Positions 1 to 64,000 of a DNA stretch of 64,000 bases are shown one piece after another (position 1 is the first letter of the stretch; every line of letters starts with the position of its first letter). The stretch is from a virus. The stretch lies in the IMG/VR virus record IMGVR_UViG_3300020448_000004, positions 1-64,000 of that record; one strand, written 5' to 3'. The translations under genes and the position numbers were made by a program. The notes below the pieces were generated by a model. That model was given only the letters and a program-made list of their open reading frames with translations, was not told the DNA's origin and did not search any database.

Positions 1-324
1 GTATAACCAACCAAGCAACCTACCATACTTACCCATCCCACCTTTGAGTTCAGTTCGTATAGTGAGTTCATCGTCTCCATCAATGGCACCCTCCAATTTT
101 TCTTTCATCCAGTTAGTAGCATCTATACCTAACGCTTTCTCTTCCAAATCACGAGTGCGTTTCTCAGGAGTATCGACTCCTGCTATTCTCACTCTTTCTT
201 TTTTGTATAGATCAAAACCTAGATCAATAGTAACATCAATAGTGTCACCATCAACTACTCTGTTTATCTCCGTCACTCGGAAGTTGTAGCAACTCTTCCT
301 GCTTGGTGGAACCATTGCTCCCAT
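1..324 (-). CDS. Staphylococcal-nuclease-like (SNase/thermonuclease) protein, C-terminus beyond window
   Basis: I translated this directly; the frame stays open to the window edge, so only the first 108 residues are visible. SNase-fold enzymes cleave DNA or RNA phosphodiesters using Ca2+. The conserved VVDGDT motif is at residues 23-28, with Asp27 matching the metal-binding Asp21 of S. aureus nuclease. RIAGVDTPE at 46-54 gives Arg46, Asp51 and Glu54, the same spacing as Arg35, Asp40 and Glu43. KYGR ending at Arg102 matches the Arg87 region, so the catalytic set looks intact. The start at 324 follows a GGAG Shine-Dalgarno and is preceded in frame by a stop; an ATG at 315 is an alternative. The gene overlaps the upstream membrane peptide gene. 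Its role could be host DNA degradation or nucleotide scavenging, which is inference. Confidence 0.8.
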   Translation of the reverse strand, partial: MGAMVPPSRKSCYNFRVTEINRVVDGDTIDVTIDLGFDLYKKERVRIAGVDTPEKRTRDLEEKALGIDATNWMKEKLEGAIDGDDELTIRTELKGGMGKYGRLLGWLY

Positions 325-424
325 CGTTCATCTCCATAAATGCCATCCTTAGTATATAGACGATATACCAAGTAACTATTATCACAAGTATTGCAACCAT
401 AATAACAACTCCCCAGACAACCAT
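251..424 (-). CDS. Small single-span membrane protein (57 aa)
   Basis: This short gene starts in a TAATG overlap with the stop of the oxygenase gene and runs into the start of the nuclease gene in another frame. Residues 2-25 form one strongly hydrophobic segment (VVWGVVIMVAILVIIVTWYI and onward). A polar tail rich in Gln, Glu, Ser and Asp follows. It could be an inner-membrane protein of the holin, anti-holin or superinfection type, but no family is recognised. Support comes from translational coupling on both sides and the clear membrane segment. Confidence 0.6.
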   Translation of the reverse strand: MVVWGVVIMVAILVIIVTWYIVYILRMAFMEMNDGSNGSTKQEELLQLPSDGDKQSS

Positions 425-1041
425 TAGTTCTTATTGTGTACTATTGTATGGTTTCCATACCACTGTCCGTGCAATGGAAAGTCTCCTGTTTTATTTACTT
501 TTATATTGAATCCTATTGAATATTTTTGATCATCAGAATAGTTCTGTGTAGTAGAATGTTCTAACCAAGATGGGAATAATATTAAAGTGTCAGGGAATGT
601 TTCTACTGCCATCTCTTGATAAGTAGCAAAACAACTCATTCTTGCTTGTACAAGTGGACTATGAAAATTAATTAATCCTTGTTCTGGACTTGTTTTATGA
701 TAGTAACATCCTGATAACTCAAATCCTGGGTGCATATGTTGATTTTGATTAGCACCTTTTGGGTATATATTTAACCAAGACTCAGGCATATCCCAATTAT
801 CGTGACCAACATATTTAATAACACACTCTGCAATATATGATTCTAAATTTGGCATTTCATATGCACGCAAAAAATCCCTCCAATGATCTTGCTTGGAAGG
901 ATCATCACCGAAGTGAAGAATTAATTGTTCTTTCTCTTGTACATCACTAATAACTTTTTCAAGTTCATTCCTTATCTCAGAGTCATCGTGTCTGAATCTT
1001 AGAACTGTGGATGGAAATAAATCAATAACGTCAGGTTGCAT
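424..1041 (-). CDS. 2OG-Fe(II) oxygenase family protein
   Basis: This 205-residue protein resembles the putative 2-oxoglutarate/Fe(II) oxygenases (PF13759/TIGR02466 type) common in T4-like cyanophages. Visible hallmarks are HMHPGFELSGCYYH (residues 102-115), which supplies the first metal-ligand region. FPSWLEHSTTQN (156-167) supplies the distal His162, and DQKYSIGFNI (171-180) is the terminal strand. Such enzymes hydroxylate proteins or small molecules at the expense of 2-oxoglutarate and O2. The phage substrate is unknown; modification of a virion protein or host metabolism is possible. It lies downstream of the DUF6321 gene and is coupled to the small membrane gene by TAATG. Confidence 0.8.
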   Translation of the reverse strand: MQPDVIDLFPSTVLRFRHDDSEIRNELEKVISDVQEKEQLILHFGDDPSKQDHWRDFLRAYEMPNLESYIAECVIKYVGHDNWDMPESWLNIYPKGANQNQHMHPGFELSGCYYHKTSPEQGLINFHSPLVQARMSCFATYQEMAVETFPDTLILFPSWLEHSTTQNYSDDQKYSIGFNIKVNKTGDFPLHGQWYGNHTIVHNKN

Positions 1042-1063
1042 AATAAAGTTTCTGTTATACTAT

Positions 1064-2710
1064 CTAGCAGTCCCACTTATCTAGTGCTAATTTTTTACGA
1101 GTTGGTTTACCGTCTTTCATCATAGGACCTTTAACACCACTCATTCTAGCACAGAATGAATTTTGTCTACCTTCTGCCTTGCTACCTTTCTTTGGTTTAC
1201 CTGTTACAGGTGCTTTGAGATCTGAACCAGGATTTTCTCTTTCATAAGACTTTCTTCCTTTTTCATTTAACCCACCACTAGGGTTCTTTCCTTCTTTACG
1301 TTGCCACGCAGATTCACTGAAACTTTTTAAACTGGTTTTGAGGTTACTTGATTTACCTTTCTTGGACAATTTATACTTGACCAAATCCTGATGAAGTTCT
1401 CTATGTTGTTTCTTACTATCACCTGATCGTTTATTTGATTGATCCATTCTTTTATTTTTACCTACAGTTTGGTATCCTTTACTAACACCTGCATATTTTT
1501 TTTGATAGAACTCTTCTTTATATGACTGCACTCTAGTCTTACCAAGAATGTATTTTGGATCATTCTTCATTGCTTTCTGTGCATCTGCCTCATCATTTTT
1601 ATTTACATTTATAATTGTCTTTCCACCTTTTTTAGTTTTAGTATGTGCTATATTACCCATTTCTTCTTTTACTTCTTTTTTCTTTTTCTTATCTTTCTTA
1701 GCAAATGCTGCCATAACACCTGATGGTTTACCAGTTCCCTTATAAAGACCATAAGAAGTTCCTTCACTTTTCATTTTTTCTTTTGCTGCTTTAAGTCTAT
1801 CAAGAAATGCTTGTCCACCTTTTTCTTTCTTGATCTCATCATCACTCATCTTCTTACCAGATTTATTATTAGCAGCATATAATTTACTCTGCATATCATT
1901 GGAACTGGTAAGTCTACCTTTACCATAACTCTCTTTATACAGATTAATTAATTCATTTCTTGCTTCTCTCTTACTTTGTTTACGATAACGACCAACTTCT
2001 GTGACCTTACCATCTCTACCATAGTGTCTTCCTTTTGTTCTATTGACGTGATCTGTCATTGCAGTATCTACTTCTTTAGTGCTTCTAGCATACTGAGTAG
2101 ACTTATCTTTTAAATTAACTTTCTCTAATTGTACCTCTTCATTTTTCTTACCTACATCCATTATGGCATTCTTACCATACTTATCTCTAATTCTTTGTTT
2201 AACCATCTCAACTGCTCTAGCACTATTCTTTTGCTGCTTTAACATACGTACTTTTCTTTGAGCATCAGTCTCATTATTTCTTGTATGGTTAGCAGTGGTC
2301 GCATCTCTTTTCTTTGGTGAACTAGGATCACCACCTGCCATTGCTATACGATCTTTATAATGATCATATCCTTCTTCTGGAATATAACCTTCTTTGTTTA
2401 TCCCAAGGACTGCTCTAAATTTTTTACCTGCTGAATATGGATTTTCTCTCTGCTGTCTTTTCTTAGTTTCCGATTTTATAGATGACATCTTCAAAGCATT
2501 AGAAATCTTAGCACGCTTACTATTGTACTTTGGTTTATCTTTAAACGTTGAATCAATCACACGAGCAAGTTTCAATCTTTTACTAACTTTAGGATCACCA
2601 TATTCTTTTATGATCTCTTCTTTAGTAACTTTAGATTTTTTCTTTTTATCCTCACTATGATCGCAACCACAAGATTCAGCATAGTTTTGGAATGATTGAA
2701 GATGGTTCAT
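1064..2710 (-). CDS. Lysine-rich protein with C-terminal DUF6321-like domain
   Basis: This 548-residue protein is extremely rich in Lys, Arg and Ser and largely low-complexity, with many KKDKKKKK-type runs. The C-terminal ~80 residues are ordered and conserved: they begin near WQRKEGKNPSGGLNEKGR (about 468) and end with a FCARMSGVKGPMMKDGKPTR segment and a final WDC. That is the signature I associate with DUF6321, found in marine phages and algal viruses. Function is unknown. The basic composition suggests nucleic-acid binding, for example condensing DNA or an internal virion protein, but this is inference. Its start overlaps the stop of the zinc-finger peptide gene (TAATG). Confidence 0.75.
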   Translation of the reverse strand: MNHLQSFQNYAESCGCDHSEDKKKKSKVTKEEIIKEYGDPKVSKRLKLARVIDSTFKDKPKYNSKRAKISNALKMSSIKSETKKRQQRENPYSAGKKFRAVLGINKEGYIPEEGYDHYKDRIAMAGGDPSSPKKRDATTANHTRNNETDAQRKVRMLKQQKNSARAVEMVKQRIRDKYGKNAIMDVGKKNEEVQLEKVNLKDKSTQYARSTKEVDTAMTDHVNRTKGRHYGRDGKVTEVGRYRKQSKREARNELINLYKESYGKGRLTSSNDMQSKLYAANNKSGKKMSDDEIKKEKGGQAFLDRLKAAKEKMKSEGTSYGLYKGTGKPSGVMAAFAKKDKKKKKEVKEEMGNIAHTKTKKGGKTIINVNKNDEADAQKAMKNDPKYILGKTRVQSYKEEFYQKKYAGVSKGYQTVGKNKRMDQSNKRSGDSKKQHRELHQDLVKYKLSKKGKSSNLKTSLKSFSESAWQRKEGKNPSGGLNEKGRKSYERENPGSDLKAPVTGKPKKGSKAEGRQNSFCARMSGVKGPMMKDGKPTRKKLALDKWDC

Positions 2711-2853
2711 TATGCTATTTGATTATTAGATGGATTTCTAGGACAATTTTTCTCGTGTTTTTCAGTCCACGTTTTAGGTCTCCAATGTCCTTTAGGAGAC
2801 TTCAATCCACAATACGCACATACCCACTGACCATTAATATCTTGTATCGCCAC
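2710..2853 (-). CDS. Zinc-finger-like small protein (47 aa, GTG start)
   Basis: The protein contains WVCAYCGLKSPKGH, then TEKHEKNCP. This gives Cys12, Cys15, His33 (with His23 as an alternative) and Cys37, a plausible single zinc site of CxxC...HxxxC type. The GTG start is set by a textbook GGAGG Shine-Dalgarno seven bases upstream, and no in-frame ATG exists. The upstream structural gene ends in the same frame only six bases earlier, and the stop overlaps the next ATG (TAATG). Function is unknown; a small nucleic-acid or protein-binding finger is likely. Confidence 0.75.
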   Translation of the reverse strand: MAIQDINGQWVCAYCGLKSPKGHWRPKTWTEKHEKNCPRNPSNNQIA

Positions 2854-2856
2854 GAA

Positions 2857-3408
2857 TTAACCTCCGACGACTTGTACTTGTTCTACAACTACGTCCGCAG
2901 AACCTGCTGTTAACTTAACAGTTCTTTGTAACATAGGAACAGTGTTAGCGATTACATCAGCATCACTGATTGCGTATGCAGAACCTGCACCTGACGCATC
3001 AATGTCTGTAGTAATTGTTATGTCACCAACTGCTGTCACTTTCTTACCTGCTGATGCAGCAGATTCAAAGTCTGTTCCAAAACCATTTGTGTCACCACCA
3101 TCTATAGTTTGAATAAAATCTCCTACAGCAAAACTGTGACGACCACCTGCTCCTGTACCGTGTCCACCACCTGCAACAGTAAATACTGAACCGTTAGCAT
3201 TAGTTGCACCAGTAATACTAATATTTTTTGATTTACCTACTGAAAGCAAAACTGCTTCCCCTGCTGCAAGTGTAATAGCAGGACCGCTATCGAACTTTAT
3301 GGTTGATGCAGATGCAGCATATGCACGTACAACTCCACTTTTAACGACGATGTAAGCAGTACCTGAACCACTCACTGTCGTAGTATCTAAGACATTTAAT
3401 ACAGACAT
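2857..3408 (-). CDS. Small beta-rich virion protein, hypothetical
   Basis: This 183-residue protein is rich in Ala, Gly, Ser, Thr and Val and has a predicted all-beta character (repeated AxVTVxxG strands). It contains a Gly-rich stretch, AGGGHGTGAGGRH, around residues 78-90. There is no signal peptide and no enzymatic motif. It has its own T4-type late promoter (GATAAATA at 3437-3444), so strong late expression is expected. A head decoration or neck-associated role is inferred from that and from its position after gene 16. No named family is recognised. Confidence 0.6.
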   Translation of the reverse strand: MSVLNVLDTTTVSGSGTAYIVVKSGVVRAYAASASTIKFDSGPAITLAAGEAVLLSVGKSKNISITGATNANGSVFTVAGGGHGTGAGGRHSFAVGDFIQTIDGGDTNGFGTDFESAASAGKKVTAVGDITITTDIDASGAGSAYAISDADVIANTVPMLQRTVKLTAGSADVVVEQVQVVGG

Positions 3409-3435
3409 CGACTTTTTGACACAAGATTGTTTTTA

Positions 3436-3894
3436 CTATTTATCCTCTTTCTGTTTCTGTTTGAGGAATTTTGCAAGATCAGCAGTGCTACCAACAAACA
3501 TTGTGTTGTTAGTAACGTTACCTGTTACAGCACCTTTTGGACCTTCATCGAGTTCTTGCATCTTTTTCTGAAGGTCTATTAGTTTGTCCGTGGCATCTGC
3601 CACGTTCTTAATTAGATTACCTGCTACCTCATAGGCACGTGGTGAATCTGTTTGTTGTGATAGTTCTAGGATTCCGTCTACCGCTTCCTGTCCTTTATCA
3701 ATTAACGAATACAAATTGCCACGAGTATATTCGTAGTCTTTTTTAACTGCTTCGTTTTGTTTTACAGGTGTATCTTCTACTCTTTCTAATGTAGGTTTCT
3801 CATCTTTAACGATGGATGTCTCTACATCAAGAGCGTCTTCAATACCGTCGAATTTACTCGTCGTTTCCTGTGACTGGGTTTCTTGATTTTCCAT
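3436..3894 (-). CDS. 16: Terminase small subunit (gp16-like)
   Basis: The small terminase recognises phage DNA and stimulates the large subunit during packaging. I identify it by position directly after gp13-gp14-gp15, by size (152 residues against 164 in T4) and by its features. The N-terminus is acidic and likely disordered. A helical core follows around YEYTRGNLYSLIDKGQEAVD, containing SPRAYEVAGNLIKNVADATDKL. The C-terminus is basic (FLKQKQKEDK). I chose the second Met of a MM pair (MENQETQ); an upstream extension of 14 residues is open but lies deep inside gene 15. The remaining 41-nt overlap with gene 15 is real. Gene 17 is not visible downstream. Confidence 0.8.
   Translation of the reverse strand: MENQETQSQETTSKFDGIEDALDVETSIVKDEKPTLERVEDTPVKQNEAVKKDYEYTRGNLYSLIDKGQEAVDGILELSQQTDSPRAYEVAGNLIKNVADATDKLIDLQKKMQELDEGPKGAVTGNVTNNTMFVGSTADLAKFLKQKQKEDK
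3437..3444 (-). promoter_or_regulatory. T4-type late promoter, GATAAATA
   Basis: The minus strand reads GATAAATA, matching the T4 late -10 element (consensus TATAAATA) that is read with the gp55 sigma and gp33 co-activator. It sits 28 nt before the start at 3408 and overlaps the last codons of gene 16. Confidence 0.6.
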
Positions 3895-4651
3895 CATTGA
3901 ATTCACTGAATAGTTCATTAAAACCGAAATCATCATCTGGATCAGAAGTGATTGGGTCTGGTTCGACCGTGTATCTCATCTCACGAGGTGCACTTGTTTT
4001 ATTATCAGTGCTAGTATCAACGATTGCCTTACGGATAAGTTCTTTCTCACCGTCAAGGACAGGACCGTAGATGTATGTTTTGCAAGTGAAAGTTAGTGTA
4101 TATATAAGAGTTCTTCTTGTTGTGTAGTCACCTTCATAGTCATCATCATAGGATATTGTATTCAGAACCGTTGGAAAATCTTTTTTCTCCTGTAACTGAT
4201 CGCTCAGTTGTACAGTGATATTAAATGTGGGTTGGAAGTATGGAAGTATTTGTTCTAAGATTTGTAAACCGTCATCTTGATTCTTTGAAAGAATTGCTAA
4301 CTCAAAGTCAACGTTGTACGGTACTGGCATAAACGCTTTTTGTAGGTCAGTTCCAACAGAAGTCCTAACTCTTTGTGTTGGGGAAACCTTTCTTGTTGCG
4401 TCGTAACTGAAACCAGAAATCTCAAACGAAATCCTAGGAAGCGTAATTTGAGTCGCATCTTTCCTAGTTAAATCTCCTACTTGTTGAAGTCTTGCTAAAA
4501 ACTTTTGTTTGGGTCCATATGCTAAAGGCACTTTCATATACTCATATTCCGTAGCACTTTTTTTTCTACGAATTTCTATGTTATTAAATAACGTACCAAA
4601 AGCAATAACTGACTTTCGGAATATTTCATTGTATGTATATGTACCTAACAT
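3854..4651 (-). CDS. 15: Tail sheath terminator / tail completion protein (gp15-like)
   Basis: T4 gp15 forms a hexamer that caps the finished tail and joins it to the neck. This 265-residue protein is close in length to T4 gp15 (272). It shares recognisable blocks: the N-terminal YTYNEIFRKSVIAFGTLFNNI, IPLAYG-like residues near 42-46 (VPLAYGPKQKF), LPRISFEI, and especially ILEQILPYFQPTFNITVQ (about 152-169). It starts in a TAATG overlap with gene 14 and continues into gene 16. Confidence 0.9.
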   Translation of the reverse strand: MLGTYTYNEIFRKSVIAFGTLFNNIEIRRKKSATEYEYMKVPLAYGPKQKFLARLQQVGDLTRKDATQITLPRISFEISGFSYDATRKVSPTQRVRTSVGTDLQKAFMPVPYNVDFELAILSKNQDDGLQILEQILPYFQPTFNITVQLSDQLQEKKDFPTVLNTISYDDDYEGDYTTRRTLIYTLTFTCKTYIYGPVLDGEKELIRKAIVDTSTDNKTSAPREMRYTVEPDPITSDPDDDFGFNELFSEFNDGKSRNPVTGNDE

Positions 4652-5517
4652 TAATTAGCACCTCCAAAATCACCAAATGGATTCCCTTCTGAGAAATCAA
4701 TTATTCCATCAGCAAGGGTTTCAAACGAACTATTTGAATCGTATTCGCTCGATGTATTATTTAGTGTATTATATGATGCAGTTGTCCAAGCAGCACTTGA
4801 TGACTGCCCTGTTATAGTCTCTGGAATTGTAAATATTCCAGTTCTATTAAAGACTTGTAATTGTCTATTAGTAGAATCCCAAGACTTAACCTCTGCTGTA
4901 ATATTAGAGGTTCCACCTGCCACCACTTCACCAACTGTGAAGTCTCCAGTGCCACCTGTGGCAAAGTTGATAGTGATGGATACTGAGAAGTCCTGTTCGA
5001 TTTGATCGATTGCAGTAACTCCTGTATCGAACTGCTCGTCGCTGAACTCGAAGAGTTCACACTTAAGACCCCATACGTGGATCTTACCTAACTGGTAGAA
5101 AGGTTGTTCGTGCTCAACGAACATAATTTTAAATATTTTATTTGCCATAGGGAAGTAAACCAAGTCTCCTTCGTTAGGTCTTCCTTCCACAATCAGTTGT
5201 GCATTATCATCAACTGCTTCTGTAAATCTTTTTCTTGATATTATAAATGTAACTTGATCAGAAATCCTTACACCAAACTTAGTAAAGAGATCACCATCAC
5301 CAGTAAATCCAGTTGGATCTTCAATATATGCTTCTATCTCATAGGCATCATCAAACTTAGACAAAGCATCTTCAGTAAATGTTGTATCTTCATTTACTAA
5401 AGTTCTAGGCATATAGAAGACATTCTTTCCAAACATCTTTATCTGTTCTACAACAAGATTTTCTATAAGATCTTGTTCACCAGTTGTGCCCTGTGTAAAG
5501 TAGGAGTTAGTTGCCAT
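4651..5517 (-). CDS. 14: Neck protein (gp14-like) with inserted beta module
   Basis: gp14 with gp13 forms the neck that connects the packaged head to the tail. The 288-residue protein keeps the T4 gp14 core: EQIKMFGKNVFYMPRTLV (25-42), FTKFGVRISDQVTFIIS and GDLVYFPMANKIFKI followed by FYQLGKIHVWGLKCELFEFS. Its C-terminal SSFETLADG...NPFGDF resembles the T4 terminus. Between these, residues ~180-260 form an FTVGEVVAGGTSNITAEV-type repeat not present in T4 gp14 (256 aa), related to modules in other virion proteins here. It is TAATG-coupled to both neighbours. Confidence 0.9.
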   Translation of the reverse strand: MATNSYFTQGTTGEQDLIENLVVEQIKMFGKNVFYMPRTLVNEDTTFTEDALSKFDDAYEIEAYIEDPTGFTGDGDLFTKFGVRISDQVTFIISRKRFTEAVDDNAQLIVEGRPNEGDLVYFPMANKIFKIMFVEHEQPFYQLGKIHVWGLKCELFEFSDEQFDTGVTAIDQIEQDFSVSITINFATGGTGDFTVGEVVAGGTSNITAEVKSWDSTNRQLQVFNRTGIFTIPETITGQSSSAAWTTASYNTLNNTSSEYDSNSSFETLADGIIDFSEGNPFGDFGGAN

Positions 5518-6311
5518 TATCCAATCATATCCATTGGTGGTTGTTCGTATGTAGTACGAAGTTGTTCTTCTAACTGCTGAAGTTCCTCTACAGCATCACT
5601 ATAAATTTTCTCACCATTTAGAGTAACACCACCAGGGAGTTGAACGTTTTGGAACTTAGTTAAATTTGTTCCCCAATATTTTTTAATCAATGCAGTGCTA
5701 TAATCCTTAACCCACATCTCATTATAGATTTTTGTAAAGTTAACTGGATCTAATGCACGAACACAATCAATAACAATATACTCACCCTCACGAACATCAG
5801 TATTAGTATCAAAGTCAATATATAAACGACCTGATGTATGAGTAAATCTTGTAGGTTTCATTCCTTCTAATAAGAAATTAATTGTCTCAAGATGTGTTTG
5901 AATCATATAATAATGATAAAACTGTGTTGATGTAAAATCAAACAGATCATTCAATCTTAACTGATAACGAATATCAAACATATTTGCAGTACCTTTGTCT
6001 TGGAAAGTAAAGATACCATTAACAGCAGTTATAAAATCAGGTAATGTTAAAAAATTATTCTGCGTTTTAAAATCTGTAGTGCCTACAGTCTCTGTAGTAT
6101 CTGCTTGAAACGCATCTACTTCAGCCTGAGTCATCTGATGTTTTAGATAAACTTTTTCTGAACCACCATAATGATAAATCTGAAACTTCTCGATAGTGTA
6201 ATCGATAGCATCATCTACTTGATCATCAGAAACGTTCACTTCTAATACAGGTTTACCTAATCTGCGAAGTGCGTATTCTTTTAGTGTTGCTTTAGAGGTT
6301 GGAGTTGCCAT
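5517..6311 (-). CDS. 13: Neck protein (gp13-like)
   Basis: Head-completion/neck protein acting with gp14 after DNA packaging. The 264-residue sequence carries the diagnostic LRRLGKPVLEVNVSDDQVDD stretch (15-34), then AIDYTIEKFQIYHYGGSEK. A C-terminal helical tail rich in Glu and Gln (AVEELQQLEEQLRTTYEQ) follows. T4 gp13 is 309 aa, so this is a slightly shortened homologue. It heads the 13-14-15-16 block and overlaps gene 14 by TAATG. Confidence 0.9.
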   Translation of the reverse strand: MATPTSKATLKEYALRRLGKPVLEVNVSDDQVDDAIDYTIEKFQIYHYGGSEKVYLKHQMTQAEVDAFQADTTETVGTTDFKTQNNFLTLPDFITAVNGIFTFQDKGTANMFDIRYQLRLNDLFDFTSTQFYHYYMIQTHLETINFLLEGMKPTRFTHTSGRLYIDFDTNTDVREGEYIVIDCVRALDPVNFTKIYNEMWVKDYSTALIKKYWGTNLTKFQNVQLPGGVTLNGEKIYSDAVEELQQLEEQLRTTYEQPPMDMIG

Positions 6312-6312
6312 A

Positions 6313-6576
6313 TTATTTTTTTTGTAACTTAACCATTACAGTTTCCTTTTGCATAGGAGCGACATCATTTAATCCATTAGCATCGAACCAAGGAGCATTC
6401 TCCCAGTCAAATCCTTCACCAAATGTATTGTCGGGTGCCATAACATACCAATGACATTTAGCGTCAGGTATATCAACAGCACACACTGCCCAATCGTCTG
6501 CCCACTGTGGAACTTGCACATACATCACTGGTAAGTGATTGGCAAATAATGATAGTATAAAAGAAAAGAAAATCAT
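6313..6576 (-). CDS. Small hypothetical protein with hydrophobic N-terminus
   Basis: This 87-residue protein has a hydrophobic start (MIFFSFILSLFANHLPVMYV) that could be a signal or membrane anchor. A Trp/Asp-rich body follows, with two cysteines (AVCAV and AKCHW) and the segment TFGEGFDWENAPWFDANG. The start overlaps the fibre gene stop as ATGA. An internal Met at residue 18 could be the true start, which would remove the hydrophobic segment. I do not recognise the family. Its position between the fibre and gene 13 suggests a late, virion- or assembly-related role. Confidence 0.6.
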   Translation of the reverse strand: MIFFSFILSLFANHLPVMYVQVPQWADDWAVCAVDIPDAKCHWYVMAPDNTFGEGFDWENAPWFDANGLNDVAPMQKETVMVKLQKK

Positions 6577-9500
6577 AATGCAGCGATTGCTAGTTTAAAT
6601 GCAGCAAATGTTGCTGAGTTTGCAACGGTTGTCTTGAGAGTTGCAAGATCAATAGTTTCTGCCTGTAACGCAGAGTCTGCCTTAACACCTTGTGCAGCAG
6701 TAGCATAATCAGATGATGCAGTTGCAGCAGCAGTACCCAATGTAGGTTTGTTGCTTAAGTCATTATAATTACCAGAGAATAATGAAGGTAGTCCACTCAA
6801 GTTACTGTAAGCACCTGTTGTAGCAACAGTTGCTAGTGATGGTGTACCACTCAAATCACTATATGCACCACTTGTTGCAACAGAAGCAAGAGAAGGAGAT
6901 CCACTCAAGTCACTGTAAGCACCAGATGTTGCAACAGAAGCAAGGGTAGGAGTTCCAGTCAAATCACTGTAAGCACCAGTTCCTGCAACAGTAGCAAGAG
7001 AAGGTCCAGTAATAACACCAGTGCTACTATTGTAGGTGATGTTTTGTGTTGCTGAAATTGATTGACGAGCACGTGCAGTTGTGAAGTACTGGTTAGATCC
7101 TTCAGATATATCATCTGTATCCTTAGTTGCTAACTGGGTATCAAACCTAGCATTGGTATAGAATATATTTGTTGAACCTTCAGTAATATTATCAGTATTA
7201 ATGTCTGCCTGAGTAACAGATAAACCACCAGAACCATCGTGTGTAATTCCTGTGCCATATGTAAAGTGTGATCTTGTTCTAGCAGCAGTGGTGAATAAGT
7301 TAGTTGAACCCTCAGTTACGTTATCAGTATTAATATCTGCTTGTGTTACAGATAATTGACCTGCTCCACTTAGTTCAATACCAGTTCCATATGTAAAGTG
7401 AGTTCTTGTTCTAGCAGCAGTTGTAAAGAGATTTGTTGACCCTTCTACTACACTATCTGTATCAAACTCAGAGAATGAGAATGCTAATGTATATGTGTTA
7501 GAAGCATCATCGTAAGTCTTAGTAAGTCCTGTACCTGCAACTATAAGAGCATCAATTCTGTCATCAACTCTTTCGTCTGTATAGTATAGATTTGTAGATC
7601 CTTCAGTAAGAGCATCTGTGTCGTGGTTAGCAATACTACCAACCTGTGACTGACCAAAAGTAATAGTTCCAGTAATGTTTAAGTTACCTTGAATCTCAAA
7701 GTTTGTAGAACAAACAAAGTTACTTACAGATAAAGTGTTTGAACTAGGAATATATTTAAAGTTATCTGAGTCAGTTCTTATTTCAGTGTTTCCAGTTGTA
7801 GCAGAAACAAATGTTGGGAAGAATGTAAGGTTAGAACCTGTGGTGTTTGTGACATCAACTAGAGATGCAGTATCAGCATTACCAGTTAAGTCACCTGTTA
7901 CGTTACCAGTAATCTGACCTGTAACTCCAAGTGTGCTTTGTAAAGTTACACCATCTTGAACATTAAGAGTTCCAGTAATATCAGTGTTACCTGTAGGTCC
8001 GTCAACAATAAATTTAACTCCTGCTGCTCCACCTACTGATAAATCATCACCAACAAATGCTTTCTTCTTAACTGATAAACCACCATCTGTATGTACAGAA
8101 GCAGCACTATCGTTATATGCAGAAGAATCTGTTACGTTATTTGCTTGTACAAGACCTGCAAATGTAGCAGCACCTGATGTGACATCTATACCAGAATTAA
8201 AGTCTGCATTACCATCTACATTTAAAGTTGAATCTAAGTCAACTGCATTAGATACGTCAAGTGTACCTGCAATATCAGTATTACCACTTGGACCTGCAAC
8301 GTTAAATTTATTAGTGTTGATGTTAAATGAACCACCAACATTTAAGGTTGATTGTAAGTTTGCTGTAGAAGTAGCAATGAGTGAGGATATAGTTGTTGTT
8401 CCACCTGTTACATCAAGTGTTCCACCAATAACTGTATTACCTGATGGTCCGTCTACAGTAAAGTTACCTCCACCAATATCAAAGTCATCTCCAATATATG
8501 CCTTCTTAGTAACTGCTAAACCACCTGCTGTAAATATTGCAGCACCGTTATTGTTTGCAGCAGTTGCTTGTGCAGTAGAATTTGCTCTTAGTTTTTCATC
8601 GAATGTTACAATACCACCAACACCAAGAGTTCCGTCTAATGTGCTATTTGTATATACCTTTAAGTCTCCACCAATACCAGTATTACCTGAGATAGATGCA
8701 CCACCTGCTGATACTCTTAATGCACCACTAGATGACCAAGATCCACCAAGGGTTGCATTGGTAGCGTTTGTAAGAGTTGTTACTCCAGTTACACCTAAAG
8801 TATTAGTAACATTAGTAGCACCTGATACATCTAAGGTATTACCTAATGTCGTTCCTAACGTCACTCCAAGCGTCCCTGACAGGGTTGTATTGTTTGTGAC
8901 ACCCAAAGTACCACCAACGCTTAGATTAGAACTTGCTCCAACAATATTTACAGATGAATTTAAAGTAGATACTCCGTCTGCTCTAAATGTTCCTGCAACT
9001 AATGTATTACCTGTAGCACTAGCAACTGTAAATTTATTTGTGTTGACTCTAAAGTCATTTGTTACATCGAGCGTGCCATCAACGCTTACGTTTCCACCAA
9101 ACGATCCATCGTCACCTACTACAAGATCATCACCTACATATAGATCAAGTCCAATACCCGCACCACCACCAACAATGAGAGCACCTGTAGAAGAATTCGT
9201 TGCATTTGTAGTATCAAATAATTTGATAGAACCTGCATCAATACCAGATCTAGTACCAGAAAATACTTCAGAACTATTAGTAGCATTGTGATAAACAGCA
9301 AATCTAAGTGCTGAATCATCCCATCCGAAGAATCCTAGTTTAGCATTTGAATCATAATATCTGAACTCTACACCACGATCTTTTGCGTCGTCAGATGCAG
9401 GAGCAGTATCTCCACCCAGTGTAATGATAGGATCGTCCACAGTAATAGTAGTACTGTTTACTGTAGTTGTGCTACCGTGAACTGTTAAGTTACCATCAAC

Positions 9501-12500
9501 TATAGCATTACCACCAACATTAAGATCTTGTCCTGAACTCAGGGTAACTGGGGCTGTGAATTGAGTAGTAGCATTTACTGTTAATGCGTCACCAGATGCG
9601 TCACCAATAGTATTCTGTGCACCATTTAAAGTAACATCTCTATTTAAAGTAACATCTCCGTGGACAGTAAGTGTTCCTACTGTTGCTGAACCTTGTCCAG
9701 TTCTACCTATTGTTGTATTACCAGATTCTCCAAGAACTGTAAATTCTGTTGTGTCTCCAGAGTTAAGTTTACCAATATAGAGGTCATCACCAATATAAAG
9801 ATCGGTAGCGATACCTGCACCACCATATACTCTTAAGTTTGAAGTATTATCTGTAGCATATGAAGGTGTATAAGCAACTGTTGATCCTGCACGTAATTTA
9901 TATCTTACACGTAAGTAGTTCTGTGTACTAAATGTCTCAGTTGTTCCTAAGTCTTTTTGGTTAATAGCACCGTTAATGTATAAATCTGAGTTAAACAGAG
10001 TGTCACCTTCAATGTAACCACCACCATCAAAACGGAAAGACCCGTAATCTCCACTAGATATGATGAAATCGTCTTGAGCATTAGTACCTATAGTTGGTGT
10101 GTCAGTATCCTCGTGATGGAAGAAGTTACCTAGATTTAGAGTTCCCTCTATATCTGTATTACCATTTGTGGTACTGATTTGAAATTTTTGTGCACTACCA
10201 TTAGTAAGAGTAAATGTCTTACCAGTAGTATCCATTAAGAAATCATTATGAATTGTTACATCGTCATCAACATCAAGGGTTGCATTAAGAGTAACGTCGC
10301 CATCTACATTTAGAGTCTGATCAAAGTCTACTCCTTGTTTGGTGTTGAGTGTTCCTTCGATAATTGTATTACCGTTATCAGTGTCAACCGTAAACTTATC
10401 AACAAGACTAGCAGTGCGTATTTTGAATTCTTTTGCATCGGCAGTAACAATTAGATTGTCTGTAATCTCAGTTTCTAACTGAACATCTAATGTACCTTCA
10501 ATAATAGTATTACCATTATCAGTATCAACAGTAAACTTATCTACACCCGCAGCAGTTTGTATTGCAAACTCTTTGTTATCTGCTTTAATAATTACATTAT
10601 TGTTGATTTCTGATTGACCTGCAACTGTAACAGTTCCACCAATATGTGCGTTCTCGGAAAGTCCGAAACCACCAGTTACTACTAAAGTACCTGTAGTTGT
10701 TGATGTAGAACCTGTATTAGTTGTAAGTGCTAAGTTACCTGCTATTAAAGGAGCATCAGTTCCAGAAAATACTTCTGAGGTATTGGTTGCATTATAAAGG
10801 AATCTATACCCACCTGTGCCTGACCAGATATTTGCATTAGCATAATCTTCATCCCAACCAAAGAATCCAACACGTGCCTGATTATCGTAGTATCTAATCT
10901 CAACACCACGATCTTTATTATCATCAGTAGTGGGGGCAGTGTCTCCACCAAGAGTAATGATGGGGTCATCTACCGATATTGTTGTACTATTTACTGTGGT
11001 AGTAGTTCCGTCTACTTGTAGATTACCACGTACTTGTACTAAACCTGTTGCAGCATCATCGTCACCTGGATCTAATACCATAGTGGTATCACTGGTTCCG
11101 ATAGTGTTCTGCTGTAAGTAGAAATCTTCTACTTGAACTTTTGAAGCAACATTAGTTGCTGTGATAACAATACCATCATCTGATGTTACATTTATCTTTG
11201 CTGTTCCTGCTCCTGCATTATTTGAAATAATATCAAGAGTTCTATCAACAGCAGAGTTTACATTATGATGTATCTTTAAAGAACCTGATGAACGTTCTAT
11301 TGTTTGTAGAGGTGTATTTCCAGGTCTATCAAGTTTTATAAGTGCACCACTAATATGAGTATCAACGTTAATGTCTACTCCACCTGCACCAGTATTATCT
11401 ACATTGTTAGCAGTAAATAATAAATTTCCACTGGTATCATTTACAGTAACATAATTAAGATAATTAAATCCTCTATATCCAGTTGTCGCTGTTAATTCTT
11501 GATCTAACTCAAAAGTTTCTACAGTATTACCATCAGCAAATCCCACTCTAGTGTTTTGCATCTGAGTGTTATCAACTGCAAGTGCTGCAATAGTAACGTG
11601 ACCATTTGCATCTACATCAAAATCTTCTTGAGCAAATGATGCTAAACCTTTTTGTTCTGTAGCAGCAGCAGCGAGGTATCTCCAATTACTTACATCGCCA
11701 CTTGTATGAGTAGGTGCTCCTTGTCCTGCACCAATATTTGTTATTGCCTGATATACTTTACTTGCATTCTCAATAATATCGTATCTATTATATGTTGAAC
11801 CTGCATTATAGGTTGCATACTTTGAACCTTCAGTTGCAGTGGCAATCGGTACAACGGTTGCTTGTGTAATTCTTCCATATCTATCAACGGAAAATTTAGA
11901 TGCGTTTACAGTTTCTGTTCCGAATGGTTCACCATTAGCACCGTTAGCGTCTACAGATGTTAATGATTCAACGTTATATGAACCCACAACGACCGCAGTA
12001 TCAGCAAGGTCAATAAATGGGTTGGATGATACACCATCAGGTGTAGTAAATATAACTCTACCTGCACCACCAGTTAGGTTTCTAGTTGTAATTTGTCCTG
12101 TAGCAGTTCTAGTTAATAGACCAAAGGTAGTTATGTTTGCTAGTGCTGTTAAGTCACTATCTAATCCTTGTGCGTCAGTAATACCATATTCTGCAAGAGT
12201 AGATGCTAAACTAGCACCAACAACCCTACCTCTTGAGTCAACTTGAACTCTAGAATATAGAGCAGTTGCATCAGGATCGTTAGCATTATAATGTGGAAGA
12301 GATGTAACTAATTCTAAGTTTGTGGCAAGGTTCAAGTTTGATGAACCGTCAAAAGATCCAGATCCAGTTACAGAACCAGTTAACTGAATTTGTCTTGCAG
12401 ATGCAAGTCTTGTAGAAGTAGAAGCATTTCCAATTAACGTTGCACTAATAGCACCCGCCTCAAAGTTACCGTCAGCATCTCGTTTAACAAGAGTGTTAGC

Positions 12501-12680
12501 AGCATTTGATTCAGTTTCTATCGGTCTCTCATAACGCAGAGAGTTCCAAGGTGTAACACCGTCTCCGATCTTGATACGTGAAGTATCGATCTCGATTCCC
12601 AGTTCACCTTGAGCAAGTATAGGGTTGATGTTTGCCCACTGTTGAGCACCATCACGTCTTAATTGGAGTCTATTTGCCAT
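6573..12680 (-). CDS. Giant tail fibre / adhesin, 2035 aa, Mtd-N-like N-terminus
   Basis: The N-terminus (MANRLQLRRDGAQQWANINP, then LAQGELGIEI, IKIGDGVTPWNSL) matches the N-terminal domain of phage tropism-determinant and fibre proteins, probably the virion-attachment end. The body is repeated beta units of the form DGNTxIEGTLDV and GxLxVTGxTTL. It includes two near-copies of a TTTVNSTTIxVDDPIITLGG module (around residues 545-650 and 1060-1160). Near the C-terminus come three DNxTEGSTNLF-type repeats and four GAYSDLSGTPSLA-type repeats, familiar from fibre shafts. A terminator and late promoter lie immediately upstream. The role is probably host binding. No chaperone or tip motif is recognised. 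Confidence 0.85.
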   Translation of the reverse strand: MANRLQLRRDGAQQWANINPILAQGELGIEIDTSRIKIGDGVTPWNSLRYERPIETESNAANTLVKRDADGNFEAGAISATLIGNASTSTRLASARQIQLTGSVTGSGSFDGSSNLNLATNLELVTSLPHYNANDPDATALYSRVQVDSRGRVVGASLASTLAEYGITDAQGLDSDLTALANITTFGLLTRTATGQITTRNLTGGAGRVIFTTPDGVSSNPFIDLADTAVVVGSYNVESLTSVDANGANGEPFGTETVNASKFSVDRYGRITQATVVPIATATEGSKYATYNAGSTYNRYDIIENASKVYQAITNIGAGQGAPTHTSGDVSNWRYLAAAATEQKGLASFAQEDFDVDANGHVTIAALAVDNTQMQNTRVGFADGNTVETFELDQELTATTGYRGFNYLNYVTVNDTSGNLLFTANNVDNTGAGGVDINVDTHISGALIKLDRPGNTPLQTIERSSGSLKIHHNVNSAVDRTLDIISNNAGAGTAKINVTSDDGIVITATNVASKVQVEDFYLQQNTIGTSDTTMVLDPGDDDAATGLVQVRGNLQVDGTTTTVNSTTISVDDPIITLGGDTAPTTDDNKDRGVEIRYYDNQARVGFFGWDEDYANANIWSGTGGYRFLYNATNTSEVFSGTDAPLIAGNLALTTNTGSTSTTTGTLVVTGGFGLSENAHIGGTVTVAGQSEINNNVIIKADNKEFAIQTAAGVDKFTVDTDNGNTIIEGTLDVQLETEITDNLIVTADAKEFKIRTASLVDKFTVDTDNGNTIIEGTLNTKQGVDFDQTLNVDGDVTLNATLDVDDDVTIHNDFLMDTTGKTFTLTNGSAQKFQISTTNGNTDIEGTLNLGNFFHHEDTDTPTIGTNAQDDFIISSGDYGSFRFDGGGYIEGDTLFNSDLYINGAINQKDLGTTETFSTQNYLRVRYKLRAGSTVAYTPSYATDNTSNLRVYGGAGIATDLYIGDDLYIGKLNSGDTTEFTVLGESGNTTIGRTGQGSATVGTLTVHGDVTLNRDVTLNGAQNTIGDASGDALTVNATTQFTAPVTLSSGQDLNVGGNAIVDGNLTVHGSTTTVNSTTITVDDPIITLGGDTAPASDDAKDRGVEFRYYDSNAKLGFFGWDDSALRFAVYHNATNSSEVFSGTRSGIDAGSIKLFDTTNATNSSTGALIVGGGAGIGLDLYVGDDLVVGDDGSFGGNVSVDGTLDVTNDFRVNTNKFTVASATGNTLVAGTFRADGVSTLNSSVNIVGASSNLSVGGTLGVTNNTTLSGTLGVTLGTTLGNTLDVSGATNVTNTLGVTGVTTLTNATNATLGGSWSSSGALRVSAGGASISGNTGIGGDLKVYTNSTLDGTLGVGGIVTFDEKLRANSTAQATAANNNGAAIFTAGGLAVTKKAYIGDDFDIGGGNFTVDGPSGNTVIGGTLDVTGGTTTISSLIATSTANLQSTLNVGGSFNINTNKFNVAGPSGNTDIAGTLDVSNAVDLDSTLNVDGNADFNSGIDVTSGAATFAGLVQANNVTDSSAYNDSAASVHTDGGLSVKKKAFVGDDLSVGGAAGVKFIVDGPTGNTDITGTLNVQDGVTLQSTLGVTGQITGNVTGDLTGNADTASLVDVTNTTGSNLTFFPTFVSATTGNTEIRTDSDNFKYIPSSNTLSVSNFVCSTNFEIQGNLNITGTITFGQSQVGSIANHDTDALTEGSTNLYYTDERVDDRIDALIVAGTGLTKTYDDASNTYTLAFSFSEFDTDSVVEGSTNLFTTAARTRTHFTYGTGIELSGAGQLSVTQADINTDNVTEGSTNLFTTAARTRSHFTYGTGITHDGSGGLSVTQADINTDNITEGSTNIFYTNARFDTQLATKDTDDISEGSNQYFTTARARQSISATQNITYNSSTGVITGPSLATVAGTGAYSDLTGTPTLASVATSGAYSDLSGSPSLASVATSGAYSDLSGTPSLATVATTGAYSNLSGLPSLFSGNYNDLSNKPTLGTAAATASSDYATAAQGVKADSALQAETIDLATLKTTVANSATFAAFKLAIAAL
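6730..7010 (-). repeat. Tandem GAYSDLSGTPSLA-type repeats in fibre
   Basis: Four consecutive coding repeats of about 17 residues occur near the fibre C-terminus, each with (T/S)(G)AYSDL(S/T)GxPxLA(S/T)VA. The DNA copies are similar enough (caxxxAGTGACTTG on the minus strand) for recombination or slippage to change copy number. Confidence 0.75.
7070..7610 (-). repeat. Tandem EGSTNLF...FTYGTGI repeats in fibre
   Basis: Successive units share the pattern DN(V/I)TEGSTNLFTTAART, then HFTYGTGI and LSVTQADINT. Two units are almost identical at the protein level and further degenerate copies flank them. They form part of the fibre shaft. Confidence 0.75.
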
Positions 12681-12710
12681 TGTTTATTAAGGACACTATC
12701 GCCTCTTTGA

Positions 12711-12718
12711 TATTTATA
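12711..12718 (-). promoter_or_regulatory. T4-type late promoter, TATAAATA
   Basis: A perfect TATAAATA lies on the minus strand, 30 nt before the fibre start at 12680 and just downstream of the terminator that follows the preceding gene. The fibre gene can therefore be expressed independently. Confidence 0.75.
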
Positions 12719-12721
12719 AGC

Positions 12722-12747
12722 AAAATAGAAAGGGACCGACGGTCCCT
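12722..12747 (-). terminator. Rho-independent-like terminator
   Basis: On the minus strand, AGGGACC-GTC-GGTCCCT forms a perfect 7-bp GC-rich stem with a 3-nt loop. An imperfect U tract, TTCTATTTT, follows. It sits directly after the stop of the 67-aa gene and before the fibre late promoter. Confidence 0.65.
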
Positions 12748-12752
12748 AACGA

Positions 12753-12956
12753 TTATTCTGCAATTACTTCGTCTACCGTATTAGTTTTTAGATATTCTAG
12801 AGTCTCAATAGCACCTTGTAATTTGAGCATTTGAGTCTCATTATCTTTTACCTTTGCTACGAGTTGTTGGTTTTCATCACGTAGTTTTGTGTACCTGCTT
12901 TTAAAATCGTCGAGAAGTTCTTTCTCGTCCATTGTCTCAGGTGTGTCTACAGTCAT
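12753..12956 (-). CDS. Small coiled-coil protein
   Basis: This 67-residue acidic protein has a long heptad-like helix from about residue 10 to 60 (LLDDFKSRYTKLRDENQQLV onward to LQGAIETLEYL). Such short coiled coils in the late region often act as assembly scaffolds or trimerisation factors. Here that is inference from context between two giant fibre/structural genes. The start overlaps the upstream stop as ATGA, and the gene is followed by a terminator. Confidence 0.65.
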   Translation of the reverse strand: MTVDTPETMDEKELLDDFKSRYTKLRDENQQLVAKVKDNETQMLKLQGAIETLEYLKTNTVDEVIAE

Positions 12957-13174
12957 TGTTGTTTCTCCAGGAATGATTTTAGTAGAGATTTGATCTCGGT
13001 CAATTCAGATTTTAGCACAGAAACGTCAGTTTGTAAGTCGGAAACTTCCTTCTCTTTTTTCTTACGTTTTTTTGCTGCACTACCGCTAGTTGCATTAGTA
13101 TTTAGCACAGCACCAGAAGAGGTATCTCGAACTAAGTTAGGGTGTCCTCTAACCTCTTGGTATTTTGGTTTCAT
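12953..13174 (-). CDS. Small basic/coiled-coil protein
   Basis: This 73-residue protein has three parts. The N-terminus is MKPKYQEVRGHPNLVRDTSS. A lysine-rich linker (AAKKRKKKEKE) follows, then a C-terminal coiled coil (VSDLQTDVSVLKSELTEIKS). Proteins of this layout, with RGHPNLVRDxxSGAVLN, recur in T4-like cyanophages as I recall, without assigned function. It is TAATG-coupled to the DUF4815-type gene and overlaps the next gene by 4 nt. Confidence 0.65.
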   Translation of the reverse strand: MKPKYQEVRGHPNLVRDTSSGAVLNTNATSGSAAKKRKKKEKEVSDLQTDVSVLKSELTEIKSLLKSFLEKQQ

Positions 13175-16100
13175 TACAAATCACTTAATGCAATCACTCT
13201 AAGGTTTTTAACTTGTGGTACAAAGCACTGGTTAGACGAAGTAAGAATTATTTTAACCTGTGCTATGGTAAATTCAGTTCCCTCAAAGGTGTACTCAAAG
13301 TCTCTATAAAGAAGACTCTCAGTCTTTTGGATTGATTTATCTTCAAGACCATTACCATTAAAGTATGTATATCCTATTTCACTCATTGGGATTGATGTTC
13401 CAACAGGAAGAAGTTTATACATAACCTTAATTTCTGTATTAGGATGTCTCCATCCTTCAAACCTTACTTTCAATGAGTTAGCAGGATTGAGTAGGTTCAT
13501 CACCTTAGTTACATAAACTGCTGTATTAAGATCACCAGTAGGTTTCTCTGCATCATTACTACCGATTGCAAGGTCATTAACCCTATTCATAGTTGTAATT
13601 AAAGAACAACGATCTGTATCAATTACAGGTGAAATATTAGCATTGAATGTTGTCATTACCATTTGAACGTTCAATGATTTAGAACCAGAAAGTTTAGCAT
13701 CTTCATTTACTTGTGAACAGACTAACTTAGGTTTATCAAGATAATTATCTTCATTAGCAATCATATCGTAGTAGATTCCATCATTAATAAATGATGCTTC
13801 AGTAACATTATTACCATCTTGGATCGATGTACCAGATACTGCATTAAGTCTAGGTACAACTTCAGTTTCTGGATATACAGTTGATTGAATTTGAGGATAA
13901 ATTTGGTCAAACTGTATATTTTGTGTAGCAACTATCTCGTGTCCACCACTTACAATTCCTGCTGTAGAAACAGATGTAACCGCAAGTTTATATGTATCAA
14001 GAGTTGGTTCACCAATAGCAGTGTGTAATTTATTAACTTCTGTTAATGGGATACCATCAAGGTTATAACATTCAACAATACTATTAGCACTATGTGCTAT
14101 TGCAGCAGTTCCTGCTTGTCCACGAGAACCAGATGGTAAAGTGAAGATCTTACCATCACCAGAAATACCAGTATATTCAATAATCTCAAAATGCTGAGTA
14201 GGAATTTCTGGATCACGAATAAGAATATAACCTTTATTAGATGTACTTACTACAGCACCATTAATAATAGTGTGGAATGCACTACCATCTATAACGTGTA
14301 ATTGGAATGAACCTGTTACACCATCACTCGCTGTAATACCATTTGTATGATATGCAGAATCTAATAATGTTGGTGGAACTTCAGACTTAACACCGCTAAG
14401 TTGTACTGAGTTAGCACCATCGTGCATACAATGATTTGCGTGACGAACCTTAATTTCAGTTGCTTTGTTAAAGTATGAGATAGGAGCAGATGGATAATCA
14501 TTAATATCATCTCCACCAAATGATGTTCCACTTGTTCCAATAGTACCAGAACCAGTAGTAGCAGAGTTGATTACCTGTGTAATTGCATCTCCGTCAGCAA
14601 ATGTTCCTGTAATTGATTTAACTGTGACAACTCCAGTTCCTGCATTCCAATCAGTAACCATTGCAGATCCACCAGTACCATTTGTTAATACTGTACCAGT
14701 AGCAAATGTTCCTGATACACCAGTTAATGTAATAGTACCAGTAGATCTTGAGGATACTAATCTATAAATGTAACTAGCACCAGATGCAACACCTTCTCTA
14801 AATGTTCCTACAACATCATCAAGTATTAAATATGCGTTAGATGAACCTGACACACCTTGTACAACTTCACGAACAATAGCAGATGGAGCAGGAGATACAT
14901 CAGTCTGTGTAATCTCAGCACCGATTGTAAAGTTAGCAACGTGGTCTGCAAGTATTACTTTAATCTCAGGTTTTGTAGTCTCAATAGCATCTAATCTTAG
15001 TCTTGATATACCAAAGTTACCTTCTGCAAGTTCTGCATTATTAAACCAAGCAAGACCTGATCCGCTAGTATCAAACTGTGCTTTATATAATACAAATTTA
15101 AGATCCTCATACTGATCGGCAGTCCAAGTAGATGCGTTCTGTGATTTGAATAACACACCTGCATATGGTTGTTCAGATATGGTTCTATCAGATGTAACAT
15201 CATCTTCACCCATTCTTGAGATCCAAAGTTTATATTCATTAGAGTCAGATAATACAACTGCACAATAATCTCTATTCTCAGTCACATATACAGGTGATGG
15301 GAATGTAAATTTAGTTGCAATAGTACCGTTTTCAGATAAGTTAATATCAGATGGAAGTAAAGTAACATCAGAGAATGCAAGAACTTTAGTGGTTGGATAA
15401 CCATTTGCCATCTCTCTTATCTGTACTGATACAGGAATTCTCTCATCACGAGTTCTAAAGTATAAATCAATACTTGTTAAGAACGCACCACCCTTAGATT
15501 CAACTAAGAATGATTGAGCAAGAGGGTCATACCATCCAGTATCTCTAACACTTGTTGTTGTAGTATTAACTGTACGATCTTGAGATACAGTATCTCTTAC
15601 AAGATCAGCATTTCTAACTGCAAGAATTGTTTGTTGTTGAGTCTCAATAACACCAGAAGCAACGTAGTTATGTTGTGCAGCAGAATCAACTTCACCAGGA
15701 ACTCTAGAGTCAGTTGGTGATGTAGTCATACGTATAACACGAGTACCAGTAGCAAAACGTGGGTTGGTGCTAACAGCAGGATTAGGAATCCACATAATTC
15801 CTTCCATATCACCATTAGTATTTGAAACCATACGTTTTGGTTTTACAACAGCACGAGCACCAGATGTAGCACCTACAAGAATTTCACCTTCTAATGGGTT
15901 TCCATAGTATGTACCCATAACTGTGTCTGACATTGTTTTAGTATCAATATTCAGATATGGAGTAGTAGATGCGTAAGATGATGGTAATTCACTTTGATCA
16001 TAAGGTGATAATCCATCAGTAAAACCATTATTAGCATCAACAAGTTTTAAACGACATTGTGATGTCTGTCCTACAACAGTTTCACCAACAACAAAAGGTG

Positions 16101-19100
16101 TATCGTTAGTACGAATATCTTCAACAGTATTCTTGATAACTTCAAGAAGTTTTGGTGATGTGTAGAAGTTTACATCTACGTTATCAATGAAAGAATAGAA
16201 TCTTGTATTAGGTTTTAAACGTTGAATCTTAAATGCAATATTTCTGGATCTGATAAATGGAACGACTGTTCTTTCAATAGTACGATCACCTAATGACTGA
16301 CGGTCAATTCTAGGAACAACACGAGTTCTTAAACCAGATCTAGTTTGTGAACTTGTAGTATTAGTTGTGGTTGTAGTAATAAATCTAATACCAGGTCCAC
16401 GCATAAACACTGTGTTTGATGCAGTTGTAGTTGCAGACCAGTTAGTTCTCCAAGCGTTCCATTGTGTAGGAGCAAAACCACTATTAGCATCAGCACCTAA
16501 ACGCAGCATAGTAGCATTAAAATCACCTTCAATATTTACAACTAGATCAGGAGCACGACGTGTATCTACCCAGTCATCTGATGATGGGAATAAATCTAAT
16601 CTACCAATATATGCAAACACGTTAAATGGGTTTACATTCTCAACTCTAGAAGCATATGGTTGAACAATAAATCTAGATTCTGTATATGGTCTAGTTACTG
16701 TTCCTGTTTCGTGAAGAGTTACACCAGTAGATTGTGTTGTACTAAATTCTAAGGATACATTAGTTGTGTAATGTGAAGGACGTAATACACCTTCTTGAAA
16801 ATCTAATGATACTCCAAAATCTTCGTGAGTAGTATCAGCAGAATCGAAACTTGTAAAATTATCTACTAAGAAACCATTTTTAAATTTATCGAAACCATCA
16901 CTATCTTTAATAGGTAGTGTATTAGTTTCTAACTCAAGCATATTAAGAGAAGTATAATATTCTAATTGGTCAACACGTTTCTCGATTGCACCAATATCAC
17001 GCATTGTAAATCTACGATTATTCTCACGAGCAATACTTACATCTTCAGGACCGTAACCATATGGTTTATGGAACATTGTTGCAAGTAACATTGCATTATC
17101 AATATTTGCAGGAATCTCTTGCTGTTCTCCAGATATACCTGTAACAACTTTAAATTCTTGTTGATCTGTTAAGAATACTTTATCTACTCTGCCAAGATAG
17201 AAATCATAGTCACAACGAAAATCAGATTCTGGTTTAGGAATATCGATAATAGTAGCATTGTTAGATACGCCTCCTGATGCAAAACTACGGTCTTTGAAAT
17301 CTAATGATGCACAGTTTACAAAGTATGGTGAACCAACGGTTCCTGATCCTGATAATACAGGAGTTACACCTGGACGGAAATCAAGAACATCTCTAAGTTG
17401 CTTGCTTACACCATCTTGATGGAATGCAGGAATATCATCATAATCTACACCAACATAAGATTCAGCAGCAAAATAGTCACCAGTTGCTTCGTGAACAAAC
17501 CTGTTGAATACAACTTTGAGTTTTCTTAATGGTTTAGTAGATTGTGCAAAACGAACTAATTTTGAAATATCATAATAATGTCCTTGTTGGTTAGTATCAA
17601 GGAAGAATGAAGATGTTATATTTTTACTACCATTGTCTATAGAACCATCAGCGTCATTTATAATACCAGTAATTACAACATTGTTTGCATTGAAACCAGT
17701 TACACTTTCACCAAGTTGGAACATCTTATCGTTCTCATATACAAAATGGCAAACATAAGATACTGAGTTAAAGTTTACAACACGTGCTTTTGCTTTAGAT
17801 GTTACACCCTCAATGATTGTACCTTTCTGGAAGATAGTAGCATCCTGCATTGTAATGAAAGGAACTCTAGCAGCATTATCATCTAATGATTCATATACTG
17901 CGTGCACTTTATAAACATCAGAAGATCCTAGAGATATTTCTTCATCTTCAATTCTTGTACCATACAATGAACCATAAGCAAGACCATACTTAGGAGCGTC
18001 AGAAGATATATTTGTTTTCTCAATCTTCATCACTTCCATTTCTGTAGCGTTCTTCAACTTCTTCTCTGCTTGGTTTTTAGATACAGAAGTAATTAAACGA
18101 CAAGATGTAACACCTGTTAAACCAGAAACTGTTAAAGATGTTCTAGGAGTACCAGTGCTGTTAAATGTTAGATTAGGTTCAATATCAATTAAAGTACCTG
18201 CTGTTGGTGCTAGTTCTACTAGAGCATAATGATCTTTATCATAAGAAAGGAATTGTTCATCAGCAGGTAGAGATATTGTAAAGTCATTAGAACCTGTGAC
18301 AGTAATATCATCAAATGTTCTTGCAACTATTGCTGATTCATCAGTAATACTCTTGATAGAATCTTTAGGCATCTCAATAAGAAGATCAGCAGTTTCTTTA
18401 TCAAATACTTGTGCTCTACGACGAACCAAAAATGAATAGTCACCATTACTTACACCACTTGCAGTACCTGCTGCTGTTAGAGAGTTTGTTATTGGTGATG
18501 TTATAGTTCCTGCATTTATAGGATAAATTTTATCAATACTATAAGTATCTGTTCCATTTGGTGTTAGAACATCTCCTGGACGTAAATCAAGGGCAAAGTT
18601 TGAACTTGTACCTGTTATGGTAGTGTTATTAACATTAAAGTTAACACCACTAATAGTTTGTTCATTATCAAGAACTAAATCACCTGCAAATATAATAGCG
18701 TTAGTATCTGGATCTCTACCTGTTACACCTTTAGCGTCTGTTATCTGGAAAGCAAAATTAGCATCCATTGTACCTATTTCTACACCATCTTTTTCTATAA
18801 CTTCTCCTGCACGGAATGTACCAAATACTTGATAAACTTTGAATACAGTTTGTCCAGATAAAGCATCAACAACAAATGCTTTTGCTCTAGATGTTCTACC
18901 ACGAATAACAGCACCCTGTCCCGCAGTTACACCAGTAGACATTTGAACCGTAGTTAATGGTTGAATATCAAAAATATATGTTTTAAATACTGTAGAACTT
19001 GATGTTACATTTGTTCCATTGTGATATTCATATGCAGCACAACGTGCATATGCTATAATCTCACCCGCTGCGTTCAATGATCCACCTGGGGCTGTGTCTC

Positions 19101-20367
19101 TAAATTCAAGAACCTGATAGTTTGCTGATATATTATTACCGTTTACAATAGGAGATCCTTTTACATTATTCATCAGCATATAGTTGCCGAGTTCAAATGG
19201 AATGATTGAGTTCTGTAATGCTTTTGTCTCTCTTGGTTTTGCTATATCTACAAAAGTAGGTGCTAGGGTTTCAATCTCAAATCCTCTGACGTACGCTTTT
19301 CCTGGAGATACTTCTAAAGCATAATACGCAGAAGATGATGCTACGTTACCACGAGATGAAGTTCCTGGAAGATATACACCATTGTTTTCACCATCATTCT
19401 GATGTTCTCTGACTCTTAAATCAAATGCTCTAACAGAATAGTCACCTGACTCGTCAAATGTACGACGAGCAAGTTCTCTTGCTATTTCATTATATGGAGT
19501 TCTTTCTACAAATGATTCTACATTTGCATTATTAATACGAAGTAATTCTACAAAGTTTTTATCTGTATCATCATCAATAACTTTTTTAGTTAATGAACAA
19601 CGAATTCTAAATCTATGTGCACCAGGTGCAGAATAGTTTGATGTTCCAGTAGCATTGTCATTCAATGATGGATCATCTTCTGGAGTTACAATAGATTCAA
19701 ATATTTCTAAACCAACTCTGTAAGATGGATTGTTTGTATATTGATCAAGAATAATTGTTTGCTCATTTACATCAACAAAATATCCACGTATAAAATATAC
19801 ACCATTAGCAATAGTAGCAGTAGAACCAACAGCAGTTGCAGTCGTTGGTAATAATTGTGCAAAAGGTGTGCCAACTTCAATTAGAGTAGATCCAAAAGTA
19901 AGTTCAGCATCACAAACCAACTGCTCATTAGCAGTAAAAGTTCTAGTGTTACTATCTGTTCCACCAGATGTAATATATTTTAGATAAAGTGTTATATAAC
20001 CACGTTCTGAATCTGTTGCTGATATAGAGAATATAACTTTTGCTTTTATACCAGTTGTTAAACCTGTAACTATTCTTCCTTCTAATTGTGAACGATATAA
20101 TTCTACGTTAGTTCCTAAAAAACTTGCTTGTAGCAATACTGCTTTAGCATCTAAGTCATAACCTATTTGTCCAGGGATGACCATTGCACCATCCTTGAAC
20201 ATATGAGTTCCCATCGACTCAACCTGATTTTGCATCAGTGATTGAAGCGTGGTTAATTCTCTTGCCTGTATAGGATACCCAGGACGGAATAAAACTTTAT
20301 AAAAGTTATTATCCGAACTAAAGTCGTCGTAATAAGGACTGATATTGAGGTTGGTATTCTGTGGCAT
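13174..20367 (-). CDS. Giant DUF4815-type virion structural protein (2397 aa)
   Basis: The N-terminal segment, with YYDDFSSDNNFYKVLFRPGY, PIQARELTTLQSLMQNQVES and HMFKDGAMVIPG, is the hallmark of DUF4815. This family occurs in tail/baseplate proteins of marine T4-like phages. The body contains many beta modules, including repeated GTFxxGExITxxxSGAxA units. A Thr/Arg-rich central part follows, and a C-terminal beta domain contains VMYKLLPVGTSIPMSEIGYT. It sits between gene 8 and the main fibre, the slot used by T4 genes 9-12, so a peripheral baseplate or fibre-linking role is inferred. No catalytic motif was seen. Confidence 0.8.
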   Translation of the reverse strand: MPQNTNLNISPYYDDFSSDNNFYKVLFRPGYPIQARELTTLQSLMQNQVESMGTHMFKDGAMVIPGQIGYDLDAKAVLLQASFLGTNVELYRSQLEGRIVTGLTTGIKAKVIFSISATDSERGYITLYLKYITSGGTDSNTRTFTANEQLVCDAELTFGSTLIEVGTPFAQLLPTTATAVGSTATIANGVYFIRGYFVDVNEQTIILDQYTNNPSYRVGLEIFESIVTPEDDPSLNDNATGTSNYSAPGAHRFRIRCSLTKKVIDDDTDKNFVELLRINNANVESFVERTPYNEIARELARRTFDESGDYSVRAFDLRVREHQNDGENNGVYLPGTSSRGNVASSSAYYALEVSPGKAYVRGFEIETLAPTFVDIAKPRETKALQNSIIPFELGNYMLMNNVKGSPIVNGNNISANYQVLEFRDTAPGGSLNAAGEIIAYARCAAYEYHNGTNVTSSSTVFKTYIFDIQPLTTVQMSTGVTAGQGAVIRGRTSRAKAFVVDALSGQTVFKVYQVFGTFRAGEVIEKDGVEIGTMDANFAFQITDAKGVTGRDPDTNAIIFAGDLVLDNEQTISGVNFNVNNTTITGTSSNFALDLRPGDVLTPNGTDTYSIDKIYPINAGTITSPITNSLTAAGTASGVSNGDYSFLVRRRAQVFDKETADLLIEMPKDSIKSITDESAIVARTFDDITVTGSNDFTISLPADEQFLSYDKDHYALVELAPTAGTLIDIEPNLTFNSTGTPRTSLTVSGLTGVTSCRLITSVSKNQAEKKLKNATEMEVMKIEKTNISSDAPKYGLAYGSLYGTRIEDEEISLGSSDVYKVHAVYESLDDNAARVPFITMQDATIFQKGTIIEGVTSKAKARVVNFNSVSYVCHFVYENDKMFQLGESVTGFNANNVVITGIINDADGSIDNGSKNITSSFFLDTNQQGHYYDISKLVRFAQSTKPLRKLKVVFNRFVHEATGDYFAAESYVGVDYDDIPAFHQDGVSKQLRDVLDFRPGVTPVLSGSGTVGSPYFVNCASLDFKDRSFASGGVSNNATIIDIPKPESDFRCDYDFYLGRVDKVFLTDQQEFKVVTGISGEQQEIPANIDNAMLLATMFHKPYGYGPEDVSIARENNRRFTMRDIGAIEKRVDQLEYYTSLNMLELETNTLPIKDSDGFDKFKNGFLVDNFTSFDSADTTHEDFGVSLDFQEGVLRPSHYTTNVSLEFSTTQSTGVTLHETGTVTRPYTESRFIVQPYASRVENVNPFNVFAYIGRLDLFPSSDDWVDTRRAPDLVVNIEGDFNATMLRLGADANSGFAPTQWNAWRTNWSATTTASNTVFMRGPGIRFITTTTTNTTSSQTRSGLRTRVVPRIDRQSLGDRTIERTVVPFIRSRNIAFKIQRLKPNTRFYSFIDNVDVNFYTSPKLLEVIKNTVEDIRTNDTPFVVGETVVGQTSQCRLKLVDANNGFTDGLSPYDQSELPSSYASTTPYLNIDTKTMSDTVMGTYYGNPLEGEILVGATSGARAVVKPKRMVSNTNGDMEGIMWIPNPAVSTNPRFATGTRVIRMTTSPTDSRVPGEVDSAAQHNYVASGVIETQQQTILAVRNADLVRDTVSQDRTVNTTTTSVRDTGWYDPLAQSFLVESKGGAFLTSIDLYFRTRDERIPVSVQIREMANGYPTTKVLAFSDVTLLPSDINLSENGTIATKFTFPSPVYVTENRDYCAVVLSDSNEYKLWISRMGEDDVTSDRTISEQPYAGVLFKSQNASTWTADQYEDLKFVLYKAQFDTSGSGLAWFNNAELAEGNFGISRLRLDAIETTKPEIKVILADHVANFTIGAEITQTDVSPAPSAIVREVVQGVSGSSNAYLILDDVVGTFREGVASGASYIYRLVSSRSTGTITLTGVSGTFATGTVLTNGTGGSAMVTDWNAGTGVVTVKSITGTFADGDAITQVINSATTGSGTIGTSGTSFGGDDINDYPSAPISYFNKATEIKVRHANHCMHDGANSVQLSGVKSEVPPTLLDSAYHTNGITASDGVTGSFQLHVIDGSAFHTIINGAVVSTSNKGYILIRDPEIPTQHFEIIEYTGISGDGKIFTLPSGSRGQAGTAAIAHSANSIVECYNLDGIPLTEVNKLHTAIGEPTLDTYKLAVTSVSTAGIVSGGHEIVATQNIQFDQIYPQIQSTVYPETEVVPRLNAVSGTSIQDGNNVTEASFINDGIYYDMIANEDNYLDKPKLVCSQVNEDAKLSGSKSLNVQMVMTTFNANISPVIDTDRCSLITTMNRVNDLAIGSNDAEKPTGDLNTAVYVTKVMNLLNPANSLKVRFEGWRHPNTEIKVMYKLLPVGTSIPMSEIGYTYFNGNGLEDKSIQKTESLLYRDFEYTFEGTEFTIAQVKIILTSSNQCFVPQVKNLRVIALSDL

Positions 20368-20370
20368 TTC

Positions 20371-21906
20371 TTAGAACTCTACAACGATTTTGATGTCTTC
20401 AATTTGGTCGCCCGCCCTTGAGATTGCTCTCCTATTGTCTATGTAGATCACTTTTCCTGAGTCCTTTTTCACTTCTGGTTTGGCGTAACCAGATGTAAAT
20501 GACATACCTAAATCATATTCTGTGTTGTTTATAACACGTGTTGCTTCACCAGGAACTACAGGAAAGTTGATGTCAGGGTCAACAGATGTACCAGAACCCG
20601 AACCAACTATGGTGTTACCACCAGAAAACTCAACTTTGTTACCAGTAATCTCAGGGAATATACCATCAACTCTGTTTTGATAGAATTTCAAAACTTTAGT
20701 TATAGAGTTCCAAGAAACTACACGACCACGGGCAGTGACTTGTTGTCCACCCACAGTACGAGTTTGAGTTATGATTTCATCAGTATTAAATGATCCTGTG
20801 AAATCTGGAGAAAATATTACAGCATTAGATGCTGATAAAGTAATAGCATCTGCTAATTCTTCAGTACCATACTTAAATGGATTAAGAGTTAATCCAATAC
20901 GACGATAATCGTTATCAGTAGGGAAATCTCCAGATCCCTCTGAGTATGTAAATTTGGTGTTAATCATAACTCGGAAACCACCTAACTCAATAGAAGGAGT
21001 AGATCCGTGACCACCTTTAGGTGGAATAATAACGTCAATAGCACCACCAGATCCTGTACCAGAACCAATACCATTAACTTCATCAACAACGATCTTACCG
21101 AAGGAATAATTAGATCCTCCAGATGTAACTGTTGCAGAAACAATACGACCACCATCTACAACGATAGAGATACGTCCACCAGTTCCATCTCCTCTTAGAG
21201 GAATGTTTTCATATGTACCATTATTATATCCAGATCCAGATGATTGAATAACAACAGTATCAATCTCTCCTCCTACAGCGTCTGACTGAACAGCAGTGTC
21301 AATCAACACAGGCATATAATCTGCTGAGAAGAATTTTAGAACCTGCCCCACTGGGATGGTGTACATATACTTCCAACGATAACCATCAGCAGTGGTGATA
21401 ATAGAAGTAGAAGTGCCAGTGGGTTCGATCGTACTAGGTTTACCATTCGGATCAGAGGGTGACGTTCCATTGTAGATACATTTGTAAACTTGATATGAAC
21501 TGTTAACAACATAGAAATCAGCATCATATAGTTTAGTAGCACCACTAGAAGCAGTCTTACTAGATGAATAGTCGTTACGATACATATCGTAAACATAACC
21601 CAAACCACCAGTAGTTTGTTCTGGAGGTATCCAGTCAATACGACGTACAACTTGAATAGCGTCACTAGCAAGTACACGCTTCATAGAAATCATATCGTCA
21701 TATGCGTCTGAGAACTCTTGAAAAGAGTCTATAGGAGTAGGAGGATTATTCTCATTATCCCATTCTTGAGGACGACCAATGAAAACATACAAACGGTCAC
21801 GATTTGCACCCGCAACGATGTCACTCTGAGTCGAATCTGGTCCCTCAAGTGATTTGATGAATTTTTCAGCGGTGAAAATTCTAAATTGATCGGTAAGTAA
21901 TGCCAT
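20371..21906 (-). CDS. 8: Baseplate wedge protein (gp8-like)
   Basis: T4 gp8 is a dimeric wedge subunit joining gp6/gp7 and gp10. The 511-residue sequence retains gp8 landmarks: an early FRIFTAEKFIKSL, a YVFIGRPQEW segment, VVRRIDWIPPE (compare IPRRDW in T4) and TADGYRWKYMYTIP (compare EPGDGYVWEYLFEIP). The C-terminus, VIYIDNRRAISRAGDQIEDI, parallels MIYMENRPP...DQTEEINI. It exceeds T4 gp8 (334 aa) mainly through an inserted SGSGYNNGTYENIPLRGDG-type module around residues 225-310. It has its own late promoter. Confidence 0.88.
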   Translation of the reverse strand: MALLTDQFRIFTAEKFIKSLEGPDSTQSDIVAGANRDRLYVFIGRPQEWDNENNPPTPIDSFQEFSDAYDDMISMKRVLASDAIQVVRRIDWIPPEQTTGGLGYVYDMYRNDYSSSKTASSGATKLYDADFYVVNSSYQVYKCIYNGTSPSDPNGKPSTIEPTGTSTSIITTADGYRWKYMYTIPVGQVLKFFSADYMPVLIDTAVQSDAVGGEIDTVVIQSSGSGYNNGTYENIPLRGDGTGGRISIVVDGGRIVSATVTSGGSNYSFGKIVVDEVNGIGSGTGSGGAIDVIIPPKGGHGSTPSIELGGFRVMINTKFTYSEGSGDFPTDNDYRRIGLTLNPFKYGTEELADAITLSASNAVIFSPDFTGSFNTDEIITQTRTVGGQQVTARGRVVSWNSITKVLKFYQNRVDGIFPEITGNKVEFSGGNTIVGSGSGTSVDPDINFPVVPGEATRVINNTEYDLGMSFTSGYAKPEVKKDSGKVIYIDNRRAISRAGDQIEDIKIVVEF

Positions 21907-21928
21907 TGGATACTATGTACCTTCCTTT

Positions 21929-21936
21929 TATTTATA
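21929..21936 (-). promoter_or_regulatory. T4-type late promoter, TATAAATA
   Basis: A perfect TATAAATA on the minus strand lies 22 nt before the gene 8 start, in the 35-nt gap after the preceding gene. AAGGAAGG between it and the start can act as ribosome binding site. Confidence 0.75.
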
Positions 21937-21941
21937 GTAGT

Positions 21942-23813
21942 TTAGTCAGGTTCGTTTCTGATATAGGATGGATAATTTATAAATTGGATAACACCTATGG
22001 CACCTGACGTACCTCCAGTGATATTTTCATTCTTATTCCAAAGATAATTTCCTGAGTTTGCAACTGGATTTTTAACTATAAGTTTTTTTGTAGTCGCATC
22101 CCAAGATTCAACTGTTGCTGTTACTCCACTCAAACTTCCTGTTATTGTTTCACTTTGAACAAAATTATTAGTGTTATTCATAACACGGAAAATAAACTCA
22201 ATAGTTGCAACGTGTGCATCTCCATCACCTAAAGCACCTGCAACTGAAACAGTAGGAGATCTATTAGGAAGAGACGAATCTGTCATTTGGTCTCCAACTT
22301 GGAACAATGAAGTGTTTTGTCCACCTAATGTTTCCTCAATACCATATAGGGATGATGCGATACCACCATCAAGACTGATAGCATTTGCAAATTCTGTATT
22401 AGTATTTACTAGATCAGGAATACCATCTCCTGCTCCTTGTAATTCATCATCATCTTCAAATTTTTTATCTTGTATTAGACCAATAGGATCTGTTAACTGA
22501 ATAATAGTATCACCTATAGAATCTACTAATACGTGTGGTTCAACACCAGTAGCACTAGATGATGCAACACCACCAACAAAATCAATAACTTGAGATAAAG
22601 TATTTGATGATCCACCATCAATGAATGCTAGTTTATCAACTTCAAATACCAAATATAGTGCATTGATCTCAGGTCTCCAGTCATATACACGAGCAATTTT
22701 ATTACTTGAACTTTCTGATGTTCTTATAACACGATCACCTACATTAAATGTATATTGACTAACACCATCATTATCATCAGCAAGAGTATCTAAGGTTACT
22801 TTTTGATCATACCTAAAATTAACAGCACGGTCACAACCAATAAAAGATGTAGAAGTTTTACCAGTATATCTAATAACTTCACTTCCAATTAATATTTTTC
22901 CTGATCCAGGATAAGGTGCAGTAGTCTCAACAAATACTGTTTGATCAGAAATACCTACATTATTAATAAGACCAGTTATATTATATAAGAATGAATTAAA
23001 TGCTTGTCTGTTTCTAGACCTTTTTATTAAATCAGTATTTCTAGTAAAAATTACTGAGGGTTCTGATGAGAAACCACCACCAGGATCTAAAACATCAATA
23101 GAAACTATTGAACCTAAATCTACAGTAGCGATCGCTCTAGCACCACCTCCACCTCCACCGTTGAGTAATATAACAGGAGGAGTTTGAAAATATTCACCTG
23201 CATTTGATATATTTACTGCTTTAACAATACCAAATTCATCTACGTCTGCAACTCCAGTAGCACCTTGTCCACCTCCACCAGATACAATAATATTAATATC
23301 ACCATTCTCATAATTAGATCCAGTATCTTCTAATGCTAAACCAGTTACTAATCCAGTAACAGGTCTAAGTTCAGCACCTGCACCACCTCCACCATTGATT
23401 TCAGCAGTTGTGGCATCACTAAAATATTGATCTCCATTCGATAACATCTGAATGTATTGAAGAGAACCTGCGGGTGCAGTTAATGTTCCATCAGGAGCAT
23501 ATTGATCTTCGTTCCATAATATTGCTTTTGCAGCAGCACCATAACCATTACCACTTGTGTTTATCTTAATTCTGAGAGGATCATATCCTTCACCTGGATC
23601 TAATACTTTTACAGCAGCAATTTGACCATTAGTAATTACAGGTTCAAGTATTGCTTCTCTTAATGGTGTTCCACAATTTCCAACTTTTAATTCTGGAGGG
23701 TCCCCTGCCACATAACCAGTACCCCCATCATTAACAAATACGTCCTTGATACCGAACGTGCTGTTAAAAATGGGTTCAATAACTGCTCCTGATCCTGGGA
23801 CTGTTCTTGTCAT
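21942..23813 (-). CDS. Virion structural protein with GxGY beta modules
   Basis: This 623-residue protein has an N-terminal half (1-270) built of units such as VNDGGTGYVAGDPPELKV, LDPGEGYDPLRI, and SGGGGQGATGVADVDEFGIV followed by VNISNAGEY. Each unit carries a Gly-x-Gly-Tyr turn and Gly-rich strand. The C-terminal part carries a FVQSETITGSLSGVTATV-type module like those in gp14 and gp8. It is probably a baseplate/fibre component. No enzymatic motif was seen. It is TAATG-coupled to the upstream cupredoxin-bearing protein. Confidence 0.7.
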   Translation of the reverse strand: MTRTVPGSGAVIEPIFNSTFGIKDVFVNDGGTGYVAGDPPELKVGNCGTPLREAILEPVITNGQIAAVKVLDPGEGYDPLRIKINTSGNGYGAAAKAILWNEDQYAPDGTLTAPAGSLQYIQMLSNGDQYFSDATTAEINGGGGAGAELRPVTGLVTGLALEDTGSNYENGDINIIVSGGGGQGATGVADVDEFGIVKAVNISNAGEYFQTPPVILLNGGGGGGARAIATVDLGSIVSIDVLDPGGGFSSEPSVIFTRNTDLIKRSRNRQAFNSFLYNITGLINNVGISDQTVFVETTAPYPGSGKILIGSEVIRYTGKTSTSFIGCDRAVNFRYDQKVTLDTLADDNDGVSQYTFNVGDRVIRTSESSSNKIARVYDWRPEINALYLVFEVDKLAFIDGGSSNTLSQVIDFVGGVASSSATGVEPHVLVDSIGDTIIQLTDPIGLIQDKKFEDDDELQGAGDGIPDLVNTNTEFANAISLDGGIASSLYGIEETLGGQNTSLFQVGDQMTDSSLPNRSPTVSVAGALGDGDAHVATIEFIFRVMNNTNNFVQSETITGSLSGVTATVESWDATTKKLIVKNPVANSGNYLWNKNENITGGTSGAIGVIQFINYPSYIRNEPD

Positions 23814-25492
23814 TACCTAATTTCTATAGTTCCATTCATATCTGAGTGGATTGTGCATTGATAATATAAAGTTGTAGGTGCATCAAAAGGAACTGTGAAT
23901 GACTGCATAGCAGTTTGTGATCCACTTAGACCTGTAGTATAAGGAGTTCCTGAAAGTCCAGTTGTAGACTGTATTCTTAGTGGATGAGATGATCCAGTAG
24001 TATTATTGAAATCATATGTAAATCCACGATAAAGAATTATAGTAGGATCTGTTGATCCTCCAGATGGTAATCCAGGTCCATTAACTGTATAGTTTGATTG
24101 TCCAACTGCACTGAATGAATATAAAAGTGTTGGAGATGGTTTATATACAGTTGCATTATTATATCCTTTAATAACACTTGCTCCCGCAGGTGCACTAGAA
24201 CCTTGACGTTTGAATCCTCTATCAACGTCTTCAAAAGTTGAACCATCATTAGCAACTTGTAGTTCACCATTAGTATCAAGTTTTAATCTCTTAGTACCTA
24301 TTTTAATTTCAGCACCATCTGGTAATTCTAAATTATTACTTGCATCAAGTGATAATTTTTTAGTACCACCACTACCAAATCTTATCTCAGCGTTTTCTGG
24401 AACTTCTAAATTACCAGATCCATCAAACTTAATAGACTTAGTGGCATCACCACCAAAACGAATATCTGTTCCTGTAGGTAAATCTAAGTTGTTGTTTCCG
24501 TCAAACTTAAGTTCTTTAGCAGAACCTGTAGTACCAAAACGGATAGAACTTGAAGCAGGAAGTTCAAGAATACCATCAGTATCAAATGTTAATTCACCAA
24601 AACCAAACTTTAGTTTCTGTGTACCAAGATCTACAGCACCATCTTCTTGTTCAGTAATTAATTTATTCTTAGATGAAATCTTAACATCACCAGATACTGC
24701 TAGTTCTTGTGTTTGGTTAGCAGTTCCTGTAGCACTAACTGTAACAGTACCACGAGTAGCACCTGCTTCAGCAGTAAATGATGCAAATGCTGCTTCAATT
24801 TTATTACCATTAACATCCTCAATTTCTAGAGGTGTTCCCACTTTCATCGCATTAAAACGTAAACGAAGACTTTCTTCTTCTGTAGAGTTTTCTGATGCTA
24901 ATTTAGATGTGATAGTACGAGTAGCACCTGTGTCTATACTATGAACAGTATGCCCTTTTCTCTTTCTACGAGTAATTTCTTGGTCAGTTCCTATAGAAAT
25001 ACCTGTATCATCCATCCAAATAGTAGAACTGGATAGATATAAATCCCTAAACTTAAGTGAGTTACTACCTAAGTCATATGTGTTGTCGGTGTTTGGTAGA
25101 AAATGAGTTGAGATAACAACGTTATTAGAACCATTGTTAGTCAAGTTAGTAATGGCACTGCCCCCACCGCCACCACTACCTTGTAAATCATCACCAGGTT
25201 GGAATCTTGAGTTTGCTGTATTCCATTTTAATACTTGACCATTACCGATACCAGTCAAGTCAACATCAGTCAAATTAGATGATGCCAGATCTCCTTCTGT
25301 AAATACTGTTCCATTCCATTTAAGGACTTGGTTTGTTGATGGTGATCCAATACTAACTTGTAAATTAGTATTATCACCAAGTTGGGTGTATAATTCGTTA
25401 ATTACGTTATTAAGTTTTATAGCACCGTCTCTGAGGGTATCTCCTGTACCATCATTTGCCGATACACCGACGTTTACATTCTGCTTAGCCAT
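23813..25492 (-). CDS. Fibre-like virion protein with C-terminal cupredoxin-like domain
   Basis: This 559-residue protein begins with VGVSANDGTGDTLRDGAIKL, a common N-terminus of T4-like marine fibre proteins. Residues ~300-410 are four to five 25-residue beta repeats (LPxGxxIRFGxxxTKxLKFDG). The last ~110 residues resemble a cupredoxin. They contain a YRGFTYDF strand, SSHPLRI (His near 503), a VPFDAPTTLYYQC strand and the terminal C546-x2-H549-x2-M552. That ligand set and spacing match amicyanin (His53, Cys92, His95, Met98). Copper binding is inferred, not shown. It has its own CATAAATA late promoter. Confidence 0.75.
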   Translation of the reverse strand: MAKQNVNVGVSANDGTGDTLRDGAIKLNNVINELYTQLGDNTNLQVSIGSPSTNQVLKWNGTVFTEGDLASSNLTDVDLTGIGNGQVLKWNTANSRFQPGDDLQGSGGGGGSAITNLTNNGSNNVVISTHFLPNTDNTYDLGSNSLKFRDLYLSSSTIWMDDTGISIGTDQEITRRKRKGHTVHSIDTGATRTITSKLASENSTEEESLRLRFNAMKVGTPLEIEDVNGNKIEAAFASFTAEAGATRGTVTVSATGTANQTQELAVSGDVKISSKNKLITEQEDGAVDLGTQKLKFGFGELTFDTDGILELPASSSIRFGTTGSAKELKFDGNNNLDLPTGTDIRFGGDATKSIKFDGSGNLEVPENAEIRFGSGGTKKLSLDASNNLELPDGAEIKIGTKRLKLDTNGELQVANDGSTFEDVDRGFKRQGSSAPAGASVIKGYNNATVYKPSPTLLYSFSAVGQSNYTVNGPGLPSGGSTDPTIILYRGFTYDFNNTTGSSHPLRIQSTTGLSGTPYTTGLSGSQTAMQSFTVPFDAPTTLYYQCTIHSDMNGTIEIR

Positions 25493-25516
25493 AGTAGGGG
25501 GGTTTTTCTACAGTTT

Positions 25517-25524
25517 TATTTATG
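25517..25524 (-). promoter_or_regulatory. T4-type late promoter, CATAAATA
   Basis: CATAAATA on the minus strand lies 24 nt before the start at 25492. It overlaps the 3-prime end of the YHYH gene. Confidence 0.6.
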
Positions 25525-26887
25525 TCATATCGAAGGAAGTTGTCGAATTATCCAGTGTAAAATTCTGTATAGTAAAATCAGGGTTGTTATTATCCCTATC
25601 AAAATTAACTGGAGTCATATCATATTTACCAATAGCACTGTCAAATTTGAGGATACTGGCATAGTCTATAGACGTTCCAGTACCTGTTACGGTAAGGATC
25701 GCTAAATTACTTATTAAGGGTGAGTTTTCTGCTTGAGTAGATGCACCAACTGGACCAGTTAACACACATCTATAACGATAACCTGTCATAAATGGTTGAG
25801 CGTTTACATTCAGCGTTGCTGATGTATCACCAGTTAAGTTAGACCAAGCAAATCCACCATCTGTTGATACTTGCCACTGATACGCAATAGTATCATTTTG
25901 TGGTTGTATTTCTGCTAACACACTAAACTGTTGAAGACTTCCACTTTGAACAGTAGCGTTTGTTGGTTGACTTGTAATTACAAGAGTAGGGGGTTGATCG
26001 GGAGTATCGCCACCATCATCAGTAGGTGGTGCAGTTTGTGTAAAACCATCATTGGCAGGTACTACCATTGCCTCTTTCGAGGTCAAACCCATCATAAAAG
26101 GGAATACTGGATTTCCAGAATTATCTTCGGTAAGAAAGTATGCAAAAGTACCACTAGGATACTCAGGTGTTACACAATGTCTACCATTATGTGTGTCTAA
26201 CTTACCTGTTCCGCCAGTATATTCATAATCTTCCATAAACACACCTGCGGGGTATGTTGTATCATATACAGGTCTTCCAGGTGCTTCTTGGACTCTCACT
26301 GTCCATCCAGAAGACATTCTGATTACAGGTGTAGTGTTATCATTAGCATCAGTATATCCGTAAGGACCATACACAGGATAACCATCAAAACTATAACCTA
26401 TTATTTTAGAATGACCATCAGGGTGTCTAATATTATCACCATTATATTGAGATGAACCATAGTAATCATTGTATCCTGCCATCACTTGATTGACATTCCA
26501 ACAATCTATGAAGTCGCTGTCGTTATAACGGTACTGACCACTTGACTCAGGATACCCACCACAACTATCTTCTCCATAATTAACAGCAGAACCAATACCC
26601 GCTGCCACGTAGGAAAATCCTGACGGGGGCGACCCATCAGTTCCTGCACTAGGATTAAAGAAGACGACACCGTTTGCAGCAATACCAATAGCACCCAAAC
26701 CGACAATCCCAGAATCAGACGTGTTTGATCCACCTCTGTAAACAAAGTTGTGGTTAAAAGCATATGATGTTATTGTGTTTGAGTTGTTAGCATTAGGAAA
26801 AGTTCCTGAGTTAACTGGAGTTGGCAAACCATCGCCAGTTACTGTTAGGACATTATTGCTACTATTATAGGATCCGTTTGCTGCCAT
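25520..26887 (-). CDS. YHYH-domain virion protein with Ig-like domain
   Basis: The 455-residue protein carries a YHYH-type domain (PF14240-like) in residues ~110-285. Key stretches are GHSKIIGYSFDGYPVYGPYG, then VFMEDYEYTGGTGKLDTHNG, RHCVTPEYPSGTFAYFLT and VFPFMMG. An Ig-like domain follows (about 300-400), with PPTLVITSQPTNATVQSGS, IAYQWQVSTDGG and YRCVLT. YHYH proteins are of unknown function and frequent in marine bacteria and phages; Ig-like domains in phage tails often aid surface adhesion. The start is 8 nt after the stop of the giant gene, so co-transcription is likely. Confidence 0.8.
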   Translation of the reverse strand: MAANGSYNSSNNVLTVTGDGLPTPVNSGTFPNANNSNTITSYAFNHNFVYRGGSNTSDSGIVGLGAIGIAANGVVFFNPSAGTDGSPPSGFSYVAAGIGSAVNYGEDSCGGYPESSGQYRYNDSDFIDCWNVNQVMAGYNDYYGSSQYNGDNIRHPDGHSKIIGYSFDGYPVYGPYGYTDANDNTTPVIRMSSGWTVRVQEAPGRPVYDTTYPAGVFMEDYEYTGGTGKLDTHNGRHCVTPEYPSGTFAYFLTEDNSGNPVFPFMMGLTSKEAMVVPANDGFTQTAPPTDDGGDTPDQPPTLVITSQPTNATVQSGSLQQFSVLAEIQPQNDTIAYQWQVSTDGGFAWSNLTGDTSATLNVNAQPFMTGYRYRCVLTGPVGASTQAENSPLISNLAILTVTGTGTSIDYASILKFDSAIGKYDMTPVNFDRDNNNPDFTIQNFTLDNSTTSFDMT

Positions 26888-26895
26888 AGGAGTAT

Positions 26896-29800
26896 TTAGT
26901 CGTCATCAAAGATTTGAGTAGGTGTGAAGGAACTAAGTGTTGTTGCACCGATATTAACGGTAAGAACAGAAGCAGTTGATAGAACAGGAACCGCACCGTT
27001 AGATGTGATACCAACACGATATTCATCATTTGTATCTGCCTGTGTAGTAGCAGCAGTTGTATATGTAGAACTAATCGCTCCAGTGATATTGTTCCAACTT
27101 GATGTTCCATAATCTTTCTTCTGCCACTGATATGAAAGAGTTCCGTTGTTAACATTAATTGCTGAACCCATATACTGATGATTACCACATACGTAATTAA
27201 GAGTGGCAGGAGCATCAGCAGCGACTGTAATACTAACACTACGTGTTGTAGCAGCATTAAATCCTGCAACATATGTTGCGTAGTCTGCAACTTGATTACC
27301 ATTAAGACGATATACAACACCAGTCTCATATCTACTATTACCACCATAAGCAGTAGCATCTTCACTAAAGTAAAGTGCGTGAGTAGCATTGGTAACATCG
27401 TTTTGATTAAACTGATATGTTGCTCCACGAACAAATACAAGTGTTGGTGCTTCAGCATTTGAATTGAATTGACCACCAGTAAAGTTATAACCTTTTCCAG
27501 ATCCTTGACTATAGTAAGGATGGTTAACAGACTTATCAGCAACAGTAATTTGATAAGCAACAACATTAGATATTGTTACTTTTGCTGCAACTTGGAATGT
27601 AGCAGTCTGACCTTGGTTAACAGTAATATTTCTAGGTGATTCAGTTATTGTTATAAAGTTCTCTATGACTCCAGTACCACCTGTTACAGGTATGAAGTTA
27701 GGATCGTAAATATCAATACCACCATTTAATGCAGGTCCTGTAGGTCCTAAGAAATCATCTGCAACAGTTGTATTTGCAATAATAGAAGGTAATGAATATC
27801 CTTGACCTGCGTTCTTAACATCAATTCTTGCTACACCAACAAGTGCCTTAATACGTCCACCAAATCCTGTTGAAGATATAACATCAACTTGTGGTCTTGT
27901 ATTATAACCATCACCAGAGTTTGTTAATACTGCATTAGTAATACGTCCTTTTTCAATTTCAGCAAGTGCAGAAGCATTACGTCCTTTAACTGCTCCACCA
28001 TACTCGAATGTAATTAGAGAGTTAGATGATTCAATAAGAGCAACTGTTCTTGTTTCCTCCTCACCATCAATAATAAGTTCATCACCTGCTTCAATAGGTG
28101 GCACAACTGTTGCTGCAATAACGTCAACATCAGAACCAACATAAGAGAATGCAACGAAGGTTGAACCTGCACGAGGAACTTCAGAGAATATAATTCTAGA
28201 ACCAACAATTTCAAAACCAATTCCAGGTTCCTGTATAACACCATTTAACTGACAAATAATATTGTTCTCAGGTAAAATTGTATTTGACTGTACACCATCA
28301 GTTAGAGTCAATGAGTAGAACACTCCATTTAACTTTAAGTTGAATGAGTTACGTAATGAATCAAAGTCGAATGATATATCATCTAATTGTCTTAACTTAC
28401 CTTTATATACACCGTGGAAAGTTGATCCTATAGCAGGTGCTTCAGTAAACTGTATATTATCTGAGAATGCAGTGAATGCGTAGTCAGCACCAGGTGGTTG
28501 TAAGATACCATTCACAAAGATCATCATATGTCCTGCGGGATCTGGGAAGTATTGTGTACCATTTCCTTGAGTTAGTTTGAATGCCTTTTGTACACCATCA
28601 AATCCTCTAAAGAATCTGCGTACTCTACCTCTTAAGAATCTAGCAGATGAACAAGCACCTTTGAAACTATTGTCTCCAATAATTTGTGAGTTCTTCTGGA
28701 ATGTTCCACTTGTTCCTTCTAAGTGTAGAACAGCACGAGTACCAAACTGTGTAATCTTAGCAATCTTACCGTATGCTGTTGTATCTGTTATTGTAACATT
28801 AGCAACTTGTGTATATACGGATGGGAATAGAGTTCCAACTGGTACTTTAGCAAGTTGATATTGTGAATTACTTGCAATATCAGAAATAGTTACACCTTCG
28901 GGAGTTCCAGTTTCATTTGCAACAAATACGTAATTATTATTTGTGTCTATTTCAGTAACTGTTACCGTCCAACCAATACTAATACCACCAGATTGAACCT
29001 GTAATACGTCACCAACATTAAATGTATCACTAACACCTGTATCAGTAATTAACTGAGCATATGTAAGTCTTGTAATTTGTCTACCGTGTACATACTCACC
29101 AAAATTAGGTAGAGTAACAAAAGATTCTATTTCAATAATTTGGTCAGTAACAGATCCATAGATAACATCTTGGGGTTTAAACTCTCCAGTTACTGTGGAG
29201 ATGTCGTAAGTGATTCTACCACTCTGATTATCAATTAGTGCACCGTTATTGTTTCTAACAATTAAAGCAGTCGCTTTAGATCCAGTATCTGTAGAGAAGA
29301 ACTTATCAGTTGCAATAAATTCACCCTGACGGAAGTTAACAAGAATTCTATCGTGCTCATCAACAAATGTACAAGTACCACCAGATGTAACACCTTCTAT
29401 AGTATCACCTGCTGTAAATGTTCCATTGTAATCAATTAACTTAATATATGTTTCGTTATCAGTAGCAAGAACTTTACCAGTGTTTGATGTAGCACCTTGA
29501 ACAACAACCATCTCACCATTCTGAATCTTGATTCCAGTTCCACCACCTTGTGCAGAGAATGTATTACAGGTCATATATTTTGCCTGATACATAATATCTG
29601 CTAAATTATCTTCCATACGAACTATCTGTGCAGTAGCATCAGATGTTCCACCGTAGATAACATCAGCAAGGTTAAATCCTGCTTTGATTGGTGTTGGTAC
29701 ATCACGTACTCCATAAGTTGTAGGTACACGATCTACACCTGGATCTACTTCAACAGCGAGTGTATGTAACTGTGATGCTAGACCTGGACTTAGATATATT

Positions 29801-32800
29801 GGTTCTCCATCAATATATTCTGTAAGAACTATCTTATTAGATGTTGAATTAGGATGTACATAATAGGTTGTTCCATCAAGTTCTGGAATATTAGATCCTA
29901 GAACAATATAAGCAACTCTATCATATGGTTCAAAGTTATTAGCAACATTAATAACTCCATCATAAACAGCAACACCTGCGTCAAATTGTGTTCTTAGGTA
30001 TGTTGTTGGGAATTGTGAGTATTGTAATGCAGTTAATATTAAGTGGAATAATTGATGTAACTTATGAGATGCAGTCGCAGTAGGACGTAATTCTCTATCA
30101 GGATTAGTTCCATCAAGTGAATAAAGAGGTTGGTTAGCATTTACACCAGGATCAGGTGCAGTTCCTTTTAAGATATGATCCATCAACTCTTTAATCATTC
30201 TTGCGTGATAAAGAAGACGAGTTCTAAAGAGTGTTGGGTATGCTACAAAATTACCATCAGCATCAAACCAAGAGTTAACTAATTGTAAAGTCCTAGCATT
30301 ACCATTTGTAATGAAGTCATATACAATCGCTTTCTGTATTGGTTCAGCAAACGAAGCATCTCCTGCATATCCAGGATATTGACTTAAAGTTTTCTCATAT
30401 GATTCTAATCTAGTATATGTGTCATTGTATATTAATAATCTTGCAGATTGTTTATACATCTCTGTACCACTTCCAAGACCGTGAAGAAGTGTCTTGAATA
30501 GTACGTGTGCAGCAGATGTAACATCGTAACAAGTTCCACCTTTATATACGGTGTTGTTAGTGACAGGTGCAGTTCTGGTTATAGTTGCAAGATGACTACC
30601 ATTTCCTTGAGCAGCAGTATCAACAGTATTAATAAGTATCTCCCAAAGGGTATTAATCGCTGAACTCTGTGTGGTGCAGTTTCCGTTACCTGCTGAATCG
30701 TAAGTTATAGAAACGTCACGTCTAATAGCACGTTCACCTGTAAGTGGCCATTCGAGTGGTAATGTTCTCGTAATTCCAGTTAGATATGATGTAGGATTAC
30801 TTGTATTACTACTATCAAATAGATTGATAGGAATACCCATCAATGTTGTTATAGACGCTGCTTCATTTACACAACGAACTCCACCACCACCAATAATAAA
30901 GGTTATAGCATTAGTATTAGCACTTACAAAGTTATGAGGATGATTACCACCATAAGATACAGCACCAGAAACAGCACTTACAAATGTATGTGGATATTGT
31001 TCGTTTGTAGGTGCAGGGTTTACATTAACCTTGATACGTCCATCTTTGAATCTAACACCTCCAGATGCAGCAGATATAAATGTATGAGTGTAATTTCCAC
31101 CTGCACTTATTGCATTTGTTGCAGCATTTACAAATGTATGAGTAGTTACGTTAGTAGATGGGATTCTTCCAGATGCTAAAACATTAACTGTAATAGTTGT
31201 TAGACCAACTGCTTTTACTTCTAAAGGAACATCATATGCTCTATCTTTCTTCCAAGTAATATTATTTGTAGCAGAAGAAACATATGTGTGTGGTGTTGTG
31301 TTTGTTGAAGGTATTCCAGTAGATAATAAGACTTGAACTTTAAATGTATTTGCAGTTACATCTGAAATTTCTAACCAAGAATTAGCAGCAGGGTCAGTAG
31401 CACGTGGATATGTATGATTTGTTTGATTATTATCTTGACCACAAGTAAATGTTAGAGAATCAGTTGCAATCTTAATTTGATCACCATTACTAAATCCGTG
31501 TTGAGGAACAGTCAACTGCATCATACCTGTAGAAGGTTCATATACAGCAGCAGTGCTCTGATGTATTGTAGTTGTTGTTCTAGGATATGAATGCTCAGTA
31601 GCATTATTATCTTCTAAACAAGTAAATATTAATGAATTATCAGCAATCTTAATGTGTGATCCAGGAACAAGACTATGATTACCTATTGTGATAACCATAT
31701 CTCCTGTAGTAGGACTGTAAACAACATTTGATGGAGTATAATTTAAAGTGTTTGTAGAACCAACGTTTACATCAAAAGTATTTGTAGCAACATTACTAAT
31801 TGTTAGATACTGGTTTGATGCAGGATCACTAGCACGAGGATAAGAATGTACACTATAGTTGTTATCCATTGTACAAGTGAAGTTCAATGAATTGTTAACA
31901 AGTCTTATCTGATCACCATTACTAAATCCGTGTTGAGGAACAGTTAGAGTCATAGCACCAGTAGTAGGTGAATATGTTGCTCCTGTTGCTGTAAATGCAG
32001 AATCAGTAATTTCTAAAACTTCTAATGATTTACCACTAGCATAGTCAGTAGGACGAGGATATGCGTGGTTAGTAGTATTACCATCTTTTGTGCAAGTAAA
32101 TGTTATTGCATAATCTTGAGAGAACTTAATATGTCTTCCAACATTAAGATTATTTGTACCAATATCTAAGAATAGATTACCAGTTGCTTCTTCATATATT
32201 GCATCAGTAACATCGTGAGTTCCGTTAGCAGTAGTTCCTACATTTACAGTAAATGTATTTGTAGTAAATGCTGTAACTGGTAATAAAGCACCGCTAGAAG
32301 GATCTAATGGTCTTGGATATGTATGGTTTGTTGCATTACCATCAAAATCACAAGTAAATGTTAATGAGTTTGGAGCAAGTTGAATACTGTCACTTGTAGT
32401 TAAGTTATGACCATTAACAGTAAGTCTTAAATTACCTGTAGTTGGGAAGTACTCTACATTTGTTGGAGTTAAGTTACCAACTGTTGTATTAGTACCATCA
32501 ATAGTAATACTAGAATCATATATTGCACTTCCTTCTGTTACACCATTAATTGTAACAATTTGCTGTCTCATTATTTGTATTGCAATATCTCTTGCTTGTT
32601 CAAAGATATATTTAACTTCTGCTGCTTGGTTACTAATATGCTGTATAGCATTTCCAACTGTAATATAGAACTCACTTGAATACCACATACGGTTGTTACC
32701 ACCGTGCTTTAAGTTGAATACTAATGCTTCAAGTAAATCTACAACGTCATCAACACAAGACTGATAATTATAACCACCAGAGAATGCCAAATTAGGATAC

Positions 32801-35800
32801 TGAGACATACCACGACCAACAGCAGTTGTAGCGATAAATCTTATATTATTTTCAATTTCATTTGCAGCATCATAGTAACCATTGGTTGTAGCATTATTAT
32901 AGTAATCAGGTCTTGCTATTGCTTGTCCTAATCCACCTGTTGCTGCCTCACTCTCATAGGGAGTAAACCCTAAACGGTTTCTGATGGTTAGGATTGACAT
33001 ATCTCTTGCTAACTTAAACGCATAGATTGTCTCATCAGATTGATTAGTTACGTGACTTAATGCTAAATCAGTATTTAAGTATAAAGCAGCAGCATCATAT
33101 GTCTCGCTGTTACCACCAAAACGTAAATCGTGTGCTACAGATTCGATGATGTCAATAATATCATCTTCACAGTTAACTTTACCACCTGGAACTCTAAACT
33201 TCTTAGATTGTGCAAACGATGTTTTAGTTAGAATATCAACTGCTTCACCTGCAATGGTCTTAGCATTTTGCTGTAAAAGATTTGCAGCGTCAAGATCTCT
33301 ATCAGATCCAGTATATGCTTTAGGATCTATTGTAATAGTATCGTCACGATAAACAGACTCATCTGTGTATAACATCTGATAGTAATCAGAGAAATCAGCA
33401 GCAACTTGAGCAGGGTTCTCATTTCTACCAATTAATAAACCTTGTATTGCTTTTTGTGCTAACTTCTTAGCATATTCAATAGCATCAATCATTGCAAGCA
33501 ATTCATCTTCAATATAATTGATATTAGTTTCATTATCGAGATAACTATCAATCATTGCTTGTGTTTCAAAGTTACCACCAGTGATCAAGTCACCTGCAAT
33601 AGCAGGAAGTATATGATCTCTAATATCTCTTACACATTTTGCTCTATTAGGTATTGTTAGTTTATTTACTGTTGAGAAACCAACTTGTACTTGATATTTG
33701 TTTTCAATATAAAATACTGACTCATCAGCGATTGCTTTTCTATTAAAGTAAATTAAATCAGCACCATCTCTAAATCTGTGACCTGTAGGACCTATAACAT
33801 CTAATAGATCATCTACAAGAGTCATAATATCAGTTTGTATCTGTGAAGATGCAGGAGATGCAAAATAATTAGGAACACGAACCTTAGTTGAATAAGATCC
33901 TTCTAAATTTGTTTCATCTAATGTAATTACATCAATACAAAGTTTTGCAACTTCTCTCCAAGTATAGATTGATTGTAATTGCTCACCACCAATATGTTGT
34001 AAAGAACCTGATCCTTCAATATAAGCACGACCAACGATAGTTGTTTGGAAGTTACCACCTGCAATTAAATCATCAATGATAGCGGGTATGATATATGATT
34101 TAGTATCACGTAAACAAACATTAGATCCATAACCACTCATACCACCATCACCAGGGATGACAAATTCTGGGTATCTGTATTTAAGACGACCAACTGCCTC
34201 TTCAGCAATATAGTCAATATTTTTACGTATAACTTCAGCACATATTCTATATTGTTCACGACTAAGATCAACACCCTCTGTTGTTATTTCAGAACGCCAT
34301 AGCTCAACTTCATCAGCAGTAGCAGTAGATATTATATGATTAACGTATGTTGCATATACTGCACTCTGTTCCATAGGGAATGGTGCTTCACCAAGAAGTG
34401 CGAATGATACATTTGTACTATCATTAAAGATAATAGGGGGAGTAAAACTACTATTGTACTGGGAAATTCCTTTGCGGATTACAAGATTGTCAATCCAACC
34501 ATTGAAAGGATTACCATTGTTCCATCCTGCACCAACAGTAATCTTACTATTTGCATTATAATTATTTGTATCAGTGTATGTACCCATCTGCTGACCATTT
34601 ACAAACAGTTTAGTAACACTTGTAGAACGAGATACTGCAATATGATACCAGTTATTAATTGTAGTAATAGCAGAACTAACAGTAATTACATCACTAGCAC
34701 CTATAGATAAGCGAAGTGATTGACCAGACATTAATATACCTAACTTAGTGTCAGAAGATGACTCTCTAAGATCAATAAGTCTCTGTGTGCCAGTAACAGA
34801 AGCAGGACGTATCCATAATTCCATTGTATAGTCACCAGTAGCAGCATCTGCTCCATCACCAAATAATACAGCATTACTTGATGGGAAAGTAGCATATGAA
34901 CCAGATCCAGTAAATCTAAGTGAACCAGAATCAGTTTTAAATGTTAATTTATCTTGAGATACGTTTGCATATGTAAGTTTAGAGTTGGTTATATACTCAC
35001 CTGCTTGTAATACACCACTAATCTGTTTAGAGAAGATCCACTTGTTACCTGCATTAGATCCAATAACATCATATGTTGCACCTGATGTAACTGCTCTTAC
35101 AGTATCACCAAATACAAAGAATCCACCAGATGATTTATCTCTATAAGCGTGTTTAGCACAACGTAAAGTTTCTCCATCTACAAAAGCATAAGGAGGAAGA
35201 ACACGAGGTACATTAGTAATAGACCACTGATATGTTGCAGGAGTGCCACCTGTAGGATCCTGTAGAGTATCAGTAATGATTCTCATATAGGATGTTATAG
35301 CATTTGCCTGATTAACACAACTATTAGTATATCCTGCATATGCTCCAGAAGGTGCAGTCTCAGTTACTGCTGCTTCAAATGCTGCTACTGTTCCTGGAGA
35401 TGCAGTTGATCCAAGATTAGTAATCAAAATATTCATTAATGTAGTAATTGCTGATGCAACTGCTTGACAAGTTGGATTTGCAGTATCAGCAGTTATTGTT
35501 AGATCTTTTACTTGATCCCAGTTATGAGATCCTGCTTTAGTCCAAGTATTGTTTCTCATTACCTCAATGGCAATATCTCTTGCCTTAGTAAAAGCATTTA
35601 CAATAGTATCTCTATCACCAGATGTTACACCATACTGTAGAGTTTTCTTAGTTGCTTTATATACAAAGTTATTACCACCGTGTGCCAAGTTATAAACCAT
35701 TGCTTCAAGAACATCAACAATATCAGATAAGCAATGAACATCTCCACCCGATACGTTATATCCTGGATTTTGTGTCTTAGCATAATGTAATGCTTCATAT

Positions 35801-38800
35801 GCAATAAACCATTTATTAGCAAGAATTAGATCTCTTGCATCACCGTGACTGTTGCTTATAACAGCAAACTCTTCTGTGATAGTAGGATCTCTATATTGAG
35901 GTAGATTAGTTGTATTTGTACTAATAGTTTCATTACGGATACACTGTATTGCTAAGTCACGTGCTTTGTTAAATGCGTATATTGTTTGTGCTACCTCACC
36001 ATCAACGTGATAGATTGCATTACCCTGTACATATGTACTAGCAGCATCCCAGATCTCTGAGTTACCATCAACTTCTAATTGATATGCAACTATGTTTAGA
36101 ATATCTACAATATCATCTTCACAATCTCTGTCTCCACCTAATGATGGGACTGTAAATGATGGATAAAATGCTTTCATCAATCCAACTGCTTCTTCAGCAA
36201 TGAATCTAGCATTCTTTCTTATCAATACAGCAGCATCAAATGAACGTTGATCGTCTACACCTACTAATGAAGCGTTATCATAGTAGATTTGTTTGTTACG
36301 TATTGAGTCACCTGCTGTAAATTGTGATCCTGACAAGTAATTATATCTAATTTCTTGGTTTCTTACCTCTTCAAAGTCTAAGAAGTCTTGGTTATTAGCA
36401 GTTCCCTCTTCATATAGTTCTTCTGGATTGATAACTGTCTCAGAAATATTGTCTAATATGGTATTTGGATAGGTAATAGAAGGAACACGTTGGAAAATAA
36501 GACCAAAAAATGTTGATGGAGGTGATAAATCAACGGTATCAATGATTTGTTGAGATGAATCGTCTGTATATGGTGCAATTACAGTAACTCTTGCAGCAAT
36601 TTTAGATGCAGCAGAGTATATTGTATCGTTAAATTTGATATTAAAGTCACCAGTTTCAAATTCAGATGTACCAGATGTACGAGAAACTACTAATCTAGCG
36701 TCTACAACACCATCTCTAAGGTTATTTTCTTCAATAATTGCAAAATCACCTTGTAAATTTGTTATTCTTTCACCTTGTTCGTAAATTGTTTTGCTAGTTA
36801 AACCATTTACAGCACTTAATACACCATCAAATCCACTAGATGACGCTAAAACATTATCACCAATCTGGAAAGTACCTTCTACATCAATAACATCAATATA
36901 ATCTACACCACTATCAATAACAGTTGCAGTTCCTTCGTTCTGTAAAGACCTTATAGGTTTACCTGTTAGTGGGAAAATACCAGATGTTGAACTAAATGTA
37001 TATCTTATAATGTTAATTTGAGAGAATGTAAGATTTCTAAATTTAATTCTTGAAGGTGCTTTAGGTGGTTCAGAAAATACGACAGATGGACCAGATGTTG
37101 TGAATGCAGTTCCAGGTGACTGAGCAACACCGTTAATAAGAATCAATAATTGATCATCAGTTGCAGTTACAGAGTCACCTTCTACATTCAATGCAAATTG
37201 TGTCTTAACACCATTAAAATCATTGTCAATATTATCAAGTTTTTTAACAATAGAAGTTAAGATTTCTTCAGAGTTAGTAAGTCTTCTTTGTCTGAATAAT
37301 ACTTCAGTATTATTAAACTCGGTATATATTGGTTGTGAGTTAGCAAAAGATGTAATCTGATTAATATTAGTAGCACTAAAGATATTAACTTCTTTAACAA
37401 GATCAGATACAACCTTTCTTCCTGATATATCTTTACCTGCTGCAAGTGATAATTCACCAAACATATTAAATCCAACAGGATGATTGGTTTCAAGAATACT
37501 CTTTCTCCATTCGTTAATAGGAGTTTGTGATTTAATAACGTAAGAGAAGTTTTGATAGAAATAAGAGTCTTGAATCTTCTGTACAATTTCAGATGGTTTA
37601 CCAACGTCATCAATAAACTGACCAGTAGTGGTTGTCATTGAGTCAATGTTCAATGTACCACGAGCAATAGATAAGTTATCAATTAAACCAGATGCACGAG
37701 ATACTTGTGCAGTTACACGTTCTCCAACAGTCCAAGTTCCATTATAATTCTCAAGTTTTAATATACGAGGACCAATTTGCCAACCCTCATTTTCTGAAAC
37801 GTAACCTGTTGCAGTAGCAGTTTCTAGAGATGAACCTTGATATACAAGTTCTCCTTTTAAGAAACGAGATGTTTGTACAATAGCAGTTGCTTGACCACCA
37901 AACACTTCAGTAAGAAGAATCTGACGACCATCACCTTGAGTTAAAAATGTAATAAAGTTACCAGACTCAGCATCAACTTGTGTTAGTGCTATTCTAAGTT
38001 GGTCTGCCTCAAGTGAATTTGCTTCACCTGCAATAGCATAGTAAGTAGTTGTAGAACTTAAACTAACCAAACCTGCTGAACTTGGTTTTGGTAGAACACC
38101 AACTGTAGATCCTAAATCTTCTGCTCTAAGTTGAATAGCAGCACCAGTTGTAATACCGTGTGGGAAGTTAAACTGTAAATAACCTAAATCAAGGTTTACA
38201 ACATAGTTAAATTCTGACTTAAGTGTGACTGTAGGTTCAGAACTATATCCAGATCCAGGATTCTTAATTATTACTTCAGATAATCTGTTATTTTTAACAA
38301 TCGCTTCTGCATCAGCACCTGATCCACCACCACCTTCAATAACAACTCTAGGAACTGATGTATAACCAGAACCAGGATTTGTAACTTTAATTTCAGAAAG
38401 TATAGCAGTATTAAACAACTGAAGGTTTACAGGGAATGTAATCTCAGGTCTTAGTGTATAGTCGTGAGAATAACCAAAACCAAATTCATTGTTCTTAAGT
38501 TTCTTAATTTTACCAATACTATTACCTTGTAAGAACACAGATGCACCAGATCCCTCAGCAGGAATTACAACATCAAGTTGTCCACCAGAACCTTGTAATA
38601 GTGATCCTAATATTCCTGGAATAGTGTCAATGTCAATAGATGCAGTAGTATATCCTTTACCTGGAGATGTTAATTCAACAGCAGTAATAACACCTGTTAA
38701 TTCACCATCATCTGCAACTGTAATATTACATAGACCACCTTCACCATCTCCTGCAATAGGAACATTATAATAGATGCCATTAATGTATTCTGTACCACCA

Positions 38801-41800
38801 GATGTGATACGAATTTTCTCAATTTCTCTGTCAGATGATATATCAGTAACAATAGGTAATTTCTGATAGAAACCACCTGGGTTTACCAGTTTGATACTTG
38901 CAATAGGACCAATCGCTTTTAGAGAAGTTGTACTATAAGATGCTCTTGCAAGACCTGTTTCAGTTGATCCTAAAGGAGCAGTTGTTTTTTCTGGTTCTAC
39001 AAGAAGTGGGAACGTAAATTCTGTGTCTGATAATATCTGATTGATAGTAAATGTTCCTTTATAAGGAGTTTGTATAACGTCAATAAATGATGCTTCACCT
39101 ACAGGAGAGTTAGTTGGGAGAGTTCTTGATGGATCAAAGTAATATGAAATATTGGTAACATCTTCATCAACAATAAACTTAACAAGTGGTTTAGGTGATG
39201 TTTGGTCAGTTAAACCTGGGATACCTTCTCTAACAATGTTTACAAAAGGATATTCCAATTTATATTGATTATCCTTAGAGAATGACATATAATATCCAAA
39301 GTTAGATGGATCATCAAGGTCAAATATGTATTGATGTTTACGAACAAATAATAATTGTGGATGTTTAGCGTAGATATTAACACTTGCAATAGTAGAACTT
39401 GTAAATGAAGGATTTTGTACAGCAGTTGATCTTAAACGATATAAGAATCTTCTAGTATCAAGAACCTCTTCTATAAAGAATGATCCACCATATTCAGTTG
39501 TTGTAAATCCTTCAACAAATATAATTTCGTTTTGAGTAAAATTATGTCTACTTGTAGAAACACAGAATACTAAATCTGTAAATGCTAAAGCACCAGTTGG
39601 AATAATATCTTTATCAAGATTAGATGTAAGATGGAATTTCTTAACTCCAACTAAACCTGCTATTGTTATTATTTTTCCAGTAGCATCAAATGTTGCTGAA
39701 AGACCAACAGCATCAGCATCAATATTATCACCTTTAATAAATGCTGATCCATCATATACTGCTTCAATTCTGATTGAATAATCTGCTGCTATAAATGGTC
39801 TCCAAGAACTAAACTGATTTAATGTTCCACCAGAGTATGAAGTATTTGCAAGATCTATATCAAAACTACCTGCATCACGAGTATATACCCAGTTAATATT
39901 TCCATCAGTTACTGTACCAATCGTATGAACAGGAGCAGTAGCACCAGAAACTCCAGTAGAACCTGCTGTATAAATTCTACCTGCATTATAAACTTCATCT
40001 CCAGTTGTGTAACTGAAGTTTGTATTCCATTGAGGTATAGTTGTTTCAACTAAGAATGTTTGATTAATAAGGTTTACATCATTTGCAGTTGATTTTAATT
40101 TCTTAGTAGTATCAAAATTACCAATAATATTACCAATATCAACCTGCCCTTGTGATGCACGAACATTTACAATAGTACCGTATGCACTAACTACATCTTG
40201 TCCACCAATAACTGAGTACTGTTGTAAAATAGAACCTTTAGTAAAGTTTGCTGTTTGGTTAAATGTTACTGTTTTTACAGTATCAATAGACTGATATACC
40301 GCATCACGAATATAGAATTTAGGAATAACAGTAGTGCTTAGAAGTAGTTTTCTACCAAGAGGTGTTGGTATAGTAGCAGTTCTAGTCTCATATATTTGAT
40401 CTGTAGATGTAAATGAGTAAGTTCCTTCAACATTATTTGATACAACATCAGCATAATCAAGTATTTGTAGACCCGCAGGACCTAATGCCCAATCCCCAGA
40501 AGTAATCACTTGGGTATTAAACGTAAAGTCGTTCACAGCGGCTGCAACTTGAATCTGCATACCAGTTTGAACTGTGCTTAATGTATATGTTCCAGTCTTA
40601 GTTTGTTCTCTATCTAACTTGTAGCAGAAAGCAGATACTGTTTTATTAGAACCAACTGCTTGTGCAGGAGTAAATGTATCACTATATTTTGCAATACTTG
40701 ATACGGAAATATTATCTACCCAACCACCAATAGAACTAGCGACAACAGGAGATGATTTACCAAATAATAGTATAGATTTAAGTTGTGTATCTATAGTTGT
40801 ACTTGTTACATCAATTTGTTCAACACCATTGATGAATACTTTATAAACATAAGTACCAACACCAGGAGTTGACTTAACAAGAGCAACGTGTATAAATGTT
40901 TCGTTATCAAATGTTGTCCAGTTAGTTGTGGATGTAGATAGGTAAATATTAGAACCTAACTTTAAACGAACTTTACCAAAATCAGCACTTGTAGCATCAC
41001 CTTCTAGTTCTACAACTGCATTATCACCTGTAGTAGGAGTAACATCAAAAATATTTGGTGTAGAACTTTGAGCGTTGTATTGTGATTGCCCAATAGCAAT
41101 CCACGCTTCAACTGTATAATTTGTTGCTACATCAGCACCCCAATCTAATGACAATCTATTTGCAGCAGCACTTGTATTTACTGACTGTGCACCATACTTC
41201 CATTTAGAAGTATCTAATGTAGGGTCTACAGACCATCCTGCTGTTAAAGTATTATTATATGTTTCATCTCCAGTTATAGTCGATTCAAAATTAAGTATTG
41301 CTAATTCATTAGATTCAATTTTATTACCTGCAATAATAGTATCACCAGAATTATCGTTACTAATTGTAGTTGGTTGGAAACCAATACCACTAACCTGTTT
41401 TACAGAAGCAGCAGTCAATATATTACTTGTATTCCAAGAAACCTTAAATATGATTGCTCTATGATCATTAAAAGCATATTTAACGTATGCACCAACATCA
41501 ACGTTACCAAATATATCAAATTTTACTCCAGTTGATTGTATATCTTCAAATACGCCAGTAGGTGCAAGTAATTTAACGACTGATGGAGTTTTGTAATCAC
41601 TAGGTGAAAACTTCATATACAAAACAGCAGTATTCTTGGTATTAGCAATTTGATATGCAGTCGCAGTTACATATCTAGAACCATAGTCATCAATAGTAAC
41701 TTTAGGATTAGAAAATCTATATCCTGTATTACCAAACTGTCTACTCCAAGAAACGTTAATAGTTACATTATCATAGTTAGTTTCACCAATAATAATTTCA

Positions 41801-44800
41801 CCAGTTCCCGCAGGATCATTAACACCGACAAATATACAGTTGTTATTACTTGTAAATTTAAGATCTGTTAGTTGTTCTGATCCTGATGCAGTACATATTT
41901 TACGTTTTTCTTTAATAGCACCCTGTTCATCTAATAAAGCAATCCACATATCATCTGGATTTGGAGAGTTAGTATCTGTTGTACCACCAACATATATTTG
42001 ACCATTATCATCTATAGTTAAAGATGTTATGTAATCTCTTCTTGTAGAACCAGAAATACCTGCAATTTCACGTTGCCATACAGGAACAGCAGTAGGATTG
42101 TTCTGTGCATCAAATCCAGAGGTATATTTAGCAACAACTAGGTCTGGGTTATATGTTAAGTTAACACTATTAGGAATTGTTTCACCAACAACGTAGATAG
42201 AATGTGGTGATGTGTTTTCAAGATAAATTCTATTAAATACACAACGTTTATCTCCCGCAGCAGGTTGTAGTGGTGCCATTGTACGTGTCCACAACAATCT
42301 ACCATCACTATTGAATTTTGCAAGTAATCCTGCTGAATCTCCATCAAGATCATCTGCTTCACCAACAACGTAAAATGTTCTATCATCAGCAGTAACAATA
42401 TCTTTAATTTTTACTATTTTTTCAATACTGCTATTTTCATCTAATAATGTAAGAGCATAATTTGCTTTTTTATACCTTTGTGGGTGACTTACTCTAACTT
42501 CTGGTGGAGAACTAGGTGTATATTGTGATCCAGAGTTAATAATATTAACTGTATTAACAGCACCAGATTCTAGTTGTACAAGTTCTAATTTAAAATCTTG
42601 ACCAGTTCCTGTAACAATTTCGTAAGTTGGTGGAATATCATCATTATATCCAAGACCTTGTTGACTAATATCTACTGTTTCAACACCAGATACGACTTTT
42701 ACTCTGTAAGTTTTGTTTGTTTGATCAATAATTGGAATACTATCAACAATAATCTCATCATTAACTCTTAGATCGTGTTCACCAGAAGTTGTAATTTTTG
42801 CTAATGGTGAATCATTAACCAAAGATGAGGTGTACTGACTAACACTAATACCTTGTACAGCGTTAACTTTAGCAGATGCACCATATCCACCAGTCCCTGT
42901 ATCGTCAAAAAATAATTTATCATTAACTTTATATGATATACCTGGGTTTTCAACTACAAATCCACTAATTTTAGCATCTTCAAACTTGGTAGTAGTATCA
43001 ATCTCAATATCAACTTGTGATCTAGTAGATACACTAGGGTAGTAATCAAATAATTGTAGTACAGGTTCTTCTGAGATATAATTTAATTCGTTTTGTTCTT
43101 CTGTTGATATAACACCGTCTCTGTTAGTATCTTCTATTTCAAAAATAAACTCATCACCTATTTCAGTTACAAGAGTATCTGTATCTTGGTTAGGTGTACG
43201 TTCAATATCAATATCAACATCTTCGTAAGGATCACGGAATCTAACAACATCACCTGGAATATTTGTTTGTACAGCATCTTGACTGTAGTTCCACTCGTCA
43301 GGTCTTGAATATAACTGTGGTCCACATACATATGGGAATACAGGTAAACCTGCTTCTGATGCGTCAATAGAAACAAAGTAAGCATATGTACCTTCAGGAT
43401 ATTCAGGTGTCTTACAATATCTACCATTATATTGATCTAAATCACCTGCTTGGAACACATACTCATAATCTTCTATGTAAGTTCCTGCGGGTTTATCTGA
43501 TAATAACGGTCCATCAGTACGAATTGGATTTGGGTTAGTTGCAGTATCAAATTCTAGTATTGGTTTGATTCTATAAGATGATACACATCTCTTAATACCA
43601 GATGATTGATCAGCAGCATCAATGTAACCATATGGTCCGTATATTGGGTTTCCATCAAATGCCCATCCAATAATAGGAGAGTGTCTCAGTCCTGCTGAAA
43701 GTTCTCTAAGATTACCTGATGATGGATCTTTAAATACATTATCACCAAGAACATAACGTAATTGTTTAGGATCTGATAAATGTGCATATTCACCACCATA
43801 CTGTGTGTTATATCCTGCAAAAACATAACCACGAGAAGGATCTGTCAATCCTGACAACTCAGTTTCTAAATTTTGTGTCCACTCAAATACATTTGCAGTA
43901 AATGATGCACCTTGACCAATAGATTCACAACGAATAGTTGTAAGACCAGTTGAATATCCTATACCTCTATTTTCAACACTAATACTTAAAACACGTCCTT
44001 TATCTTCACCAAATGTTCCTATAGTTGCTTTTGCGATAGCACCGTAACCATCACCGTTAATAATTACATTAGGAGGAGATGTATATCCACTACCTGAGTT
44101 AATAATAGCGATTGATACAATACGTCCATTAATTATAATTGGTTGTGCAACAGCACCTTCACCAGAATTTAATTTAATATTAGGTGCAGTTGTATAACTT
44201 GATCCTGCTGTATCTACACTAATAGATTGAATAGGACCTCTTACCTCGGCAGTAGCAGTTGCACCTGTTCCATTGCCTCCTGAGATGCTTACAGTAGGTG
44301 CTGAGGTGTATCCTTGACCAGGTGTTTCAACAAGAACTTTACTTACAACTCCATTTGTAATAACAGCAGTTGCAGTAGCACCAAATCCACCTCCACCAAC
44401 AATAGAAACTAATGGTGATGAGGTATATCCAGAACCACCTGCTGTTACATCAACATTAAATAAAGAACCATTTACAACAACACTAGCAGCAGCACCAGTT
44501 CCACCACCACCAGTTATTTCGATTAATGGTTTAGAAGCAGCGTCATATCCAGAACCTGCATCTATAATGTCAAAACTGGTAATTCCACCAAATTTTGTCT
44601 TAATTTGAGACTTATAAGACCAAACAGCAACACCATTTACCCAACATCCAATAGGACCAAATGATAAATCATCACGACGTGATACAGTATCAACAATTCT
44701 AGGAAATCTACTTAACTTTCTTTGGTTTCCTGGGAGTAGAGCAGACCCAATGAACGGACCAACTTTATAGTTTGGAATACCTGTTGTAGCAATATAAGAG

Positions 44801-47800
44801 TAATTTGAGTTGAAGAATGTATTTTGTACATTGGTTGTAAATTGTGCGATAGAGTTATTAATTGATTCTTCGTCTGATTTACCTTTATTAAGGTCAACAG
44901 ACATCAAAATGTTACCTTGAGGTGCATTAGGTGCAGGAGCAGATATTTGATATGAAAATACGGTACCACTAATACGAGAAGTTACAGCAAATGTACCGTT
45001 AAACACTGTTGGGTTTGCACCATAGATTGTTACAGAGTCACCAACAAGAAGACCGTGATTATTTGTAGTGTAAACAGTTGCAGTCTGGTTATTAAGACCA
45101 CCTGGTTCAATATTATTTACAGAAATTAATTTTTTAACATTATACAACCAAGATGTAACTCTCTGATCTGTAGATGAAGAACCAAGAGATGCTACGTTTA
45201 ATTTGTCACTAGGTAGATAATATGAACCAGTATCAGTAAGAACTGTTCCTGTTGCTTCAGCAATACCAAGAACACGTAATTTTACTTCAGTATCTTGTCC
45301 TCTATTGATATAACAGAAAATATCAGAGTAAATTGGAGTACCAGAATCCCAATCTTCTACAACACCGTTTTTAGAACGTGTACACTCAATAAACTGGTTT
45401 AGTGATTTTTCTTTGTACTGTATTCTTTCACTATCACCCATAATAATGATACCGTTTCTTTCTGGCCAACCAATAGTAGAGTCAACAGTTATAATCGATT
45501 CAGTTGTTGATATTGGTTCTACAAGTGTAGTTTTATAAGGTATTGAGAACTTACCTTCTAAAGTTTCTTCAGATATTGATAATTCATAGATTGTTCTATC
45601 ACCAGTATTGATTGCAATAACGTTTTCAACCAAACATACAGCATTTCCAACAGTTGTATCTACAGCATCGGCAAATTGGAATAATTGGGAGTCTAAAATA
45701 TCAACTGGACTACCACTTATCAACTCAACACGAATAATGGTGTCAACAGACCAAGTTGCAGCAGATGGTTTGATTAATTCATCTTTTGGATATGAAACAT
45801 CAACATTTTCAGAGAATAATATTTTAAATAAGTATTCTGTAGCAGTTTTTGTACCTTTAGAGACATAAAAGTCTTGAATTGTCTTAATAATCTGTGGAGC
45901 ATTGATTGTAGTGTAATCAATTTCAGCATCAGGTAAAAATTGGTTTACAAAACGCTCATATAGTGTTTTTGCAAATAAAGAATCAAGATTTTCTATAGAA
46001 GTTCCAACTTCGTGTGAAGATTGAATACTTTGTGCTTCATTAGTAAATACTTGATTTCCTCTAATATCATATGAAGAAACACCAGAAACTCCTCTCTTAC
46101 AATTTTTAAATTGTGATGGTTGATATTCAGAACCGTGTGAATGAACTGTAAAACCAGTTACTTCTTGAAATCCAACATCACAAGACGCTGCTGCTGCTTT
46201 TGGACTTGCAATAAAGACTTGTGGAGGTTCAGTATCAGAATATCCATCACCAAAACTTGTTATATTAATATCAGTAATTTCACCATTGAATATTGTTGCA
46301 ACAGCAGTTGCTCCAGTTCCACCTATTGCTTCACCAGATAAATTCTTTCTATTATCAACAATATAAACAGATGGTGCATCATTGTAACCAGATCCACCAG
46401 TTAAAAGTTGAATATCAGTTAATTTACCACCAGATACTTTAACATCAAGTATTTGAGCACCTATAGGGTCAATAATACGACATCTAGGAGCAGTTACATA
46501 TCCTCTACCAGGAGAAATCATTTCAATCCTATCTACTCTGCTCTGATCGTCTAAAACTGCTATAGCAGATGCTGTAATACCAATAGGATCAACAGGAGAA
46601 TCAATATAGACTTCTGGAGCAGTTGTATAATGTAGTCCTTTATTTAATACTTTGATAGATCCATCAACTACCTTGCCTTCTGAGTCAATTTCAGCATCAC
46701 TAATAGTTGCACCTGCTGCATTTGTAAAACTAATAGATGGAATAGTGTCATATCCAGATCCAGATGATTGTACATTGATTCCTGTAACCTGACCACTAGC
46801 ATCATCAACAGTTACAGTTGCTTTTGCTATAGAACCAGAGGGATCAGCGGGTGTGTCAAATACAACTACTGGAGGATTAGCAGAAGTGTAACCTTGACCA
46901 CCATCAATTAATTGTACATTCTTAATACCATTTACAAGTGCTTCAGCAGTCGCTTCTTTACCAGTTACACCTTCTGGAGTAAGAATAGTTACTTTTGGTG
47001 TAAAATTAATTCTATAATCTTGACCACCCTCTTTTACAATCAAATCTGTAACTTTATTATCACTAACTCTAGCAATAGCAGAGGCACCTTTACCAAACTG
47101 AGGTGCTATGAGTTCAACAGACCTTACAGTGATCTTATCATTTAAAGATACTGCTTTTTTTAGTATTAAATGATCATTATAAACTGTATAGTCAGTAAAT
47201 GGTATTTGTTGTACTCCATTTACAGCAACCAAACAAGATACTGTAGATAAAGGTGTATATACAGCAGTGTTTAATCTTAATGGTAGTATTGTTGCACCTA
47301 TAAGATCGTTAGTTATATTAATTACATCTAAAACTCTAACAGGAACACTTGTATAACCTATAAGATACTCAATTTTAGTTACTGTAGTTGATCCTGTAAG
47401 GTTTGCAGGAGGAGTTTGGAATCTAATGTTTGATCCATCAAGAAAATAATCAACATTAGGTTCTAACTGCAAACCATTGACTATAACACGTAAATACTCA
47501 ACAGAACTTGGTGTAATTGGAGTTCCAAGTAGTTTTAATTGGAAACTTGTTTGAGTTCCATTAAATAGAGATCTTATACTTTCTAACTCTTGTATTTTTT
47601 TATCAAATTCTAATTTATTGACACCTGGAGTAAATACAACCTCTGGTGATTTAGTTGTTTCTTCATAAAATATAATTTCATTATCAATTTTTATTGTTCC
47701 ATCTTTCTCAAGAAAATTATCAACAGTTTCTACAGTAATATTTTGATCAGTAGCACCTATACGATTTAAAACAATAGATGTTGAAGAAATAAAGTTAGGA

Positions 47801-47982
47801 TCATATTCAGCACTCGAAATATCTGTATAACTTAAAATATTGTTTAAAATATCGTACGGTTTACCACTTTTCTCCTGTGACTTGTAGTATTGTACTAACA
47901 AGTCTACAAAAGACTGATCCTCTTCTTTTATAAACGCAGGGATCTGGTCCTGTAACCTCTGGGATACCTTAACTGACTTCAT
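26896..47982 (-). CDS. Mosaic giant virion protein, 7028 aa
   Basis: A single uninterrupted 21-kb frame. Residues 1-60 (QIPAFIKEEDQSFVDLLVQY) and ~680-740 (DAEIDYTTINAPQIIKTIQD, then ILFSENVDVSYPKDEL) resemble the N-terminal part of large marine-myovirus baseplate proteins. Further along, by approximate residue: GxGY beta modules (340-640, 1130-1370, 3060-3255); YHYH domain (1430-1560); SBBP-like beta-propeller (1858-2230); LamG/ConA-like domain (2230-2440); Cys-anchored helical repeats (3900-5145) enclosing a second LamG domain (4355-4520); FTC/YPR beta repeats (5170-5560); a split Ig-like domain containing a cupredoxin-like insert (6795-7015). It lies in the gene 7 slot between gp6 and gp8. 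A baseplate-anchored fibre or needle-like adhesin is inferred. Confidence 0.85.
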   Translation of the reverse strand: MKSVKVSQRLQDQIPAFIKEEDQSFVDLLVQYYKSQEKSGKPYDILNNILSYTDISSAEYDPNFISSTSIVLNRIGATDQNITVETVDNFLEKDGTIKIDNEIIFYEETTKSPEVVFTPGVNKLEFDKKIQELESIRSLFNGTQTSFQLKLLGTPITPSSVEYLRVIVNGLQLEPNVDYFLDGSNIRFQTPPANLTGSTTVTKIEYLIGYTSVPVRVLDVINITNDLIGATILPLRLNTAVYTPLSTVSCLVAVNGVQQIPFTDYTVYNDHLILKKAVSLNDKITVRSVELIAPQFGKGASAIARVSDNKVTDLIVKEGGQDYRINFTPKVTILTPEGVTGKEATAEALVNGIKNVQLIDGGQGYTSANPPVVVFDTPADPSGSIAKATVTVDDASGQVTGINVQSSGSGYDTIPSISFTNAAGATISDAEIDSEGKVVDGSIKVLNKGLHYTTAPEVYIDSPVDPIGITASAIAVLDDQSRVDRIEMISPGRGYVTAPRCRIIDPIGAQILDVKVSGGKLTDIQLLTGGSGYNDAPSVYIVDNRKNLSGEAIGGTGATAVATIFNGEITDINITSFGDGYSDTEPPQVFIASPKAAAASCDVGFQEVTGFTVHSHGSEYQPSQFKNCKRGVSGVSSYDIRGNQVFTNEAQSIQSSHEVGTSIENLDSLFAKTLYERFVNQFLPDAEIDYTTINAPQIIKTIQDFYVSKGTKTATEYLFKILFSENVDVSYPKDELIKPSAATWSVDTIIRVELISGSPVDILDSQLFQFADAVDTTVGNAVCLVENVIAINTGDRTIYELSISEETLEGKFSIPYKTTLVEPISTTESIITVDSTIGWPERNGIIIMGDSERIQYKEKSLNQFIECTRSKNGVVEDWDSGTPIYSDIFCYINRGQDTEVKLRVLGIAEATGTVLTDTGSYYLPSDKLNVASLGSSSTDQRVTSWLYNVKKLISVNNIEPGGLNNQTATVYTTNNHGLLVGDSVTIYGANPTVFNGTFAVTSRISGTVFSYQISAPAPNAPQGNILMSVDLNKGKSDEESINNSIAQFTTNVQNTFFNSNYSYIATTGIPNYKVGPFIGSALLPGNQRKLSRFPRIVDTVSRRDDLSFGPIGCWVNGVAVWSYKSQIKTKFGGITSFDIIDAGSGYDAASKPLIEITGGGGTGAAASVVVNGSLFNVDVTAGGSGYTSSPLVSIVGGGGFGATATAVITNGVVSKVLVETPGQGYTSAPTVSISGGNGTGATATAEVRGPIQSISVDTAGSSYTTAPNIKLNSGEGAVAQPIIINGRIVSIAIINSGSGYTSPPNVIINGDGYGAIAKATIGTFGEDKGRVLSISVENRGIGYSTGLTTIRCESIGQGASFTANVFEWTQNLETELSGLTDPSRGYVFAGYNTQYGGEYAHLSDPKQLRYVLGDNVFKDPSSGNLRELSAGLRHSPIIGWAFDGNPIYGPYGYIDAADQSSGIKRCVSSYRIKPILEFDTATNPNPIRTDGPLLSDKPAGTYIEDYEYVFQAGDLDQYNGRYCKTPEYPEGTYAYFVSIDASEAGLPVFPYVCGPQLYSRPDEWNYSQDAVQTNIPGDVVRFRDPYEDVDIDIERTPNQDTDTLVTEIGDEFIFEIEDTNRDGVISTEEQNELNYISEEPVLQLFDYYPSVSTRSQVDIEIDTTTKFEDAKISGFVVENPGISYKVNDKLFFDDTGTGGYGASAKVNAVQGISVSQYTSSLVNDSPLAKITTSGEHDLRVNDEIIVDSIPIIDQTNKTYRVKVVSGVETVDISQQGLGYNDDIPPTYEIVTGTGQDFKLELVQLESGAVNTVNIINSGSQYTPSSPPEVRVSHPQRYKKANYALTLLDENSSIEKIVKIKDIVTADDRTFYVVGEADDLDGDSAGLLAKFNSDGRLLWTRTMAPLQPAAGDKRCVFNRIYLENTSPHSIYVVGETIPNSVNLTYNPDLVVAKYTSGFDAQNNPTAVPVWQREIAGISGSTRRDYITSLTIDDNGQIYVGGTTDTNSPNPDDMWIALLDEQGAIKEKRKICTASGSEQLTDLKFTSNNNCIFVGVNDPAGTGEIIIGETNYDNVTINVSWSRQFGNTGYRFSNPKVTIDDYGSRYVTATAYQIANTKNTAVLYMKFSPSDYKTPSVVKLLAPTGVFEDIQSTGVKFDIFGNVDVGAYVKYAFNDHRAIIFKVSWNTSNILTAASVKQVSGIGFQPTTISNDNSGDTIIAGNKIESNELAILNFESTITGDETYNNTLTAGWSVDPTLDTSKWKYGAQSVNTSAAANRLSLDWGADVATNYTVEAWIAIGQSQYNAQSSTPNIFDVTPTTGDNAVVELEGDATSADFGKVRLKLGSNIYLSTSTTNWTTFDNETFIHVALVKSTPGVGTYVYKVFINGVEQIDVTSTTIDTQLKSILLFGKSSPVVASSIGGWVDNISVSSIAKYSDTFTPAQAVGSNKTVSAFCYKLDREQTKTGTYTLSTVQTGMQIQVAAAVNDFTFNTQVITSGDWALGPAGLQILDYADVVSNNVEGTYSFTSTDQIYETRTATIPTPLGRKLLLSTTVIPKFYIRDAVYQSIDTVKTVTFNQTANFTKGSILQQYSVIGGQDVVSAYGTIVNVRASQGQVDIGNIIGNFDTTKKLKSTANDVNLINQTFLVETTIPQWNTNFSYTTGDEVYNAGRIYTAGSTGVSGATAPVHTIGTVTDGNINWVYTRDAGSFDIDLANTSYSGGTLNQFSSWRPFIAADYSIRIEAVYDGSAFIKGDNIDADAVGLSATFDATGKIITIAGLVGVKKFHLTSNLDKDIIPTGALAFTDLVFCVSTSRHNFTQNEIIFVEGFTTTEYGGSFFIEEVLDTRRFLYRLRSTAVQNPSFTSSTIASVNIYAKHPQLLFVRKHQYIFDLDDPSNFGYYMSFSKDNQYKLEYPFVNIVREGIPGLTDQTSPKPLVKFIVDEDVTNISYYFDPSRTLPTNSPVGEASFIDVIQTPYKGTFTINQILSDTEFTFPLLVEPEKTTAPLGSTETGLARASYSTTSLKAIGPIASIKLVNPGGFYQKLPIVTDISSDREIEKIRITSGGTEYINGIYYNVPIAGDGEGGLCNITVADDGELTGVITAVELTSPGKGYTTASIDIDTIPGILGSLLQGSGGQLDVVIPAEGSGASVFLQGNSIGKIKKLKNNEFGFGYSHDYTLRPEITFPVNLQLFNTAILSEIKVTNPGSGYTSVPRVVIEGGGGSGADAEAIVKNNRLSEVIIKNPGSGYSSEPTVTLKSEFNYVVNLDLGYLQFNFPHGITTGAAIQLRAEDLGSTVGVLPKPSSAGLVSLSSTTTYYAIAGEANSLEADQLRIALTQVDAESGNFITFLTQGDGRQILLTEVFGGQATAIVQTSRFLKGELVYQGSSLETATATGYVSENEGWQIGPRILKLENYNGTWTVGERVTAQVSRASGLIDNLSIARGTLNIDSMTTTTGQFIDDVGKPSEIVQKIQDSYFYQNFSYVIKSQTPINEWRKSILETNHPVGFNMFGELSLAAGKDISGRKVVSDLVKEVNIFSATNINQITSFANSQPIYTEFNNTEVLFRQRRLTNSEEILTSIVKKLDNIDNDFNGVKTQFALNVEGDSVTATDDQLLILINGVAQSPGTAFTTSGPSVVFSEPPKAPSRIKFRNLTFSQINIIRYTFSSTSGIFPLTGKPIRSLQNEGTATVIDSGVDYIDVIDVEGTFQIGDNVLASSSGFDGVLSAVNGLTSKTIYEQGERITNLQGDFAIIEENNLRDGVVDARLVVSRTSGTSEFETGDFNIKFNDTIYSAASKIAARVTVIAPYTDDSSQQIIDTVDLSPPSTFFGLIFQRVPSITYPNTILDNISETVINPEELYEEGTANNQDFLDFEEVRNQEIRYNYLSGSQFTAGDSIRNKQIYYDNASLVGVDDQRSFDAAVLIRKNARFIAEEAVGLMKAFYPSFTVPSLGGDRDCEDDIVDILNIVAYQLEVDGNSEIWDAASTYVQGNAIYHVDGEVAQTIYAFNKARDLAIQCIRNETISTNTTNLPQYRDPTITEEFAVISNSHGDARDLILANKWFIAYEALHYAKTQNPGYNVSGGDVHCLSDIVDVLEAMVYNLAHGGNNFVYKATKKTLQYGVTSGDRDTIVNAFTKARDIAIEVMRNNTWTKAGSHNWDQVKDLTITADTANPTCQAVASAITTLMNILITNLGSTASPGTVAAFEAAVTETAPSGAYAGYTNSCVNQANAITSYMRIITDTLQDPTGGTPATYQWSITNVPRVLPPYAFVDGETLRCAKHAYRDKSSGGFFVFGDTVRAVTSGATYDVIGSNAGNKWIFSKQISGVLQAGEYITNSKLTYANVSQDKLTFKTDSGSLRFTGSGSYATFPSSNAVLFGDGADAATGDYTMELWIRPASVTGTQRLIDLRESSSDTKLGILMSGQSLRLSIGASDVITVSSAITTINNWYHIAVSRSTSVTKLFVNGQQMGTYTDTNNYNANSKITVGAGWNNGNPFNGWIDNLVIRKGISQYNSSFTPPIIFNDSTNVSFALLGEAPFPMEQSAVYATYVNHIISTATADEVELWRSEITTEGVDLSREQYRICAEVIRKNIDYIAEEAVGRLKYRYPEFVIPGDGGMSGYGSNVCLRDTKSYIIPAIIDDLIAGGNFQTTIVGRAYIEGSGSLQHIGGEQLQSIYTWREVAKLCIDVITLDETNLEGSYSTKVRVPNYFASPASSQIQTDIMTLVDDLLDVIGPTGHRFRDGADLIYFNRKAIADESVFYIENKYQVQVGFSTVNKLTIPNRAKCVRDIRDHILPAIAGDLITGGNFETQAMIDSYLDNETNINYIEDELLAMIDAIEYAKKLAQKAIQGLLIGRNENPAQVAADFSDYYQMLYTDESVYRDDTITIDPKAYTGSDRDLDAANLLQQNAKTIAGEAVDILTKTSFAQSKKFRVPGGKVNCEDDIIDIIESVAHDLRFGGNSETYDAAALYLNTDLALSHVTNQSDETIYAFKLARDMSILTIRNRLGFTPYESEAATGGLGQAIARPDYYNNATTNGYYDAANEIENNIRFIATTAVGRGMSQYPNLAFSGGYNYQSCVDDVVDLLEALVFNLKHGGNNRMWYSSEFYITVGNAIQHISNQAAEVKYIFEQARDIAIQIMRQQIVTINGVTEGSAIYDSSITIDGTNTTVGNLTPTNVEYFPTTGNLRLTVNGHNLTTSDSIQLAPNSLTFTCDFDGNATNHTYPRPLDPSSGALLPVTAFTTNTFTVNVGTTANGTHDVTDAIYEEATGNLFLDIGTNNLNVGRHIKFSQDYAITFTCTKDGNTTNHAYPRPTDYASGKSLEVLEITDSAFTATGATYSPTTGAMTLTVPQHGFSNGDQIRLVNNSLNFTCTMDNNYSVHSYPRASDPASNQYLTISNVATNTFDVNVGSTNTLNYTPSNVVYSPTTGDMVITIGNHSLVPGSHIKIADNSLIFTCLEDNNATEHSYPRTTTTIHQSTAAVYEPSTGMMQLTVPQHGFSNGDQIKIATDSLTFTCGQDNNQTNHTYPRATDPAANSWLEISDVTANTFKVQVLLSTGIPSTNTTPHTYVSSATNNITWKKDRAYDVPLEVKAVGLTTITVNVLASGRIPSTNVTTHTFVNAATNAISAGGNYTHTFISAASGGVRFKDGRIKVNVNPAPTNEQYPHTFVSAVSGAVSYGGNHPHNFVSANTNAITFIIGGGGVRCVNEAASITTLMGIPINLFDSSNTSNPTSYLTGITRTLPLEWPLTGERAIRRDVSITYDSAGNGNCTTQSSAINTLWEILINTVDTAAQGNGSHLATITRTAPVTNNTVYKGGTCYDVTSAAHVLFKTLLHGLGSGTEMYKQSARLLIYNDTYTRLESYEKTLSQYPGYAGDASFAEPIQKAIVYDFITNGNARTLQLVNSWFDADGNFVAYPTLFRTRLLYHARMIKELMDHILKGTAPDPGVNANQPLYSLDGTNPDRELRPTATASHKLHQLFHLILTALQYSQFPTTYLRTQFDAGVAVYDGVINVANNFEPYDRVAYIVLGSNIPELDGTTYYVHPNSTSNKIVLTEYIDGEPIYLSPGLASQLHTLAVEVDPGVDRVPTTYGVRDVPTPIKAGFNLADVIYGGTSDATAQIVRMEDNLADIMYQAKYMTCNTFSAQGGGTGIKIQNGEMVVVQGATSNTGKVLATDNETYIKLIDYNGTFTAGDTIEGVTSGGTCTFVDEHDRILVNFRQGEFIATDKFFSTDTGSKATALIVRNNNGALIDNQSGRITYDISTVTGEFKPQDVIYGSVTDQIIEIESFVTLPNFGEYVHGRQITRLTYAQLITDTGVSDTFNVGDVLQVQSGGISIGWTVTVTEIDTNNNYVFVANETGTPEGVTISDIASNSQYQLAKVPVGTLFPSVYTQVANVTITDTTAYGKIAKITQFGTRAVLHLEGTSGTFQKNSQIIGDNSFKGACSSARFLRGRVRRFFRGFDGVQKAFKLTQGNGTQYFPDPAGHMMIFVNGILQPPGADYAFTAFSDNIQFTEAPAIGSTFHGVYKGKLRQLDDISFDFDSLRNSFNLKLNGVFYSLTLTDGVQSNTILPENNIICQLNGVIQEPGIGFEIVGSRIIFSEVPRAGSTFVAFSYVGSDVDVIAATVVPPIEAGDELIIDGEEETRTVALIESSNSLITFEYGGAVKGRNASALAEIEKGRITNAVLTNSGDGYNTRPQVDVISSTGFGGRIKALVGVARIDVKNAGQGYSLPSIIANTTVADDFLGPTGPALNGGIDIYDPNFIPVTGGTGVIENFITITESPRNITVNQGQTATFQVAAKVTISNVVAYQITVADKSVNHPYYSQGSGKGYNFTGGQFNSNAEAPTLVFVRGATYQFNQNDVTNATHALYFSEDATAYGGNSRYETGVVYRLNGNQVADYATYVAGFNAATTRSVSITVAADAPATLNYVCGNHQYMGSAINVNNGTLSYQWQKKDYGTSSWNNITGAISSTYTTAATTQADTNDEYRVGITSNGAVPVLSTASVLTVNIGATTLSSFTPTQIFDDD
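31300..32480 (-). repeat. FTC-DxNxTxHxYPR beta repeats in the giant protein
   Basis: Five tandem units of about 80 residues share YxPTTGxxxLTVxxHG, IxxxxxSLxFTC and (D/E)xNxTxHxYPRxxDP. The conserved Cys and His-x-Tyr-Pro-Arg recur in each copy. Downstream partial units with HTFVSAxxxAI extend the array. Confidence 0.75.
32550..36280 (-). repeat. Cys-anchored helical repeat modules in the giant protein
   Basis: At least six divergent copies occur, with Cys near residues 3955, 4080, 4623, 4784, 4938 and 5077. Each has (E)CxxDIxDxL, then a GGN(x)E motif, then a helix of YAFxxARDxAIxxMR type about 60 residues later. Sequence divergence is high, so duplication is old or under diversifying pressure. 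The second LamG domain interrupts the series. Confidence 0.7.
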
Positions 47983-48001
47983 CTCTTATTATTTTTGGTG
48001 C

Positions 48002-50095
48002 TTAGAAGCAAGTGTCAAACTCAGGGTATTCAAATACCGTGGTTGGATAATCAATTATATTTATCGAGGTTCCGTCAAAGTTGATTGGAGTAAAGTCTAA
48101 CGGATCAAAGTTTGGAATATTAGTTCCATCAATGGTGTAATCTATAGTGATTACTTGTGGGTTGAAAATAGTAGGATCTACACCAGTTCCTATATTTACA
48201 TTACCACTATCTAGCAGAACTGTAACAGGAATACGTGCTGTTCCATCAGGAGTGCTTGCTACATCTATAGGACCTAAACAAACTTCTCCAGTTTTATAAT
48301 TTACGGTTCCAACACCAGATTTAAGAATAACTTCTTTTTCATCAAGTTTTGTAACCATTATCAAATTACCTCTACCATCATCTCTTATGTTAACTGGTAA
48401 AAGTGCACTAGCATCATTTTCTACAAACGTACTGATACTCAATACTGAGTTTGTGGTTAGTTGTTGAGATGATACAGCAAGATCTAGTAAATTTTCTGTA
48501 TAACCTGTTGAGTAGAATGTACCAGTCTTTACTGATGAGAAATTAGGACTACAAGTTATTCCTCCAGATGAATCGGAAGGATTACCTGCACCAATATCTC
48601 CAGGATTAACTATAGAGTTACCAAAGTCTACACATTGAGTAAATGTGCTTCCAAATGGGAACCCTGTAACATTTAAACCAAGAGTCATAGTGGTTTGATT
48701 ACCAACTATGGCATTCTGTGATTGGTCTATCATTGTTTGGAATGCAGACTTATCAATTCTTCCATTAAATCTATTTGCAGATCCTTGAGTATTGTACTGA
48801 TCAACAGCACCTAGAACTCTAGAAGCAAGTTCATTATTAGAAAGTGTTGTTGAAGTGCCATCAAAGAACACATAAGTCTTAGGACGTATGTATAGAGTTG
48901 TAGGATCGATAATAACTGGTTCGATCGCTGCCATAGAGTATTTCAACAAATCATTCTTAATACGCTTCTTAGTAGTTGCGTTTAATGCAGCACCAGACTT
49001 AGTTTTTACAGCAACAAAGACCTTTCCGTAAACTGGTGGATAGATTCTTTCTCCACCATATGCAGTAACAGACTTTGCTTGAGGATAAACCAGTTTAGTA
49101 ATGTATTCATAGTCGGACTCCGTGACTGCTCTGTTTTGGGCACTGAATGCCCTTGGAGCATTGTACTTGATGGATATAACATCTTCTCCCATTTCACCGT
49201 CCTGAGAGGCATCTACGGTCGCTAGAGAGATGTTAGCAGATGATACAGCACGACCAGTATTATCTCTTACTTGACCTATAAAAGTAAACTTCTTACAACC
49301 ATTTGCTTCTGGTCCGTCTGTTCTAACATACTTTAGTCTTATAACCTCACCTGCAATTAGTTCTCTACCAATAATACCATCACCAAATATAATTGTATAT
49401 CTTAAATCATCAGTTTCTTCTAAAAAATATCCACGAGTTGTTCCATCAACATCAACAATGTTAGTAATTTTATTGTAAGTATCAATTTCCTCACTCTGAG
49501 CATTAGGTGAAATAGACACATAAAGCAAGTCTGTATCTATATTATCAACAGGAATTTCATATTTTCTTTTTTTAACATCAACAACATCATACTCATATGA
49601 AAGTAAGTTTCCTTGATATATGATTGTTTTGTTAAAAGATGCAATACCAGTCTGTTGATCTACCATTTGAGTGATCTGTTCTGGAACAGTAAATGTAAAT
49701 GCTCGACCATCAACAGATGAAACAAATACATCACCCGCAGGAATAGTTACGGTAGATGGGTAAGTGGTACTAGCACCAACAAATGTGGTTTGCACAGAAA
49801 AAGCGACACACGCTTTTGCTGCTTTTATTGATCTAGGTGTATAATTTAACTGTTTTGCTATCTTTACTACGTTGTCTCTTATTGTTGCTGACTCTAAAAA
49901 TGCTTCGTTCATCGCCATATTAGCGTTGAAAGCAGAATAATATGTATTGTATGCTAATACGTCTAGTAGATAAGAAGCAGCAGAACCCTCAAAATCATAA
50001 TCAGTGAACTCAGTTCGAGTTCTCATATATGATTTGATAGATTCTTTTATTTCTGAAAAATCTAAAGAAGTTAAATTTGAAGGTATTGCGGGCAT
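48002..50095 (-). CDS. 6: Baseplate wedge protein (gp6-like, baseplate J family)
   Basis: gp6 forms the ring that ties the baseplate wedges together. The 697-residue protein is near the T4 length (660). Its N-terminus has FSEIKESIKSYMRTRTEFTD, YDFEGSAASYLLDVLAYNTY and NMAMNEAFLESATIRDNV. That region is characteristic of gp6 and the baseplate-J superfamily. Central sections contain RYTIIFGDGIIGRELIAGEVI, IVVKTK-like strands and RAVTESDYEYITKLVYPQAK, typical of the family. The start directly follows the gp25 stop. Confidence 0.93.
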   Translation of the reverse strand: MPAIPSNLTSLDFSEIKESIKSYMRTRTEFTDYDFEGSAASYLLDVLAYNTYYSAFNANMAMNEAFLESATIRDNVVKIAKQLNYTPRSIKAAKACVAFSVQTTFVGASTTYPSTVTIPAGDVFVSSVDGRAFTFTVPEQITQMVDQQTGIASFNKTIIYQGNLLSYEYDVVDVKKRKYEIPVDNIDTDLLYVSISPNAQSEEIDTYNKITNIVDVDGTTRGYFLEETDDLRYTIIFGDGIIGRELIAGEVIRLKYVRTDGPEANGCKKFTFIGQVRDNTGRAVSSANISLATVDASQDGEMGEDVISIKYNAPRAFSAQNRAVTESDYEYITKLVYPQAKSVTAYGGERIYPPVYGKVFVAVKTKSGAALNATTKKRIKNDLLKYSMAAIEPVIIDPTTLYIRPKTYVFFDGTSTTLSNNELASRVLGAVDQYNTQGSANRFNGRIDKSAFQTMIDQSQNAIVGNQTTMTLGLNVTGFPFGSTFTQCVDFGNSIVNPGDIGAGNPSDSSGGITCSPNFSSVKTGTFYSTGYTENLLDLAVSSQQLTTNSVLSISTFVENDASALLPVNIRDDGRGNLIMVTKLDEKEVILKSGVGTVNYKTGEVCLGPIDVASTPDGTARIPVTVLLDSGNVNIGTGVDPTIFNPQVITIDYTIDGTNIPNFDPLDFTPINFDGTSINIIDYPTTVFEYPEFDTCF
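48058..48065 (-). promoter_or_regulatory. Possible late promoter, GATAAATA, inside gene 6
   Basis: GATAAATA on the minus strand lies 75 nt before the giant gene start, farther than the 22-30 nt of the other late promoters here. It may be fortuitous coding sequence. Confidence 0.3.
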
Positions 50096-50509
50096 TTATA
50101 TTGTCTCCAATAGGAAGTCAACAGTTTGTATCAAGGTTTCACCAACAATAGTATAGTCAAATTCAACACGAAGATTGTTTTCATCCTCTGGATCATTAAA
50201 AACTCTAACTTGACGAACATTAATTCTGGGTTCTAGTCTTTTAACGACGTTGATGATTTCTTCTTTTATGTCTTGTGCTAGAAAAACATCATATGGTTCA
50301 AATAATAGTTGTCTCAAACGTGATCCAGTCTTAGGTTGAAATGGTCTTTCACCCATTCCAGTTAATACTAAATTACGAACTGATTGTTTAATAGCGTTTT
50401 CATTCTTAACCACGGTAAAATCTTCAGTATTCGGATTTGCTCTCATCTGAATACTAAAGTCTTTAAATTGTCTGCTAAGAGTTCGTTCTGCTCTGAACTT
50501 GTACGCCAT
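50096..50509 (-). CDS. 25: Baseplate wedge protein (gp25-like)
   Basis: The 137-residue protein (T4 gp25 is 132 aa) shows the gp25/IraD-fold pattern. It has FKDFSIQMRANPNTEDFTVV, then AIKQSVRNLVLTGMGERPFQ and P, GSRLRQLLFEP, and the C-terminal VEFDYTIVGETLIQTVDFLL. gp25 nucleates sheath polymerisation through its EPR-type core motif; here LEPRINVRQVRV (about 91-102) carries it. It has its own late promoter 26 nt upstream and abuts gene 6. Confidence 0.93.
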   Translation of the reverse strand: MAYKFRAERTLSRQFKDFSIQMRANPNTEDFTVVKNENAIKQSVRNLVLTGMGERPFQPKTGSRLRQLLFEPYDVFLAQDIKEEIINVVKRLEPRINVRQVRVFNDPEDENNLRVEFDYTIVGETLIQTVDFLLETI

Positions 50510-50612
50510 TACTCAAAACTTTCATTTGTTTTAAGTATTTATCACGTTCGGGCATAGTTACTAACCATTTACCACTTTTAATAAAATCTTCACTAATATC
50601 TACTCGAATCAT
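50475..50612 (-). CDS. Small hypothetical protein (45 aa) overlapping gene 25
   Basis: This gene begins in an ATGA overlap with the stop of the 45-aa basic protein gene. It runs 35 nt into gene 25 in another frame. The protein starts MIRVDISEDFIKSGKWLV and has a basic middle (PERDKYLKQMK). No family is recognised. Coupling to the upstream gene is the main support; the gp25 late promoter lies inside it. Confidence 0.5.
   Translation of the reverse strand: MIRVDISEDFIKSGKWLVTMPERDKYLKQMKVLSNGVQVQSRTNS
50536..50543 (-). promoter_or_regulatory. T4-type late promoter, GATAAATA
   Basis: GATAAATA on the minus strand lies 26 nt before the gp25 start. It is embedded in the coding sequence of the small upstream gene. 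Confidence 0.6.
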
Positions 50613-50746
50613 TTACCCTGTCCTCGATAACGTTTTCTTGCTTTATTACGAGAAGTTGCAGAATACTTACTGTGTTGTCCTGTTCCTTGTCTTGTCTTTT
50701 TAGGTTTGGATTCAATAGTTTGACCCATACTGAAAGTTTTTGCCAT
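50609..50746 (-). CDS. Small basic protein conserved in T4-like cyanophages (45 aa)
   Basis: The sequence MAKTFSMGQTIESKPKKTR followed by HSKYSATSRNKARKRYRGQG is, to my recollection, a strongly conserved tiny gene next to gp25 in T4-like cyanophages. It is highly basic (many Lys/Arg) with no hydrophobic segment. Nucleic-acid or tail-tube-related binding is possible, but the function is unknown. The stop overlaps the next gene as ATGA. A 59-nt gap upstream contains an imperfect GAGGG...CCCTC inverted repeat. Confidence 0.8.
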   Translation of the reverse strand: MAKTFSMGQTIESKPKKTRQGTGQHSKYSATSRNKARKRYRGQGK

Positions 50747-50805
50747 AGTAATAATGTGGTTTTATGAGAGGGCACTCCTTCTAAGTGGAGATCTTTTGTA
50801 CTCCC

Positions 50806-50937
50806 TCAGTGTGAGTGACTATAATCTATATCTATATCCATTCCTGATGCGTCAGGAATCTCTGGCACATCTTCTTCTTGCCCTTCTAACATTTTTTTCA
50901 TCCATTCGTCAAAACTTTTCGTTTTAGTTTTTTCCAT
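50806..50937 (-). CDS. Small acidic protein (43 aa)
   Basis: I start it at MEKTKTKSFDEWMKKMLEGQ, because the longer frame upstream lies entirely inside the PAAR gene. The C-terminus is acidic and His-rich (EEDVPEIPDASGMDIDIDYS, ending HSH). It begins 4 nt after the PAAR stop. Similar short SFDEWxxKMLE proteins accompany baseplate genes in cyanophages, as I recall; function is unknown. Confidence 0.7.
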   Translation of the reverse strand: MEKTKTKSFDEWMKKMLEGQEEDVPEIPDASGMDIDIDYSHSH

Positions 50938-50941
50938 TGGA

Positions 50942-51469
50942 TTAACCACAGAGAACAGTAGGTGAACCATAAGCAACGACAGACTTACAGGGCCAGGATG
51001 CTTTTGGAACTCCTGCACCTAATGGGTCTAGCATTCTGGCAACTCTTCTCTTAAGGGCAAATACTGTAAATGTAGTAGCGTTTAAAATTCTTTCGTGACC
51101 AACACCACCTTTATCTTCTATAGTCAACAATCCACAAATTATCGGTGTTGGAATAATACACATTGCTTTTCCGCAAGGACACAAATAATTTATGATATTT
51201 GTAGTAGGAGATATATGCGGAGTAAAAACATCCAACTCTAACATAATGGGAAGTTTATTTACTAATACTGTTGATCTCTCAGGTGTCAACCCAGTTAAAG
51301 GAATCAATGGAGTGGGTGGCCACCAACAAGTTTTATCTTTTATCTCGATAGTAAATGGTATGGGTGGACTTCCGCAAGGTTGTTGATTATGAATAGTTGA
51401 AGGTATAGGAATCCCGTGCCCACTACAAGGTAGACCATTATGACTTGCAACTGGCATTGGTTTTCCCAT
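50942..51469 (-). CDS. PAAR-type baseplate spike tip protein
   Basis: PAAR proteins cap the central spike of contractile tails and sharpen the membrane-piercing tip (T4 gp5.4). The 175-residue sequence has the pattern in its N-terminal third: VASHNGLPCSGHGIPIPSTI, then HNQQPCGSPPIPFTI. This provides His and Cys residues for metal binding (His10, Cys15, His18, Cys32). A second Cys-rich part follows around YLCPCGKAMCIIPTP. It is larger than a bare PAAR domain (about 95 aa). It is TAATG-coupled to the upstream gene. Confidence 0.85.
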   Translation of the reverse strand: MGKPMPVASHNGLPCSGHGIPIPSTIHNQQPCGSPPIPFTIEIKDKTCWWPPTPLIPLTGLTPERSTVLVNKLPIMLELDVFTPHISPTTNIINYLCPCGKAMCIIPTPIICGLLTIEDKGGVGHERILNATTFTVFALKRRVARMLDPLGAGVPKASWPCKSVVAYGSPTVLCG

Positions 51470-51639
51470 TAGAAAGATGCGTCTGAATAGTCTTCTGTTT
51501 TTTCAAAAACAGCAGAGTATGTGAGTTCTTCTTTAAAATAGGATTGATATATCCTACCCCAGATGAGATCAAACTCCTCTTGGTTTAAGTTCTTGAATAA
51601 ACATTCTCCTCTTAGATAGATGTGATAAGTTGGAATCAT
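51469..51639 (-). CDS. Small conserved cyanophage protein (56 aa)
   Basis: It begins MIPTYHIYLRGECLFKNLNQ and continues with EEFDLIWGRIYQSYFKEELT. This resembles a short family of the form PTYHIYxxxxCLFxxLxxEEF that I recall from cyanophage baseplate regions. It is bounded by TAATG overlaps on both sides (1096-aa protein upstream, PAAR downstream), so its reading frame and start are well supported. Function is unknown, possibly a spike or hub assembly factor. Confidence 0.8.
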   Translation of the reverse strand: MIPTYHIYLRGECLFKNLNQEEFDLIWGRIYQSYFKEELTYSAVFEKTEDYSDASF

Positions 51640-54600
51640 TAGTCGAACCTCAAATCACATTCATCGAAGTAAGGGTTTCCGTAGTTGTTCATTGTGTCAT
51701 CTAGTAACTTTGTGCTCGCTGCGGAATAATTACGATAAAGTAATGTACCCTCGTAGGGTCCCATCTCTATATAGTTGTCCGCGTTAACTAAGTTTGGATC
51801 TATGGATATAGCAGCGTGTACTACTTGATACAAAGCACTACACGATTGAAATGGTGAGGAACTGCACAAATCCGCTTGTGAAAGAGCATTTCCACTTCCA
51901 TCATATCCTTTATTGACATCTAGTACTCCATCCGTGACAAAATTATGCCAACACGGATTAGGTAACTTTCCTCCACTACACGCTGCGATTGATGCGTTGT
52001 TATAACCATAACTGAAGTTAGTATTCGCTCCATATCCGCTAACATTGTTTCCTATCCACGTTTGTAGTTGTCCTAACTCCGACATTCCAGATAATCCGTA
52101 ATCAAATGTATTTTCATCACCACCAAGAGGAACAAATGCGTATTGACCTGCGGAAGTCCTGTAACATCTACCCTCCGCATCTCCTTGAAAACAAGGGTGT
52201 GCTTTTATTCCATTAGGTAGGTTTGCAATCTTCCTAGGACGTGTTAATGAGGGTGCAGGTAGTGATTTAAGGAAATTGTTAAAAGCAGTGCTTACAGACG
52301 CTCCTGCACCGCTTACATCGCCTTCTATCTCCATAGATACACGTATCCTTGCAGTCTCTTGTTGACTAGCACAATACTTGTAAGGCATAAACCCAAATAC
52401 TGACTTCTGACCATCAGAATCTAGTGTTACATAAGGACAAGGTATGTCAAAAAACCTTCTTACGTGAAATATGTTTGGTTGTTCCCATTCGTTACAACCT
52501 TGCGGATATAATGACTCCATTCCACCCGTATCTAAGGAAACTTCATCAGATGTTTCGCGGGACATTAACCACATCTGCGATATTTCCGCGTTTCTTTCGT
52601 TAAAGTCTGGTGCATATCTCCGCACACTTGCAAAAGTGGTGTCTGTATCGTAAATATTATTAATATCACTCCATCCAGGTTCAATTTCTAGGTTAATACA
52701 GTTCTTTGGAGTAGATTCACAGTCTTTACTCATCTCTTCTGGGTTAACATCTGGCATATTAATATAACTTGTGATAGTTCCTTCACTTCTAGGTTCATCA
52801 TACTCAGCAATATCTTGACTAAAGTTTGCTAAATTGTCATCTACCTGCTCCTGCATCTCAGGATCTAGTGCTCCAGTCTTTAAAGTTGAGTTATATTGCG
52901 AATCTAACTCTTGAACTTGGTTGTCTGTACCCTTTTCTTCTAGTTGTTCCTCATATCTTTCTGCAACTAATATCTTTGGTTGAGACGAAGGACTATATCC
53001 CGCACCAGGATCTTCAACAATTACGTTTATAATACTACCTTGATCATCTAAAACTGCTCTTAACCGTGCTTGTTTCAATGTTCCCATAAATCCAGACTCA
53101 TTTTTATAGGATTCATTGATGATTGTTGCTGTTCCTTCCTTCTGACTTTGCTCTCCATCCTTAAAATCTGGGTCTTCTATCTCTTTTGACTGTAAATCTA
53201 TACCTGTATCGTTCTTAAATGTCTCTTGACGGAACTTCATAGGGTCTGCAAACCCTTGTTCACGCAATGTTTCTGGAAATTCTATCGCAAGATCGGGATC
53301 TTTGTAGTCTTTTCCGCTATTAATGATGTTAATTGACGCAACTTTTCCTAATTCATCAATTCTTGCCTCTAAAAATGCCTCATCTAGGTTACGATCTGGT
53401 ATAAGTGCACCATCTTTTAGTGAAACTGGTACATAAGATACTCTTTTTGGGAACTCATACACTCCCCAGAACGCTGCTTTGTCCTTTATACCGTATCCTG
53501 CTAGTACATTTATACTCCCACCATTGATTGAAGTAAAAGATTGGTTGTATGTAAACGCATTTCCTGTAGTTTCATTGTTTATTTGGGTCAATTCCATATA
53601 TCCGCAGTTCATTTCATCACCAAAATAGCGACACGCACTAATCATCCAGTTGTTTATACGTTCTCCTATTGCAAAAAACCCAGTACTAGAGGTATATCGG
53701 AAAAATATGCGGTGTTCATCTGTACAAGTTCCCCAAAATGACTCATTTGCACCTACTTGGTTCTGAGGAGCATCAACATATATTCTAGTCTTATGTGTAA
53801 CCCACGCACTCTCCTTTATAGTGTAATTAAAGGTATGATATTCATAAGTAGGTTGAGATGAGTCATCTAGACACGGAGCATCAGTTGTAAGGAAATTTAT
53901 ACCATATACGGGTCCATTCCACGGATATGAGGTATCATAGAGGTAATATACGAATTGTCCCTCAAAAGCATCGTGAAAATTAAGTGATCTTGGCACAGAA
54001 CCCTTTACTGGTCCGTTTTTTCCGTAAAACCACTCATAATATGCTGCTGTACTCAATATTTCTACGTTAGAACCACCCCAACCTGACTGAGATGGGTTAT
54101 CCATTGATTCTAAGTAGTCTCTTAACGCATAATTACCCGCTTCATCCCAATCATACCATCCTGCACGAGAAATTTCCCCAGTATTTCTCGGTCCACCTAA
54201 ATTTTCTATTCTTTTCTTACCTCTTGGACCTGTAGAGGTCATTACATACCCAAAAATGCCCACATATGCGTATTGTTGCTGTCTAGCATCCAAACAATCG
54301 GGAACTCCCGCAACTCCTACCTCTAAATTTACCTCAGTTACGGGATTTATTGTATAAAATGTATCAGGACCACGGTTTACTCCGTTTGGTAACTTATATT
54401 CATACAAAGGAGTTACAGTTTCTCCTCCTTTCAGTAAACCAGATGAGTTAGCAGCACTTTCAGATGTCCAAATGTATCCTAGTAACTCTCCTCCGCTTCC
54501 TGTAGTTAAATATGTGTCATTAGTTACGGAATCATAGTTGCGGTACACAGCAGAAGTACCTGTTTGACTATCTTTCATCAAAGAGAAGTATGCTGCTGAC

Positions 54601-54929
54601 CTTTGACGTGGTTCTCTGTTATAGGAACGGAACTCTTCTTGAGTATCCTCCATAACATCATTCTTTGTATATGCGTGATCACGTTGTTTACCACTATAGT
54701 ATCTAAATATAGTATTTCTCTCTGCATTACAGTTATCTAAACACGTTTCAGTAGGTTCTCCTAGGTAGAATACTTGATCCTTACCAAACTTATACCCACC
54801 AGGACCCACACCTTGAAACGTAATCGTATATCCCGCAGGTACGTTAGTTCCAGTATAGACTTTAGTGTAATCTTCAGAGTCAACAGGGTTCATATAAGAA
54901 CGACCTGTCTCTAGGATCTTAGCGGGCAT
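51639..54929 (-). CDS. Large virion structural protein with DUF5648-like segment (1096 aa)
   Basis: Residues ~70-235 show the DUF5648-like pattern of Tyr/His-rich repeats: FRYYSGKQRDHAYTKND, YRNYDSVTNDTYLTT, LLGYIWTS, PLYEYKLPNG, DTFYTINPVTEVN and YAYVGIFGYVMTS. Two stretches (IDELGKVASINIINSGKDYK and IINVIVEDPGAGYSPSSQPK) are the GxGY-type modules found in other virion proteins here. The C-terminal third is Cys-rich with WEQPNIFHVRRFFDIPCPYV. It probably belongs to the tail tip/baseplate, being upstream of PAAR. It overlaps the upstream gene by 11 nt. Confidence 0.75.
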   Translation of the reverse strand: MPAKILETGRSYMNPVDSEDYTKVYTGTNVPAGYTITFQGVGPGGYKFGKDQVFYLGEPTETCLDNCNAERNTIFRYYSGKQRDHAYTKNDVMEDTQEEFRSYNREPRQRSAAYFSLMKDSQTGTSAVYRNYDSVTNDTYLTTGSGGELLGYIWTSESAANSSGLLKGGETVTPLYEYKLPNGVNRGPDTFYTINPVTEVNLEVGVAGVPDCLDARQQQYAYVGIFGYVMTSTGPRGKKRIENLGGPRNTGEISRAGWYDWDEAGNYALRDYLESMDNPSQSGWGGSNVEILSTAAYYEWFYGKNGPVKGSVPRSLNFHDAFEGQFVYYLYDTSYPWNGPVYGINFLTTDAPCLDDSSQPTYEYHTFNYTIKESAWVTHKTRIYVDAPQNQVGANESFWGTCTDEHRIFFRYTSSTGFFAIGERINNWMISACRYFGDEMNCGYMELTQINNETTGNAFTYNQSFTSINGGSINVLAGYGIKDKAAFWGVYEFPKRVSYVPVSLKDGALIPDRNLDEAFLEARIDELGKVASINIINSGKDYKDPDLAIEFPETLREQGFADPMKFRQETFKNDTGIDLQSKEIEDPDFKDGEQSQKEGTATIINESYKNESGFMGTLKQARLRAVLDDQGSIINVIVEDPGAGYSPSSQPKILVAERYEEQLEEKGTDNQVQELDSQYNSTLKTGALDPEMQEQVDDNLANFSQDIAEYDEPRSEGTITSYINMPDVNPEEMSKDCESTPKNCINLEIEPGWSDINNIYDTDTTFASVRRYAPDFNERNAEISQMWLMSRETSDEVSLDTGGMESLYPQGCNEWEQPNIFHVRRFFDIPCPYVTLDSDGQKSVFGFMPYKYCASQQETARIRVSMEIEGDVSGAGASVSTAFNNFLKSLPAPSLTRPRKIANLPNGIKAHPCFQGDAEGRCYRTSAGQYAFVPLGGDENTFDYGLSGMSELGQLQTWIGNNVSGYGANTNFSYGYNNASIAACSGGKLPNPCWHNFVTDGVLDVNKGYDGSGNALSQADLCSSSPFQSCSALYQVVHAAISIDPNLVNADNYIEMGPYEGTLLYRNYSAASTKLLDDTMNNYGNPYFDECDLRFD

Positions 54930-55203
54930 CCATTTGTGCTAGAGTTTCTTCAATTTTATTTAGTCTGTCAAAAATAGTGTCAAATACCTGTAGTAAATTA
55001 CTATGGTTATCATTTCCTGGGATTTTATACTGTATCATATCTGCACCTCTACTTAAGAATGCTTCTATCTGCTGAGTACGATTGGCAAGGTTAGTAGCAG
55101 TCTTTGCTATCATCTCAAACCTCCACTCGTTCTCCTCTTCTATAGATTTAAACTCAGGTACCTCTATATCTTGAGGTATTACTAGATCTTCTTGGTTTTC
55201 CAT
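54919..55203 (-). CDS. Small helical hypothetical protein (94 aa)
   Basis: The protein is acidic and helical. The core is FKSIEEENEWRFEMIAKTAT and LANRTQQIEAFLSRG; the C-terminal helix is VFDTIFDRLNKIEETLAQMD. It is TAATG-coupled to the oxygenase upstream and overlaps the large structural gene. A chaperone or adaptor for that structural protein is a contextual guess only. Confidence 0.65.
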   Translation of the reverse strand: MENQEDLVIPQDIEVPEFKSIEEENEWRFEMIAKTATNLANRTQQIEAFLSRGADMIQYKIPGNDNHSNLLQVFDTIFDRLNKIEETLAQMDAR

Positions 55204-55739
55204 TAAAAATAATTAAAATTCAATACTACACGGAACTTTTGGTCTGTGCAACTGGTACCTGCGTGAGGTGTATTCACCTTAAATTTTAGCAAACGATTTG
55301 CCTTACTGTCAATTTTAGTACCGTCTTGAAAGTATGTATAACCATTATTGTCATTTAGATAGTATATTGCAGTAGTAGCACCTTCAAACTCATTAGACCC
55401 ATACTCACCACAGTCTGTATGAAAGTCATATTCCTGTAGTCTATCAGTATGATGGTTTAGGTTTGCCTTTATACGTATCAGTGCTCTTGGTTCTAAACGG
55501 TTCACTATAGGTAGTACCTTCTCATATTGAGGTCCTAGAGGTTGTCCTCCTCCATATACGTAGTTTACCATTTGCCAGTTATATATTTCTTTCGCTTGTA
55601 AGTCAGGATCTATCATTCGGGCAACGTGCATTACCTTCGCTTGGTTTACATACCACGGAAAGTCTTGTCCCACGAAGTAATCTCGAACATCCTCAAATTC
55701 GTTCGGGGGGAGGTAGTTATCGATTATTTCAAAGTTCAT
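55203..55739 (-). CDS. Prolyl-4-hydroxylase-like 2OG-Fe(II) oxygenase
   Basis: This protein (about 178 aa) carries the complete metal and cosubstrate signature. FHTD gives His and Asp (107 and 109 counted from the ATG), TPHAG gives the distal His159, and KFRVVLNFNY gives the 2OG-binding Arg170. The N-terminal FEIIDNYLPPNEFEDVRDYF is the usual lead helix. Such enzymes hydroxylate proline or other residues. In T4-like cyanophages they are common in the tail region, with substrate unknown. I chose the ATG at 55739 over the GTG one codon upstream. Confidence 0.85.
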   Translation of the reverse strand: MNFEIIDNYLPPNEFEDVRDYFVGQDFPWYVNQAKVMHVARMIDPDLQAKEIYNWQMVNYVYGGGQPLGPQYEKVLPIVNRLEPRALIRIKANLNHHTDRLQEYDFHTDCGEYGSNEFEGATTAIYYLNDNNGYTYFQDGTKIDSKANRLLKFKVNTPHAGTSCTDQKFRVVLNFNYF

Positions 55740-55809
55740 CACGATTTCAGAATAGTTACGACGTTCGCGGGGGTAACGTTTCTAGCGTCAGACCCCTCTA
55801 TATGCCCCT

Positions 55810-55974
55810 CTAATGGTTACATTCGTAGTTCTCGTTGTATCTCTTCACACTAGGTGCTATTTTATCCAATAAATCCTCAACATCTTCATATGTCTCAGTT
55901 TGATAAGTCGCTAAGGACTTCTGGTATAATTCTAAGGCATTATAGATCAATGCCATCTCTTTTCTGTTAAACAT
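55810..55974 (-). CDS. Small hypothetical protein (54 aa)
   Basis: The sequence starts MFNRKEMALIYNALELYQKS and is helical and acidic, with YEDVEDLLDKIAPSVKRYNE near the C-terminus. Its start overlaps the preceding gene by 8 nt. About 70 nt without a gene follow before the oxygenase start. No family is recognised. Confidence 0.65.
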   Translation of the reverse strand: MFNRKEMALIYNALELYQKSLATYQTETYEDVEDLLDKIAPSVKRYNENYECNH

Positions 55975-56128
55975 CTGCTCTAGTGATGATTAGTTTGTCG
56001 TCTATAATGTCATATTGTAGCATATCCCCCACTGTTAACGCAAGTTCTTCAACGATCTGATCGGGTATTTTAAAAGTCATTTCACCGTAGTCATCTTCCT
56101 CAATGGAAACTAGAAATCGTTTACTCAT
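55967..56128 (-). CDS. AbrB/MazE-like small DNA-binding protein candidate (53 aa)
   Basis: The segment FKIPDQIVEELALTVGDMLQ followed by YDIIDDKLIITR follows the swapped-hairpin AbrB/MazE pattern (IPxxIxExLxLxxGDxLxxxxxDxxIIIxR). Proteins with this fold bind DNA as dimers or act as antitoxins. No toxin partner is visible next to it, so a phage regulator is more likely than a toxin-antitoxin pair. It overlaps both neighbours by 8 nt. Confidence 0.6.
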   Translation of the reverse strand: MSKRFLVSIEEDDYGEMTFKIPDQIVEELALTVGDMLQYDIIDDKLIITRADV

Positions 56129-56549
56129 TCTTTCGTAAAATATAGCGTATCAATGGTATATAGGATTCTATGTATTCTACGTTACTAACATACGCATACT
56201 TGTGTTGAAGTATAAACCCATCACCCAAATATACTGCTGCGTGTTTGATTTTATCACTACCAAATGAGAAACATATCACATCATTCTTTTTCATTATATC
56301 CTTATACCAATCTGTACCATCCCACTCTCCTTCATCCTTCTGAAAGATAATTCCCCATCCTTCTTTCTCTATATCCTCTATTTTATACTCTTTAACTGTA
56401 AGAGAGTAGTCCTGAGAGAACTCCTGTACTCCAGTATCCTTCATATAGTCGTATATTAGCGTAAAGCACCCTCCACCTCTCTGTTGTTTCCAAGGGCGAC
56501 CTAACCAAGGGGAGTAATCTTCTTCGTACTTTTTTAGCAAATGGTCCAT
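56121..56549 (-). CDS. NlpC/P60-like cell-wall peptidase
   Basis: The 142-residue protein has the layout of NlpC/P60 cysteine peptidases. The nucleophile Cys28 is in GGGCFTLIYDYM at the start of a helix. NDVICFSFG (89-97) forms the central strand, and KHAAVYLGDGFILQHK contains the catalytic His103 and a second His116. Related enzymes in T4-like cyanophages are thought to cut host peptidoglycan cross-links at infection or lysis. It is the first late-half gene after the 183-nt non-coding stretch. Confidence 0.8.
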   Translation of the reverse strand: MDHLLKKYEEDYSPWLGRPWKQQRGGGCFTLIYDYMKDTGVQEFSQDYSLTVKEYKIEDIEKEGWGIIFQKDEGEWDGTDWYKDIMKKNDVICFSFGSDKIKHAAVYLGDGFILQHKYAYVSNVEYIESYIPLIRYILRKNE

Positions 56550-56732
56550 ACGTAAAATTTTTTTGGGATTTTTTTTATATATCAGGGTACCTTAAATGCG
56601 ATTTCGATAATATATCAAACCCTATACTTTTGTAGGTTAGTCAAAAAAGATTTTTTTAATATGCCAGTTTGTAAAGTGGCACAAGGCGAAAATGATAATC
56701 GTTTTCATTCTCACCTGTATCACCTCTGAGAC
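56550..56732. other. Non-coding junction between early-type and late-type halves
   Basis: No convincing gene in either strand. On the minus strand it holds the 19-bp palindrome at 56688-56706, a weak TGCCA-N10-TGGCA inverted repeat at about 56663-56682, A/T tracts, and TTGACT near 56636-56641 without a well-spaced -10. It is the longest gene-free stretch adjoining the late genes. Confidence 0.6.
56688..56706. promoter_or_regulatory. 19-bp palindromic operator, Fur-box-like
   Basis: GAAAATGATAATCGTTTTC is an inverted repeat around its central base, with nine pairs of which one is G-T. It matches the Fur consensus GATAATGATAATCATTATC at 16 of 19 positions. It lies 27 nt before the end of the upstream gene and about 140 nt before the NlpC gene. 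An operator for a host or phage repressor is plausible; chance in AT-rich DNA is not excluded. Confidence 0.4.
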
Positions 56733-57149
56733 TTAACGCTTACTTAGTGCGGTTAAAAAATCTTCGGATAACCAAATTAAATTGCCACCGTCAATTTTTT
56801 CTCTAACTTCTACCCATACCACATTTTTTTTATCAAGTGATCCAATAATGCCCTTAACAACATTTTTAGATACTACGTTATCTCTATTAAGGTATGCGTG
56901 AATTTCGTCAAAGTCTGTTAAAATTTCGTTAGGGTCTAAGTCTCCATAATAAAAACCGTACTCTTTAGACTCTGCAATTATTCCGTCAAGTGCAAAGAAA
57001 CTTAGGAAATTCTTTTCTAACTCAGTAAGGTTAGTTGCTTTACTTACTTCTTTATTGAAATAATCTTTTATCTCTATAGTTCCCTCTAATAGTGGGGAAG
57101 TTTCCATTTTGTTGTATGTTGCTACAGAATTTGCGAATTGAGTAGTCAT
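56733..57149 (-). CDS. Hypothetical protein with winged-helix-like C-terminus (138 aa)
   Basis: No family is recognised with certainty. The N-terminal part is hydrophilic, and residues 45-70 (LEKNFLSFFALDGIIAESKE) form helices. The C-terminal half, YLNRDNVVSKNVVKGIIGSL, DKKNVVWVEVREKI and GGNLIWLSEDF, has the helix-turn-helix then beta-wing pattern of a winged helix. A small early transcription regulator is possible. It is monocistronic, with its own TATAAT promoter and AACAACACTA leader upstream and the non-coding junction downstream. Confidence 0.65.
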   Translation of the reverse strand: MTTQFANSVATYNKMETSPLLEGTIEIKDYFNKEVSKATNLTELEKNFLSFFALDGIIAESKEYGFYYGDLDPNEILTDFDEIHAYLNRDNVVSKNVVKGIIGSLDKKNVVWVEVREKIDGGNLIWLSEDFLTALSKR

Positions 57150-57160
57150 AGAGGGTTGCT

Positions 57161-57205
57161 TAGTGTTGTTATATTAATTATAGCGAATAATTCCGTATAG
57201 TGTGA
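57161..57205 (-). promoter_or_regulatory. Early promoter with AACAACACTA leader
   Basis: On the minus strand TATAAT (57177-57182) is followed after 6 nt by AACAACACTA (57161-57170), placing that motif at the predicted 5-prime end of the mRNA. The -35 is weak (CACACT region). There is no Shine-Dalgarno before the ATG at 57149. Confidence 0.6.
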
Positions 57206-57368
57206 ATAAACTCCAATATATGTTAAGTTGCAGTTATTATGACAATTTGTAACAGAATAGGTAGAAAAAAAATCCGTTTCGTGCTAACTTCCTAAGACTA
57301 CAATTAACTAGAGATATAAAATTATAAACTATATTTATTTTAACCTTTTTAATATATACTAAATTTAT
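57206..57368. other. AT-rich gene-free stretch
   Basis: No gene seen between the early promoter and the HNH gene end. It contains AATAAATA (57332-57339, minus), which resembles a late promoter but has no start within 180 nt. Confidence 0.5.
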
Positions 57369-57734
57369 TCATTTATACCGTAAGTTTTTAAAATGATCGT
57401 TTACTTTGTTTCCGTCAATATGCCTAACTTGTTTATTTTCGATAGTGGTTTTTAGTCCACTTTCTGAAGTCTCCGCACTTAAAAATGCACTTGCTACTAA
57501 CCTCGCAATTCTTCTTACTACTGTCTTACCGTTATATCTCAAAGTCACTCTCTTGTAACCGTTTTCATTAATATGAGTTTGTAATTTTTTCCACTTTCCC
57601 CACTTAGTAGAGAATACTTCCCCACTTTCATTTATATAATAATCTTCATACAATGGTAGAGGTTTATAGATGATTCCGCTATCGTCTAGGAAAGTTTCCG
57701 CATCTACTTTTTTAAATGTGTAAATAGTCATCAT
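57369..57734 (-). CDS. NUMOD4/HNH-type endonuclease
   Basis: The 121-residue protein combines a NUMOD4-like part (LYEDYYINESGEVFSTKWG at 29-47, then LQTHINENGYKRVTLRYNG) with an HNH_3-like end, VRHIDGNKVNDHFKNLRY (103-120). HNH nucleases nick DNA and are often mobile (homing) genes in phages. The protein stops right after NLRY, lacking the usual tail. The His normally seen in vHrLVA is Arg here (VRRIARLVASAF), so activity is uncertain. It is preceded by the ArdA terminator, lacks the AACAACACTA leader of its neighbours, and may be an insertion. Confidence 0.75.
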   Translation of the reverse strand: MMTIYTFKKVDAETFLDDSGIIYKPLPLYEDYYINESGEVFSTKWGKWKKLQTHINENGYKRVTLRYNGKTVVRRIARLVASAFLSAETSESGLKTTIENKQVRHIDGNKVNDHFKNLRYK

Positions 57735-57747
57735 TTTAAAGGATAAT

Positions 57748-57776
57748 AAAAAAAGGGACTTGTTAATAGTCCCTTT
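57748..57776 (-). terminator. Rho-independent terminator after the ArdA-like gene
   Basis: On the minus strand AAAGGGACT-ATTAACA-AGTCCCTTT forms a perfect 9-bp stem with a 7-nt loop, running into a T7 tract. It lies about 33 nt after the stop at 57809 and just before the HNH gene. Confidence 0.85.
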
Positions 57777-57808
57777 ATATATAAGATTAATTAATGCCCT
57801 TTTTTAAC

Positions 57809-58348
57809 TTAAAAGTTGCTAAAAATGTGATTATCCCATTCGCAATAGTCATAACTTAGTGAATGATTCCATATTTTATCATAGTCAATACAGTTTTCTA
57901 TCCAGTAAGGTAAAGAGTTAGAGATATAACCACATTCTGAGATTAATTCCTCTGTAAATTCTGCTCCGCTGTCATATCTCCCTCTATAACTATCTTCTAA
58001 GTGCATTAAGTCGTTTATTGAAAAAAGATTAATAAATGCTTCAATAATCTCATCTACTGGACTATTGTAATATCTTAATTCTGAACATACATTTTCGTAT
58101 GTGTCAATTTCGTCAATAGCGTCATCTATATCTAAGTTGAAAGTCTCTTGAAATTCTTGAATTTCGTCAAGTCTCTCTATTCCCTCATCAAGTGCAATTT
58201 CTGTAACTTTAGTAAATTCTACTCCATAATCAGTAGAAAATTCTAAACTACGGTCAACAATAGCATTAAGTTCTAATACTCTTGATTTTCTTAGGTCAGC
58301 ATTGATTTTGTCTAGTCTAGTTTGCTGAGAGTTAGATAAAGTTTGCAT
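57809..58348 (-). CDS. ardA: ArdA-like antirestriction protein (DNA mimic)
   Basis: ArdA proteins mimic bent B-DNA and block type I restriction enzymes. The C-terminal ~75 residues (105-179) follow the ArdA pattern. EDSYRGRYDSGAEFTEELIS and ECGYISNSLPYWIE are followed by NCIDYDKIWNH, then YDYCEWDNHIF. This parallels the AYxGxYDSxEDFAxEL...LPxYxDYxAxxxDL...YxExDGHVF consensus. The protein is strongly acidic throughout, with a helical Asp/Glu-rich N-terminus (QEFQETFNLDIDDAIDEIDT). It is monocistronic, with a strong promoter upstream and a terminator downstream, consistent with immediate-early expression as DNA enters. Confidence 0.8.
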   Translation of the reverse strand: MQTLSNSQQTRLDKINADLRKSRVLELNAIVDRSLEFSTDYGVEFTKVTEIALDEGIERLDEIQEFQETFNLDIDDAIDEIDTYENVCSELRYYNSPVDEIIEAFINLFSINDLMHLEDSYRGRYDSGAEFTEELISECGYISNSLPYWIENCIDYDKIWNHSLSYDYCEWDNHIFSNF

Positions 58349-58356
58349 TTTGGGAT

Positions 58357-58402
58357 TAGTGTTGTTAAATTAATTGTACCATACTTTTTTGATATATGGC
58401 AA
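58357..58402 (-). promoter_or_regulatory. Early sigma70-type promoter for ardA
   Basis: TTGCCA (-35, 58397-58402), an 18-nt spacer and TACAAT (-10, 58373-58378) lie on the minus strand. After 6 nt comes AACAACACTA (58357-58366), then the start at 58348 without a Shine-Dalgarno. Confidence 0.75.
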
Positions 58403-58426
58403 GAAAAAAGAGAATTTAATATTCTC

Positions 58427-58669
58427 TTAATATTCGCTCCATTGTCTCAAATATGAGTTAATTTCTGCTAAAGTGCAAGAATATTTGTATTCAGCACCAT
58501 TACCAGTAATAAATCTTCCAAAACTATTAGTAAGTGCTAACTCATATAATCCGTCATTTTCAAAATAAAGGATAGATGCACCAAAACTATTATTAGGGAA
58601 ATTAATTTTACTTACTTTAGTGTTTGGGATATTTCCCTTTTCTGTAGCGTAAGGATAAAACTCGAACAT
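58427..58669 (-). CDS. Hypothetical protein (80 aa)
   Basis: Not recognised. The small protein is beta-rich, with SKINFPNNSFGASILYFEND, then GLYELALTN and a C-terminal helix (LAEINSYLRQWSEY). It has its own promoter/leader and a terminator upstream of that, so it is probably transcribed alone before ardA. Confidence 0.65.
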   Translation of the reverse strand: MFEFYPYATEKGNIPNTKVSKINFPNNSFGASILYFENDGLYELALTNSFGRFITGNGAEYKYSCTLAEINSYLRQWSEY

Positions 58670-58677
58670 AGTGTAAT

Positions 58678-58740
58678 TAGTGTTGTTAATACTATGATAA
58701 CATAAATTTTACATTATGTGAGTTTTGAATTGTTAAGAAA
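58678..58740 (-). promoter_or_regulatory. Early promoter with distal TTTCTTAACAATTC element
   Basis: The minus strand carries TTTCTTAACAATTC (58727-58740), then TATGTTAT (58697-58704) overlapping -10 TATCAT (58694-58699). After 6 nt comes AACAACACTA (58678-58687). The same element set recurs before three other genes. Confidence 0.6.
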
Positions 58741-58751
58741 TAATAAAGCAT

Positions 58752-58784
58752 AAAAAAAAGGTTAGAGTTCCCAATTCTAACCTT
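58752..58784 (-). terminator. Rho-independent terminator
   Basis: The minus strand reads AAGGTTAGA, a 9-nt loop and TCTAACCTT, followed by a T8 tract. The 9-bp stem is perfect. It ends the unit containing the 144-aa gene and the possible 34-aa peptide. Confidence 0.85.
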
Positions 58785-58800
58785 AAATATAGGAAACAAC

Positions 58801-58905
58801 TTAGTATTCTAAGTTATTAATTTTTAATTTATTATTTGAACTAACAATATTAACCATAGTGTGAGATATGATTAATATTACTGGACTTACAATAAAAGTG
58901 AACAC
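58801..58905 (-). CDS. Possible 34-aa membrane peptide (GTG start)
   Basis: This frame runs from a GTG, 25 nt after the 144-aa gene, to a TAA just before the terminator. The N-terminus is hydrophobic (FTFIVSPVILIISH) and the tail polar. There is no clear Shine-Dalgarno; an internal ATG preceded by CACACT would give only 18 aa. Weakly supported. Confidence 0.3.
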   Translation of the reverse strand: MFTFIVSPVILIISHTMVNIVSSNNKLKINNLEY

Positions 58906-58930
58906 TAAAAACTTTTAAATGCCAGTTACC

Positions 58931-59365
58931 TTAAACTGGTAGTGGGTAGAATCCGTTAGTGTTGAAATAGTCAATATCTGAAATAGTTAAATGCTTTTCA
59001 AATACTTTCATACCTTCATAAAATTGAATCTCAGCACCAGTAAGTGTATCAATAACTACCCATTGCTTTTTTACTTGCTTTATATAAACTCTATCCTTAG
59101 TTAATTCGCTAAGAATAGCGTTTAATCTCTCTTTAGTTGTTTTAGTTCTAAATCCGCCATTATACAATTTAACTGACCTATAACCAAAATGTGTATGGTC
59201 AATTTCTGCTATAACAGTATCGTAGAATTTTACGTCAACAATATTTGAACCGTCTTGTCTAGTAATAACTTCAGTATTACCTAGTCCAGTTCCTTTTGTG
59301 TTGCACTTCATCATAGCGAAAATTGCTGATGTAGTACTGGGTTTTGAAAAAGTCAAAGTTGGCAT
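58931..59365 (-). CDS. Conserved-type phage hypothetical protein (144 aa)
   Basis: The middle section, HFGYRSVKLYNGGFRTKTTK followed by ERLNAIL, matches a pattern common in small phage proteins (strand, GGxxTxTTKxRLN helix) whose function I do not know. KQWVVIDTLTGAEIQFYEGM follows, resembling a small beta unit. It is the first gene after a promoter of the TTTCTTAACAATTC/TATGTTAT type and its unit ends in a strong terminator. Confidence 0.7.
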   Translation of the reverse strand: MPTLTFSKPSTTSAIFAMMKCNTKGTGLGNTEVITRQDGSNIVDVKFYDTVIAEIDHTHFGYRSVKLYNGGFRTKTTKERLNAILSELTKDRVYIKQVKKQWVVIDTLTGAEIQFYEGMKVFEKHLTISDIDYFNTNGFYPLPV

Positions 59366-59373
59366 TTTGAAAA

Positions 59374-59441
59374 AGTGTTTTTTGCTTATGTACCTATATT
59401 AACATAACATATAGGTTAGTGTGGATTGAATTGTTAAGAAA
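59374..59441 (-). promoter_or_regulatory. Early promoter with distal TTTCTTAACAATTC element
   Basis: On the minus strand TTTCTTAACAATTC (59428-59441) is followed by TATGTTAT (59404-59411) and TAATAT (59396-59401). An AAAAAACACT leader (from 59374) precedes the start at 59365. The -10 assignment is uncertain between the two AT elements. Confidence 0.55.
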
Positions 59442-59443
59442 AT

Positions 59444-59575
59444 CTAAAATCTTTTTTTCTTAGAATCTCTTATCATTTTATTAAACTTTTTACTTTCTTT
59501 TGGGGTCATACCACAAAAATAGTTTAATAAGTTGCCTTCATATTGATCGGCAAGTTCAAGTAACTCTTTATCCAT
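59444..59575 (-). CDS. Small hypothetical protein (43 aa)
   Basis: It starts MDKELLELADQYEGNLLNYF and ends in a basic tail (KKFNKMIRDSKKKRF). The start overlaps the preceding stop as TAATG. A distal promoter element follows right after its stop. Function is unknown. Confidence 0.65.
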   Translation of the reverse strand: MDKELLELADQYEGNLLNYFCGMTPKESKKFNKMIRDSKKKRF

Positions 59576-59679
59576 TATTTTCTATCCTTATTAATAGCGT
59601 GGTAGTCTAGGTTAGTTGCAATCGCTTTACCAGTTATGAATAAAGCATAACAACCGCCTATGAGAATGAATAATTCCAT
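59575..59679 (-). CDS. Tiny membrane peptide (34 aa)
   Basis: MELFILIGGCYALFITGKAI is a hydrophobic segment; a short polar tail ATNLDYHAINKDRK follows. TAATG overlaps on both sides support the frame. A single membrane span is likely. Function is unknown. Confidence 0.6.
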   Translation of the reverse strand: MELFILIGGCYALFITGKAIATNLDYHAINKDRK

Positions 59680-59813
59680 TAGTGAATACCTCTAAGTAAG
59701 TTTTTACTGTTGTTAAACTGATCTATAAGAATCTCAGTTTTAGCGTTTTGTTTCGCTATTTCCTTATCTGCAAATTTGATAAGTCTATGAAGCATTTTTA
59801 AATCCTTATCCAT
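59679..59813 (-). CDS. Small helical hypothetical protein (44 aa)
   Basis: I start it at MDKDLKMLHRLIKFADKEIA, where an ACCAACACTATGG leader precedes the ATG. An upstream in-frame extension of 19 residues would overlap the promoter. The protein is one long basic helix. First gene of a three-gene TAATG-coupled unit. Confidence 0.65.
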   Translation of the reverse strand: MDKDLKMLHRLIKFADKEIAKQNAKTEILIDQFNNSKNLLRGIH

Positions 59814-59827
59814 AGTGTTGGTTAAGT

Positions 59828-59877
59828 TAGTGTTGTTTGTATATAACCAATATAAGGGATAATTAAACATAATGCAA
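59828..59877 (-). promoter_or_regulatory. Early sigma70-type promoter
   Basis: TTGCAT (-35, 59872-59877), a 17-nt spacer and TATATT (-10, 59849-59854) lie on the minus strand. AACAACACTA (59828-59837) lies downstream and a second AACACTA abuts the ATG at 59813. Confidence 0.7.
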
Positions 59878-59892
59878 TAGGAAATCCGATTC

Positions 59893-60135
59893 TTAACATT
59901 TTTTTAACAATTCATCTTTTCCTCTTTGAATATATCCCTTTTTGTATGATTCGATACTAATTTCGCTTAAATTCTCTATTTCTTCCCTAGTTAAACCCGA
60001 TTCTTCAAAAATTAGTGCATTATCACTAAATTCCATTAATGTTTCAAGTACTTCCTCAAAAGTAAAATCTCTATTAATTGCATTTTCCCCAAATGCAATT
60101 TCAAAAACTTCCTCAATAAATTGTTTTTGGTTCAT
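59893..60135 (-). CDS. Acidic helical hypothetical protein (80 aa)
   Basis: Glu-rich and helical throughout: FIEEVFEIAFGENAINRDFT, FEEVLETLMEFSDNALIFEE and LTREEIENLSEISIESY. There is no motif I recognise. The acidity could suit a DNA-mimic or protein-binding inhibitor, which is speculation. Last gene of a four-gene coupled unit, joined to the gene upstream by TAATG. Confidence 0.65.
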   Translation of the reverse strand: MNQKQFIEEVFEIAFGENAINRDFTFEEVLETLMEFSDNALIFEESGLTREEIENLSEISIESYKKGYIQRGKDELLKKC

Positions 60136-60359
60136 TACTTAGAATCCTCCATAACTTCGCTAGTATCTTGAATTGTAAACTCATAATCTACATTATCATT
60201 AATATCAACATAATTGCAATCGAAAAAACTTTCAAATTGACAATTAGTTAAAATATTATCTTTTAGATAATAAAATGTTATGTTATCATCAGGATTACAC
60301 GTTGATTTTTCATAATCAACAAATAAACCCAATTCTTTAATTAGTTGCTTGATTTTCAC
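60135..60359 (-). CDS. Acidic hypothetical protein (74 aa, GTG start)
   Basis: MKIKQLIKELGLFVDYEKST begins the protein, followed by an Asp/Asn-rich beta part with Cys at CQFESFFDCNYVDINDNVDY. The GTG start overlaps the preceding TGA stop (GTGA), a coupling that supports the non-ATG start. Function is unknown. Confidence 0.65.
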   Translation of the reverse strand: MKIKQLIKELGLFVDYEKSTCNPDDNITFYYLKDNILTNCQFESFFDCNYVDINDNVDYEFTIQDTSEVMEDSK

Positions 60360-60493
60360 TTGATTAACTCCTTATGTAATTTGATTAAAATGTCAGAATT
60401 AACATCAAGAATTTCATTTTTCTTGTCATCATTTTCTGAATAATGAAAGTTTAAACACTCTATCATATAGAGTAACTCTTTTTGTGTAAACAT
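60356..60493 (-). CDS. Small hypothetical protein (45 aa)
   Basis: MFTQKELLYMIECLNFHYSE is followed by a polar helix ending KLHKELIK. It is coupled to the upstream gene by TAATG and to the downstream gene by a 4-nt overlap. Function is unknown. Confidence 0.65.
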   Translation of the reverse strand: MFTQKELLYMIECLNFHYSENDDKKNEILDVNSDILIKLHKELIK

Positions 60494-60702
60494 TATACAA
60501 TTCCCTCCTCTATTAATCCCATTATGTTGCCTGTTTCATCAATTATTTCCCCAGTTTTGTTATCTCTAACACAACTGTATTCATAATCACAACCAAATTC
60601 AAAGGATAAATCCTTTGCTTTTTCTAAATCATCAGTATATACCTCTGAATCGAAAAGTCTAGGTGTTTCAACTGTGTATTTGAAATTGAATGGATTTGAC
60701 AT
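60493..60702 (-). CDS. Small hypothetical protein (69 aa)
   Basis: Short alpha/beta protein: MSNPFNFKYTVETPRLFDSE, then YTDDLEKAKDLSFEFGCDYE and YSCVRDNKTGEIIDETG. The last part resembles a strand-turn-strand ending found in several tiny phage proteins (VRDxxTGEIID). It is the first gene of the four-gene unit, with AACAACACTA and no Shine-Dalgarno upstream. Confidence 0.7.
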   Translation of the reverse strand: MSNPFNFKYTVETPRLFDSEVYTDDLEKAKDLSFEFGCDYEYSCVRDNKTGEIIDETGNIMGLIEEGIV

Positions 60703-60708
60703 TTTTTT

Positions 60709-60778
60709 TAGTGTTGTTTGTTTATAATTTATTATTGCATATATTTCTAGTATATGTCAATAATGAAATATTAAGAAA
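60709..60778 (-). promoter_or_regulatory. Early sigma70-type promoter
   Basis: A perfect TTGACA -35 (60755-60760), 17-nt spacer and CAATAA -10 (60732-60737) lie on the minus strand, with AACAACACTA at 60709-60718. A degenerate form of the distal element (TTTCTTAATATTTC, 60765-60778) lies upstream. Confidence 0.75.
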
Positions 60779-60781
60779 TAA

Positions 60782-61009
60782 TTAAGGATTTTCCCATTTA
60801 ATTTTCTTTTCTGAATTTGCTATATCAAAACAGATTTCGCAAAGACAATCAGCATCAGGGAAGTGATCTCGCCAATCGTATTTTTCTTGTAATGGATAAT
60901 CCCAATAGTAATAGAGATCAGGTTGATAATCTGGGTCATTTTTGAACATATCAATTTCGCCATCAATATGTTCATCATTAAAATTTCCACACTTATCGCA
61001 ATATGACAT
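60782..61009 (-). CDS. Zinc-ribbon-like CxxC protein (75 aa)
   Basis: Two Cys pairs, CDKC (residues 4-7) and CLCEIC (near 55-60), frame a Tyr/Asp/Trp-rich middle (DYQPDLYYYWDYPLQEKYDW). Four cysteines are thus available for one zinc ion. Small zinc ribbons in early phage regions often bind host polymerase or nucleic acid; that is inference here. TAATG-coupled to the upstream gene. Confidence 0.7.
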   Translation of the reverse strand: MSYCDKCGNFNDEHIDGEIDMFKNDPDYQPDLYYYWDYPLQEKYDWRDHFPDADCLCEICFDIANSEKKIKWENP

Positions 61010-61263
61010 TATGCAACCCCCATTTTTGTTAATGTTTGATTAGTTGCTCTACGCTCTATAACAAAATCTCTTACTCTCTCTCTATCAAGAGAATCGCCAC
61101 CACCCCAAGTAACGTGAGTTCCAACTTCGCATAGGTCAAGATAGTTTAAAGTTGCAAGTGCTAACTCTTCCCTAGTTAAACCGTCAATAGGGTAAAGTAC
61201 ATCAGGGTGATTAGGTGAATAGAATGATTCACAATAATCAAGAAATTCTTTAAAGTTGTCCAT
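61009..61263 (-). CDS. Hypothetical protein (84 aa)
   Basis: I start at MDNFKEFLDYCESFYSPNHP because AAAAAACACT directly precedes that ATG as in neighbouring genes; a 9-residue upstream extension is possible but would run into the promoter. The core, GLTREELALATLNYLDLCEV followed by THVTWGGGDSLDRERVRDFV, is alpha/beta with a Gly-rich turn. Function is unknown. Confidence 0.65.
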   Translation of the reverse strand: MDNFKEFLDYCESFYSPNHPDVLYPIDGLTREELALATLNYLDLCEVGTHVTWGGGDSLDRERVRDFVIERRATNQTLTKMGVA

Positions 61264-61332
61264 AGTGTTTTTTGTATATGAATCCATCATAACATAAAAT
61301 AATGAATAATGGATATTTGAATTGTTAAGAAA
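61263..61332 (-). promoter_or_regulatory. Early promoter with distal TTTCTTAACAATTC element
   Basis: On the minus strand TTTCTTAACAATTC (61319-61332) is followed by TATGTTAT (61289-61296) overlapping TATGAT (61286-61291). AAAAACACTA runs into the ATG at 61263. Confidence 0.6.
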
Positions 61333-61335
61333 TTA

Positions 61336-61551
61336 TTAAATTGATAATGATAGTTGAGTATCAGCGAAAATTTCTTCTTCAATGTCCTCTATAACTTCAT
61401 TGAATTCGCCAAAATCTTCAGTATAATCTGACCAACCATAATCGCCACTTTCATAGATTTCTTTAGCGTGGTTCTTACTTTTTGCTTCAAAAGTGTAAGT
61501 TCCATATTTTTCAAATTTTACATTGATGTAATATCTTTTTAATTGATTCAT
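61336..61551 (-). CDS. DpnD/PcfM-like small protein candidate (71 aa)
   Basis: The arrangement is a strand, YYINVKFEKYGTYTFEAKSK, then the helix NHAKEIYESGDYG and a second acidic strand (FGEFNEVIEDIEEEIFADT). It resembles the short xVEAxSxEEAxxxV family that includes DpnD/PcfM-like proteins. Function is unknown. It lies 4 nt after the stop of the preceding gene. Confidence 0.6.
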   Translation of the reverse strand: MNQLKRYYINVKFEKYGTYTFEAKSKNHAKEIYESGDYGWSDYTEDFGEFNEVIEDIEEEIFADTQLSLSI

Positions 61552-61555
61552 TTTT

Positions 61556-61819
61556 TTAACCCTTTGCTTCTAGTTTTTGTTGGAATGCAATTCTATCCCT
61601 TTCTTCGGGTGTAGTCATTCTCTCAGGGTCATATTGAGCGTTATATGCTCCTTGAAAGTCAAATCCTAGCATACCGTCAACGATTTCCTGTAACTCGTCA
61701 ATATCTGTTTCAAATTGACTAAACCAAAAATCTTGATTCATAATGTGTAAGGACTCATTTTCCTTACGATAGTTTTCTAGGTCAGTTTGGAACTGTTCTA
61801 AAATTTTTTCAAAATCCAT
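61556..61819 (-). CDS. Acidic helical hypothetical protein (87 aa)
   Basis: MDFEKILEQFQTDLENYRKE starts a long acidic helix. Then come FWFSQFETDIDELQEIVDGM and a C-terminal TTPEERDRIAFQQKLEAKG. No family is recognised. First gene of a two-gene unit; TAAAACACT precedes the ATG and there is no Shine-Dalgarno. Confidence 0.65.
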   Translation of the reverse strand: MDFEKILEQFQTDLENYRKENESLHIMNQDFWFSQFETDIDELQEIVDGMLGFDFQGAYNAQYDPERMTTPEERDRIAFQQKLEAKG

Positions 61820-61889
61820 AGTGTTTTATGTGTGTTATATCCATATTACCATAACATAGTGAATAATGGATATGTGAATTGTTAAGAAA
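61819..61889 (-). promoter_or_regulatory. Early promoter with distal TTTCTTAACAATTC element
   Basis: On the minus strand TTTCTTAACAATTC (61876-61889) is followed by TATGTTAT (61851-61858) and GGTAATATGG. A TAAAACACTA leader runs into the ATG at 61819. Confidence 0.6.
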
Positions 61890-61897
61890 TTATTAAA

Positions 61898-62182
61898 TTA
61901 ATAATTGCAAGTAGCAAAGGAATAAGATTTGCATAAATCAAATATTTGTGAAGTCAAATCCTCTAATTCACTTTCCCAATTTTCATTTTTATCTGAAATT
62001 TCTACTTTACTGAGTGCTATATGTTGACATTCATACCATAAGAATTGATCTGTGTCATATCCTACAATTTCAAGAATGTCATTACCATATTCTGCATAAC
62101 AATTAGGATAATATTCTTTAATATGATCTATTAATTCTGTTTCCCAATTATCAAATTGTGTTGTTTCAGTTTTAGTTTCCAT
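61898..62182 (-). CDS. Acidic hypothetical protein (94 aa)
   Basis: The start METKTETTQFDNWETELIDH has a GAGG Shine-Dalgarno nine bases upstream; a longer frame lies wholly within the upstream gene. Cys-containing YYPNCYAEYGNDILEIVGYD and LCKSYSFATCNY at the end stand out. Acidic overall; no family recognised. It overlaps the upstream gene by 11 nt. Confidence 0.65.
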   Translation of the reverse strand: METKTETTQFDNWETELIDHIKEYYPNCYAEYGNDILEIVGYDTDQFLWYECQHIALSKVEISDKNENWESELEDLTSQIFDLCKSYSFATCNY

Positions 62183-62321
62183 TGTGATAAACCTCGTAGT
62201 GTTGAATTGTGTCAAATGTTTCAATTTGATGATCGTTTAACTCAAAGTCCATATCTCTGAGTATATCATACAATTTAACCATATTGTAAATTTGATCGTT
62301 TGTCAATGGTATATTAATCAT
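62172..62321 (-). CDS. Small hypothetical protein (49 aa)
   Basis: MINIPLTNDQIYNMVKLYDI is followed by LRDMDFELNDHQIETFDTIQ. An AAGGA Shine-Dalgarno precedes the ATG. It overlaps the upstream gene by 8 nt and the downstream gene by 11 nt. Function is unknown. Confidence 0.6.
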   Translation of the reverse strand: MINIPLTNDQIYNMVKLYDILRDMDFELNDHQIETFDTIQHYEVYHNGN

Positions 62322-62529
62322 TTTCCTTACCTCGCATTGAATCGTCAAATTTGTAATATGTGTATAACCACTCGAAATTTTCTGTTAATGGTTCATTACC
62401 ATCTACAACAAATTCCTCAAATAATGCTCTTGAGTCCTCCATACGGTTCTCATCAACTGCTTTAATAGTTGATTTCATTATTGTGTCAATACAAACATCA
62501 ATAGATTTATCTAGTGATTCTGTTTTCAT
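62314..62529 (-). CDS. Small acidic hypothetical protein (71 aa)
   Basis: I start at MKTESLDKSIDVCIDTIMKS, with GAGGA upstream; a TTG five codons earlier is unlikely. The C-terminus FEWLYTYYKFDDSMRGKEND is aromatic and acidic. Its start is one base after the preceding stop. Function is unknown. Confidence 0.6.
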   Translation of the reverse strand: MKTESLDKSIDVCIDTIMKSTIKAVDENRMEDSRALFEEFVVDGNEPLTENFEWLYTYYKFDDSMRGKEND

Positions 62530-62530
62530 T

Positions 62531-62698
62531 TTAAAAATCCTCAACTGTTAAATTGTTTACTGCATCAAATACTTTATCTTCCATTGAGTCAAATGTATCT
62601 GTGTCATATAAATCACTTCTATATTTTACCGTTTTAGGGTGGCATAATAATTGAGTGAGTGATTGATGCTCTTCGATTGATAGTTTGATTATAGGCAT
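62531..62698 (-). CDS. Small hypothetical protein (55 aa)
   Basis: It begins MPIIKLSIEEHQSLTQLLCH and continues with Asp-rich YRSDLYDTDTFDSMEDKVFD. GGAGG-like sequence (GGTAGGAGG) upstream serves as Shine-Dalgarno. It overlaps the upstream gene by 10 nt. The IxLSxEEHxxLxxLL start resembles the 77-aa protein further upstream, hinting at a duplicated family. Confidence 0.6.
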   Translation of the reverse strand: MPIIKLSIEEHQSLTQLLCHPKTVKYRSDLYDTDTFDSMEDKVFDAVNNLTVEDF

Positions 62699-62859
62699 AA
62701 GTCCTCGAACCTCCTACCAACGATAGCATCTATAGATACAAAGTCAAGATCGGACTCTTTAACATTGTTGAATCCTTCTTTTCTTAGATTTTCGAGTGAC
62801 TCTGCAACAACTTCATCATAAAGTGTTTCTAAGATTGACTCGTGATGTAAAACTGACAT
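62689..62859 (-). CDS. Small acidic hypothetical protein (56 aa)
   Basis: MSVLHHESILETLYDEVVAE leads into SLENLRKEGFNNVKESDLDF and a C-terminal VGRRFEDLCL. First gene of a five-gene overlapping unit; CAAAACACTATT precedes the ATG. Function is unknown. Confidence 0.65.
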   Translation of the reverse strand: MSVLHHESILETLYDEVVAESLENLRKEGFNNVKESDLDFVSIDAIVGRRFEDLCL

Positions 62860-62861
62860 AA

Positions 62862-62911
62862 TAGTGTTTTGTTTCTTGATTTAATATTAAACGATAATGT
62901 GACTATTTCAA
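62862..62911 (-). promoter_or_regulatory. Early sigma70-type promoter
   Basis: TTGAAA (-35, 62906-62911, within the last codons of the upstream gene), a 16-nt spacer and TAATAT (-10, 62884-62889) lie on the minus strand. CAAAACACTA follows at 62862-62871. Confidence 0.65.
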
Positions 62912-63136
62912 GTTTGGTAGTGCCACTTCGTTAACTGTCATAGCATAGAACACTTTTTCAAATGTTGCTTTGCTATCTTTTAATTTGTTCTTTTTGTACC
63001 ATACTCTATACATATCAACGGTATTTGATGTATCATTACCTTTTGTTTCATTATTATAGAATGTAAAAAAGAACATCATAGAGTCAATTAAAATCTGTTG
63101 CTCTGTTTCATTTAATGTTATGTTAAATTGTTTCAT
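62903..63136 (-). CDS. Small hypothetical protein (77 aa)
   Basis: MKQFNITLNETEQQILIDSM is followed by an aromatic segment MFFFTFYNN and basic RVWYKKNKLKDSKATFEKVF. The N-terminal strand plus ExxxL helix resembles small NxTLNxxEQQxL phage proteins whose role is unknown. It starts 2 nt after the upstream stop. Confidence 0.65.
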   Translation of the reverse strand: MKQFNITLNETEQQILIDSMMFFFTFYNNETKGNDTSNTVDMYRVWYKKNKLKDSKATFEKVFYAMTVNEVALPNLK

Positions 63137-63138
63137 AA

Positions 63139-63477
63139 TTACATATAGAATGAAGTAGGTCTTTTAGAAATTTTATTATGATCTTTTCTTTTCATTCTTA
63201 GAACCTCGAAATCTCTATCAATACCAAATGCTGATTCACTAGGTATTGGAAATGTAGTTTTACGTTGCTCTTTAGATAACTCTAGTTCATTTTCTGTTAA
63301 CCATTGATCGTTAATGAGTTCTTGAACCTTTCTAAATGCTCCTACAACTGCATCTTTACCGTATCGGTCAAATGCTAGTCCAGTTGGTGCATTATTCTCG
63401 TCTAGGTCACAATAACAATAACCTAGTCTATTTGCGACTAAACCTAGTTCTCTTGCTGTTAAATTAAGTTGATACAT
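63139..63477 (-). CDS. Hypothetical protein (112 aa)
   Basis: The N-terminal LNLTARELGLVANRLGYCYC echoes the start of its downstream neighbour. GKDAVVGAFRKVQELINDQW and a basic C-terminus (RMKRKDHNKISKRPTSFYM) follow. No family is recognised. It has its own TATAAT promoter. Confidence 0.65.
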   Translation of the reverse strand: MYQLNLTARELGLVANRLGYCYCDLDENNAPTGLAFDRYGKDAVVGAFRKVQELINDQWLTENELELSKEQRKTTFPIPSESAFGIDRDFEVLRMKRKDHNKISKRPTSFYM

Positions 63478-63478
63478 T

Positions 63479-63549
63479 TTAGTGATGTGGGTTGTAGTAG
63501 TTTAACAATAACATTATAACAAATATAATTACTATAAATGTTAAGAAAA
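63479..63549 (-). promoter_or_regulatory. Early promoter, extended -10
   Basis: TTGTTATAATG (TATAAT at 63513-63518) lies on the minus strand. A degenerate distal TTTTCTTAACATTTA (63536-63549) lies upstream and a variant leader, CATCACTA, before the start at 63477. Confidence 0.6.
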
Positions 63550-63798
63550 TCATAAGATTTTTTCCTCCATTTTGTTGTCAATTAAATAAGCAATAAAATC
63601 ATTCCATTCTGACCAATCTTGATCGTAAACTTGATAACAAATGTCTTTGATAAATTCCTCATCAATTTTTGTTGTATCCCATTCTTCCCTATCGTATGTG
63701 TCAATAACAGATAATACATCTGATTTTATGTCAACATAGTCCATAGCAAATTGCATAGGATTAGGGCAACTGTTTAACCAGTTTTCATAGGTCATCAT
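63550..63798 (-). CDS. Acidic hypothetical protein (82 aa)
   Basis: It starts MMTYENWLNSCPNPMQFAMD, with an Asp/Glu/Trp-rich rest (DTYDREEWDTTKIDEEFIKD, then DQDWSEWNDFIAYL). The ATGATGA junction with the upstream gene allows a start at either Met. Function is unknown. Confidence 0.65.
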   Translation of the reverse strand: MMTYENWLNSCPNPMQFAMDYVDIKSDVLSVIDTYDREEWDTTKIDEEFIKDICYQVYDQDWSEWNDFIAYLIDNKMEEKIL

Positions 63799-63959
63799 TT
63801 TTCGATCTCCAAAGAGTCAATAAAGGCAACACAATATTCAGTAAATTTCTTTACATCAATAGGTGCTACTTTGTCATCTTCTTCTCCAATATAATAAAAT
63901 TGGTTATTGGTGTTTGAAATGAATGTTTCAAGTGCTATTTCGTTTTTGGTGTAACTCAT
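63795..63959 (-). CDS. Small acidic hypothetical protein (54 aa)
   Basis: MSYTKNEIALETFISNTNNQ is followed by FYYIGEEDDKVAPIDVKKFT and a C-terminal helix. It starts right after ACAACACTACT and overlaps the downstream gene. Function is unknown. Confidence 0.65.
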   Translation of the reverse strand: MSYTKNEIALETFISNTNNQFYYIGEEDDKVAPIDVKKFTEYCVAFIDSLEIEK

Positions 63960-63961
63960 AG

Positions 63962-64000
63962 TAGTGTTGTAACTGATTTAATATTAATACTATTATGTGT
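63962..64000 (-). promoter_or_regulatory. Early promoter, cut by window edge
   Basis: TACAACACTA (63962-63971) and AT-rich -10 candidates (TAATAT, 63981-63986) lie on the minus strand. The -35 may lie beyond the window. Confidence 0.45.

Follow-up and report, generated by a model that had tools for sequence, protein, structure and literature searches.

How start codons are chosen in marine cyanobacteria with few Shine-Dalgarno (SD) sequences is an open question, and the translation signals of cyanophages have hardly been studied. Here a short sequence, AACAACACTA, precedes presumed early genes of a T4-like cyanophage (Kyanoviridae) in a stretch of 64,000 nucleotides (the window; positions 1 to 64,000 of IMG/VR record IMGVR_UViG_3300020448_000004). 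A sequence-only reading had proposed that a leader built on this motif replaces SD sites, either as a translation enhancer or as a transcription-start signal. Genes were called with a simple codon-usage caller and their starts were corrected by hand. Because cultured phages share almost no DNA similarity with the contig, footprinting was based on uncultured relatives. The gene listed from 61290 truly starts at 61263, since the alignment of most relatives begins at the methionine at that position. A search of Rfam produced no match.

Exact copies of AACAACACTA were found on the minus strand at 57161, 58357, 58678, 59828 and 60709, the five positions claimed for them, and the variants announced at 61263, 61819, 62862 and 63962 were present as well. 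All nine sites lie downstream of a predicted -10-like hexamer and ahead of the ATG that opens a unit, and in three cases (57161, 58357 and 58678) the motif starts exactly 6 nt past the -10, as had been proposed. The chance expectation for the exact sequence was 0.43, and no more than two copies occurred in any of 100 shuffles. The motif overlaps the start codon at 61263 and 61819, where its final A doubles as the A of ATG. Sites absent from the earlier reading were also detected, namely AAAACACTTT ahead of 59365 and looser sites upstream of 63477, 66067, 66763 and 68140, and one extra exact copy lies at 65360, just beyond the window. A single plus-strand copy at 44476 is chance-like. The conserved core is AACAC(T) and not the entire 10-mer: of the 15 leaders of early unit-first genes, 13 contain AACAC and 11 AACACT, and none of 1000 shuffles did as well. 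The distance from ACACT to the ATG varies from 0 to 12 nt and that to the -10 from 7 to 20 nt, and AACACT often adjoins the ATG (61263, 61819, 65360).

All leaders are on the minus strand. Among those with the exact motif, AACAACACTAAGCAACCCTCT (57150..57170; motif 57161-57170; -10 TATAAT at 57177-57182) precedes the 57149 gene (138 aa), and AACAACACTAATCCCAAA (58349..58366; motif 58357-58366) precedes the 58348 gene, which encodes a 179-aa protein of an anti-restriction family and has the extended -10 TGGTACAAT (hexamer 58373-58378). In AACAACACTAATTACACT (58670..58687; motif 58678-58687; -10 TATCAT at 58694-58699), the leader of the 58669 gene (80 aa), a second ACACT stands directly against the ATG, as does a second AACACT in AACAACACTAACTTAACCAACACT (59814..59837; motif 59828-59837), the leader of the 59813 gene (44 aa), whose -10 is the least certain of the set (TTATAT, 59841-59846). 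The leader TAAACAAACAACACTAAAAAAA (60703..60724; motif 60709-60718) of the 60702 gene (69 aa) follows a TTGACA-18-AATAAT promoter with TG. Variant sites are found in ATAAGCAAAAAACACTTTTTCAAA (59366..59389; -10 TAATAT at 59396-59401), before the 59365 gene (144 aa), and in ATATACAAAAAACACT (61264..61279; -10 TATGAT at 61286-61291), where AAAAACACTA continues into the ATG of the 61263 gene (84 aa, phrog_7799). The 61819 gene (87 aa) has the leader AACACACATAAAACACT (61820..61836; -10 TAATAT at 61843-61848). Class-B promoters with a TAATAT -10 (62884-62889 and 63981-63986) precede AAGAAACAAAACACTATT (62860..62877) of the 62859 gene (56 aa) and AGTTACAACACTACT (63960..63974) of the 63959 gene (54 aa). 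A looser A/C-rich leader region, CTACTACAACCCACATCACTAAA (63478..63499), with neither AACACT nor SD, precedes the 63477 gene (112 aa).

The putative promoters are mostly of the extended -10 type (TGnTATNAT) with a weak or absent -35 and, because the -35 is weak, a generic sigma-70 scan (51 found versus 46 expected) did not separate them from chance. Two types are repeated, class A (TTTCTTAACAATTC...TATGTTAT) and class B (TTTAATATTAAATCAGTTACAACACT). The class-A upstream element TTTCTTAACAATTC lies on the minus strand at 58727..58740 (58669 promoter), 59428..59441 (59365 promoter), 61319..61332 (61263 gene, ~27 nt upstream of the -10) and 61876..61889 (61819 promoter). Some of what the sites share stems from duplication of entire cassettes of these two classes. 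Hairpins precede some promoters, not all. The T4-type late promoter NATAAATA was not found 10 nt before the start at the motif-bearing early units, and ATAAATA is located upstream of structural genes and at none of those units.

As had been stated, first genes of units carried no SD whereas downstream genes did (0/14 versus 17/20, p=1e-6), an SD being called from pairing with the 16S anti-SD 4-20 nt upstream at a threshold of -4.4 kcal/mol. The proposal that the leader replaces an SD held only in part. In other cyanophages, AAAGGAG or AAGAGG frequently occupies the same slot in orthologs of the 61263 gene, but only 3-5% of Prochlorococcus first genes have an SD, with the host 16S anti-SD intact; since first genes in this host normally lack an SD, none was in need of replacement, and the unusual part is the SD-rich downstream genes. 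The predicted leaders, 15-24 nt after the putative extended -10, contained 54% A, 26% C and 2.5% G; a leaderless mRNA has its AUG within ~10 nt of the 5' end, which is here placed from sequence. Early start regions were less structured than those of downstream (p=.003) or late (p=.002) genes. ACA trinucleotides reached 2.33 per 20 nt in the early leaders, above all 2000 shuffles, compared with 1.08 in early leaders of other cyanophages, 0.61 before late genes and 0.25 before host first genes. By these counts, ACA-richness of early leaders is family-wide among cyanophages.

In orthologs, conservation of AACACT was 94%, similar to that of the -10, and that of its flanks was 85% and 84%, a modest contrast (p=.019,.006) based on few relatives. 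In one relative (L446) the 61819 promoter has been replaced, class A by class B, with AACAACACT-ATG retained, and the 57149 orthologs of L446 and L439 have lost one ACACT and kept the second. ACACT was found in 1 of 180 leaders of other cyanophages, and by this comparison AACACT is specific to the lineage. Borrowing of the motif from the host was rejected: Prochlorococcus genomes of 1.5-1.7 Mb contain 4-7 copies of the 10-mer, the level of the reversed control. Wide viral spread of the exact module (-10, 6 nt, AACAACACTA) was likewise discarded, as IMG/VR contained 110 such stretches versus 89 with a scrambled control; 17 versus 8 were followed by a plausible ORF start, and those of the 17 that come from cyanophages represent the 57149 site of the same lineage.

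Because AACACT is conserved like the -10, survives a promoter swap and is fixed to neither the -10 nor the ATG, a start-site signal or rRNA pairing is less likely. We consider it somewhat probable that the leader is a position-tolerant, unstructured, SD-independent translation enhancer of early mRNAs. Between the two functions that the sequence-only reading had offered, the enhancer gains from the A/C-rich, nearly G-free composition and low structure as well as from this conservation pattern, and the transcription-start signal is weakened by the variable spacing to the -10 and by a motif that opens the leader in only some cases.

A conserved, promoter-independent and position-variable AACACT fits the ACA enhancers of Salmonella (yifK, dppA; Yang, Figueroa-Bossi and Bossi 2014, PMC3879156), whose position is not strict, and the CA/ACAA repeats, of which ACAA repeats act without an SD (PMC3879156). 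Shared with the phage leaders is a short unstructured ACA stretch by the start codon, tolerantly placed and in several copies per leader; in the phage it is enriched beyond composition. The effect was demonstrated in enterobacteria, mostly alongside an SD that it assists, with silencing by the sRNA GcvB (PMC3879156), whereas the phage leaders are only 15-24 nt long, lack an SD and, in one lineage, conserve a specific ACACT core. S1-dependent SD-less initiation has been described in cyanobacteria and proposed in Prochlorococcus (PMC5607370), the same host class, where SD-less first genes are normal; the proposed S1 sites are pyrimidine-rich, whereas the phage leaders are A/C-rich.

Under the enhancer reading, the sites would mark where early mRNAs of this T4-like cyanophage begin. 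A compact cassette would open each unit: an extended -10, with an upstream element roughly 26-30 bp ahead of it, would be recognised by the host's sigma-70-type RNA polymerase and would be followed by a leader of 15-24 nt, beginning with A, almost G-free and with 1-4 ACA trinucleotides, here in the form of AACAACACTA or AACACT. The ACA-rich single strand beside a free 5' end would provide a landing place for the host 30S subunit, probably contacted via ribosomal protein S1, and the adjacent ATG would then be found; protein yield per mRNA would depend on AACAACAC in the leader. Downstream genes, having no 5' end, would use GAGG-type SD sites instead. In this model the transcription starts, the early timing, the role of S1 and any gain in translation are inferred. 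Against an enhancer stands the low ACA content of Prochlorococcus' own SD-less leaders, which indicates that the host has no need of ACA. A generic ACA enhancer would also not require conservation as specific as that of the 5-nt ACACT, and a sequence-specific reader is possible. Tentatively, and with little weight, AACACT may be a lineage-specific RNA tag by which a phage-encoded or -modified factor selects early mRNAs for SD-independent translation or joint shut-off, while downstream genes use SD sites.

Other explanations account for parts of these observations. The leader might be an initially transcribed sequence linked to the promoter, A/C at +1 to +10 aiding start choice and promoter escape with translation incidental; the leaders all lie 21-30 nt after a -10, 11 of 13 have A at the seventh base past it, three open exactly with AACAACACTA, and operon-internal genes lack the motif. 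We hold this to be unlikely, given the variable offset of AACACT from the -10 and its frequent position against the ATG, its persistence under a different promoter in L446 and its absence from the phage's late promoters. Pairing of the motif with another region of 16S rRNA would suit its place in the SD slot and a host ribosome able to pair, its anti-SD being intact, but the strongest duplex found between AACAACACTA and Prochlorococcus 16S (-6.3 kcal/mol) is weaker than the shuffle mean (-7.1) and TAGTGT is not found in 16S; this substitute for an SD is highly improbable, and the duplex energy largely refutes it.

Repetition alone might also have spread a functionless leader, if promoter-leader cassettes acted as PeSL-like recombination modules and were copied from place to place within the island. 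Such promoter-terminator cassettes of T4-type phages were reportedly treated by Arbiol in 2010 and Comeau in 2014. They are described via promoter and stem-loop, and we know of no conserved leader as a part of them. The early promoter is repeated between early genes here, clearly so in classes A and B, and other cyanophages, e.g. P-TIM68, have their own repeated cassettes. PeSL cassettes are mentioned in PMC4503421. Like the present ones, they are repeated early promoter modules in a small-gene island, and many have a stem-loop next to the promoter. But AACACT accompanies both classes as well as the unrelated 57149 promoter, is better conserved than the remaining cassette and outlasts the class A to B exchange, so that duplication as the sole cause seems improbable to us. 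We think it similarly doubtful that AACACT (AACAACACUA-AUG in the RNA) is an operator bound by a phage protein, e.g. the lineage's RegA, which would repress or time early mRNAs, or by a translation-promoting factor. T4 RegA binds unstructured A-rich stretches by the AUG of about 30 mRNAs, many of them early (PMC3014915), a relative in the lineage (G018) encodes RegA, and the motif is lineage-specific and limited to early units; yet RegA is family-wide and AACACT occurs in one lineage, known T4 and RB69 targets are U-rich or UAA-type, and the U/A-rich T4 consensus, which includes the AUG, has no ACACT core (PMC3014915).

Within one phage, two initiation modes would be cleanly divided by position in the unit, an SD-less ACA-rich leader at the 5' end and strong SD sites inside, and the ACA enrichment of early leaders extends across the cyanophage family and is missing in the host. 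The motif offers a concrete candidate sequence for SD-independent initiation in cyanobacteria and possibly a portable expression leader, and gene callers are warned that the SD is no guide to early phage genes here. If the RNA-tag reading were true, leader dialects would vary among cyanophage lineages as promoter dialects do.

The virus is uncultured, and its full record, of which the window is a part, comprises 90,579 bases. It belongs with the T4-like cyanophages, judging from its baseplate, tail and endonuclease V genes, among others; a 1,096-aa protein shows 31-35% identity to P-RSM6, S-SZBM1, P-TIM40 and S-WAM1, and cultured phages have nearly no DNA similarity to the record. The leader-bearing genes lie in a minus-strand island of small genes that spans roughly 56.7-68.6 kb and is flanked by structural genes and by a helicase/halogenase block. 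Amid the structural genes the minus strand holds one open reading frame of 7028 codons (26896-47982), exceptionally large for a phage protein; two adjoining tryptophan-halogenase family genes were found at 14500-17627 of locus L008 (contig 78.0-81.1 kb), and likewise in P-RSM6. The T4-type late promoter ATAAATA was detected upstream of structural genes and of none of the motif-bearing island units, and two of the unit-first genes (first genes of inferred operons) are anti-restriction homologues, both of which fit an island that would be expressed early.

All the positions at which the sequence-only reading had located a shared A/C-rich 10-mer or a close variant of it proved correct. On the minus strand, the exact 10-mer preceded a gene start in six of six cases (0.16 expected). 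Its core AACAC was present in 13 of 15 unit-first leaders and AACACT in 11, a frequency that no 6-mer matched in 1000 dinucleotide shuffles (best shuffle, 8). Units typically consist of an upstream element, a gap of about 26-30 bp, an extended -10 (TGnTATNAT), 6 bp, a 15-24 nt leader and the ATG. Base composition of the leaders is A 54%, C 26%, T 17% and G 2.5%. One leader type is common to two promoter classes: class A, with TTTCTTAACAATTC on the minus strand at 58727-58740, 59428-59441, 61319-61332 and 61876-61889 (genes starting at 58669, 59365, 61263 and 61819), and class B, with a TTTAATATTAAATCAGTTACAACACT-like sequence (genes 62859, 63959, 65360 and 66067). The promoter of gene 57149 belongs to neither.

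In orthologs, identity was 107/114 positions for AACACT, 96/102 for the -10 and 95/102 for the 6-nt discriminator, AACACT being more conserved than either the remaining leader positions (176/208, p=.019) or the upstream spacer (572/679, p=.006). The L446 ortholog of gene 61819 has a different promoter and keeps AACAACACT-ATG; AACAACACTAATTTCCCAAA and ATACAAAACACTTTTCCCAAA alternate among orthologs of gene 58348. In the gene 57149 leader of the related contigs L446 and L439 the first ACACT is changed to ACGAA, and the second copy, TTACACTTTT, closer to the ATG, is retained.

As also proposed from the sequence, first genes lack Shine-Dalgarno (SD) sites whereas downstream genes carry them (0/14 versus 17/20 in the island, p=1e-6), a contrast robust to the threshold on the anti-SD duplex energy by which sites were called. 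Eighty related loci showed the same direction (210/834 first versus 417/769 downstream genes). Prochlorococcus MIT 9302 served as a stand-in for the host; over the 400 kb analysed, the anti-SD is intact (CCTCCT) and SD sites precede 3-5% of first genes and 15% of downstream ones. Because they are rare throughout that sequence, the SD-less phage first genes are host-like, and the departure from the host lies in the strong SDs within phage units.

As found, the lineage comprises the present contig plus a few others from IMG/VR. In one of these, the 112-kb G018, AACACT leaders occur upstream of early-island genes only, and none precedes the replication and structural units. Outside the lineage, ACACT was present in 1 of 180 distinct leaders (5 expected). 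Orthologs of gene 61263 in other cyanophages have TATAAT and a short A/C-rich leader, often with AAAGGAG or AAGAGG in the ACACT slot. P-TIM68 and P-RSM6 each carry repeated early cassettes of a type of their own, in which an SD-like GGA is present. The P-TIM68 early island (13423-18097 of locus L012) repeats a different leader, CACTAAATGTTAGTTACCTCTAAATTGAnnnATTAATGTAATCAAGGAATGAAATT-ATG, at about ten early genes. Across the family, CAA(A)CA shows enrichment (47 versus 27). ACA frequency per 20 nt was 2.33 in this phage, 1.08 in early leaders of other cyanophages (shuffle 0.70, maximum 0.84), 0.61 before late genes and 0.25 in host first genes; early leaders are very probably ACA-rich at the family level.

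The sequence-only reading had offered a translation enhancer or a transcription-start signal. The latter would need a fixed distance to the -10, and the ACACT offset varies from 7 to 20; AACACT lies 0-12 nt from the ATG, and the -10 to ATG distance is always short (21-30 nt in the contig, 34 in two orthologs). A substitute for the SD would be expected to keep a fixed distance to the ATG or to pair with rRNA, and neither was observed. ACA motifs have been proven to enhance translation in Salmonella with tolerance of their position, and repeated ACAA drives SD-independent initiation (PMC3879156); cyanobacteria have S1-dependent, SD-independent initiation (PMC5607370; PMC6847405). Given these precedents, the unfixed spacing and the absence of rRNA pairing, we favour an SD-independent enhancer acting in RNA close to the start codon, in which the ribosome would dock on a 5'-proximal, unstructured ACA-rich strand and so enhance translation of the first gene. 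That the leader functions in translation appears somewhat probable from this analysis; S1 as its partner is a more tentative suggestion. Among alternatives that invoke a specific reader, the principal one is putative binding of AACACT by a regulator such as RegA (PMC3014915), whose gene is present in G018.

A palindrome, TGTGACA-STTnAAWTAS-TGTCACA, with a GCCA/TGGC variant changed correspondingly in both arms, was found at the gene 63959 promoter (contig positions 64017-64040, immediately beyond the window) and near 65424, 66134, 66830 and 68209. It occurs family-wide (loci L014-L093); in many cyanophage early promoters the distance from it down to the -10 is 29 bp (60/95 cases) or 30 bp (20/95). 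GTGKCACA precedes 136 of 1058 first genes, where 11 would be expected. TGKCACA-N29-TATAAT gave 40 matches in the cyanophage records searched, none in reversed controls and none in three Prochlorococcus genomes and T4. The palindrome looks like an operator for an early regulon in cyanophages, and its novelty may exceed that of the leader. In class-A promoters TTTCTTAACAATTC occupies its slot, 26-27 bp upstream of the -10; together with downstream TATGTTAT it was found in only two further IMG/VR contigs. P-SSM2, P-SSM4 and G018 promoters carry intrinsic terminator hairpins with T-runs within the 29-bp spacer that separates the palindrome from the -10, and therefore one unit's terminator is embedded in the next unit's promoter, a composite resembling PeSL, the promoter-terminator cassettes of T4-type phages.

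The repeated promoter-leader cassette likewise resembles PeSL modules. The AACACT leader is real, a lineage-specific variant of a kind of signal already known, and the exact 10-mer matters less than the leader's richness in ACA, its freedom from G and the division between it and the downstream genes with an SD.

Follow-up and report, generated by a model that had tools for sequence, protein, structure and literature searches.

Why does a single 14-base word recur in front of several genes of an uncultured phage, and does it mark a class of promoters? The window analysed here is a stretch of 64,000 nucleotides taken from a 90,579-base record (IMG/VR IMGVR_UViG_3300020448_000004), in which the original prediction had placed exact copies of the 14-mer TTTCTTAACAATTC at 58727–58740, 59428–59441, 61319–61332 and 61876–61889. 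All four were found, on the minus strand, and the count over the whole record yielded no further exact copy; each of the four lies 5' of a gene, on its coding strand. The reversed 14-mer pattern, used as a control, had no match in the record, and when the three pieces of the record were dinucleotide-shuffled 300 times, two of the shuffles contained one copy and none contained more. The only 14-mers that reach four copies in the record are TTTCTTAACAATTC and words overlapping it. When up to three mismatches were allowed, the window held 22 matches against 19.1 expected, which is no enrichment, and the signal therefore resides only in exact or defined-variant copies.

Degenerate copies had also been proposed near 60765 and 63536, and these two fared differently. 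The former (60765–60778) is a second form of the element, TTTCTTAATATTTC, kept identically in two related records (L007 and L008). The latter falls inside a 24-codon reading frame (MIFLTFIVIIFVIMLLLNYYNPHH, then a stop), and since a similar peptide occurs in P-TIM40 we take it as coding sequence and not as a promoter. Likewise rejected were an exact plus-strand 14-mer in L008 and a one-mismatch form at 59900, which are codons of the C-terminal end of a gene and run in the opposite sense. The consensus over the five promoters retained is TTTCTTAAYAWTTC.

All five sites and their genes are on the minus strand. The element at 58727–58740, where three relatives read TTTCTTAATATTTC, is followed after 27 nt by the extended -10 TGT-TATCAT (58694–58702) and by a gene of 80 aa with no family match (58427–58669). 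Just upstream of the element, between it and the preceding annotated stop, is a hairpin with a U-run resembling an intrinsic terminator (58758–58784; -9.3 kcal/mol, z -2.56). The copy at 59428–59441, identical in L007 and L008, has TGT-TAATAT 26 nt further on (59396–59404) and precedes a gene of 144 aa belonging to the Kyano_Gp96 family (58931–59365; PF23790, E 2.8e-12). At 60765 the corresponding features are TGC-AATAAT at 28 nt (60731–60739) and a 69 aa gene of unknown function (60493–60702, phrog_25733). The copy at 61319–61332, again identical in both relatives, has TGT-TATGAT at 27 nt (61286–61294) and precedes a gene conserved across many Kyanoviridae (61009–61263; phrog_7799, T4-GC 82), with the ATG at 61263 fitting its leader. 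The copy at 61876–61889 has TGG-TAATAT at 27 nt (61843–61851) and an 87 aa gene without family match (61556–61819). The gene start given as 59816 is approximate. Sites 61319 and 61876 have about 45 nt of their flanks in common, so that the independent contexts number four and not five.

The fixed feature of these promoters is the extended -10 (TGN plus hexamer): in four related records, 15 of 15 copies of the element have one 26–28 nt further on, with a spacer that varies by site. This distance puts the 14-mer at about -53 to -40, with its centre near -46. The word TATGTTAT does follow each exact 14-mer after 16–23 nt, as had been predicted, but its role as a second promoter element could not be maintained: its distance varies and at 59428 the relatives have lost it while retaining the extended -10, of which TATGTTAT is simply a reading in two registers. 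A promoter scan found a consensus -35 (TTGACA at 16–18 nt) at one site of five, 60765 (60755–60760), and CTCACA at 58727; the extended -10s of the other three sites were absent from its paired list. The TTAACA contained in the 14-mer was considered as a -35 and rejected, having no consistent -10 at 16–18 nt; the scan paired only that at 61328 (9/12). Matches to the E. coli UP consensus were modest (8, 10, 6, 9 and 9 of 14 at the five sites; the gap mean is 6.5 and 26% of gaps reach 8). The -10 of T4 late promoters, TATAAATA, did not occur in the 60 nt downstream of any element. A clean contrast with plain sigma70 promoters, as originally drawn, is not supported: the 14-mer promoters are themselves of the sigma70 extended -10 type, and the others in the cluster include promoters with a different, dyad-shaped element.

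Across the region the relatives are about 88–95% identical, and conservation of the element is therefore inseparable from general similarity. The 14-mer is a lineage-specific element. The consensus had no exact match in 18 named phage genomes, and, with L007 and L008 set aside, the combination of element core and extended -10 occurred in 56 IMG/VR stretches, versus 51 for the reversed pattern, which is chance level. The site at 61876 varies among relatives: in front of gene 61819 the L007 element carries two changes (TTTCTTTATAATTC), and in L008 a dyad promoter precedes the same gene where the window has the 14-mer promoter, with an edge of the exchange at the promoter leader.

The dyad, TGTGMCA-N10-TGKCACA, stands at the place of the 14-mer in related cyanophages (125 sites in 22 records, against 4 for the control), usually 28–30 nt before the -10. 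One of the analyses behind this spacing used 60 dyads, orthologous copies from related records included, with a -10 picker that overlooked the TAATAT hexamers of the lineage to which the window belongs; L019 and L017 were excluded from it (mixed gene strands; L017 has no dyad in the whole record), and neither is included in the list of intergenic gaps drawn from annotation tables. A second spacing count takes both strands of each dyad, so at most about half of its entries can point at a promoter. In this record four of five dyads have a hexamer at 29–30 nt, among them a neighbouring promoter of the window (dyad at 62919–62942, minus strand, TAATAT 29 nt downstream); for the fifth, at 56660, nothing at this distance stands out as a -10. 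Cultured Kyanoviridae phages with dyad promoters include P-SSM4, P-HM2 and Syn9; P-RSM6, P-TIM68 and Melnitz are poor in dyads. Pairs at position 5 of the half-sites (A-T 16, C-G 16, A-G 17, C-T 7, T-G 1) are near independence as to complementarity, which fits a protein site better than the covarying RNA hairpin that we had considered. The 14-mer and the dyad are alike in their place relative to the -10 and in the kind of genes they precede, and are interchangeable at one gene; the dyad consists of two half-sites and is family-wide, whereas the 14-mer is one asymmetric word restricted to a lineage.

The fixed geometry to the extended -10, the position at -53 to -40, the absence from 18 named phage genomes and the exchange with another element all argue for what seems the best reading of these sequences, a set of promoters particular to this lineage, each with an activator- or UP-like site upstream. 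The original idea of a phage-specific promoter class is supported in part and loses the pieces built on TATGTTAT and on the copy at 63536. On balance we consider it probable that the 14-mer acts as an upstream element, UP-like or activator-bound, in five extended -10 promoters of the sigma70 type that serve small early-type genes in a lineage of T4-like (Kyanoviridae) cyanophages, and that the modules are swapped by recombination; the copies, their positions and geometry, the lineage restriction and one exchange are observed, and from these we infer that the promoters are active, that a factor binds them and that they act early. The C-terminal domain of the RNA polymerase alpha subunit (at an UP-like site) or an activator would bind the 14-mer, which would then make up for a weak -35. 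The 14-mer occupies the place of the dyad carried by most related cyanophages, and gene-plus-promoter modules with either element would be exchanged by recombination in a gene-shuffling region. A broader version is more tentative: a phage-encoded activator, sitting on a dyad whose centre lies near -53 and which takes the place of a -35, may switch the early promoters of Kyanoviridae, and in the lineage of the window this operator may have been replaced at five promoters by the 14-mer, read by another factor; such a turnover, at constant geometry, would have spread by module exchange. Host control of the dyad is less likely, because phages of one host (NATL2A) differ in dyad copies (P-TIM40 8, P-SSM4 6, P-RSM6 0) and because none of the 80 genome matches listed for the exact dyad, of 99 stretches in all, was named Prochlorococcus or marine Synechococcus.

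A rather unlikely alternative is that the 14-mer binds nothing and that its copies are alike merely through duplication or homogenisation of promoter segments by recombination, as PeSL-like cassettes. The flanks common to 61319 and 61876 would fit such a history, as would the window at 58727, which departs from three relatives within and beside the element toward what the other sites read, a pattern expected from gene conversion; in L022 gene 58348 has a promoter resembling that of 58669, and one module has been exchanged in L008. However, sites 58727, 59428 and 60765 retain both the element and its spacing to the -10 although they differ entirely in their flanks, and recombination alone leaves unexplained why the unrelated dyad keeps the same distance. 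The PeSL cassettes of T4-type phages, associated with Arbiol 2010 and Comeau 2014, reportedly join an early promoter to a terminator stem-loop and mediate the exchange of modules. They share with the 14-mer promoters the early type and the gene-shuffling region, where we found one gene-plus-promoter exchange, but of the four exact 14-mer promoters here a single one has a terminator hairpin with a U-run, and the repeated part is the upstream element.

It is improbable that the 14-mer is a binding site for PhoB or another host regulator, exploited by the phage. The Pho pattern CTTA-N7-CTTA (as used in PMC3037559) matches 60765 exactly and three further sites with one mismatch, but this makes one exact match in five window sites and none in ten sites of relatives, where 60765 reads ATTA, and among the 40 CTTA words on the cluster's coding strand 7 are preceded by an upstream half that has no more than one mismatch. 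The NtcA pattern GTA-N8-TAC matched none of the five sites. Most doubtful of all is a 3'-end signal of the upstream gene, either a terminator or an RNA-processing site. It would account for the location right behind the preceding stop codon, which had been claimed for every exact copy and holds at three of four, the gaps being 2, 3 and 8 nt. The 14-mer at 58727, though, is separated from the annotated stop by about 190 nt and lies behind the terminator-like hairpin; moreover, the word has no self-complementarity, it holds a fixed distance from the -10 and not from the stop codon, and Rfam gave no match in 50000–64000.

T4 early promoters, as described in PMC2988021, have an UP/-35/TGn/-10 arrangement, and the 14-mer promoters share with them the TGn-extended -10 (15 of 15 here) and a region at the UP-element position; they differ in having a specific 14-mer in place of general A/T tracts and a consensus -35 at one of five sites. 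Like T4 middle promoters, they combine a phage-specific motif 5' of the -10 with the lack of a good -35, but the centre of the MotA box is at -30 (same source) and that of the 14-mer near -46. According to a 2010 review (PMC2984593), cyanomyoviruses are missing homologues of motA and asiA as well as of Alt and ModA, and control of early and middle transcription in marine T4-like cyanophages was called unclear. Neither the 14-mer nor the dyad was described in the literature searched, which comprised mainly titles and abstract openings, with Doron 2016, Arbiol 2010 and Comeau 2014 outside its scope. A position-fixed element, be it the family-wide dyad or the lineage-specific 14-mer, provides a concrete DNA bait and a reporter design for finding the factor that is missing. 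As the exchange before gene 61819 shows, promoters with different element types can substitute for each other, and the different words found at the same place in relatives suggest that the site through which phage genes are switched on can be swapped.

Predicted gene content and gene order (baseplate-type proteins, a region of small genes), together with matches to named phages, place the 90,579-base IMG/VR virus record of which the window is a portion among the T4-like marine cyanophages (Kyanoviridae). The 14-mers lie in a minus-strand region of small genes, mostly of unknown function; the product of one of them, 57809–58348 (minus strand), is an ArdA-like anti-restriction protein (phrog_36653, E 1.3e-14; the match to Pfam ArdA is below cut-off). 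PMC2984593 describes early and middle control in cyanomyoviruses as unclear, and these phages as devoid of alt, modA, motA and asiA homologues. Sigma70, late, Pho and NtcA sites were sought in PMC3037559, and the region upstream of psbA was examined in PMC5931967. For Ma-LMM01, PMC5780444 reports sigma70-like and no phage-specific motifs; PeSLs are discussed in PMC4503421 (few in S-PM2), Melnitz middle promoters were not identifiable according to PMC9004378, and PMC2988021 describes T4 promoters.

The four exact 14-mers (58727, 59428, 61319 and 61876) are all on the coding strand, and a count over the whole record found no other. One copy turned up in 2 of 300 dinucleotide shuffles of the record, and among its 14-mers only words overlapping this one have four copies. 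When up to three mismatches were allowed the signal was gone (22 matches in the window against 19.1 expected). The predicted position right behind a stop codon holds for three copies (2–8 nt) but not for 58727, whose annotated stop is about 190 nt away and which has a terminator-like hairpin just before it. As for the two degenerate copies, that at 60765 is a second form, TTTCTTAATATTTC, shared at this site with the relatives L007 and L008; three relatives also have this form where the window has its 58727 copy. The copy at 63536 was rejected as a promoter element, since it sits inside a 24-codon gene; a reverse-orientation copy in L008 is coding sequence too. The 24-codon gene (63479–63553, minus strand), too small for the ORF list, encodes a membrane-like peptide of 24 residues with a C-terminal NPHH, and P-TIM40 has a similar one.

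A TGN-extended -10 begins 26–28 nt past the element in all 15 copies from the window and its relatives L007, L008 and L022. TATGTTAT, taken in the original prediction for an element of its own, overlaps this extended -10 in two registers, hence its distance of 16 to 23 nt; at the 59428 site of L007 and L008 the extended -10 is kept and TATGTTAT is not. Taking the start of the -10 hexamer as -12, the 14-mer spans about -53 to -40. Among the five sites only 60765 has a consensus -35, and the spacing of TTAACA within the 14-mer does not fit a -35. In the simplest model, an upstream contact would support a promoter of the sigma70 extended -10 type whose -35 is weak, and the candidate partner is the polymerase alpha subunit or an activator; the match of the 14-mer to the UP consensus is modest. 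Its degenerate consensus had no exact match among 18 named phage genomes (11 plus a second set of 7 that takes in T4 and Ma-LMM01), and in IMG/VR the element core plus extended -10 occurred in 56 stretches (L007 and L008 with two matches each) and its reversed form in 51, so that the 14-mer belongs to one small lineage.

In named cyanophages, a dyad, TGTGMCA-N10-TGKCACA, takes this place in the gaps ahead of early-region genes. With up to two mismatches allowed, a first set of 15 records gave 82 sites, spread over 13 of them, and a further set of 7 gave 43, spread over 5 (control 2 in each), i.e. 125 against 4 over 22 records; none was found in T4, Ma-LMM01, P-RSM6 or Melnitz, and one in P-TIM68. 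A single diverged version, likewise of 24 + 29 geometry, is present in P-RSM6. P-TIM68 (L012), nearly without the dyad, carries another repeated block, TAAATGTTAGNTACCNNTAAATTGA, with ten coding-strand copies ahead of small genes (2479, 6722, 6968, 7478, 7948, 8396, 9064, 9505, 10156 and 11380). The best -10 lies 28 nt downstream of the dyad end in 4, 29 nt in 31 and 30 nt in 8 of 60 cases, 43 in all, where 7.6 would be expected for the range 26–32. In an independent set, from which dyads used for fetching loci were excluded, 33.6 of 80 strand instances fell at 28–30 nt against 2.25 when shuffled. At least 120 IMG/VR stretches contain the exact dyad and -10 pattern combined, and many early-region promoters have a dyad 28–30 nt ahead of their -10 (e.g. 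in records L009, L010, L013, L016 and L018). In the window's own record, dyad promoters adjoin the 14-mer block (62919; record positions 65418, 66128 and 66824). The dyad may be the main early or middle operator of Kyanoviridae.

Since the half-sites vary nearly independently, the dyad fits a protein site rather than an RNA hairpin. A phage-encoded activator is an attractive candidate, because the dyad varies between phages that share a host and because no Prochlorococcus or marine Synechococcus appears among the genome matches listed for the exact dyad (80 of 99; by our own estimate, about 60 chance matches are expected in that collection). Terminator-like hairpins also occur behind a dyad, their T-run ending directly at the extended -10, in compact terminator-promoter units (L009 5100–5179, L014 2315–2593, L015 5406–5456, L018 3590–3667). 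Five exact dyads lie on NHFO01000063.1 (L145 and L178), a contig filed under a Flavobacteriales metagenome bin that may be a misbinned cyanophage.

Many leaders in the small-gene region have a further feature. Of the 13 listed genes (56549–63959, minus strand), 9 have AACAC in the 60 nt ahead of their start, or 10 of 13 with 61263 as a gene start, against 13% of all 60-nt windows. The word often lies 6–18 nt from the ATG and is possibly a translation or leader signal replacing Shine-Dalgarno.

An exchange is seen at gene 61556–61819. Its L008 orthologue (protein 87% identical) is preceded by a gene unrelated to that of the window and by a dyad promoter whose TAATAT lies 29 nt past the dyad, whereas the window and L007 have a common gene and a 14-mer-type promoter there. 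This suggests that the elements can replace one another, moving together with the adjacent gene; a second promoter exchange was found in L022, at gene 58348. The pattern originally predicted is real though partly misread, and its interpretation as a promoter class is supported in part. By itself the 14-mer appears to be a modest promoter element, bound to one lineage; taken with the dyad that holds this position across the family, it offers a testable lead on transcription control in cyanophages.
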